A stretch of DNA of 29,693 bases from a virus: positions 1-29,693 of IMG/VR virus record IMGVR_UViG_3300045118_000030; one strand, 5' to 3'. Position numbers and translations under genes: made by a program. Below are positions 1-29,693 of this stretch, in pieces (within the stretch, counting starts at the first letter, position 1; the number at the start of each line of letters is the position of its first letter). Under the pieces are notes generated by a model. The model worked only from the letters and a program-made list of their open reading frames with translations, was not told the origin of the DNA and did not search any database.

Positions 1-141
1 GGTCATCTTGGGTTTGTTTGCGGACTCCGTGAATTTGGTCAAGTTTCACCAGTATCAATAAAAGATGCTAAAAAAATAAAGAAACTGTTTGCTAATGTTA
101 ATAAGAAAGCGAAAATTTGCAAGTTGGTGGAAGTGAAATAA
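1..141 (+). CDS. C-terminal end of an unidentified protein (partial)
   Basis: Frame 1 is open from the first base and ends in TAA at 139-141, giving the last 46 residues of a protein that starts outside the window. The tail is basic and lysine-rich (for example KDAKKIKKLF) and shows no motif I recognise. The stop overlaps the next start in a TAATG junction, so the two genes are probably translationally coupled and in one operon. Its position before small early-type genes suggests a phage early-region protein, but no function can be given. Confidence 0.55.
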   Translation, partial: GHLGFVCGLREFGQVSPVSIKDAKKIKKLFANVNKKAKICKLVEVK

Positions 142-293
142 TGAAAGAATGTCCTAAAGAAAAATGTAAATGGTGGGGGAGTAGAGAAAGCTGGGACGAC
201 AGTATGTGCGATATTTGCACCAGAAACACCGATTTAGTGAAAGACCAATTTGAACCAATTGAAGGGGAGGTGAAGCAAAAAAAGGGTAATTAA
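141..293 (+). CDS. Cys-rich phage miniprotein (possible zinc-binding)
   Basis: This 50-residue protein starts at the ATG of a TAATG overlap with the upstream gene. It has four cysteines, at residues 4, 9, 23 and 26, spaced CxxxxC ... CxxC, with a WWG turn after the first pair. That layout resembles the small zinc-ribbon or knuckle proteins common in phage early operons, but zinc binding is inferred from spacing only. The C-terminus is charged (ending in KQKKGN). No catalytic function is evident. The next gene follows after 18 bases with its own strong Shine-Dalgarno. Confidence 0.6.
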   Translation: MKECPKEKCKWWGSRESWDDSMCDICTRNTDLVKDQFEPIEGEVKQKKGN

Positions 294-311
294 TAAAACA
301 GGAGGAAATGT

Positions 312-701
312 ATGGAATTAACAGTAAAAGAATTATTAGATATGAGTGCGAGCCTGAAAAAGCTACTAAATGAAAGTCTGCCGATAAAAACGGCCTATAA
401 GTTGTCGAGAATGGTAAAGTCTATTGATGGTGAAACAAAAACCTATAATGAAAAAAAGAACGAGTTAGTTGGTAAATATGGGGAAAAAGTTGGAAGGGGT
501 ATGCAGATTAATCAGGAGATAGAGACCCCAGAAGGGAACATTCCCAATCCAAAATTTATAGAATTCTTAAAAGATTTGGAAGAAATCCAATCGGTTAAAA
601 TAGAACTCCCTGACATAAAGGTTAAAATCGATGAATTAGGAGATATTAACTTTCCAGCGGTAGATTTGTCTAATCTGGAAAGGTTTATTGATGAAAAGTA
701 A
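312..701 (+). CDS. hypothetical phage protein, possibly DUF1617-like
   Basis: A 129-residue acidic, mostly helical protein preceded by a strong Shine-Dalgarno (GGAGGAAA, 301-308). The N-terminal pattern of a leucine-rich helix, then LPIKTAYKLSRM, then a run with NEKKNELVGKYG recalls short phage proteins grouped as DUF1617. I am recalling that family from memory and cannot confirm it. The second half, with alternating hydrophobic and acidic positions (IKVKIDELGDINFP), looks like beta strands. No enzyme motif is present. Its 3' end overlaps the start of the NinG-like gene, so it belongs to the same transcription unit. Function is unknown. Confidence 0.7.
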   Translation: MELTVKELLDMSASLKKLLNESLPIKTAYKLSRMVKSIDGETKTYNEKKNELVGKYGEKVGRGMQINQEIETPEGNIPNPKFIEFLKDLEEIQSVKIELPDIKVKIDELGDINFPAVDLSNLERFIDEK

Positions 702-1065
702 AAAAAGTCGCCGCAGAAGATTGCATAATGCCTTGTGGGATTTACAAAGTGAATACATAAGACAAAAAGAAAATGGCATTTGCTTTACCTGTGGGGTTAA
801 GAAGCCCTGGAAAGAGATGAACGCAGGGCATTTTATTCATGGAGATGCCTTGGATTTTGACTTAAGAAACATACACTGTCAATGTACGAGGTGTAATCAC
901 CACCTTTCGGGCAATCTAATCCCTTACACGCAGAAAATGTTTCAGCTGTATGGCGAAGAAATTATAGAAGAACTAGCTTGTTTAAAGAAGAAAATTTTCA
1001 AGCCAGAATTATCTTGGTATGAAGAAAAAATAAAAGAATACAAGAGGATATTAAATGAAATATAG
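691..1065 (+). CDS. ninG: NinG/Rap-like recombination protein
   Basis: This 124-residue protein has a zinc-binding layout typical of the lambda NinG (Rap) family: C31xxC34, then GHFIHG around residues 46-51, then CQCTRCNHHLSGN at 63-75, followed by a helical tail. NinG/Rap proteins act on recombination intermediates in phage DNA metabolism, and the core resembles an HNH-type zinc fold. I chose ATG 691 over the in-frame TTG at 688 because a GGAAAGG Shine-Dalgarno lies at 677-683. The N-terminus is very basic (KSKKSRRRRL), consistent with nucleic-acid binding. It overlaps the preceding gene by 11 bases and the sugar dehydratase gene that follows. Confidence 0.8.
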   Translation: MKSKKSRRRRLHNALWDLQSEYIRQKENGICFTCGVKKPWKEMNAGHFIHGDALDFDLRNIHCQCTRCNHHLSGNLIPYTQKMFQLYGEEIIEELACLKKKIFKPELSWYEEKIKEYKRILNEI

Positions 1066-1942
1066 GACGATTGCAATCACGGGGATAACGGGATTTTTAG
1101 GACAAGCACTCATTCCTTTTATCATCGAACACTACAAGCCGGAAAGCCTGAGACTTTTAGGTCGGTCAGAGTTCAAGTTGGCTCAGATTATAAGGGGGAA
1201 TAATTTTACCTACGACCTAGACCAGTTTCGTCCATTAATCTGTGATGTGAGGGACAGGGAGAGGGTTTTTTCGTGCCTGAAAGATGTAGATTTAGTTATC
1301 CACACGGCAGCCCTTAAACGTTTGGAGATAGCAAATTATAATCCCCAGGAGGCCATAAAAACAAACATTATAGGCTCAATGAACGTTATGGACGCTTGTC
1401 TTAATGTAGGAGTAAAGAAGGCAATTTTTATCTCGTCTGATAAAGCTGTCAAAGCGACCAATCTTTACGGAAAGACCAAGGCTGTGATGGAATCAATGGT
1501 CGTGGAGAGAGCCAAAATGGTTGGAAATGCTCAGCCAACGATGTGCGTAGTCAGATATGGGAATGTTATCGGCTCTACCGGTGCGGTAATTCCGTATTTT
1601 ATAAAACTAGCAAAAGAAGGAAAAACACTGCCTATAACAAACGGATTAATGAAAAGATTCCTAGTTACTAAAAGACAAGCATTAGAATTAGTAAAGATTG
1701 CTATTGATAAAGGAAAACAAGGCTCAATTATTATTCCTAAAGACTTAAGAGCAATATCTGTTTACAATATGGCTCTGTTTATCCTTAGATACTTCAAAAG
1801 AGAAGAAGATTTTAAGATTATAGGCTCATGGTCGGGCGAGAAGTTGTATGAGGATATTACAGAATCGTTGAACTCTGATATGGTCGATTCCATAGGATAC
1901 GGAGAGTTTATAGGTTTATTAAAAGAGGAGGGGTTATTGTGA
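1055..1942 (+). CDS. UDP-sugar 4,6-dehydratase, PseB/FlaA1-like (extended SDR)
   Basis: A 295-residue NAD(P)-binding extended SDR. The Rossmann motif TGITGFLG lies at residues 9-16, and VIHTAALKRL follows at 81-90. The catalytic segment SSDKA...NLYGKTK at 127-142 places Asp129, Lys130 and Tyr138 like the Asp-Lys-Tyr set of PseB/FlaA1. These enzymes convert UDP-GlcNAc to a 4-keto-6-deoxy UDP-sugar, with 5-epimerisation in PseB, the first step towards pseudaminic or legionaminic acid or 2,4-diamino sugars. The length is slightly below the usual 320-340. This is the first gene of the sugar cassette, and its end overlaps the NeuB-like gene (GTGA). Whether the true substrate is UDP-GlcNAc is inference. 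Confidence 0.85.
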   Translation: MKYRTIAITGITGFLGQALIPFIIEHYKPESLRLLGRSEFKLAQIIRGNNFTYDLDQFRPLICDVRDRERVFSCLKDVDLVIHTAALKRLEIANYNPQEAIKTNIIGSMNVMDACLNVGVKKAIFISSDKAVKATNLYGKTKAVMESMVVERAKMVGNAQPTMCVVRYGNVIGSTGAVIPYFIKLAKEGKTLPITNGLMKRFLVTKRQALELVKIAIDKGKQGSIIIPKDLRAISVYNMALFILRYFKREEDFKIIGSWSGEKLYEDITESLNSDMVDSIGYGEFIGLLKEEGLL

Positions 1943-2565
1943 TAATTGTAGGAGATATTGGAAGTTGTACAATGGGAAAGTGGGAGTATATACAAGAGGC
2001 GATTGATGTCGCAAAGGAAGCGGGATTAGACATAATCAAATTCCAATTATTCAAAGGAAACGATAATGGAAACATAGAATTTCCTAGACACTTATGGTTT
2101 CAAACAGTTGATTACGCTCGCTCTAAAGATGTTGATATATTTGCTTCAGTGTTCGACGAAGAAGCCATTGACTTAATTGTAGCAAGTGGGATTAAGAAAA
2201 TTAAATTAGCTTACTCACAAAATTTTAACCTAAAACTGATTAAAAAGGCAAAGAAACATGGATTAGAGATTTGGGCGAGTGGGGATTATGAGAATTATCC
2301 TAACTATGCAGAAGTAAAATTATTATGTGTTCCAAAATACCCAACCAAGGAACTCGGTGGATATGAAGTTATTCTAAAGAACTTCTATGGTAGCGCAGAG
2401 CATTTTAATGGAATTTCAATCCACAAATTATGGCCTTTCATAGAGCGCACAGATATTATGGAAGTCCATTTTACCTTAGACCATGACGATATAGATTGCC
2501 CCGACCATTGGTTTGCTCTTTCTCCTAAAGAGCTAAAGGAATTATGCAATGAAAAAACAAACTAA
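1939..2565 (+). CDS. short NeuB/PseI/SpsE-like nonulosonic acid synthase
   Basis: At 208 residues this is much shorter than typical NeuB enzymes (about 330-350), yet it keeps their landmarks in order. These are VGDIGS near the N-terminus (compare AEIG), AGLDIIKFQ at 28-36, FASVFDEEAID at 68-78, IWASGDYE, and ALSPKEL at the end. His162 (GISIH) and His177 (EVHFTLD) match the two metal-binding histidines of NeuB, which joins phosphoenolpyruvate to a 6-carbon amino sugar. The C-terminal SAF (antifreeze-like) domain is missing and the loop after KFQ is cut down. Start is GTG with an AGAGGAGGGG Shine-Dalgarno at 1924-1933. It is probably a sugar-acid synthase, but loss of normal activity is possible. 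Confidence 0.78.
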   Translation: MIIVGDIGSCTMGKWEYIQEAIDVAKEAGLDIIKFQLFKGNDNGNIEFPRHLWFQTVDYARSKDVDIFASVFDEEAIDLIVASGIKKIKLAYSQNFNLKLIKKAKKHGLEIWASGDYENYPNYAEVKLLCVPKYPTKELGGYEVILKNFYGSAEHFNGISIHKLWPFIERTDIMEVHFTLDHDDIDCPDHWFALSPKELKELCNEKTN

Positions 2566-3187
2566 AACCGTAGCGATTATTCAGGCAAGAATGGGGTCGA
2601 AAAGGCTCCCAGGTAAGTGCTTAATGGAGATTGGAACAAGGACAATTTTAGAAAGAGTTGTAAATCGCTTAAAGGCGGTTAATGAGATTTGTCCATTAAT
2701 TGATGAAATAGTAGTCGCAACAACAGTTAATAAAGAGGACGACCAAATTGAGGTATTCTGTCATGCGAAAGGAATAAAAGTTTTTAGAGGAGAATCTCAA
2801 GATGTACTTAAAAGGTATTATGATTGCGCTCTTAAATATAAAGCTGATTGGATATTAAGAGTAACCGCAGATTGTCCTTTAATCGACCCTTTTATGATAT
2901 ATGGACTGCTTGGTCGTCGTTCAATAACAGGATATTCTGCTCTCGCTTTCAATGAAAAAAGAATCCCCGCTGGCTGGGATGTTGAATTGTTTAGTTTTGA
3001 TAAATTAGAAGCGGCTAACGAAAAAGCAATAACAAAAGAGGAAAGAGAACACGTAACGCTTATTATGAGGAACGTAGGTCAAGATTTGCTGGATATGGGT
3101 ACAGATTTTGACTTTACTGGAATTAAGTATGATGTTGATACGGAAGAAGATTTCGATAGAGTTTGTAAAATAGCGAGGTATTTATGA
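2549..3187 (+). CDS. SpsF-type cytidylyltransferase (acylneuraminate cytidylyltransferase-like)
   Basis: This 212-residue protein has the signature of SpsF/NeuA-type nucleotidyltransferases: IIQARMGSKRLPGK at residues 10-23, binding the CTP phosphates, IDEIVVATT at 51-59, and RVTADCPLIDP at 104-114, with an acidic metal site. Such enzymes activate nonulosonic acids as CMP-sugars. A late DVDTEEDFDRV segment is also typical. Overlap with the NeuB-like gene (17 bases) and a Shine-Dalgarno at 2535-2540 tie it to the synthase. Together the pair would make and activate a nonulosonic acid. Its stop overlaps the aminotransferase start in an ATGA junction. Confidence 0.88.
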   Translation: MKKQTKTVAIIQARMGSKRLPGKCLMEIGTRTILERVVNRLKAVNEICPLIDEIVVATTVNKEDDQIEVFCHAKGIKVFRGESQDVLKRYYDCALKYKADWILRVTADCPLIDPFMIYGLLGRRSITGYSALAFNEKRIPAGWDVELFSFDKLEAANEKAITKEEREHVTLIMRNVGQDLLDMGTDFDFTGIKYDVDTEEDFDRVCKIARYL

Positions 3188-4404
3188 AAAGAGGAAAATA
3201 TTTTAAGCTCCGCACGCCGAATAACAAAATAAACAGTAAGGTAGCCGGACTTGCTTGTACGGCATCAAAACAGCCGCATAGATACCCAGAACATTATCCA
3301 AATGAGATAGTTTCTGGCTCTGGTGCTTATATATACGACCATGATGGATTAGAGTATTTAGACTTTGTCTGTTCGTTAGGTGCGATAACGCTAGGGCATA
3401 GATTTAAGGAAGTCGATGAAAAAGTAATCTGGTCGATAAAGAGCGAAGGGCAGATATTTTCTCTCCCTCACAAGAAAGAAGAAATATTGGCCAATATTCT
3501 TTCAGATATTCTTCCATCTGCTGAGAGGAGTAGGTTTGCTCATAATGGTGCAGATGTTACGACGGCAGCTGTCAGGTTGGCTCGTTTTATTACCGGAAAG
3601 GAAAAAGTTCTTTCGTTCTCTTATCATGGCGCACAAGATGTGTTCATGGCTTGCACTAAGGCAGATGCTGGTGTTCCAAAGTGCCTCAAAGAAACCATAG
3701 TAGATATTGACTACAATGACTTTAGGGCAGTAGAGATGGCGTTTATGAAAAAAGATATAGCGGCAGTAATCGTAGAACCACATACGATTCGTGAGCCGAA
3801 ATATGGATATTTAGAATTTCTAAGGGAAATCTGCACGAAAAACGGAGCATTGCTTATATTCGATGAGGTTGTTTCTTTTCCAAGATACCCAGGGTTCTCA
3901 GCGCAGACTTATTTTTGTGTTTATCCAGATTTGACCTGTATCTCTAAGGGCATGGCAAATGGATATGCAATTTCGGCTCTTTGCGGAAAAGAAAAGTACA
4001 TGAAAGAGTTGAGAGATGGTGGAGTGTTTTTCTCTACTACACAAGGGGGCAATCTAGTTGGTGTTACTGCGGCCATAGAAACCCTTAGATTTATTGTCCA
4101 GAATAATGTTCCGTACCATCTTAAAAAGGTGGGAGAAAAGTTAAATATTAAGAATAATAAGCACGTCAAATTAGTTGGCTATCCCTGGAGGCAGTTTTTT
4201 GAATGCGATGATTTGGTAAGACAGAAAATCTGGCAAGAAATGATAAAAGAGGGAGTATTCTTTGGGGTGCCAATTTTCTTTAATTATTCTATGACAGAAG
4301 AAATGATGAAAGATGTTTCTTGTAAACTTAATTCCATTATAGACAGAATGGATTCTATAAGAATAAAGGGTAGAACGATAAAAGAGGTGTTTAAGAAGAG
4401 ATGA
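3184..4404 (+). CDS. class III PLP-dependent aminotransferase (glutamate-1-semialdehyde aminomutase-like)
   Basis: A 406-residue fold-type I aminotransferase of class III, close in pattern to glutamate-1-semialdehyde 2,1-aminomutase. It has the GSGAYIYDHDGLEYLDF entry motif (residues 45-61), FAHNGADVTTAAVRLAR at 118-134 (cofactor phosphate binding), LIFDEV with Asp227, and the Schiff-base lysine Lys255 in SKGMANG. In sugar clusters such enzymes aminate keto-sugars or their precursors. Here it sits where PseC or LegC would be, although those are class I/DegT-family enzymes, so the route is not the textbook one. Heme synthesis is unlikely given the neighbours. Confidence 0.85.
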   Translation: MKRGKYFKLRTPNNKINSKVAGLACTASKQPHRYPEHYPNEIVSGSGAYIYDHDGLEYLDFVCSLGAITLGHRFKEVDEKVIWSIKSEGQIFSLPHKKEEILANILSDILPSAERSRFAHNGADVTTAAVRLARFITGKEKVLSFSYHGAQDVFMACTKADAGVPKCLKETIVDIDYNDFRAVEMAFMKKDIAAVIVEPHTIREPKYGYLEFLREICTKNGALLIFDEVVSFPRYPGFSAQTYFCVYPDLTCISKGMANGYAISALCGKEKYMKELRDGGVFFSTTQGGNLVGVTAAIETLRFIVQNNVPYHLKKVGEKLNIKNNKHVKLVGYPWRQFFECDDLVRQKIWQEMIKEGVFFGVPIFFNYSMTEEMMKDVSCKLNSIIDRMDSIRIKGRTIKEVFKKR

Positions 4405-5291
4405 GAATACTTTTAATTGGTAATGGGTCGATTGGAAAGAAGCATATTCACAACCTTATAGAAATGGGAATATCAGACATAGACATCTGCGACCCTCTTA
4501 CAGATGGAGCGAAGTATAAGAACTTTCAGGATATTGGATGTAATGATGGAAGGTATGACTTAGTAATAGTATCTACGCCAACGAAAGAACATCTTCATCA
4601 GCTTCATTGCTTGAATGATTGGGGCTACAAGTACATTGTAATCGAGAAGCCTCTATGCACTCTTCCTACGGAGTATGAGATTCTAATTGAGAACGGAATG
4701 GGAGTAAGAGTTAAGGAGCTGAAAAGCGATGTATTTGTAAACAATGCTTACAGGTTTGAAAACGGCATAAAAAGGCTGAAAGAACTGCTTCCCAGGGCAG
4801 GTAAGATTAGGTATGTAAATATGGAAAATGCCTATTCATTTACTAAACTGCACCCACAGTACAAGTGGGAAGATTACGACGGAATTATTTACGACGATTC
4901 CCACATTATCAATACATCTAGGTTCTTATTTGGCGACCCAGAAGAGATTAAATTTAAGATGATAAGAAAAGACAGATGCGTGTTTATGTGGGAGTCTGAA
5001 AAAGGAATAGAGGTTTTTCACGATACGAATATTCTCAATGAGGTTTACAAGAAAAGAATCGAAGTTGTCGGAGAGTTAGGTAATTTAGTATATAACTTTG
5101 GAGCGCATCACATTTATTTTTGTCCAGCCAACGAATCAGACAGAATCGCATTTGCCTATGACCATCAATCCCACTTATTTGAAGCACTTAAGTATGTTAT
5201 TGAGGTAGTAAAAAAAGGAGGAAGGTTTGAAGAAAACACGATTGATGATTCAGTAAAAGATATGTTGGTCATAAAGGAGTTGATAAAGTGA
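4401..5291 (+). CDS. Gfo/Idh/MocA-family sugar oxidoreductase
   Basis: A 296-residue protein with the N-terminal nucleotide-binding motif GNGSIGKKH (residues 7-15), DLVIVSTPTKEH near 53-64, and the family's IEKPL at 81-85, where the lysine is catalytic. A DDSHIIN segment follows in the C-terminal beta-sheet domain. These enzymes oxidise or reduce sugar hydroxyls with NAD(P). PtmF of the Campylobacter legionaminic acid cluster belongs to this group and is neighboured there by an SDR, as here. It overlaps both neighbours by four bases. The exact substrate cannot be read from sequence. Confidence 0.85.
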   Translation: MRILLIGNGSIGKKHIHNLIEMGISDIDICDPLTDGAKYKNFQDIGCNDGRYDLVIVSTPTKEHLHQLHCLNDWGYKYIVIEKPLCTLPTEYEILIENGMGVRVKELKSDVFVNNAYRFENGIKRLKELLPRAGKIRYVNMENAYSFTKLHPQYKWEDYDGIIYDDSHIINTSRFLFGDPEEIKFKMIRKDRCVFMWESEKGIEVFHDTNILNEVYKKRIEVVGELGNLVYNFGAHHIYFCPANESDRIAFAYDHQSHLFEALKYVIEVVKKGGRFEENTIDDSVKDMLVIKELIK

Positions 5292-5863
5292 AAATATTGA
5301 TAACCGGAGGGGAGAAAGGTCTTGGCAAGCAAATAAAAGAGTTCCTATTCTACGAGGATGTAACTAGCATATCAAGAAGTAATGGGTATGATTTGGATAG
5401 TAAAAAGGGACTGTTAAAAGCTATCAAGTTAATAAGAAAGATAAAGCCTGATGTTTTAATATTAAACGCTGGAAAGTGGGACAATTCTTTTTTTCTTAAC
5501 TACATTTCACCGAAAGAGCTATCAGAAGAAGCATTAAAGATAAACCCCACGTGTCATGTTATATTTATTCTTTCAAATGCGGCATACCAGTCTTATGGAA
5601 ATGATGATTACACGGCATCTAAATCTGGATTGCTTCACTATGCCAGAAGAAAACAAAGAGAGAAGTTCTCGGTATCTACGATTAGCCCTGGAACGATAGA
5701 TACTGATTTCTGGAAAGGTGCTAAGGTAGACAACAGAAAAAGGGGTGCAATTCATCCAGAGCTAGTAGCTATGTTAGTTTCAAATATTATTGCTTTTTTT
5801 AAGGCTGACAAATCATTAATTACAGAGTTGATTATACTTCCGGAGGTAAAAGATGTTAATTAA
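5288..5863 (+). CDS. short-chain dehydrogenase/reductase (classical SDR, short form)
   Basis: A 191-residue SDR with TGGEKGLG at residues 6-13 (cofactor loop), LNAG at 59-62, Ser96 in ILSNAA, and the catalytic Tyr108xxxLys112 in YTASKSG, followed by ISPGTIDTDFW. All active-site residues are present, although the protein is about 50 residues shorter than usual, with the deletion in the first half. It starts with GTG in a GTGA overlap with the Gfo/Idh gene. Pairing of an SDR with a Gfo/Idh enzyme suggests oxidation and re-reduction of a sugar, as in epimerisation. It resembles the PtmA type by context only. Confidence 0.82.
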   Translation: MKILITGGEKGLGKQIKEFLFYEDVTSISRSNGYDLDSKKGLLKAIKLIRKIKPDVLILNAGKWDNSFFLNYISPKELSEEALKINPTCHVIFILSNAAYQSYGNDDYTASKSGLLHYARRKQREKFSVSTISPGTIDTDFWKGAKVDNRKRGAIHPELVAMLVSNIIAFFKADKSLITELIILPEVKDVN

Positions 5864-6809
5864 AAAGGGAACGCAAGGGACGAATTACTACAAAGACCCA
5901 GAAAAAGAATCTTTTCGTTATAATCCTTATAGGAAATACAATCGTGTAAAAGCAGAGGAGAGCTACAAAACAAACGAGATTCTTCCATTTCCACTTCATG
6001 TGATTATTGAAGTATCTAGTTTATGTAATTTAAAATGTTCGTTCTGCAATAGAGAAGTAATGACTCGTCCACAAAAGAATATGGACATGGAAACGTTTAA
6101 GAAGGTAGTGGACGAGTGTGCTGAGAATAGGGTTCATTCTTTGTCTTTATATTGCCTAGGAGAGCCATTTCTTAATCCTGATTTAAGGGAAATGATTATT
6201 TACGCCAAAGGAAAGGGAATTCCATATGTCGATGTATCTACTAATGGAATGAAGGATATGACTTCGGTAGTGGGGACGGGATTAGATGAAATCATTGTCA
6301 GTCTTGATGGGTTCAAGGAAACGCATGAGAAGCTAAGAAAAGGGGCAGATTTTGACTTAATTGTTTATAACCTATCGAAACTACTCAATGCGAGGAAAGA
6401 CAAAGACACAATTCGTCCTTTGATAAGGATTCAAATTATAGATATTCCAGAAACCAAAGACCAAATAGATGATTTTATCCGTTTATTTCAAGACTTTTGC
6501 GATGTGGTATATGTGAAGAATTTAGAGGTATTCTCACAGAACCTAGGGGATAAAAATCTTCCTTATCAGGAAATAGTAACCAGATTAAACAATAGAGTTC
6601 CATGTAAACAGCTCTGGTTTGTTTTAACGGTTAATTCAGATGGGTCGATAGCGGCATGCTGCCATGACTCCGAAGGTAAATCTATCCTAAAATCCAAGAC
6701 ACTAAAAGAAGCGTGGGGAGAGATTAAAGATGCAAGGGAGCGTCATAGAATTGGTAATTACTCCGATTTCAATGAACTTTGTTCCCAATGCACGGATTGG
6801 AGTTGGTAA
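5853..6809 (+). CDS. radical SAM/SPASM-domain enzyme
   Basis: A 318-residue radical SAM protein. The [4Fe-4S] motif CNLKCSFC places Cys58, Cys62 and Cys65. It is followed by a GEP motif (LYCLGEPFLNP), STNG and a VSLDG strand. The C-terminus has the SPASM pattern: PCKQLW, then NSDGSIAACCHDSEG, and a final CSQC, which probably bind one or more auxiliary clusters. Family members modify peptides or perform dehydrogenation and epimerisation on sugars and aminoglycosides. In this operon a role in sugar tailoring is more likely than peptide maturation, but both remain open. Start ATG 5853 has a CGGAGG Shine-Dalgarno. The gene end touches the membrane protein start (TAATG). Confidence 0.88.
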   Translation: MLIKKGTQGTNYYKDPEKESFRYNPYRKYNRVKAEESYKTNEILPFPLHVIIEVSSLCNLKCSFCNREVMTRPQKNMDMETFKKVVDECAENRVHSLSLYCLGEPFLNPDLREMIIYAKGKGIPYVDVSTNGMKDMTSVVGTGLDEIIVSLDGFKETHEKLRKGADFDLIVYNLSKLLNARKDKDTIRPLIRIQIIDIPETKDQIDDFIRLFQDFCDVVYVKNLEVFSQNLGDKNLPYQEIVTRLNNRVPCKQLWFVLTVNSDGSIAACCHDSEGKSILKSKTLKEAWGEIKDARERHRIGNYSDFNELCSQCTDWSW

Positions 6810-7105
6810 TGATTTGGTTATTATTTGCTCATTTTATAGGGGATAGTGCGATGCAGCCGGAAAGGCACGCAATGAAAAAAGGCATAGTTCTTCGTTATAT
6901 GATTTCTCATTGCTTCATTTATGCAGGGGTAGTGAGTTCAGCTCTTCTTTATCTTCACACTTATGCGCTATGGAAAGCTATTTTTATTCTCATTTCTCAT
7001 TTTATAATTGATATGAGTTTAAGGACAAAGGATGTAGAAAAAACAGGCTGGATTGGATGGGTAGACCAAGGATTGCATATTTTATGCTTAGGGGTGATTA
7101 TATGA
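6809..7105 (+). CDS. small membrane protein, DUF3307-like
   Basis: Starting at ATG 6809 (TAATG overlap with the upstream stop), this gives 98 residues with about three to four membrane segments. The spacing is that of DUF3307 proteins: LLFAHFIGDSAMQ at the start, an internal ISHCFIYAG helix, LISHFIIDMSL, and WVDQGLHIL near the end. The repeated His/Asp pairs within membrane helices are characteristic, but the family has no established function. An extended upstream TTG reading (6779) lies inside the radical SAM gene and is not needed. Its place between sugar enzymes suggests a membrane step or anchor, which is speculative. Confidence 0.75.
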   Translation: MIWLLFAHFIGDSAMQPERHAMKKGIVLRYMISHCFIYAGVVSSALLYLHTYALWKAIFILISHFIIDMSLRTKDVEKTGWIGWVDQGLHILCLGVII

Positions 7106-7887
7106 AAATACTAATTGCTGGATATGGATTTGTCGGAAGGGAGATTTCTAAATTATTTGGAGACGCTAATGTATATGACCCAAAGTTATATTGCACAGAC
7201 CACGATGGAGAATGGAATGAGATACTCCAAGCATCTTATGATTTTTGCTTTGTTTGTGTGCCTACTCCGTCTAAAGAAGATGGGAGCTGTGATACTTCTA
7301 TTGTTGAAGATGTAGTGAACCGGATAGACGCAGACATATTTATCATTCGCTCTACAATTCCACCAGGTACAACAGAAAAACTAGGAAAGAATTGTGTATT
7401 CACACCTGAATATGTGGCTTCGAGCAGTCCTTATCCTGCGCCTCTAGGGGATATAAAAAAGAGAGATTTTCACATATTAGGCGGAGAAAAAGAGGCTACT
7501 AAAAAAGTGAGAAAGCTGTTTGAAACTGTTTATCCTCCAACTGTCACATTTATGGAAACAGATTCTTTGACGGCGGAAATTATTAAATATGGGGAAAACT
7601 TCTACATATCCACTAAGGTAACCTTTTGCAATGAATTCTATAAAATCTGCCAAAAATTTGGCGTTGATTACGATACTTTTAGAGAAGGAGTATTCAAGCT
7701 CGACCCTCGTATGACAGAATGGTGGACGTATTGTGAAGGTAAGGGGTGGGGTGGGCATTGTTTGCCTAAGGATACGATGGCGATAGTTAAATGTTGTGAA
7801 GATGCGGGATACGACCCAAAATTCTTAAAGGCGGTGATAGAAAACAATGAACGACATAAATCCACAAATGGGCGAATTAGTATTTGA
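7102..7887 (+). CDS. UDP-glucose/GDP-mannose 6-dehydrogenase-like, lacking the C-terminal domain
   Basis: From ATG 7102 (overlapping the upstream TGA) this is a 261-residue protein. It has an N-terminal Rossmann motif GYGFVG (residues 7-12), CVPTP at 52-56, RSTIPPGTT at 83-91, TPEY, Lys162 and Asn166 (KYGEN), and the catalytic cysteine Cys220 in GWGGHCLPKD. Such enzymes oxidise a nucleotide sugar twice to a uronic acid. The chain ends just after the central dimerisation helices (AVIENNERH). The C-terminal nucleotide-sugar-binding domain found in ordinary 390-440-residue enzymes is absent, and the downstream frame does not encode it. The enzyme may be a minimal form or a dead remnant. Confidence 0.83.
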   Translation: MKILIAGYGFVGREISKLFGDANVYDPKLYCTDHDGEWNEILQASYDFCFVCVPTPSKEDGSCDTSIVEDVVNRIDADIFIIRSTIPPGTTEKLGKNCVFTPEYVASSSPYPAPLGDIKKRDFHILGGEKEATKKVRKLFETVYPPTVTFMETDSLTAEIIKYGENFYISTKVTFCNEFYKICQKFGVDYDTFREGVFKLDPRMTEWWTYCEGKGWGGHCLPKDTMAIVKCCEDAGYDPKFLKAVIENNERHKSTNGRISI

Positions 7888-8029
7888 GTGCCAGTTATGG
7901 AGAGTTCAGAGGGATTATGAGGACGAAAGCAAATTGACGTTGTTGTGCGATTCTTCACAATATCCTGTAATTGCTTCGATTCCTTCTCGAAGGAAATTAA
8001 TGGTAGCGGTAGAGGTGATTGATGAATAA
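7847..8029 (+). CDS. small hypothetical protein
   Basis: A 60-residue protein overlapping the end of the dehydrogenase gene by 41 bases and the start of the ATP-grasp gene by a few. The likely start is ATG 7847, with a weak GGCGGTGA upstream. ATG 7868 is an alternative (MGELVFEC) with no clear ribosome site. The sequence alternates charged and hydrophobic residues (LVFECQLWRV, LTLLCD, KLMVAVEVIDE), which suggests a small beta-barrel or sheet protein. No family is recognised. It is retained because it fills the gap between two sugar genes with tight overlaps on both sides. Confidence 0.6.
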   Translation: MNDINPQMGELVFECQLWRVQRDYEDESKLTLLCDSSQYPVIASIPSRRKLMVAVEVIDE

Positions 8030-9077
8030 ATTAAACATTTTACTAATGGGTGTTGGAGTCCAGCAGATACCGGCGATAGAGAAGTGCAAGGAATTAGGGA
8101 TTGGGGTCTATGGATTCGATGGTAATCCTGATGCCGCAGGGAAGCCCTTGTTAGATGGATTCGAGTGTGTAGACATTAAGAACCCTAACGAAGTAGAGAG
8201 AGTAGCCTTAAAGTTAAACAAAAAGGTCGGGATAGATGGGTGTTTAGCCCCTGCAACGGAGATGGGGATAAGTGTTGGGAGAGTTGTGGATAAATTGAAC
8301 TTAAGGGGAATTGGAGAAGAAACAGCAGAAATGCTTACAGACAAATGCCTAAGGAATAGTTGGCTATTAGAAAATAACATTCTATTCCCAAACACATTTG
8401 GCTCAATAGAACAATTTCCAGTAGTAATTAAGCCTAAGAACCAGTCAGCGGCAGTAGGGGTAAAGCTCATAGAAACCGCCGAACAATTAAAGAATGAGAA
8501 GTATGATATTATTCAAGAATACCTGGAGGGTTGGGAGTTATCCACAGAAGTATTAGTCCTAGACAATGGGATGTTTATGGTCGCAAATGCGGACAGGAAC
8601 TACGATAAGAAGCTCAAATGGAAGCCTTACTTACTAGAAGATGGCTGTCAGATACCTTCCAAGATACCCCCAAGAATCGCTAGAAAGGTATTGGAGCTAG
8701 TATCAAAGATAGTCAAGATTCTCCAATTAAGAAGTTGCGCCATAAAGCTTGACCTTTTAATAAAAGACAACCTAGTCTATGTTATAGAAGTCGCACCTAG
8801 GCTAGGGGGAGGAAGGCTATCAAGCGACATGATTCCTTTAGCCTATGGGATAGACTGGTGGAAAATTGCTATTAAACTAGCTATGGGACTTCCACTAGAA
8901 GAGGATTTACTACCAAAACACACTAAATTCGTCGCCCAAAGGTATGTATTCCCAGAAAACCCCAAATCACACAGAGACCGCCTTAAAGACTTTATAGAAA
9001 CTGGAGAAACCTACGAAGAAGCGATAAAAAACGCCCAAAGGAAAGTAGATGAATTTATACTACCCACCACCAGATGA
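8022..9077 (+). CDS. ATP-grasp ligase, carbamoyl-phosphate-synthase-like
   Basis: From ATG 8022 (AGAGGTGA Shine-Dalgarno at 8011-8018) this is a 351-residue ATP-grasp enzyme. It has an N-terminal Rossmann-like domain (LLMGVGVQQIPAIEKCKELG), then PVVIKPKNQSAAVGV (133-147) for ATP binding, IQEYLEGWELSTEVLV, and the metal-binding end IKLDLL...VYVIEVAPRLGGGRLSSD. Family members join a carboxylate to an amine through an acyl phosphate. With a sugar-acid dehydrogenase next door, coupling an amino acid or amine to a sugar carboxylate is a plausible role, but this is inference. The second half uses more CTA leucine codons and fewer G bases than its neighbours, so it may have a separate origin. Confidence 0.82.
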   Translation: MNKLNILLMGVGVQQIPAIEKCKELGIGVYGFDGNPDAAGKPLLDGFECVDIKNPNEVERVALKLNKKVGIDGCLAPATEMGISVGRVVDKLNLRGIGEETAEMLTDKCLRNSWLLENNILFPNTFGSIEQFPVVIKPKNQSAAVGVKLIETAEQLKNEKYDIIQEYLEGWELSTEVLVLDNGMFMVANADRNYDKKLKWKPYLLEDGCQIPSKIPPRIARKVLELVSKIVKILQLRSCAIKLDLLIKDNLVYVIEVAPRLGGGRLSSDMIPLAYGIDWWKIAIKLAMGLPLEEDLLPKHTKFVAQRYVFPENPKSHRDRLKDFIETGETYEEAIKNAQRKVDEFILPTTR

Positions 9078-9300
9078 ACAACTAGAGCAAATAGAAAACC
9101 ACCAGGAAATAGTAAATACGCTCTTTAACAAGCTATTTGGTGATTCAGAACTCGCCCACATCTGGATTGCCAGGAACGTATATTCTGCGCCCATAAGAAA
9201 ACTAGCCATAACCTTCCACATGAGCAGATATAACATAAGAAAGCGACTTGAAGAGTGTGACAACAAAATCGACCAGATTAGAAACGTTTTTTCGCTATAA
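9049..9300 (+). CDS. helix-turn-helix DNA-binding protein, possible late regulator
   Basis: An 83-residue protein starting within the end of the ATP-grasp gene (ATG 9049, AAAGGAAAG upstream). Residues about 38-72 (HIWIARNVYSAPIRKLAITFHMSRYNIRKRLEECDNKI) have the length and hydrophobic spacing of a helix-turn-helix like that of sigma-region-4 or ArpU-type phage regulators. The N-terminus (PPPDEQLEQIENHQEIVNTL) is acidic. It lies directly before the only gap between the sugar module and packaging genes, which contains a perfect palindrome, so autoregulation or late-gene control is a reasonable guess. A small terminase role is an alternative. Confidence 0.65.
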   Translation: MNLYYPPPDEQLEQIENHQEIVNTLFNKLFGDSELAHIWIARNVYSAPIRKLAITFHMSRYNIRKRLEECDNKIDQIRNVFSL

Positions 9301-9372
9301 ACCAATAAAAACACTTCTAGTATTTCCAATTATTACTAAGGGTTAGATAGTCTTGTAATACAAGGTGGATTA
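9301..9372 (+). promoter_or_regulatory. intergenic region with 13-bp palindrome before packaging genes
   Basis: A 72-base gap, rare in this packed genome. At 9352-9364 lies CTTGTAATACAAG, two perfect 6-base arms around one central A. The right arm overlaps the Shine-Dalgarno (AAGGTGG, 9362-9368) of the next gene. The rest is AT-rich and could hold a promoter, but no convincing -35/-10 pair was found. The layout fits an operator or a translational control element at the junction between the sugar module and the packaging module. Confidence 0.4.
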
Positions 9373-9645
9373 ATGTTTAAAAAAGGTCAGTCAGGAAATC
9401 CCAACGGTCGTCCTCCAATGAAGGCTGCTTTGCTCGAAGAATTAAAGAAGCGAGGAATGATTGAACAAGCCATCGAAGTAATGCAAAAAGAACTTTCAGG
9501 TAAGAATAGGTTTGAAGCAGCAAAGTATATCCTAGACCAAAATTTCGGTAAAGCGATGCAAGTAAATGAGCTTTCAGGACTAGGTGGAAATGCGATAGCT
9601 ATTAACTTCATCGCACCCCAAAAAGGTGTTTTAAGTGGAAATTAA
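9373..9645 (+). CDS. putative terminase small subunit / DUF5681-type protein
   Basis: A 90-residue protein beginning MFKKGQSGNPNGRPP, the KGQSGNPxGRP motif of DUF5681 proteins found at the start of phage packaging operons. A helical region follows (LLEELKKRGMIEQAIEVMQKEL and FEAAKYILDQNFGKA), then a hydrophobic tail. It directly precedes, and overlaps by 11 bases, the large terminase gene, the usual place of the small terminase subunit that recognises DNA for packaging. The assignment rests on motif and position, since small terminases diverge strongly. The ribosome site is AAGGTGG, overlapping the upstream palindrome. Confidence 0.68.
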   Translation: MFKKGQSGNPNGRPPMKAALLEELKKRGMIEQAIEVMQKELSGKNRFEAAKYILDQNFGKAMQVNELSGLGGNAIAINFIAPQKGVLSGN

Positions 9646-10948
9646 TATCGACCTTTCTTCAAGGTACGAGAAGATGCCTAAGAACCTCGAATTCATTCTT
9701 ACCGACTCATTCCAAGCTGGGTTATTCGGAGGATTTGGCAATGGAAAGACCGAGAGCTTATGCTGGAGAGCCATATTACTCGCCTTGAAGTACCCAGAAG
9801 CTCTGGGAATGCTTGGAAGGGCTACCTACCCAGAATTAAGGGATTCGACTGTGAGGTCGTTCTTTGAAGTCTGCCCTCCAGATTTAATATCGCAGTACAA
9901 CAAGCAGGAGAATGTGGTTTACTTCATCAATGGAGCACAGATGTTATTCAGGGCGTTTGATGACCCTCGGAAGCTACTATCGATGAACTTGGGTTGGTTT
10001 GGTATTGACCAGTTGGAAGAAATAGAAGAAGAGATTTACTTACAGCTTTTAGGAAGATTAAGGAATCCTAGCGTGAGGTTTGCATTTGGAGTGGGTAATC
10101 CAGAGCCGAATTGGGTGAAGAAGAAGTTTAAGGATAATGCCGGAAATGATAAAGACTTGTTCTTCATCGAAGCTACAACCCTAGAGAATCCGTATTTACC
10201 AAGTGGGTATGTGGAAAGCCTAGTAAAGAACTACCCAGACCATTGGGTCAAAAGGTATGTTTATGGAGATTGGAGTACTTTTGAAGGTCAGGTGTTTACA
10301 GAATTCGTAGAAAGCAAACACGTCGTTGACCCTTTCGATATTCCTCAAGCGTGGAAGAAAGAATTCGTAATTGATTATGGTTACCGTAACCCATTTGCGT
10401 GCATCAAGATTGCAATCGACTACGATGACAATTATTATATAATTGATGAGCATTATGAGCGTGAGAAGATAATCAGCTACCACGCACAAAAGATTAAAGA
10501 TATGGGGTATGACAAGTCTTACACTTGCTGGATTGACCCTTCATGCGTGGCTAAGAATAGGACGAAGAACGAAATCCAGGTTTCGGTAATTGATGAGTTC
10601 TACGATGAAGAAGTTTATCCAATTCCTGCGAATAATAACGTGGCTGGAGTGATGAGGACTAACCAGTGGTTCAAAGATGGTCGCCTTAAAATCTTCAAGA
10701 ATTGTACAAATGCGATTCGAGAAATACAGAATCTAAGATGGAAGAAAGTCAAACCTGATTGGAATAAGAATATGCCCGAAGAGATGGAAGATAAGGATAA
10801 TCATATTTGTGATTGCATTAAATACTTCGCCAATTCTCGTCCTCTTGCGTCAAAGAAGCCTAAACCTGCCAACTGGTATATGCAAGAACACAAGAATCAG
10901 CTGATGAAAGTCGGGAAATATAAATCAAAGGATTGGTATAACGACTAG
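9635..10948 (+). CDS. terL: terminase large subunit
   Basis: A 437-residue DNA packaging motor. The Walker A motif is GGFGNGKT at residues 32-39. The Walker B segment WFGIDQLEEI at 121-130 has Asp125 and glutamates for ATP hydrolysis, and GVGNPEP near 152-158 is the coupling motif. The C-terminal RNase H-like nuclease has Asp247 (FVIDYG), Asp301 (CWIDPS) and Asp388/Asp393 (EDKDNHICDCIKYF) as metal ligands. The start is GTG 9635 with AAGGTG upstream. An in-frame ATG at 9674 is possible. It cuts concatemeric phage DNA and pumps it into the prohead through the portal. The stop TAG overlaps the methyltransferase start. Confidence 0.93.
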   Translation: MEINIDLSSRYEKMPKNLEFILTDSFQAGLFGGFGNGKTESLCWRAILLALKYPEALGMLGRATYPELRDSTVRSFFEVCPPDLISQYNKQENVVYFINGAQMLFRAFDDPRKLLSMNLGWFGIDQLEEIEEEIYLQLLGRLRNPSVRFAFGVGNPEPNWVKKKFKDNAGNDKDLFFIEATTLENPYLPSGYVESLVKNYPDHWVKRYVYGDWSTFEGQVFTEFVESKHVVDPFDIPQAWKKEFVIDYGYRNPFACIKIAIDYDDNYYIIDEHYEREKIISYHAQKIKDMGYDKSYTCWIDPSCVAKNRTKNEIQVSVIDEFYDEEVYPIPANNNVAGVMRTNQWFKDGRLKIFKNCTNAIREIQNLRWKKVKPDWNKNMPEEMEDKDNHICDCIKYFANSRPLASKKPKPANWYMQEHKNQLMKVGKYKSKDWYND

Positions 10949-11721
10949 TGAATATTAACTATAAGACAGGTTATTACGAAGAGGTTAAGCCCAATTACAG
11001 GGACTTTGACGAATACTTGCCTGAGTTCTGGAAGATGAAGTACGAGGACAGATGGCAGATTATCTCTGACTTGCAAGATGTAGAATTCTTTAAAAAGCGG
11101 AAGGTATTGGATATTGGCTGCGGATTGGGAAGAGCACTGAAATACTTTCAAGGTTATGGTGCTGAGTGCCTAGGAGTGGAGCCGTCAGAGTACGCAGCAG
11201 GAATTGCTAAAAGCCGAGGATTAGAGGTTATTAACGATTACTTCCAGAATACAGAAATAGATGATTTGTTTGACGTAATTCATATTGAGCAAGTTCTCTC
11301 TCATGACCCAATGTATAAAGAAGCGTTAGTTAAAGCGAGGGATTTACTAAAACCCAATGGTATTCTAGTGATTGAAGAGCCGAATGATAATAACATTTTA
11401 CAGAAGTTGCTTCGTAATGAGAAAGGCGAGTATTGGATTACTCCTGACCACTGCAATTACTTCAATTATGAATTATTAGCTAAAACCTTATTAGAGGCCA
11501 AATTTAAGCCCGTAAAGACGAGTTGTACTTTCCCTATGGAATTCTTTGAGTTGATGGGTGACAAGTACATAGGCAACGAGGAAAAGGGCAAGGAAGTGCA
11601 TTTAAAAAGGTTTCAGTTGGAGAGTTCGCTTCCGTTTAGTATGAGGCAGAATTTGCACGAAAGCATGGCTAGGTTAGGATTGGGTAGGGATTGCGTTATA
11701 TTCGCAAAGGGGGTTTTATGA
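10948..11721 (+). CDS. class I SAM-dependent methyltransferase
   Basis: A 257-residue methyltransferase with motif I VLDIGCGLGRA at residues 53-63, the ribose-binding acid Glu78 (GVEPSEYA), and LLKPNGILVIEEPND as the later strand. An N-terminal helical cap (YLPEFWKMKYEDRW) and the C-terminal region resemble methyltransferases of polysaccharide clusters rather than DNA methylases: no DPPY or PC motif is present. It begins with GTG overlapping the terminase TAG. Its position between terminase and portal is unusual. A role in methylating a sugar made by the upstream cassette is plausible but not shown. Confidence 0.85.
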   Translation: MNINYKTGYYEEVKPNYRDFDEYLPEFWKMKYEDRWQIISDLQDVEFFKKRKVLDIGCGLGRALKYFQGYGAECLGVEPSEYAAGIAKSRGLEVINDYFQNTEIDDLFDVIHIEQVLSHDPMYKEALVKARDLLKPNGILVIEEPNDNNILQKLLRNEKGEYWITPDHCNYFNYELLAKTLLEAKFKPVKTSCTFPMEFFELMGDKYIGNEEKGKEVHLKRFQLESSLPFSMRQNLHESMARLGLGRDCVIFAKGVL

Positions 11722-11912
11722 CGAGTAAATGGCAGGAAGCAAAAGCTAGGTTTCAGACGGCAGAACAGTCAGCGCAGATTCTTTGTTTATTGGACAGGGT
11801 GGAGAAATTAGAGAAAGTGGTTAAAGAGATGCTACGGCCAGAGTCACATAAGATGACCGCAGCTGAAAGATGTGCTAAGGCTCGTGCGGCAAAGGCGGCA
11901 AAGAATGGTTAG
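11718..11912 (+). CDS. small hypothetical protein, coiled-coil-like with Ala/Lys tail
   Basis: From ATG 11718 (ATGA overlap with the methyltransferase stop; AAAGGGGG upstream) this gives 64 residues. The middle, ILCLLDRVEKLEKVVKEML, has heptad spacing typical of a short coiled coil. The tail, AAERCAKARAAKAAKNG, is basic and alanine-rich. No family is recognised. It could be a small oligomeric packaging or structural accessory. The upstream-extended TTG reading at 11691 lies inside the methyltransferase and is not favoured. Confidence 0.6.
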   Translation: MTSKWQEAKARFQTAEQSAQILCLLDRVEKLEKVVKEMLRPESHKMTAAERCAKARAAKAAKNG

Positions 11913-12237
11913 AATAGGTGCTATTTGTGGGGAGTGTGCAAAGTATTATCAGGGAGAGGATTGTCCATTGTGCGGAGGGCATCAGAGTAAAGAGACGATA
12001 AATATAATCCAAGATTTCCATGGAGAGTATTGGGATGCTGGTCTAGGAGAAGTAGTTAAAAGTCGTCAGCACAGGAAGAAATTAATGAAGGAAAAAGGAC
12101 TCGAAGAAGTGGGTAATGAACGGAAGTATATTGACCCTGTTAGGAAAAGAGCGGAGAACGAAAGGATAATGGATAAGGCGATGGAGTCTGTGAACAAAGA
12201 GGCTTATCAGTATCTGGGGAGAATGGGATGGAATTAA
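11905..12237 (+). CDS. zinc-ribbon protein
   Basis: Starting at ATG 11905, a 110-residue protein with two CxxC pairs, CGEC and CPLC, near residues 8-22, a rubredoxin-like zinc ribbon similar to short FmdB-type ribbons. The rest is charged and helical, with basic stretches (KSRQHRKKLMKEKG, VRKRAENERIMDKA). Many phages carry such a protein just before the portal gene, but its role is unknown. It may bind nucleic acid or act as a small structural zinc module. It overlaps the preceding gene by eight bases and the next miniprotein by ten. Confidence 0.65.
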   Translation: MVRIGAICGECAKYYQGEDCPLCGGHQSKETINIIQDFHGEYWDAGLGEVVKSRQHRKKLMKEKGLEEVGNERKYIDPVRKRAENERIMDKAMESVNKEAYQYLGRMGWN

Positions 12238-12401
12238 TCATAATCCCGATTGTAGTTTTGTTATCTGTTTATTTGGGGTACAAAATGGGTAAAGGTGAGC
12301 CTTTAGAAATCACACCTATCAAAATGAGGAAGGCCGTAAGAAGTGAGGCAGACGAGGCAGAATTAGAGAAAAAGCTAAAGAACGAATTCAAGAGGAGATA
12401 A
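12228..12401 (+). CDS. 57-residue single-span membrane protein
   Basis: ATG 12228 opens a 57-codon frame ending in TAA at 12399-12401, one base before the portal ATG. Residues 3-17 (LIIIPIVVLLSVYLG) form one membrane helix. A short loop and a charged tail (ADEAELEKKLKNEFKRR) follow. It overlaps the zinc-ribbon gene, and without it there would be a 165-base gap, which is unusual in this genome. Function is unknown. A holin-like role is conceivable but unsupported by position. Confidence 0.55.
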   Translation: MELIIIPIVVLLSVYLGYKMGKGEPLEITPIKMRKAVRSEADEAELEKKLKNEFKRR

Positions 12402-12402
12402 G

Positions 12403-14349
12403 ATGGAGCCGACATATAACGAAGAAGAGCGAAAAATAGTTAAGTTCATAGAAAACAAACTTTTCGACCCTGCGAAGAAGTGGAAGTACTACTACTCAGG
12501 GGATAAACAGGAAAGATGGCTAGATGATATTCGTTGGTACAAAGGTGTTCAGTGGGCGCAAAATCGTCCTAAAGAGAAGTCGTCAATATTCTTTAATAGG
12601 CTATTCTCGACAATTCAAAAAGAACTACCTTTCATGACTGACCGTCAGCCGAAGATTTATGTTCAAGCCGAGGAGCCTTCTGATGAACCAGCGGCCAAGA
12701 TACTTGAGAGAATCATGGAAACCAAATGGAATGAACGGAATATGGAGTTAAAAATCCCTGAGGCGGTAATGCACGCTAAACAACTAGGAACAGGATTTTT
12801 AAGACCATTCTGGAATCCCAAGTTATCAAATGGATTGGGAGATGTTGATTGCGAAGTCGTAGACCCATTTGAAGTGTTCCCATTTGCTTACACAAAGAGA
12901 ATGGAGTTTGGTGATGGTGTGATTTGGGCTAGATGGGTATCTCTAGGGTGGATAAGACAAAACTACCCAAAAGAAGGTTGGAGAGTTAAACCTGGTGGGT
13001 ATGGTGATTCAGGAATACCGGACAGGGCTAAAGATACCAACAGAGTTCAGGGAGATGCCTATGCCCAAGTAACTGATACTACTGGTTCCCAAACAGATTA
13101 CTTGCCTAGTGGTGGGGGGTCGTCGATTGATGAGAGCGATTTTAAGCGTTGTTTAGTAATGACTGTTTTTATGAAAGACGGTTCAATGAAAGAGGAGGAG
13201 AAAAATGGCAAGAAGAAAAAGGAGGCCGTATATCCTTTAGGAAGAGAGATAACTATTTGTAATGGAATCGTACTAGAAGATAAGCCTTTTCCTTTTGATA
13301 ATTTCCCTGGAATGGTTGAGTTATTGAACTACATCGAACCTGGAGAATTCTGGGGAGAGAGTGATATTGTCCAAATCAAAGAAGGGCAGAAAGAATTAAA
13401 TAAACTCCAAGCAATGATTATCGATGCTACGAGAAGAGGAGTTTACACGACCAAGTTTGTACAAACTGGCTCAGGAATAGACGTGGATAATTTTGTTGTT
13501 ACTTCCGATGCAGTCTACGAAACCAAGATTCCCAATCCGGTGAGTGAGTTAATACCACAGGCTCTCCCTCCGCAGATTTTCAGCTACTCACAGCAAATTG
13601 AGCAAGCGATTGCTACTACGGCAGGTGCGGTTGAATACACTCCTCCGCAGTCCGGAGATTTACCATCTGGACGCTCCCTAGCTACTTTGAACGAGATTAA
13701 TCAAACGAGAATAAGACAGAAGATTCGTAATTTAGGTTACGCAATAAAACTTACAGGCAAGATGTGGCTAGAGATGTTTTTAAAGAATTACACAGAATCA
13801 AGAATCATGAGGATATTTAATTCTACTGGAAACCAGCAGGAATATGTTTATGTGTTCAGGGAAGAAAATGAGCAGTTGGCCGAGCGAATGAAACAAGAGA
13901 TTAGAATGGAAGTAATAGAAGGAAGTGAGCAGAAAGACCAACAAGGACAGCCAGTCCCAGGAACAGGCACTCCTAAATATCAGTATATTCTAAACATGGC
14001 TGAAATAAAGGGAGGATTGGATTTAACTGTTGCTGATAGTTCTACTGTTTCGGTATCTAAAGTTGCTACATTTGAACAGTCTTTTGCCTTATTCCAAGCT
14101 GGGGTTATAGACCAAGAGGCTCTCTTGGATGCGGCTGATTATCCAAATCGAGATGAGATTATCAAGAGAATGCAAAGAAAACAACAACAGGCAATGCAAT
14201 CTCAGATGCAGGCGGTTCAAGCTCAGCAACAGACTGAACAGCAGAAGATGCAAGTAGATGTACAGAAGAACACTCAAGATAACCAAACTAAATTACAAGT
14301 TGAGGCTATGAAGCAAAGGAACGGAATGTTATTAGGAGGTGCCAGATGA
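12403..14349 (+). CDS. portal protein
   Basis: A 648-residue protein in the portal position after terminase, with features of podovirus-type portals. The N-terminus has WLDDIRWYKGVQWAQN and FFNRLFSTIQKELPFMTDRQPKIYV. The middle has a VDPFEVFPF strand region, PGEFWGESDIVQIKEGQKELNKLQAMI, and SGRSLATLNEINQTRIRQKIRNLGYAI (clip and stem helices). The C-terminal 60 residues are very glutamine-rich (QQQAMQSQMQAVQAQQQTEQQK) and probably coiled-coil, like a portal barrel. It forms the dodecameric DNA channel at one capsid vertex. Shine-Dalgarno: GAGGAGA just before ATG. It overlaps the next small gene by four bases. Confidence 0.85.
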   Translation: MEPTYNEEERKIVKFIENKLFDPAKKWKYYYSGDKQERWLDDIRWYKGVQWAQNRPKEKSSIFFNRLFSTIQKELPFMTDRQPKIYVQAEEPSDEPAAKILERIMETKWNERNMELKIPEAVMHAKQLGTGFLRPFWNPKLSNGLGDVDCEVVDPFEVFPFAYTKRMEFGDGVIWARWVSLGWIRQNYPKEGWRVKPGGYGDSGIPDRAKDTNRVQGDAYAQVTDTTGSQTDYLPSGGGSSIDESDFKRCLVMTVFMKDGSMKEEEKNGKKKKEAVYPLGREITICNGIVLEDKPFPFDNFPGMVELLNYIEPGEFWGESDIVQIKEGQKELNKLQAMIIDATRRGVYTTKFVQTGSGIDVDNFVVTSDAVYETKIPNPVSELIPQALPPQIFSYSQQIEQAIATTAGAVEYTPPQSGDLPSGRSLATLNEINQTRIRQKIRNLGYAIKLTGKMWLEMFLKNYTESRIMRIFNSTGNQQEYVYVFREENEQLAERMKQEIRMEVIEGSEQKDQQGQPVPGTGTPKYQYILNMAEIKGGLDLTVADSSTVSVSKVATFEQSFALFQAGVIDQEALLDAADYPNRDEIIKRMQRKQQQAMQSQMQAVQAQQQTEQQKMQVDVQKNTQDNQTKLQVEAMKQRNGMLLGGAR

Positions 14350-14519
14350 GTCCATTAACAAAGAAAGGGAAAAAGGTTCGCAAGGCTATGGAGGAAGAGT
14401 ACGGAAAGAAGAAGGGAAAACAGGTATTCTACGCATCTATGAACAAAGGAAATCCTGGCTCATCTAGTTGGCATGAAGTAGATAAAAAAGCCATGAAGAT
14501 GATGGGGAGGAAGAAATGA
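14346..14519 (+). CDS. 57-residue basic phage protein
   Basis: An ATGA overlap with the portal stop opens a 57-codon frame. The product is very basic. Its core, KAMEEEYGKKKGKQVFYASMNKG (written here only as a guide to residues 14-36), resembles short phage proteins with a repeated GKKKGxxVFYAS-type motif that are common near portal and capsid genes. No function is established. Its stop overlaps the next start by four bases, so three small genes are coupled here. Confidence 0.65.
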   Translation: MSPLTKKGKKVRKAMEEEYGKKKGKQVFYASMNKGNPGSSSWHEVDKKAMKMMGRKK

Positions 14520-14749
14520 CGTACGTTATCTGCAAAAGTGATTGTATGTTTGCCAACAACGAGGAGCATAAGTGCTCGCTAGATACTATTGAATTATCAC
14601 AAACCCAGATGTCAACACCGATGTTGCATTGCAACCAATATGTTAGAAATACTAGCGTAGAAAGAAGATACAAAGACATGGATATTGAAAGGTCAAGAAT
14701 GGCTGGGATGTATGATACTTACAAGGATAAGATTAAGAGGAAGAAATAA
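14516..14749 (+). CDS. Cys-rich DUF1540-like protein
   Basis: A 77-residue protein opening with VICKSDCMFANNEEHKC, followed by SLDTIELSQ and a further Cys in LHCNQY. The spacing C-x3-C-x8-C...C matches DUF1540 domains, small cysteine-rich modules of unknown role, probably metal-binding. The C-terminal third is charged and helical (RRYKDMDIERSRMAGMYDTYKDKIKRKK). It sits in a chain of overlapping small genes between portal and fibre. The match to DUF1540 is by pattern only. Confidence 0.65.
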   Translation: MTYVICKSDCMFANNEEHKCSLDTIELSQTQMSTPMLHCNQYVRNTSVERRYKDMDIERSRMAGMYDTYKDKIKRKK

Positions 14750-15093
14750 TGATTGATTATAATAAAGTTCCAAGAGGGCAAGAAGTAGATGAGAACGGAA
14801 GAGTAGTGGCAGGTGGAACTACGGTTGAATTAAGAATTGCGACGGCGACTCAAAGTAACGCTCAAGCAATAAGTTTCTCGGAGCTTCCAAAAGCGATTCT
14901 TGTCTCTACTAGGGAAGCTACAAACAAAGTAGCAATCTGGATAGGAACCAACACAATGTCCGATGGTGGTTCGTATTATACGCTTCACCCAAATGTTCAA
15001 ATGTCTATTGATTTAGCCAGCACCGGCCCATTTTACGTTAGGGCATTATCGGCTGGAGTAACTACCGTAGTAGAAGGATTAGCTTTATTATGA
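14749..15093 (+). CDS. small beta-rich virion protein (hypothetical)
   Basis: A 114-residue protein starting in a TAATG overlap and ending in an ATGA overlap with the fibre gene. The sequence is rich in Thr, Ser, Ala and beta-branched residues (TTVELRIATATQ, AILVSTREATNKVAIWIGTN, GPFYVRALSAGVTTVV), which suggests a beta sandwich. Proteins of this size before a fibre gene are often capsid or baseplate-like small structural units. No family match is claimed. Confidence 0.6.
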   Translation: MIDYNKVPRGQEVDENGRVVAGGTTVELRIATATQSNAQAISFSELPKAILVSTREATNKVAIWIGTNTMSDGGSYYTLHPNVQMSIDLASTGPFYVRALSAGVTTVVEGLALL

Positions 15094-18000
15094 GCAAGAT
15101 TTCTGTAATGAATGCGGGCGGAGGAAGTTCTGGGAGTGGCACAGACCCAAATGCCGTTCATTATGTTGCAACGTTAGACTTTTATATTGCTACGACGGGA
15201 AATGACATTACGGGGGATGGCTCTGTCGGTAATCCATGGGCAACTATTCAGCATGCAGTAGATGAATGTAAAAAATATGTTTGGGCGGTGGATTCTGCAA
15301 CTCTTCATATTGCAGATGGTACATACACAGAAAATGTAGAAATCACAGACTTTCCTTATTTAATAGTGATTGAGGGAAACACGACAACTACAAACAATGT
15401 AATCGTCCAGGCTTCAAATGCTTCAACCCCAGTCTTTGATGTTAATAATGCCTTTGTGGACATTGACGGCATGAAAATACAGAACTCTACTAGTGATTCT
15501 GGAATTAAAATAGATGAGGGTTCGGTTGTAAATCTATTTTCAGTAAATTTTTTCAACAATAAGTTCGGAATTTATGTGCTTAATGGGTCTACGGTGTTCC
15601 TATTATCGGGAGATACGGTAACTATTGATGGGAATAACATAGCTAATGGCGATGGTATTCTAATGTCTCGCAAGGCATTATTAGTAAATGCACAAAGCAT
15701 AACTATTACAAATGTCTATAATGGGATTGGTTTGACTGCCGGAAGTACTGCAAACTTTTCTACTGGAACCACGACAAACATTACCCAATCATCTGTTCTT
15801 GGGACAAAACTGGCTTGTATATTTGCTAGAGAATTTTCGTACTTAAGGATGTCGGGAACGTTTAATTTGGATGGATTCGTTGCTGATACATCTAATTATG
15901 GAATAGAATTATTAAATTCTGAAATGCAGATTGCGAGTGGTTCAACTCTTAATTTTTCAAACTTAACTACTGGTTGGAATTTATTTGGACAAAGTTACAT
16001 CCAAGCAGTTTCATCTAATTATAACTACACATTAGTTGGAACTGAAATGAAGAGCGATTATTCTGTGGTTATTGACTCTACAAACGCAATGTTTTCTGTT
16101 GCGCCTTGGAGAGAACTAAATGAGCTATATGGATATGATGCCCGTTATTTGAAACTTACAGGAGGAACCATTTCTCCTACTACTACTGGAATTATATTGG
16201 ATATTGCGTTGGAGACAGAATGGACTGCTGGGACAATAATAAATGCAGACTATGCTTCTGCCACCACTTTAACAGGTGATATTAGTGGGATTAATTTAGA
16301 TTTCTCCACCAATTTAACTCCGTTAGCAGATGCAGACATTATTGGTTACGAGGTTGAATTTCCTAACTTCACTCAATCGACTACGGATTCCACTTTTTAT
16401 ATTGGATATTATATTCATGATGTATTTAGTCTTACGCAGAATACTTTAGCTGGGACAATAACCTGGTATGGGGCGTACTTTCAAATGCCCAATATCACCC
16501 AGACTACTGGAAGCGTAAACTCGTATGGGTTAAGAATAGTATCTGGAACTGTTACTAGTGGTACTGCATGGGGAATATATGTAGACGGTGATAATTCCTA
16601 TTTCGGAGGGACGAACACTTTTAGGAAAGGCGTTATACACGAACCTACTATAACGGGAACATTGTACGATTTTAGGCTAGAAACGGAATGGACGACTGGA
16701 ACTCTTATTAATGCCGATTTTGGTAGCCCAACAACTCTCTCAGGCAACATAATTGGAGTAAAGCTCGACCTACAATCGAATGTAACTGCTACAAACAAGG
16801 CTCTACTGGCTGGCTTTGTCGTAGACACTCCAGATACTATAAATACTGGAGCGGGGACATATCTAAGTTATGGATTGACTATCGCCGGTGGTGCTTTAAC
16901 CCAGAATACTTTAGCAGGAACTTCTACTTGGTTTGGAGTAGAAATAACCATGCCAGACCCGATTCAAACGACAGGGACGGTTGCTTCCTATGGAATTTCT
17001 ATCACTGGTGGGAATATTACTAGTGGTATTCAAAGGCTGATAAACGGAACGATTACCCAAACGGTAACGAATGAGTCGGCTGTTAATATCACAACGACAA
17101 TAGGAGCCGATGTTGGTGGAATAAATGGAATTTCATCCGCTCTTGTTGGTTATTCTGCGGGAGGAGCCGCAGATGCCACTTATACAGCATATGTTGCGGC
17201 ATTATTTGGCAATGCCAATGATACGGCTGTAAATTATGATGCTTTTTCTGCCTTGGATGCCTTAAAGAATGGCGGAACAAGCCAGATGACTGGATTTTTC
17301 GTGGGGACTGGATACGACCATGCTCTAGCGGCCTTTTCTGGGGATATTTCTTTTTATAATTACAACCCAACTATTGAAGTTGTTACTGATTCTGGTGTTG
17401 GAAATACACTGACCATAAAATCTGGTGATGGGGTCGGCGGAGATAGTGACGGTGGGGATATTATTTTTGACACTGGCTCTTCAAGTGGTGCCGGCGAAAG
17501 AGGGTCTTATTCTTTTAAGACTGCTGGGACGGAAGTTGTTTCTATTAGTAAGTTGGGGAAAATCACTATCACCCCTTGGACATCAGATTTCGCTCTATTA
17601 GATTTTAATGTAAATAGTGGTTTTGTGAATGGTAGATTGATTAATGGCGACTTCTCAAATGCTACAACTTTAAATGACCCGCTTACGGGGGTGTATTTTG
17701 ATTTTGAAACCAATCTTACAGCTACCGGTTTTGGAGTGTACGGAACTTATATAAAAATGCCAGCAGTGACAAATGTTGGTGCTGGTAACTATGATTATTT
17801 TGGTCATTATGTTTCTTCTGGTGCGATAGAGCAAAACACTCTTGCTGGAATTACTGAGTTTGATGGAATTAGAATCCAACTTCCTGACATAACGCAAACA
17901 ACTGGAGAAGTAAGAACTTTTGGATTGAACATCATTGGAGGAACAATAAACAGTGGCACACAGGGTTTAATTCATGGAACAATAACTCAAACTCAAGCAG

Positions 18001-19382
18001 ACACGTCATCGGTGCAAATAGTAACAACGTTGGGAGCAGATGTAGATAATGTCATTGGGATTTCTTCGGTTATGTTGCCTTTATCTACTGGTTCAACAAA
18101 AGCAACTATTGCTTATATAGCACAGTTAACTGGCGATGATAATGACAATGATGCTATTTATATAGCCTATGGAGCTATCGATTTTGATGGTGTTGGCGGC
18201 ACTAGCACGGCAATAGGTTGCTATGTTGGTACTGGTTATGATGCTGCTATGGTGTCTAATTCTGGAGATATAGTTTTTACTGATTACGATGTTGCAATTC
18301 GTGTTGAAACAGAAACTGGTGTTGGAAAATCTTTAACTATCAGGGCAGGAAGTTCTGGTGGTGGAGATAATGATGGAGGCTATTTAAATTTAGTATACGG
18401 TTTTGAGACTGGCACTGGAACAGAAGCCTCTATTAATATGCAAAAAGACGATGGCGGCGGTGCAGCTACTGATTTCTTGAATTTCTCAACAGACCCAGAT
18501 AGTGGTGGTGGGAAAATATATGTTCCAGCAAGCGATGCTAGTACTGCTGGTAATAGGATTTTACTTACATCTGGAGATGCTACGGGGCCAGGAAACCATG
18601 ATGGTGGAGATATAGTTTTAACTCCAGGTCTACCAAATGGAACTGGAAGGAGAGGGGCTGTATATATCCCCAGAGTAGAAAGTGCAACGGTAGGTACCCC
18701 AGAAGTTGATTCTAGGCCACTAGTGTTTGAAAGCGCAGGATGGGATACTGATGGTGCTGTGGAAGTTATTACTCTCGCCGTTCTTTCTAGTGGAGGGTGG
18801 GACGGTAACACGGTCAGGCCAAGTTTTAGAGTGTCATTACAGTCGGATGAGGGTGATTATGGCACTTTCGTTGTTGGGCCAGTAGATGACACAGAGAATA
18901 TATTTGTTGCTGGCGACATTGCTGATGGTGCCACTGCCATAGGGATAACTATTGGGGCAAATCTTACTTTATCTACCTCTGGAGCAAAATTAGTCAGCGT
19001 AGCAAACTCACTTGCTTCTACGGCTGACGAAAAAGCTTATATAGACATAGATGGTTCTTTTTACTCTGACGGTAGAAAATTAGGAACACAAGGTTCGGAT
19101 GTAACGGCTGCAAATGATATTACTTTAGGGCTTGGAAATTATTTCGATATTACAGGCGCAACAGAAGTACAAAGAATACTAGGAACTGGATGGACAGACG
19201 GTTCGTTAGTAGTTTTACAGTTTGACAGCAATCCAAATGTAAAAACTGGAGTAACAGCTGGGTCAAGTTATTATGGGTTTAAATTAGCTGGAGCTGTTGA
19301 TTTTGCCGCAACGGCAGGGGATACGCTCACGCTAGTTTTCGATGGCGGTTGGTGGAGAGAATTAGCAAGGAGTGCAAACTAA
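15090..19382 (+). CDS. 1430-residue beta-helix tail fibre / tailspike-like protein with internal repeats
   Basis: The largest gene. Residues about 24-330 begin with YVATLDFYIATTGNDITGDG...NPWATIQHAVDEC, a DUF1565/pectate-lyase-like opening, and continue with beta-helix rungs rich in Asn and Thr. Three copies of a long module follow (starting near residues 368, 524 and 834). Each opens with an LINADF/TTL pair, then GxxxDF..NLTA and QNTLAG.T.W.G, then QTTG.V.SYGL. Three Gly/Asp-rich segments (GG..DGGDI) are also present. The last 100 residues end in TLTLVFDGGWWRELAR, like fibre C-termini that trimerise. It is probably the host-recognition fibre. Sugar-cleaving activity is possible but not visible. 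The Ser/Thr-rich surface could accept glycans. Confidence 0.82.
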   Translation: MSKISVMNAGGGSSGSGTDPNAVHYVATLDFYIATTGNDITGDGSVGNPWATIQHAVDECKKYVWAVDSATLHIADGTYTENVEITDFPYLIVIEGNTTTTNNVIVQASNASTPVFDVNNAFVDIDGMKIQNSTSDSGIKIDEGSVVNLFSVNFFNNKFGIYVLNGSTVFLLSGDTVTIDGNNIANGDGILMSRKALLVNAQSITITNVYNGIGLTAGSTANFSTGTTTNITQSSVLGTKLACIFAREFSYLRMSGTFNLDGFVADTSNYGIELLNSEMQIASGSTLNFSNLTTGWNLFGQSYIQAVSSNYNYTLVGTEMKSDYSVVIDSTNAMFSVAPWRELNELYGYDARYLKLTGGTISPTTTGIILDIALETEWTAGTIINADYASATTLTGDISGINLDFSTNLTPLADADIIGYEVEFPNFTQSTTDSTFYIGYYIHDVFSLTQNTLAGTITWYGAYFQMPNITQTTGSVNSYGLRIVSGTVTSGTAWGIYVDGDNSYFGGTNTFRKGVIHEPTITGTLYDFRLETEWTTGTLINADFGSPTTLSGNIIGVKLDLQSNVTATNKALLAGFVVDTPDTINTGAGTYLSYGLTIAGGALTQNTLAGTSTWFGVEITMPDPIQTTGTVASYGISITGGNITSGIQRLINGTITQTVTNESAVNITTTIGADVGGINGISSALVGYSAGGAADATYTAYVAALFGNANDTAVNYDAFSALDALKNGGTSQMTGFFVGTGYDHALAAFSGDISFYNYNPTIEVVTDSGVGNTLTIKSGDGVGGDSDGGDIIFDTGSSSGAGERGSYSFKTAGTEVVSISKLGKITITPWTSDFALLDFNVNSGFVNGRLINGDFSNATTLNDPLTGVYFDFETNLTATGFGVYGTYIKMPAVTNVGAGNYDYFGHYVSSGAIEQNTLAGITEFDGIRIQLPDITQTTGEVRTFGLNIIGGTINSGTQGLIHGTITQTQADTSSVQIVTTLGADVDNVIGISSVMLPLSTGSTKATIAYIAQLTGDDNDNDAIYIAYGAIDFDGVGGTSTAIGCYVGTGYDAAMVSNSGDIVFTDYDVAIRVETETGVGKSLTIRAGSSGGGDNDGGYLNLVYGFETGTGTEASINMQKDDGGGAATDFLNFSTDPDSGGGKIYVPASDASTAGNRILLTSGDATGPGNHDGGDIVLTPGLPNGTGRRGAVYIPRVESATVGTPEVDSRPLVFESAGWDTDGAVEVITLAVLSSGGWDGNTVRPSFRVSLQSDEGDYGTFVVGPVDDTENIFVAGDIADGATAIGITIGANLTLSTSGAKLVSVANSLASTADEKAYIDIDGSFYSDGRKLGTQGSDVTAANDITLGLGNYFDITGATEVQRILGTGWTDGSLVVLQFDSNPNVKTGVTAGSSYYGFKLAGAVDFAATAGDTLTLVFDGGWWRELARSAN
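16191..18400 (+). repeat. three diverged in-frame repeats within the fibre gene
   Basis: The module begins near 16191, 16659 and 17590. The second and third copies are long (about 860 and 810 bases) and share a second half, with GTITQT, TTLGADV/TTIGADV, VGTGYD and SGDI. The first copy is cut at about 400 bases, just before this second half. Shared short motifs include EWTxGTxINADF (copies 1 and 2), QNTLAG (all three) and QTTGxV (all three). Copy 3 has diverged most at its start. This indicates duplication of a domain followed by loss or divergence. Confidence 0.7.
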
Positions 19383-19383
19383 T

Positions 19384-20058
19384 ATGTCATTAATGGGAAA
19401 TGCTCTTTTAGACAAATTCGGAGAAGTATATCCTCTAACTGGCGGGCAGGAAGTTTTAATGCCTCTTATTGAAACAGCGGATGGGTGGACTGAAACCGTA
19501 GTAGGGACTGGCTCGATTACAAAAAGACAATCTGATGTTATCCTTTATACTGGAACTAATGCCAATAGTTCGGCTAAACTAGTAGTTGAATGTGCCTTTT
19601 TATTTGACGGGTTTAATTGGCAAAGGATAGATTTTTCAAAAAGATTTATAATTAAATTTTCAATAATGAAAGCTGGTGATGATTCAGAGTGTGTTACTAA
19701 TATATTCTTTTCTGATGATACTACCCCTCCTCTTTCTGAAAAGGGGGTAGGAGTAAAAATAGATAATTTAACGCTCAAAGGGATTTGTTATGATTCTCAG
19801 TTACGCACTTCTGGAACATTGGCGACACTTTCTGGCTTATACGCAAAATTGATTAAGATAGATTTTGTTCCTGGGACTGGTGCTAAATTTTATGTGGATG
19901 GTACGCTAGTAGAAACATTAGCTAATATTCCAACGGGGCAAACTACAAATCCGTGTGATTTGACAATTAAAATAGAGAATGGGGCAACAGGAACCGTTAA
20001 TAACTATATTGCTGTTAGTCCTATTACTATCTGGAAAGAAATTGCAAGTCAAGTTTAA
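19384..20058 (+). CDS. fibre-associated beta-sandwich protein (LamG-like)
   Basis: From ATG 19384 this is a 225-residue protein. AAGGAG at 19366-19371 supports ATG 19384 over GTG 19372, although the spacing is long. The second half has LIKIDFVPGTGAKFYVDGTLVETLANIPTG and IKIENGATGTVNNYIAVSPITIWKE, the strand order of a concanavalin/LamG-type jelly roll often used by phage fibres to bind sugars. The N-terminal half (SLMGNALLDKFGEVYPLTGG) may attach it to the fibre. It immediately follows the large fibre gene and may be its tip or partner. Confidence 0.65.
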   Translation: MSLMGNALLDKFGEVYPLTGGQEVLMPLIETADGWTETVVGTGSITKRQSDVILYTGTNANSSAKLVVECAFLFDGFNWQRIDFSKRFIIKFSIMKAGDDSECVTNIFFSDDTTPPLSEKGVGVKIDNLTLKGICYDSQLRTSGTLATLSGLYAKLIKIDFVPGTGAKFYVDGTLVETLANIPTGQTTNPCDLTIKIENGATGTVNNYIAVSPITIWKEIASQV

Positions 20059-20133
20059 AATAGGAGGTGCTTAAGGGGGAAACCGAATAATCCCGAAAGG
20101 GAACTCGGAGATTGGATAAAATGGAGGGATAAA
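20059..20133 (+). promoter_or_regulatory. structured leader before the scaffold gene: hairpin, tandem repeat and minicistron
   Basis: This 75-base leader holds a two-part hairpin. The outer arms are CCGA (20083-20086) and TCGG (20105-20108), and the inner arms TCCC (20091-20094) and GGGA (20099-20102) close a GAAA tetraloop. Next comes a tandem 12-base repeat, GGATAAAATGGA at 20114-20125 and 20127-20138, which creates a first ATG at 20121 followed by GAG GGA TAA. This gives a three-codon minicistron ending one base before the scaffold ATG at 20134. No U-tract follows, so it is not a standard terminator. Control of scaffold translation is inferred. Confidence 0.5.
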
Positions 20134-20844
20134 ATGGAAAATGTAGAACAACAAAGCCAGGGACAAGAAACAGTCGGCTTAACCGACCAAGTTTCGGCTC
20201 CTAGTGGTGGCGATTCTGCGGCGCAGGTTTACGATATTGGTGGCGAGCAAGTAACGGTAGACCAGATAAAGCAATGGAAGTCTGGCTTTATGATGAATGA
20301 CGATTACACTCGGAAAACCCAAGAATTAGCACAGATGCGTGACGAATTGAAGCCTTATAGGGAGATGGCCGATTATTTAAAAGCTAACCCTACACAGGCT
20401 CAAAGAGTATATAACGCATTATCTGAGCAACCTGCTGATATTGACCCAAAAGATGCGAAAGTACAACAATTAGAGAGAGTTGTCCAAGGCATGATTATCG
20501 AAAATTCCAAGAAAGATGCGGCAAATAGGATTGAAAGGGTTAAAGGCGACCCAAAATATGATGGGTTGTTTAATAACCAAGCGATGGAAGAACTTTTACT
20601 CGCTAAAGCACTACAAACAGGTGATTTCGATTTGGGAAAAACAGCAGACGAAATCCACAAAGTAGTATTAGGAATGAAGGCTAGTACAAAGCTGGAAACT
20701 GAAAGAAAGATTCAGCAAAACTTAAATTCGCCTACAAGGCAAGGGGTAAGTGGAGCTGGGACGATTTCAGTGCCTAAAGAATTCAATCCAAGCAAAGCGT
20801 CATCTAGGGATTTAGAAAAAGTAGCAATGGAAATGCTCTCCTAA
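20134..20844 (+). CDS. capsid scaffolding protein
   Basis: A 236-residue, strongly charged, mostly helical protein with a disordered Gln/Gly/Ser-rich N-terminus. Residues 33-65 (YDIGGEQVTVDQIKQWKSG, then DDYTRKTQELAQMRDEL) carry the pattern typical of phage scaffolds just upstream of a major capsid gene. Long helices follow (VQQLERVVQGMI, TADEIHKVVLGM), and a Lys/Glu-rich C-terminus ends the protein, as is usual for capsid-binding scaffold tails. It guides prohead assembly and is lost or degraded on maturation. GGAGGG precedes the ATG. The capsid gene starts 16 bases after its stop. Confidence 0.8.
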   Translation: MENVEQQSQGQETVGLTDQVSAPSGGDSAAQVYDIGGEQVTVDQIKQWKSGFMMNDDYTRKTQELAQMRDELKPYREMADYLKANPTQAQRVYNALSEQPADIDPKDAKVQQLERVVQGMIIENSKKDAANRIERVKGDPKYDGLFNNQAMEELLLAKALQTGDFDLGKTADEIHKVVLGMKASTKLETERKIQQNLNSPTRQGVSGAGTISVPKEFNPSKASSRDLEKVAMEMLS

Positions 20845-20859
20845 AAAAGGAGAAAAAAA

Positions 20860-20916
20860 ATGCAAGACCAGCTTCAATCCATTACGGAGAAGCTGTACAT
20901 TCCGAAGGCCATTGAT
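20860..20916 (+). CDS. major capsid protein, exon 1 (19 codons)
   Basis: ATG 20860 with AAGGAGA upstream opens MQDQLQSITEKLYIPKAID, the usual start of this capsid family (a short helix before the DNxFxSNxLLxRL segment). Reading on into the intron adds six residues and stops at TAA 20935-20937, so the unspliced message gives only a 25-residue peptide. The exon ends after GAT at 20916. Its last six bases ATTGAT pair with GTCAAT inside the intron, with the U-G wobble at the splice point expected of group I introns. Joined to exon 2 at 21632, the protein reads ...KAID-NIFNSNYLLSRL. Confidence 0.85.
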
Positions 20917-21631
20917 TTTGCAAAAAAGTCAATATAAAATTAGGCTATATGCTGGAAACTCCTAAAGCCCAACATACTTATTAGGTAAAAACTGGAGGGA
21001 TGGATAAATGGAAAATCAGCAGGAAAGAAATTTAGCAGATATGAATTGGTTGGCGGCTGCCTGGGAAAGTGAGGGTTGGTTTTCAATTCTTGGGCAAAGA
21101 AGGAAGAGAAGAAGAAAAGTTTGGTTAGGAGAAAGGGATTTAGGAATGGTTTATAATTGCGTGGCTGCTATTAAAAATACTGACCCATTGTTTGTGAAGG
21201 AAGTAACAGATATTCTTTCAAGAAATGGATTAGCTTATTATATATCAATAGATAATAGCGGAAAAAGAAAAGATGGAACTCCGGCAAAAAAGCAAATGTC
21301 TGTGATAATTGCTGGCACTAAAAGAGTTCAAAGATTCTTAAATGTAATTATTAAATACCTACGAACTAAAATAGACAGAGCCATGAAATTAAAAGAATTT
21401 GTAGATTTTAGACTAAGTAAGCCATATTCTTATCCCTATACTCTACACGAATTTAATCTTTTTAACGAATTAAGAGAAATGAATGGTAATAAGCCAATGC
21501 TAGATTTATCCTCAACGACTAATATGCCTAAAACTGTTATGAGCAGTTAAGATAGAGTCTGAGCTATAAGGAAATCTTATAGAAGTGAGTTAGTGATAAC
21601 TCGCTCGCCCATTAGGGTTGTAACAAAACTG
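20917..21631 (+). ncRNA. group I self-splicing intron interrupting the major capsid gene
   Basis: A 715-base intron whose helices can be followed directly. P1: exon ATTGAT (20911-20916) with GTCAAT, extended by TTT/AAA. P3: AGGCTATAT (20942-20950) with AATATGCCT (21521-21529), one bulge. P4: GCTG (20951-20954) with CAGC (21017-21020). P5: CTCC with GGAG. P7: GACT in R-type CTCAACGACTAA (21511-21522) with AGTC in S-type AAGATAGAGTC (21549-21559). P8: AACTG/CAGTT (21532-21548). P9: CTATAAG/CTTATAG (21564-21582). A further hairpin is GAGTTA-GTGA-TAACTC (21587-21602). The terminal G is 21631. P10 is not obvious. An endonuclease gene sits in the P6 region. Confidence 0.9.
21008..21550 (+). CDS. 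LAGLIDADG homing endonuclease, intron-encoded
   Basis: A 180-residue protein whose residues 14-27 (WLAAAWESEGWFSI) form a diverged LAGLIDADG motif (compare WLAGFxDGEGxF), with the acidic residue supplied by the ESEG turn. A basic DNA-contact region follows (RRKRRRKVWLGERD), then IKNTDPLFVKEVTDILSRNG, typical of the family core. Only one clear motif is present, so it probably works as a dimer. Such enzymes cut intron-less copies of the capsid gene and spread the intron. ATG 21008 has GGAGGG (20994-20999) and overlaps the intron's P4 strand. ATG 21041 is an alternative. The C-terminal codons overlap the R element, P3 and P8. Confidence 0.85.
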   Translation: MENQQERNLADMNWLAAAWESEGWFSILGQRRKRRRKVWLGERDLGMVYNCVAAIKNTDPLFVKEVTDILSRNGLAYYISIDNSGKRKDGTPAKKQMSVIIAGTKRVQRFLNVIIKYLRTKIDRAMKLKEFVDFRLSKPYSYPYTLHEFNLFNELREMNGNKPMLDLSSTTNMPKTVMSS

Positions 21632-22495
21632 AACATTTTTAACTCAAATTACTTGTTATCTCGGCTACGCAAAGGGCAGAAGTCATTCGATGGTGGCGTC
21701 CAAATCGCCATCCCGATTGAGTATGATGAACTCACTTCTGGTGGTTCCTTTAGTGGCTTAGAGCTTTTGGATACAGCTGTAAATGATGTCGCTACTTTAG
21801 CCCAATATGACTGGAGACAATACTATGTCACTGTTGGCTGGAGCCGTAGCGATTATCTTAAAAATAAAGGCTCAAAGACCCAGATTGTTAATATGGTGTC
21901 AATGCTGACCCAAAATGCCTCAAAGAAGATGCAAAAACAGCTTACGACTGGTATTTTCCAGACGACCAAAGCTGCATCATCTGACATTGACGGATTAGTG
22001 GTTGCCACTGTTGCTGCCTCAACTACTGACTGCGGCGGATTAGATTCTAACGACTTCGCCACTTGGGCGGCACAAAGAGATACTACTACGACCAAATTGT
22101 CACTGGCTGCCATGAATGCTCTTTACAGAGACGCAATGGATGGGCCGGATGCTCCGACAATCGTAGTAACGACTGATGATATTCTAGGCTTCTATTATGA
22201 CATTGCTACCCCGCTGCAAAGATACCAAAATGCGGATGCGGCAAGTCAAGGTTTCACTTCATTATCATTTAACGGTATTCCAGTAGTTTCAGATAAGGCT
22301 TGCACTACGAATTACCTGTTTATGCTTAATGAAAACCATTTATGGTTAGCTGCTCATTCTGACGAAGATATGAGATACAAAAAGCCCCAAGAACCTCTCA
22401 ATCAAGCCGCAGAATTGGGTCAGATTTTCTGGATGGGTAACCTCATCACTGACGCTCGTCGACGTCAGGCTGTTATGACTGGCATTACTTCGTAA
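21632..22495 (+). CDS. major capsid protein, exon 2
   Basis: This exon supplies 287 of the 306 residues. It reads NIFNSNYLLSRLRKGQKSFDGGVQIAIPIEYDE, a signature segment of a phage coat family with the HK97 fold, then WRQYYVTVGWSRSDYLKNKGSKTQIVNMV and MQKQLTTGIF, and later the domain TTDDILGFYYDIATPLQRYQNAD. The end, LGQIFWMGNLITDARRRQAVMTGI, is also typical. The frame is open upstream of 21632 (to GTG 21593), but that part is intron sequence, encoding P9-type hairpins. The first capsid codon is AAC at 21632. It is the main shell protein. The next gene follows after 14 bases with AAGGAGGTGA. Confidence 0.88.
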   Translation, partial: NIFNSNYLLSRLRKGQKSFDGGVQIAIPIEYDELTSGGSFSGLELLDTAVNDVATLAQYDWRQYYVTVGWSRSDYLKNKGSKTQIVNMVSMLTQNASKKMQKQLTTGIFQTTKAASSDIDGLVVATVAASTTDCGGLDSNDFATWAAQRDTTTTKLSLAAMNALYRDAMDGPDAPTIVVTTDDILGFYYDIATPLQRYQNADAASQGFTSLSFNGIPVVSDKACTTNYLFMLNENHLWLAAHSDEDMRYKKPQEPLNQAAELGQIFWMGNLITDARRRQAVMTGITS

Positions 22496-22509
22496 GGAGG
22501 TGAGAGAAA

Positions 22510-23025
22510 ATGAGATATTTACCATTAGTTGGTCTTTATAACAAACCGGCTGGAGCTGATTCATTAGCCTCAGGCGTCTCGTATTCTACTCAACCTACTG
22601 ACATTCCTTATAACGCACAAGCCGTTGAGGACAACAGGATTTACGAGTTTGTCAGAATTTCGGGGACTTGTACCGTAGGTGCTTTCCTTTATTACACTGG
22701 CACTGCATTGAATTATGTTTGTCAGTCTGGTACTGGCGGAGTTAGACCTGCTGGCGTTTCTCTGGTTGCGCCCACTGCCTCTGGAGCATGGAGTTGGATT
22801 CAGAAGTATGGGAAGAACACTTCGATTCAGATTACGAGCACATTCTCTACTGCGAAACCGTATGATGCAATGTATGTAAACGGTGGTTCAGGAGCAACGA
22901 ATTTCTCGGATACTATTTCGGGTGCTGGACTAGGTTCAGGTTCTATCGGAGCTTGGGCGTTAGTCGGACAGTCGTTGACTGCGGCGACTGGTTCTCAGAC
23001 TGTTGGTTTCATCAATTTGCTATAG
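22510..23025 (+). CDS. capsid-associated small protein, possible decoration protein
   Basis: A 171-residue protein directly downstream of the capsid gene with a near-perfect Shine-Dalgarno (AAGGAGGTGA), implying high expression. It is rich in Gly, Ser, Thr and Ala, with beta-type patterns such as FVRISGTCTVGAFLYYTGTALNYV and SIQITSTFSTAKPYDAMYV. Head decoration proteins or head fibres commonly sit here and have such composition. The many Ser/Thr residues and immediate neighbourhood of the Maf-like gene make it a candidate glycan acceptor. The family is not recognised with certainty. Confidence 0.65.
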   Translation: MRYLPLVGLYNKPAGADSLASGVSYSTQPTDIPYNAQAVEDNRIYEFVRISGTCTVGAFLYYTGTALNYVCQSGTGGVRPAGVSLVAPTASGAWSWIQKYGKNTSIQITSTFSTAKPYDAMYVNGGSGATNFSDTISGAGLGSGSIGAWALVGQSLTAATGSQTVGFINLL

Positions 23026-23097
23026 GCAATAAGGTTTTAGGAGGGAGTTCCCCTGAAAAAAAACTCCCTCCAAATTAAAAAAGGGGTTTAAGGAAAT
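23026..23097 (+). promoter_or_regulatory. 10-bp hairpin with possible pseudoknot before the Maf-like gene
   Basis: Arms GGAGGGAGTT (23040-23049) and AACTCCCTCC (23062-23071) pair perfectly around a 12-base loop CCCCTGAAAAAA. The tail is A-rich, not U-rich, so it is not a textbook terminator on either strand. The loop CCCCT can pair with AGGGG at 23082-23086, just before the Shine-Dalgarno (AAGGA, about 23090-23094) and the ATG at 23098. An RNA element that tunes expression of the next gene, or an RNase-processing stem, fits better than termination. Confidence 0.5.
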
Positions 23098-24153
23098 ATG
23101 TACAATTTATTAAATAGACGTCCGTTAATAGAGATTGTTCCCGATGAGGGAGAGAATGAGTTTTGGAGTAAAGAATATAAAAATTCCAACGATATAACTC
23201 TTTACTCGTGGAGGAATGACTGGATTAATAATACGAAAGAAAATCTAAAAAACTTTGGTTATTTCAATCGTGATAATTCAATCAAAATCTACTATAACGA
23301 CCTTATTAATGAACCAGTGATATTAGTCGGAGCTGGGCCTAGTTTAGAAAAGAATATCGAATATCTAAAACTAGCCAAAGAAAAGAATATCACTATTATT
23401 TCCTCACATCACTCATTAATGTACCTTGCTGATGCTGAGATTAAGCCTGATTTTGCTGTTGTATTGGACGCTGGGAAGATGTGGGATGACTATTTTGCCT
23501 TCGATAAAGCTGATTGGTCAGATGTCCCACTTTTAGCAGACCAGACTTGTAATGCGGAGCAACTAAAGAAATGGCCTGGAAAGGTTAAGTTTTTTAAGTC
23601 AGCTAACCCAACGGATACTAATATCGGTAAATTCATTAAAATGGAATTAGACCGATTAGTTAATCCCTACAAGCAAGGGTCTGTGATTGAGGTTGGAGGC
23701 CATGCGATGGGAGCAATGCTTTCAATCGCAAGAGGGGTAATGAGGGCGAATACGATTATATTCGTAGGCAGTGATTACTGTTTCAACTTGGATAATAAGT
23801 TCTATCCGTTTGATTATAAGATTGACAAAACGGTAGTAACAGAAAACCCAGACGGAACTGAATCGGAAAAACCTGCTCCTCCTTCAGTTCAAGGGGCGAT
23901 TTTTGATATCTTCGGTAATCAGGTTGGTACGAATGGTGCGTATTTAGGGTTCAAGAATGTTATGGACAATGGCATTAAGGCAAATAAGATAGCAGCAATG
24001 CAGTCCGGTGAAGATTTAGACTTTATTAATGCCTCAGAGGGAGGAGCTTTAGGGGCATTAAAAGGTGGAAATTCTAAATGGATGCAGTATATGAGATTAG
24101 AGGATGCTATTTATATGGCTGATGCCAAAAGAAAACTCAAGGAGGGAAAATAA
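23098..24153 (+). CDS. Maf/DUF115-like protein, putative nonulosonic acid glycosyltransferase
   Basis: This 351-residue protein has the central motif set of the Maf_flag10/DUF115 (MptE-like) family: VILVGAGPSLEKNIEYLK at residues 74-91, IISSHHSLMYLADAEIKPDFAVVLDA at 100-125, and VIEVGGHAMGAMLSIARGVMRANTIIFVGSDYCF at about 196-229. In Campylobacter, Helicobacter, Aeromonas and Clostridium, Maf proteins transfer pseudaminic or legionaminic acid to flagellin serines and threonines. A relative makes pterin precursors in archaea, so the alternative is pyrophosphokinase. Its place among the virion genes, in a phage that also encodes NeuB- and SpsF-like enzymes, favours glycosyl transfer to a virion protein. 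Target and sugar are inferred. Confidence 0.72.
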   Translation: MYNLLNRRPLIEIVPDEGENEFWSKEYKNSNDITLYSWRNDWINNTKENLKNFGYFNRDNSIKIYYNDLINEPVILVGAGPSLEKNIEYLKLAKEKNITIISSHHSLMYLADAEIKPDFAVVLDAGKMWDDYFAFDKADWSDVPLLADQTCNAEQLKKWPGKVKFFKSANPTDTNIGKFIKMELDRLVNPYKQGSVIEVGGHAMGAMLSIARGVMRANTIIFVGSDYCFNLDNKFYPFDYKIDKTVVTENPDGTESEKPAPPSVQGAIFDIFGNQVGTNGAYLGFKNVMDNGIKANKIAAMQSGEDLDFINASEGGALGALKGGNSKWMQYMRLEDAIYMADAKRKLKEGK

Positions 24154-24154
24154 A

Positions 24155-24484
24155 ATGACTTTGTTTAATGACAAGCCAACTCAGTTGGCGATGATTGCTG
24201 GTGATTATGTACAATCTGCTGGTTGCACGGAAGTAATTGGTGGAACTTTGACTGCTGGAACGATGTCGGCTAGTGCTCTTTTAACTTGGGCACCTCCGTT
24301 CATTTCTGCGCCTAAATTGTTTGCTTCTTTAAAGTCAGGAATTGCTGGTGGAGCGGTGATGACGGCTTCCAATTTCCAAGTTGCTTTTACTGGAGTGACT
24401 GTTTCAAACGCCTACATAACGAATTTAGGTGGAGGTTCCGGTTGCACGATTTCAATTTTAGCGGTAGGAGAGGCACGCTTATAG
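24155..24484 (+). CDS. small virion-type protein
   Basis: From ATG 24155 (AAGGAGGG upstream at 24139-24146) this gives 109 residues rich in Ala, Gly, Ser and Thr. The pattern VIGGTLTAGTMSASALLTW and FQVAFTGVTVSNAYITNLGGGSGCTISILAVG suggests beta strands. It follows the Maf-like gene almost without a gap and has high Ser/Thr content. An earlier in-frame start (24104) lies inside the Maf-like gene and has no need to be used. No family is recognised; a head or neck accessory is likely from position. Confidence 0.6.
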   Translation: MTLFNDKPTQLAMIAGDYVQSAGCTEVIGGTLTAGTMSASALLTWAPPFISAPKLFASLKSGIAGGAVMTASNFQVAFTGVTVSNAYITNLGGGSGCTISILAVGEARL

Positions 24485-24493
24485 GAGGATAAA

Positions 24494-24808
24494 ATGAGAT
24501 TTGATACAGGAGAGCAGTTTTCTTATTTCACTGCTTCTGCGGCAGCCACTTGCTCTTTTACATTGACTGCTTCGCAGAGGAATATCCTGATTGATACCAT
24601 AACTTGTCATTCTGACCTTGCTAACGCAACGGTAAGAATACAAGGAAGTGGAACTACTTTATGGCAGATGATTGTTGGGTCAGCGTCCCTAACCCAGCAT
24701 TATCCTGGATTAAGTATTGATGGAGGTAATGCCCAAACTCTTTCTGGTTTCATTGATGGGACTAACAGTGCGACAATATCGATTTGCGGAAAATATCGTT
24801 GGTTGTAG
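24494..24808 (+). CDS. small beta-rich virion-type protein
   Basis: A 104-residue protein with Shine-Dalgarno AGGAGG just before ATG 24494. It reads TASAAATCSFTLTASQRNILIDTITCHSD and ATVRIQGSGTTLWQMIVGSASLTQHYPGLSIDGG, compatible with an eight-strand beta sandwich. It sits between another small Ser/Thr-rich protein and the head-tail adaptor, so it is probably structural. No catalytic or zinc motif is seen. Confidence 0.6.
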   Translation: MRFDTGEQFSYFTASAAATCSFTLTASQRNILIDTITCHSDLANATVRIQGSGTTLWQMIVGSASLTQHYPGLSIDGGNAQTLSGFIDGTNSATISICGKYRWL

Positions 24809-24815
24809 GTGATTT

Positions 24816-25640
24816 ATGAGCAGTAAAACGCTGGCTAACATAAGGGATTATGCTAGGACTCTTTTATCGGAGCCGAGCCCTAGTTATTGGTCAAATACGG
24901 AATTAAACACCTACATCAACGATGGGCTGGAAGATTTCTGTAACCAGACGGATTGTTTGGAAGATATTTCAACTGCAAGTTTGGTCGCCTACAAGGCGGA
25001 TTATGCTATACCGACAGATTCTACTAAGATAAAACAAGTAGAAATTGTTAAGGGAAATTCAGTTTATTTGTTAAGGCCGGAAGATTTACAGGAGCATTAC
25101 GAAGGAACAGTAAAGAGTACGTCTAATCCTCCCAACTATTATAATTACTTTGAGGGTAATTTAAGATTAAGGGAAAGGCCAAGTACATCTGCACAATCGA
25201 CCACTTTAAGTGCAGAAATTTCTAGTACGAGTGCTACTTCTTTGACTGTGACTTCGGCTAGTGGGCTTCCTAGAATGGGAAGAATCCTTATTGATTCTGA
25301 GGTGATTGTATATTGGGCTATTTCGGGAACTACTTTAAGTCCTTGCGTGAGAGGTGCAGAGGGTACGACAGCGGCAACTCATTCAAATGGCGCAACTGTT
25401 ACCCTAAGGGATATTTGGGTATATCACTATAAGAAGGAAACGCTTACAAGTGATACTCAAACTCCTACGATACCTACGCAATTTCACGAAGCTCCTGCTT
25501 ATTATGCGGCTTCTGTTGGAAGAAGAAAGTCTAAAGACCACGATTTAGCAAGAGAGTATATGCAAACCTATAATGAATTCGTAGCAAAAGGGATTGAATG
25601 GGCAAAAATGCACTGGAGAAAAACTTGGAGACCTAAATGA
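24816..25640 (+). CDS. head-tail adaptor protein with inserted beta domain
   Basis: A 274-residue protein. The N-terminal helices (TLANIRDYARTLLSEPSPSYWSNTELNTYINDGLEDFCNQT) and the C-terminal helices (FHEAPAYYAASVGRRKSKDHDLAREYMQTYNEFVAKGIEWAK) match adaptor proteins of podovirus connectors, which seal the portal and join it to the tail. In the middle, residues about 130-195 (TLSAEISSTSATSLTVTSASG, then ILIDSEVIVYWAISGTTLSPCVRGAEGTTAATH) form a small beta module repeated across many phage proteins, inserted as an extra domain. It overlaps the next gene by four bases. Confidence 0.78.
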   Translation: MSSKTLANIRDYARTLLSEPSPSYWSNTELNTYINDGLEDFCNQTDCLEDISTASLVAYKADYAIPTDSTKIKQVEIVKGNSVYLLRPEDLQEHYEGTVKSTSNPPNYYNYFEGNLRLRERPSTSAQSTTLSAEISSTSATSLTVTSASGLPRMGRILIDSEVIVYWAISGTTLSPCVRGAEGTTAATHSNGATVTLRDIWVYHYKKETLTSDTQTPTIPTQFHEAPAYYAASVGRRKSKDHDLAREYMQTYNEFVAKGIEWAKMHWRKTWRPK

Positions 25641-27412
25641 CGCTTTTAGTAGATAGGAACGAAAAACAAACCATTATTCCTGTTCCATTAAGAGGGATGA
25701 ACACAAAAGACCCTCCCCATCATCTTCCTGAGGGTCAAGGTGTTGAGTTATATAACGTGGAGATTGACGAGATTATAGGAATCGAGAAAAGGAATGGCTT
25801 TATACCGTTTAATACTGCTTCCGTAGTAATCCCTCGCTACGATTCAGGAACGATAAGAGAGATTACGGGAGCAATGGTGTATGGCTCAGGGACGGCATGG
25901 ACTGCGTCTATGTCTAAGACCTCTGATGTTTTAATGATGTTTGGGAATAGTTCTGTTTATTACTGGCAGATTGAGAATCTAGTGGGTACGGCCACGATTT
26001 CTCTTTATAACTCGTACACCCAAACAGTAACGGCTAGTTCTTATGTAATTGCTCCTAGAGAGATTGGTTCGATATTCAGTTATAAGTACGGGACGACGCA
26101 AAAATTGATGGCTTTTGCTGGTTCAGATGCTTATGCCGCTACAAACGGTTTGACAGGGACATTTACCAGATTAAGCGCAGGATTGACCGATTACGCTAAA
26201 GTGGCAGGTATAACTTTTCAGGATAATTTCTACTTTTGTAATGGATATGAGTTCAAATATTATAATGGGACTAGCATAGCGGCAGTTACGGGGACTCCTG
26301 ACCCTGACGACCCCAAGTACATCTCGCTTTATACGATTGGTAATGCTAACTATATCTGCGTAGCGGGTTCGGAAACTGCGGCCGATTATTCAAAATTTGC
26401 CTTTTGCGATGTAAATGCGCCTGGAACATGGCCGAGTGGTAACGTTTACTACGCAGGGGATAGAGATAATCAAAAGATAACCGGAGTAAAGCCTATCCCT
26501 GGAGGAATGGCGATATTCAAAGACGCCTCTATTTATGTATTCTCTGGTATTCCTGGTTCTGGTGCGTTGAGAAAAGTTATCAGCGATGTGGGGTGTGTTT
26601 CTCCTCGTTCTCTAGTGGCTTATGAAGGACAGGTTTATTTCATAGGAAAACAGGGTGGAAATTTAGGTGCGTTTTCGTTTAATGGCTCATCGGTTACCCT
26701 GTTGTCTGAGTCTATTGAAACCACTCTTAATGCGATGAAAGCATCTGGATTTGATGATTTCTGCGGTGAAATTTATGAGGATAAGTATGTAGTTTCTGGT
26801 GTGAATTCATCAGGTTCGTTTAGTAATCGTCATTTCCTTTGTTATATATCTCGTCCTTTCCAGGCAGATAATAGGGTTTATTTCCCTTGGACTTATGGAA
26901 ACAGGGGATTTAATTACCTTGCAAATGTAGAAGTATCAGGTGTTAATTATCTATTTTCTGCATCCCCAACTAATGGTTTTGTTTATCGAGAGGACACGGG
27001 TACAGCAGACGATACGACAGACCACATATTTGGTAATACTGCGGCGATAGATGCCTTCTGTGAATCTGCTTGGATTGATTTTGGTGATATTTCTAAAAAG
27101 AAAGAATTATTAAGGCTTTACATTGACGCTACTTCTAGTGGAAATTGGAACTTAGCAATGAAGATTTATTTTGATTTTGCTTCTGGGTATAACGAATATA
27201 ACGTGGACTTGGGCGCAGGCGTCTTGACTTGGTCAGATGTTATTTATTTAGTTACCCCATGGCAGACTTCGGTTAATAAATCTATTACGGAAGTTCCTAT
27301 TAACTACCCATCTATTGCTAGACATTTTAAGTTTAGGTGGGGGAACGCTAATGTAAACGAGTATTTCACTGTATATCCTATGAACGCTTATTTTAAGGTG
27401 GAGAATAGATAA
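25637..27412 (+). CDS. tail nozzle/stabilisation-like protein (beta-propeller)
   Basis: A 591-residue protein beginning with PVPLRGMNTKDPPHHLPEGQGVELYNVEID, the opening typical of podovirus nozzle or packaged-DNA stabilisation proteins, then EKRNGFIPF. The interior is a series of beta blades (GSIFSYKYGTTQKLMAFAGSDAYAATNGLT, GITFQDNFYFCNGYEFKYYNGTSIAAVTG, KPIPGGMAIFKDASIYVFSG), probably a propeller that closes the tail tube and keeps DNA inside. It follows the adaptor, as expected for this module, and shares its last base with the next start (TAATG). Confidence 0.72.
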   Translation: MTLLVDRNEKQTIIPVPLRGMNTKDPPHHLPEGQGVELYNVEIDEIIGIEKRNGFIPFNTASVVIPRYDSGTIREITGAMVYGSGTAWTASMSKTSDVLMMFGNSSVYYWQIENLVGTATISLYNSYTQTVTASSYVIAPREIGSIFSYKYGTTQKLMAFAGSDAYAATNGLTGTFTRLSAGLTDYAKVAGITFQDNFYFCNGYEFKYYNGTSIAAVTGTPDPDDPKYISLYTIGNANYICVAGSETAADYSKFAFCDVNAPGTWPSGNVYYAGDRDNQKITGVKPIPGGMAIFKDASIYVFSGIPGSGALRKVISDVGCVSPRSLVAYEGQVYFIGKQGGNLGAFSFNGSSVTLLSESIETTLNAMKASGFDDFCGEIYEDKYVVSGVNSSGSFSNRHFLCYISRPFQADNRVYFPWTYGNRGFNYLANVEVSGVNYLFSASPTNGFVYREDTGTADDTTDHIFGNTAAIDAFCESAWIDFGDISKKKELLRLYIDATSSGNWNLAMKIYFDFASGYNEYNVDLGAGVLTWSDVIYLVTPWQTSVNKSITEVPINYPSIARHFKFRWGNANVNEYFTVYPMNAYFKVENR

Positions 27413-28002
27413 TGTTTAATCTTCCATATAGATATTTAAGAAGTTTAGAAGATGCAAATTATAATTTCAACTTTTTAGCGGACGATGTTGAGTGGAACGA
27501 TATTAACCTTCCTGCGGCTGGACTTGGTCAAGGTGCATCAGCCCCAGATTTGGAGGCTTTTCTAGGAACAGGAAGTTTAAAGCTCTTAGCCTTTGATGGG
27601 AATGCTACCACAGAGCAAGTATATGGTTCTTCGGAGATTTTGCACGACTGGAAACAAGGGACAGATATTGAGTTCCATATACACTGGTCGCCAACCACAA
27701 ATGACACAGGAAATGTAAAATGGCAATTAGAGTATTCATGGTGCAATATAAATGGAACTTTCGATAACCCAACAACTACGTCTGTGGTTGTTGCGGCAGG
27801 AGGAACAGCGTGGGTGCATAAGGTAACTGCATTCCCTGCCATATCGGCAACAGGGAAAAATATTGGTTCCGCTTTAGTATTCAGATTTTTTCGTAATCCA
27901 ACAGATGCGGCTGATACTTATACAAAGGATGCGACTTTAATTCAGCTTGGAATACATTATCAAATCGATTCAATAGGCTCTAAAGAGAAATACAGCAAAT
28001 AG
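27412..28002 (+). CDS. tail or fibre-associated beta-sandwich protein
   Basis: A 196-residue protein with EILHDWKQGTDIEFHIHWSPTTNDTGNVKWQLEYSW near its middle, a pattern I associate with phage structural beta-sandwich proteins found near tail genes, and FRFFRNPTDAADTYTKDATLIQLGIHYQID at the end. It is probably a tail appendage or knob module. Start ATG 27412 overlaps the previous stop (TAATG). No enzyme motif is seen, and function is inferred from position. Confidence 0.65.
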   Translation: MFNLPYRYLRSLEDANYNFNFLADDVEWNDINLPAAGLGQGASAPDLEAFLGTGSLKLLAFDGNATTEQVYGSSEILHDWKQGTDIEFHIHWSPTTNDTGNVKWQLEYSWCNINGTFDNPTTTSVVVAAGGTAWVHKVTAFPAISATGKNIGSALVFRFFRNPTDAADTYTKDATLIQLGIHYQIDSIGSKEKYSK

Positions 28003-28011
28003 GAGGAAAAA

Positions 28012-28821
28012 ATGGGAAATATTAGTATAACGAATCCAACGATTCTTAACAGTGAAACGGCAGATGTAACAAAACTTACTCAAAACGACAATGACCTAGT
28101 AAATGGACTTACAGATGGAACAAAAGATATATCTATATCTACTGGAAAGTTTGCTGATGGTTCGGCGAATGCCCCAAGCGTTACCTTTTCAGGGGATTCT
28201 GATACAGGATTTTATAGGATTGGAGCAAACAACGTAGGGCTCTCTATTGGGGGAACAAAAAGAATTGATATTAGTACTTCTACTGCGGATTTTGGCTCAC
28301 TAAACATAGAAAGTACTGGACAGATAGGAAAATCTCCTAATGTAATTTATGCTAACGGTGTTTATGGTAATGGGCAAGAGGATTATAGAACGAATAGTGT
28401 TAGTTTTTTTACTCCTATATATATTCCCACCAAGTTTTCCATGTCTGCATATAAAATTCATTTTAGAAATTCTACGGCAGGAGTAAATTATGATTTAGGG
28501 TTTTATAATACAGCCGGAACGCTTCTAACGTCTCTTGGCACTACTTCTGCTCCGGCTTCTAGTGTAACTGATTATTATTCAGCGACTTTCTCTTATACTT
28601 TTCAGCCTGGAAATTATGTAATTGGATTTTCAAAAAGTGGTTGTGTTGCAGTAAGCAATCTCACGCTTGCTGGTGCTTTGATAGCTGAAAGACTTGTTCC
28701 TTTTTGTGGGATAAAAGATAATGCTTTTCCTCTATCTTCTTCTGTCGATTTTTCTGTTTTGAGTAGTTTGTCGACTTCTGGAGACCAGTATTTTCCGATA
28801 GTAGGATTAATTTCATTATAA
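28012..28821 (+). CDS. tail fibre-type protein
   Basis: A 269-residue protein with the fibre signature PSVTFSGDSDTGFYRIGANNVGLSIGGTKRIDIS near residues 53-87, a motif shared by many phage fibres that form trimeric shafts. A C-terminal beta domain follows (FMSAYKI-like strands, NYVIGFSKSGCVAVSNLTLAGALIAERLVPF). The N-terminus (ITNPTILNSETADVTKLTQNDNDLVNGL) may bind the tail. Shine-Dalgarno AGGAGG just precedes the ATG. It may be a second receptor-binding protein beside the 1430-residue fibre. Confidence 0.72.
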   Translation: MGNISITNPTILNSETADVTKLTQNDNDLVNGLTDGTKDISISTGKFADGSANAPSVTFSGDSDTGFYRIGANNVGLSIGGTKRIDISTSTADFGSLNIESTGQIGKSPNVIYANGVYGNGQEDYRTNSVSFFTPIYIPTKFSMSAYKIHFRNSTAGVNYDLGFYNTAGTLLTSLGTTSAPASSVTDYYSATFSYTFQPGNYVIGFSKSGCVAVSNLTLAGALIAERLVPFCGIKDNAFPLSSSVDFSVLSSLSTSGDQYFPIVGLISL

Positions 28822-28833
28822 GGAGGTAAAAAA

Positions 28834-29693
28834 GTGGCATACACACCAGATATAAGTCAGATGAGAAGTGCTTACGCTCAACAACTGGCGGAGCAACAGA
28901 GAAAAGCACTAAGAGGAGTTCAAGATATTTTTGCTCAAAGAGGAACTACCGGAGGAGGCGAGGAAGCTCTTGCTCTAGGTGAAACTGGTAGACAATATGG
29001 GCTTGGCGCAGGAACAGCAGAGGCGGCTTTGCAACAGTACCTAGGAGGACTAGGAGAGCAACAGAGGCAGTTTGATATTAATCAGGCTTTGGCGCAACAG
29101 CAATTCGGATTACAACAGGAACTAGGTAGGGGTCAGTTAGGTTTGGGTCAACAGCAATTTGGTTTACAGCAGGAATTAGGCCGAGGAAATCTTGGTCTTT
29201 CTCAACAGCAACTAGCTCAACAAGGTCAGCAATTCGGTCAGTCCTTAGCCGAGCAACAAAGACAAGCTAATCTTACCAATCAATTAGCTCAAGCTCAATT
29301 AGCTCAACAGGGAACACAATTTGGTCAAAGTCTAGGTGAACAACAAAGGCAATATAATCTCGCTAATCAACTAGCTCAAGGGCAATTTGGATTACAGCAA
29401 GCAGAACTTTATGGTGGTGGACAATATGGAGGTTTATATACTCCCACGCAAAGTGCATTACAACAGAAATTTGCACAGAATCTGTCCTTACTTCCGTATA
29501 TAACACAGGGATATTTAAGCCCTGAGCAGGCTTTTGGAACAAGTAGGGTAATAAATGCAGGAGGAAGAGGATTCTCGCAAGTACCAAATCGTCCATTTGG
29601 ACAAATTACTACTGAACAGCAATTAAGCCCAGAATATTCTTATGCTCAACAGTTAGGAATGAATCCTTATCAATTAGCGTTGTTGAGTCAAAC
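28834..29693 (+). CDS. Gln-rich repetitive virion protein, possible ejection protein (3' truncated by window end)
   Basis: GTG 28834 with AAGGAGGT upstream opens a frame that stays open to the last base, giving 286 residues of an unfinished protein. It begins AYTPDISQMRSAYAQQLAEQQRKALRGVQDIFAQRG and is very rich in Gln, Leu, Gly and Ala. Two 18-residue units (QQFGLQQELGRGxLGLxQ) and two 29-residue units (starting LAQQGxQFGQSLxEQQRQ) form helical, probably coiled-coil repeats. Internal or ejected proteins of podoviruses often look like this and follow the tail genes. The function is inferred. Codon-level identity between units is only partial, so the repeats are not very recent. Confidence 0.7.
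   Translation, partial: MAYTPDISQMRSAYAQQLAEQQRKALRGVQDIFAQRGTTGGGEEALALGETGRQYGLGAGTAEAALQQYLGGLGEQQRQFDINQALAQQQFGLQQELGRGQLGLGQQQFGLQQELGRGNLGLSQQQLAQQGQQFGQSLAEQQRQANLTNQLAQAQLAQQGTQFGQSLGEQQRQYNLANQLAQGQFGLQQAELYGGGQYGGLYTPTQSALQQKFAQNLSLLPYITQGYLSPEQAFGTSRVINAGGRGFSQVPNRPFGQITTEQQLSPEYSYAQQLGMNPYQLALLSQ
29098..29385 (+). repeat. in-frame Gln-rich repeats (two 54-bp units, two 87-bp units)
   Basis: Units at 29098-29151 and 29152-29205 encode 18 residues each, differing at two positions. Units at 29212-29298 and 29299-29385 encode 29 residues each, differing at a few positions. At DNA level many third positions differ, so the repeats are old or under selection for protein sequence only. 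They lie within the Gln-rich protein at the end of the window. Confidence 0.75.

Follow-up and report, generated by a model that had tools for sequence, protein, structure and literature searches.

A phage operon of CMP-nonulosonate-type genes and a capsid-linked Maf-like gene: a possible route to virion glycosylation

The virus DNA analyzed here, a 29.7-kb contig (29,693 nucleotides, hereafter the window), carries an operon that is well supported by its gene content as a CMP-nonulosonate-type pathway, because its gene types are found again in viral contigs as well as in cellular clusters for nonulosonic acid. Our leading interpretation, held tentatively at a little short of an even chance, is that a phage-adapted nonulosonic acid (sialic-acid-like) operon acts with a reduced Maf-like transferase that would O-glycosylate a protein, most likely one of the virion. 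This suggests that the phage may sugar-coat its own particles. The interpretation draws on gene families, key residues, a predicted NeuB fold, recurrence, and gene linkage, and from these we infer each reaction of the pathway, its product and acceptor, and any benefit.

The operon spans positions 1055 to 9077 of the + strand with overlaps mostly of 4-17 bp, and is flanked by a NinG-like gene (688-1065; PF05766, E=4e-17) and by the DUF5681/TerL genes (9373-10948), as the first-pass annotation had described. That annotation had counted ten enzyme-type genes; the tight enzyme operon stands, but it comprises nine enzymes, a DUF3307 membrane-type protein, and a 60-aa ORF. The families it had named were matched, while the radical SAM protein, the UDP-sugar dehydrogenase, and the ATP-grasp ligase had been left unnamed. 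Pfam profile matches of the operon families score far above chance. The contig lacks end repeats, and genes may therefore sit beyond its ends.

Table 1. Features of the operon, the phage context, and the Maf-like gene
Feature	Coordinates	Strand	Length	Evidence
PseB/FlaA1-type NAD(P)-dependent UDP-HexNAc 4,6-dehydratase	1055..1942	+	295 aa	PF02719 (Polysacc_synt_2) 1e-70
Barrel-only "mini" NeuB-type nonulosonate synthase	1939..2565	+	208 aa	PF03102 2e-17
SpsF-type CMP-sugar cytidylyltransferase	2549..3187	+	212 aa	PF02348 (CTP_transf_3) 1e-21
Class III (GSA-aminomutase-like) PLP aminotransferase	3184..4404	+	406 aa	PF00202 (Aminotran_3) 3e-40
Gfo/Idh/MocA oxidoreductase	4401..5291	+	296 aa	PF01408 3e-6; C-terminal domain 3e-5
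Short SDR oxidoreductase	5288..5863	+	191 aa	PF00106 (adh_short) 2e-9; YTASK catalytic motif
Radical SAM/SPASM protein	5853..6809	+	318 aa	PF04055 3e-15, PF13186 1e-4; CNLKCSFC motif
DUF3307 membrane-type protein	6779..7105	+		PF11750 2e-11; phrog_2470 3e-16
Short UDP-sugar dehydrogenase, without C-terminal domain	7102..7887	+	about 261 aa	PF00984 (UDPG_MGDP_dh) 4e-22
ATP-grasp ligase	8019..9077	+	352 aa	PF02655 (ATP-grasp_3) 4e-13
Terminase large subunit (phage context)	9635..10948	+		PF04466 2e-15
P22-like portal protein (phage context)	12403..14349	+		PF16510 2e-24
Major capsid protein (MCP)	21593..22495	+		phrog_9953 3e-43
Maf-like (PF01973) putative nonulosonate transferase	23098..24153	+	351 aa	PF01973 1e-28

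The dehydratase, in which an SSDK..YGKTK motif was seen, matched PDB 2gn4, a UDP-GlcNAc C6 dehydratase, at 8e-45. Among all equivalogs it scored highest with PseB (TIGR03589; 235 bits), yet under the cut-off of 407.75, while LegB (TIGR04180) returned 45 bits against a cut-off of 475. On this difference the legionaminic assignment raised in the first-pass annotation was dropped; nothing ties the SDR or the Gfo/Idh protein to PtmA or PtmF. The cytidylyltransferase has the motifs QARMGSKRLPGK and ADCPLIDP and matched PDB 6oew, itself a cytidylyltransferase, at 1e-25. The class III aminotransferase matched PDB 3bs8 at 3e-45, with Lys255 and Asp227-Glu228 invariant, and in a tree it joined viral aminotransferases lying directly after PseB in loci free of DegT (support 84-93, on long branches). 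The Gfo/Idh protein matched PDB yvaA (7e-7), and the UDP-sugar dehydrogenase, with the catalytic Cys motif GGHCLPKD, matched PDB 3gg2 (3e-22); its start is probably at 7102, where GGGG lies upstream of the ATG, the longest frame running from 7057. The radical SAM/SPASM gene was found again in cassettes L096, L225, and L253, and ATP-grasp homologues occur in two nonulosonate clusters, L254 and L017, with scores of 140 and 60 bits, respectively.

The synthase scored 64 bits against PF03102, over the gathering cut-off of 22.1, and NeuB, SpsE, or PseI made up all 12 best PDB matches when its AF2 model (pLDDT 90.9) was searched with Foldseek. As had been proposed, neither it nor the SpsF-like protein falls in an unrelated family. 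As modeled, the synthase is a NeuB-type TIM barrel with both metal histidines (H155 and H177, already recognized in the first-pass annotation) and the PEP-site lysines (K34 and K89), all features in common with the SpsE/NeuB/PseI synthases (1vli, 1xuu, 8h2c); Q36, S114, Y134, and D189 are also kept. Unlike those enzymes, it is without the C-terminal SAF/antifreeze-like domain, the chain stopping after the barrel at residue 208, several loops are missing or shortened, and in the active site Q94 replaces an acidic residue seen in 19 of 20 cellular NeuBs. Y92 is a further differing position. The PseI and N-acetylneuraminate synthase equivalogs (TIGR03586 and TIGR03569) gave 43 and 59 bits against cut-offs of 340 and 400.

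The absent SAF domain and the changes at Q94 and Y92 would suit an end product that is another ulosonic-type sugar rather than a C9 nonulosonate, with the mini-NeuB joining PEP to an aldose that is shorter or otherwise different, while the Gfo/Idh protein and the class III aminotransferase together introduce the amino group. So would the cellular cluster L003, which combines transketolase halves, a class III aminotransferase, an SDR, a SAF-less NeuB, and a HAD phosphatase, and the finding that the UDP-sugar hydrolase PseG (TIGR03590) occurs in 0 of 14 cassette phage records (the window and 13 related). We nonetheless consider such a product improbable: a PseB-like dehydratase is present in the cassettes of all relatives of the window phage with enough sequence, and 12 of the 13 related records with a cassette carry a GNAT (Acetyltransf_3, PF13302), both as expected for Pse-type sugars, and a second clade with barrel-only NeuB (L135/L136/L146) has DegT where the window has the class III aminotransferase. 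The first-pass annotation had seen neither PseG nor an acetyltransferase; the window indeed lacks TIGR03590 and a PseH-type GNAT. Well-covered mini-NeuB cassettes of two Maf-bearing groups all have Gfo and none has PseG. Replacement of PseG by Gfo/Idh through redox-assisted hydrolysis was not adopted, as the cellular loci L206 and L208 carry both. The lack of PseG throughout the 14 records, the GNAT-free window, and a NeuB without SAF or the acidic residue were counted against the glycosylation proposal.

At least four of nine window families were present in 23 of the 178 loci compared. The related contigs are few and incomplete, which also weighs against the proposal. Cassette genes adjoin the terminase in the window relatives L260-L263. 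The second clade has SpsF, Gfo, DegT, mini-NeuB, and GNAT, with large Maf-type genes near the cassette; because the L136 cassette sits amid replication genes, capsid adjacency is not general, a further point against the proposal. Among cellular loci, L183 is ordered PseB-DegT-GNAT-AKR-ATIII-SpsF-PseG-NeuB, L254 has Gfo-ATIII-SpsF-NeuB with ATP-grasp nearby, and L225 has SpsF-ATIII-radical SAM-NeuB; window gene types also occur in L208, L203, and on plasmids. The cellular clusters with Gfo (or AKR), class III aminotransferase, SpsF, and NeuB (L181-L184, L188, L197, L203, L208, L254) share the core gene types of the window. Unlike the window, they have a full-length NeuB (SAF confirmed in L254) and often add PseG and DegT. 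Single-sequence scans of viral records with NeuB, the aminotransferase, and TerL gave no matches, alignments being required, and the window NeuB and PF01973 proteins had no match among 50,697 reference phage records. As the survey shows, uncultivated viruses often carry such cassettes and isolates seldom do.

Trimmed proteins (NeuB of 208 aa, SDR of 191 aa, UDP-sugar dehydrogenase of about 261 aa) and a gene order and strand that vary among relatives, as in L261, might be expected if the cassette were piecemeal moron cargo, that is, host genes in partial decay that do not work together. This we regard as very unlikely. The operon frames are all open and overlapping, with ribosome-binding-site-like sequences before most, and the set is found again in divergent phages; we reject decay because the NeuB fold and key residues are intact.

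The Maf-like gene lies 14 kb downstream of the operon, with an adaptor gene on one side and, on the other, the capsid gene, whose product is homologous to capsid proteins of Mx8, Mx9, and BUCT555. It had been overlooked in the first reading of the sequence. The PF01973/MAF_flag10 domain scored 100.7 bits against a cut-off of 34.6, and the best PDB match was the Maf protein 5mu5 (6e-4 by single sequence, 4e-8 by profile), which was also the top Foldseek match (2e-7) of a medium-confidence model (pLDDT 71.6). MptE/HPPK, likewise PF01973 proteins, compared less well by profile (8e-3) and, on the same medium-confidence model, by fold (8e-6); by sequence and model, an MptE pterin kinase appears less likely. 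With the Maf flagellin glycosyltransferases (PDB 5mu5; PMC11339370), the protein has in common PF01973/MAF_flag10 and the motifs GxGPSL..N and (T/S)EGG. Unlike them, it is only 351 aa, the Maf N-terminal domain PF20157 was not found in it by Pfam, and its gene sits among phage virion genes; PF20157 is present in the phage Mafs of L135 and L106. CMP-Neu5Ac is a substrate that Maf enzymes accept (PMC11339370). The Maf profile also hit the phiX174 spike protein (E=5e-4), which was judged to be due to chance. The small size, missing N-terminal domain, model confidence, and MptE/HPPK likeness of this protein were also counted against the proposal.

A Maf-like gene also adjoins the MCP gene in L287, L288, and L289, and cassette-bearing relatives retain it there. 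Neither it nor NeuB was found in any of nine reference phages with a homologous MCP. PF01973 was over the cut-off in 6/6 records with a NeuB of at most 230 aa and in 1/41 with a longer one (p=7e-7 with records as the unit and 0.003 with clades, the length threshold having been picked post hoc). This linkage, with the PF01973 gene kept amid virion genes and nine MCP relatives lacking both genes, argues against the PF01973 gene being unrelated to a cassette whose CMP-nonulosonate is used by host glycosyltransferases on host LPS, capsule, or flagellin, thereby altering the receptors that phages use, in superinfection exclusion or serotype conversion. Cellular relatives of the cluster do sit amid surface-glycan genes, and host flagellin could be the target of the large Maf-type genes in the second clade, but the window showed no conventional glycosyltransferase. 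We consider such host-surface modification and its receptor effect unlikely, though less so than a different ulosonic sugar.

In the favored reading of virion glycosylation, the PseB-like enzyme would 4,6-dehydrate host UDP-HexNAc and the class III aminotransferase would aminate the 4-keto carbon, corresponding to the PseC step. The new amino group might then be acylated by the ATP-grasp ligase or a host acetyltransferase, with GNAT presumably taking this role in most relatives, and a host enzyme, or an unrecognized one, could remove UDP. The barrel-only NeuB would condense the hexose with PEP, and SpsF would make the CMP-sugar; the Gfo/Idh, SDR, radical SAM, and short UDP-sugar dehydrogenase proteins may tailor it. 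The reduced Maf-like transferase would finally O-glycosylate a protein, most likely of the virion. More speculatively, and with less confidence than for the window itself, there may be a family of tailed phages that make their own CMP-nonulosonic acid with a SAF-less mini synthase and sugar-coat a virion protein through a capsid-linked Maf-type transferase, a trait that possibly evolved twice (window/L261-L263 and L135/L136/L146).

A phage with most of the synthesis and a likely transferase would make sialic-acid-like virion glycosylation directly testable, would supply small SAF-less NeuB enzymes for mechanistic work and glyco-engineering, and would hint at what PF01973 genes do in phages. 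The open-access literature on phage nonulosonate synthesis, virion glycosylation, and phage Maf gave no description of such a system. With the bacterial pseudaminic acid pathway (PseB-C-H-G-I-F followed by Maf), the phage has in common a PseB-like dehydratase, an aminotransferase, a NeuB-type synthase, a CMP-transferase, and a PF01973 protein, a likeness that extends to GNAT in related phages rather than in the window. It differs in being without PseG, in using a class III aminotransferase for DegT, SpsF for PseF, and a barrel-only NeuB, and in having its reduced Maf-like gene beside the capsid gene rather than flagellin genes. The prophage proteins EpaA and EpaB of Acinetobacter baumannii modify a host-made nonulosonic acid (PMC12053666), and in both cases phage genes (cytidylyltransferase-like and SDR) would act on nonulosonic acid. 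Unlike in EpaAB, the dehydratase, aminotransferase, synthase, and activation steps are here phage-encoded, and a Maf-like transferase is present.

The virus record (29,693 bases) has no end repeats. Its cassette is a single plus-strand operon with overlapping frames, most of its genes preceded by an RBS-like sequence. Profile searches assigned the products to PseB-type dehydratase, NeuB, SpsF-type cytidylyltransferase, class III aminotransferase, Gfo/Idh, SDR, radical SAM/SPASM, DUF3307, UDP-sugar dehydrogenase, and ATP-grasp families. On the downstream side come genes for DUF5681, TerL, a methyltransferase, and a P22-like portal, followed by those for scaffold and major head protein; the virus is a tailed phage, and its portal is of the P22 type. 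The methyltransferase could be an extra tailoring enzyme for sugar or virion, and the LAGLIDADG-like frame is possibly a homing endonuclease. UDP-sugar dehydrogenases of phage loci L100-L103 and L096 are also short (about 283-313 aa), and C-terminal domain loss in this enzyme is thus not confined to the window.

Positions of the operon and of further genes in the window
Feature	Position	Location	Evidence
Cassette operon	1055-9077	NinG as upstream neighbor	
SAM methyltransferase (Methyltransf_23)	10948-11721	between TerL and portal	E=1e-20
1430-aa protein	15090-19382	between portal and scaffold genes	weak tail-protein match only; no Pfam family
LAGLIDADG-like weak match	21008-21550	directly upstream of capsid gene	E=0.002
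PF01973 protein	23098-24153	between major capsid gene and SU10-type adaptor gene	E=1e-28

The first-pass annotation had proposed a nonulosonic acid-type pathway for this operon, a proposal supported by recurrence of the same gene types in cells and viruses. At least four of nine window families occurred in 23 of the 178 loci compared. A Bacteroidales locus (L183) has the order PseB-DegT-GNAT-AKR-class III aminotransferase-SpsF-PseG-NeuB, and cellular loci L208 and L206 cluster the class III aminotransferase with Gfo/Idh. Locus L254 reads Gfo-aminotransferase-SpsF-NeuB, with an ATP-grasp scoring 140 bits against that of the window; L225 reads SpsF-aminotransferase-radical SAM-NeuB; and Halorussus has Gfo-SpsF-aminotransferase with NeuB nearby. 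SpsF-class III aminotransferase fusions were found within a pse cluster on a Pseudosulfitobacter plasmid and, at about 650-690 aa, commonly in viral contigs, adjoining PseB and DegT (L108, L124, L165, L168, L267, and ~20 other viral loci). Because the window gene types adjoin each other in cellular clusters and recur across the compared loci, the operon very probably encodes a nonulosonate-type pathway, of which the ATP-grasp and radical SAM proteins are plausible members. Two records of 3.7-4.1 Mb labeled Acinetobacter plasmids (NZ_CP077849.1 and NZ_CP104448.1) also carry a nonulosonate locus; they are probably mislabeled chromosomes.

The legionaminic link drawn earlier was not supported, since the dehydratase scored 235 bits against PseB versus 45 against LegB, although the PseB equivalog cut-off was not reached. 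The window has no DegT aminotransferase; the clade of L135, L136, and L146 has Gfo then DegT; and, with moderate support and long branches, the window aminotransferase falls among viral class III enzymes encoded directly behind PseB in DegT-less loci. From these observations we infer that the class III enzyme would fill the PseC slot. As first noted, N-acetyltransferase and PseG are both missing from the window; of the 13 related records with a cassette, 12 have a GNAT, and PseG is in none of the 14 records including the window. Alternatively, the cassette product may be a different ulosonic sugar.

The NeuB-type identity of the synthase was borne out: the AlphaFold2 model (pLDDT 90.9) had only sialic acid, SpsE, or pseudaminic synthases as its best 12 PDB matches, with DAHP and KDO8P synthases behind. 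The protein has 208 aa versus 333-400 in 19 of 20 aligned cellular relatives (the other, of 292 aa, is truncated by the locus end), stopping after the TIM barrel and lacking the SAF domain and several loops. One alternative, an unlikely one, is that the cassette is decayed cargo. The synthase retains the PEP-site lysines, both metal histidines, and a late Asp, and has Gln where 19 of 20 cellular NeuBs have Glu/Asp, a position occupied for the most part by Gln, Ser, Lys, or Arg in short viral NeuBs. Of the complete NeuB frames, 21 of 104 in viral loci had ≤260 aa, whereas the 75 cellular loci gave one convincing case, from scans that are not unbiased samples. That case is a 234-aa NeuB on a Pelagibacteraceae single-cell contig (L196:8001-8705), which also has radical SAM and SpsF homologues close by. 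Cells also have SAF-less NeuBs (Methylomagnum, L003).

The PF01973 gene was absent from the first-pass annotation. In Maf transferases, which use CMP-nonulosonates and are similar to the sialyltransferase Cst-II (PMC11339370), PF01973 forms the central domain, MAF_flag10; its current Pfam name, MptE-like, comes from pterin kinases within the same family. Maf 5mu5 was the nearest solved structure by single sequence (6e-4), by profile (4e-8 versus 8e-3 for HPPK), and by fold (2e-7 versus 8e-6, from a model with pLDDT of just 71.6). The GPSL..N and SEGGA motifs line up with large phage Mafs. A match of positions 201-276 in the profile of the Maf-like proteins to phiX174 spike protein G (E=5e-4) is probably chance.

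Among relatives, defined by homologues of the window portal and major capsid protein (MCP), cassette genes lie near terminase in L260, L261, L262, and L263. The 5.7-kb contig L021 has a barrel-only NeuB (385-1056) directly ahead of the terminase genes and no other cassette genes seen. A PF01973 gene lies shortly downstream of the MCP in all four relatives covering that region (L261, L287 (=L263), L288, and L289 (=L262)), of which L288 begins too close to terminase for a cassette to be visible. Both PF01973 and NeuB are absent from all nine reference phages with homologous MCP.

Loci L135, L136, and L146, phages judging from UvsX, SSB, and exonuclease genes in L136 and terminase in L146, have NeuBs of 212-218 aa accompanied by GNAT, Gfo, DegT, SpsF, and Maf-type genes of 611-892 aa; PseB adjoins NeuB in L135 and L136. 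PF01973 exceeded cut-off in six of six tested records with NeuB ≤230 aa and in one of the 41 where NeuB is longer (Fisher test: 7e-7 by record, 0.003 counting each clade once, with the 230-aa cut set after the data were seen). We lean slightly toward the Maf-like protein being the transferase for the cassette sugar, and tentatively suggest the virion as a possible acceptor. An alternative is modification of the host surface, as by the Acinetobacter baumannii prophage proteins EpaA and EpaB, which modify host-made nonulosonic acid (PMC12053666).

As reference phages show no homologues of the window NeuB or PF01973 protein, and no comparable system was found in the open-access literature, the window system is one of known kinds in a new combination.
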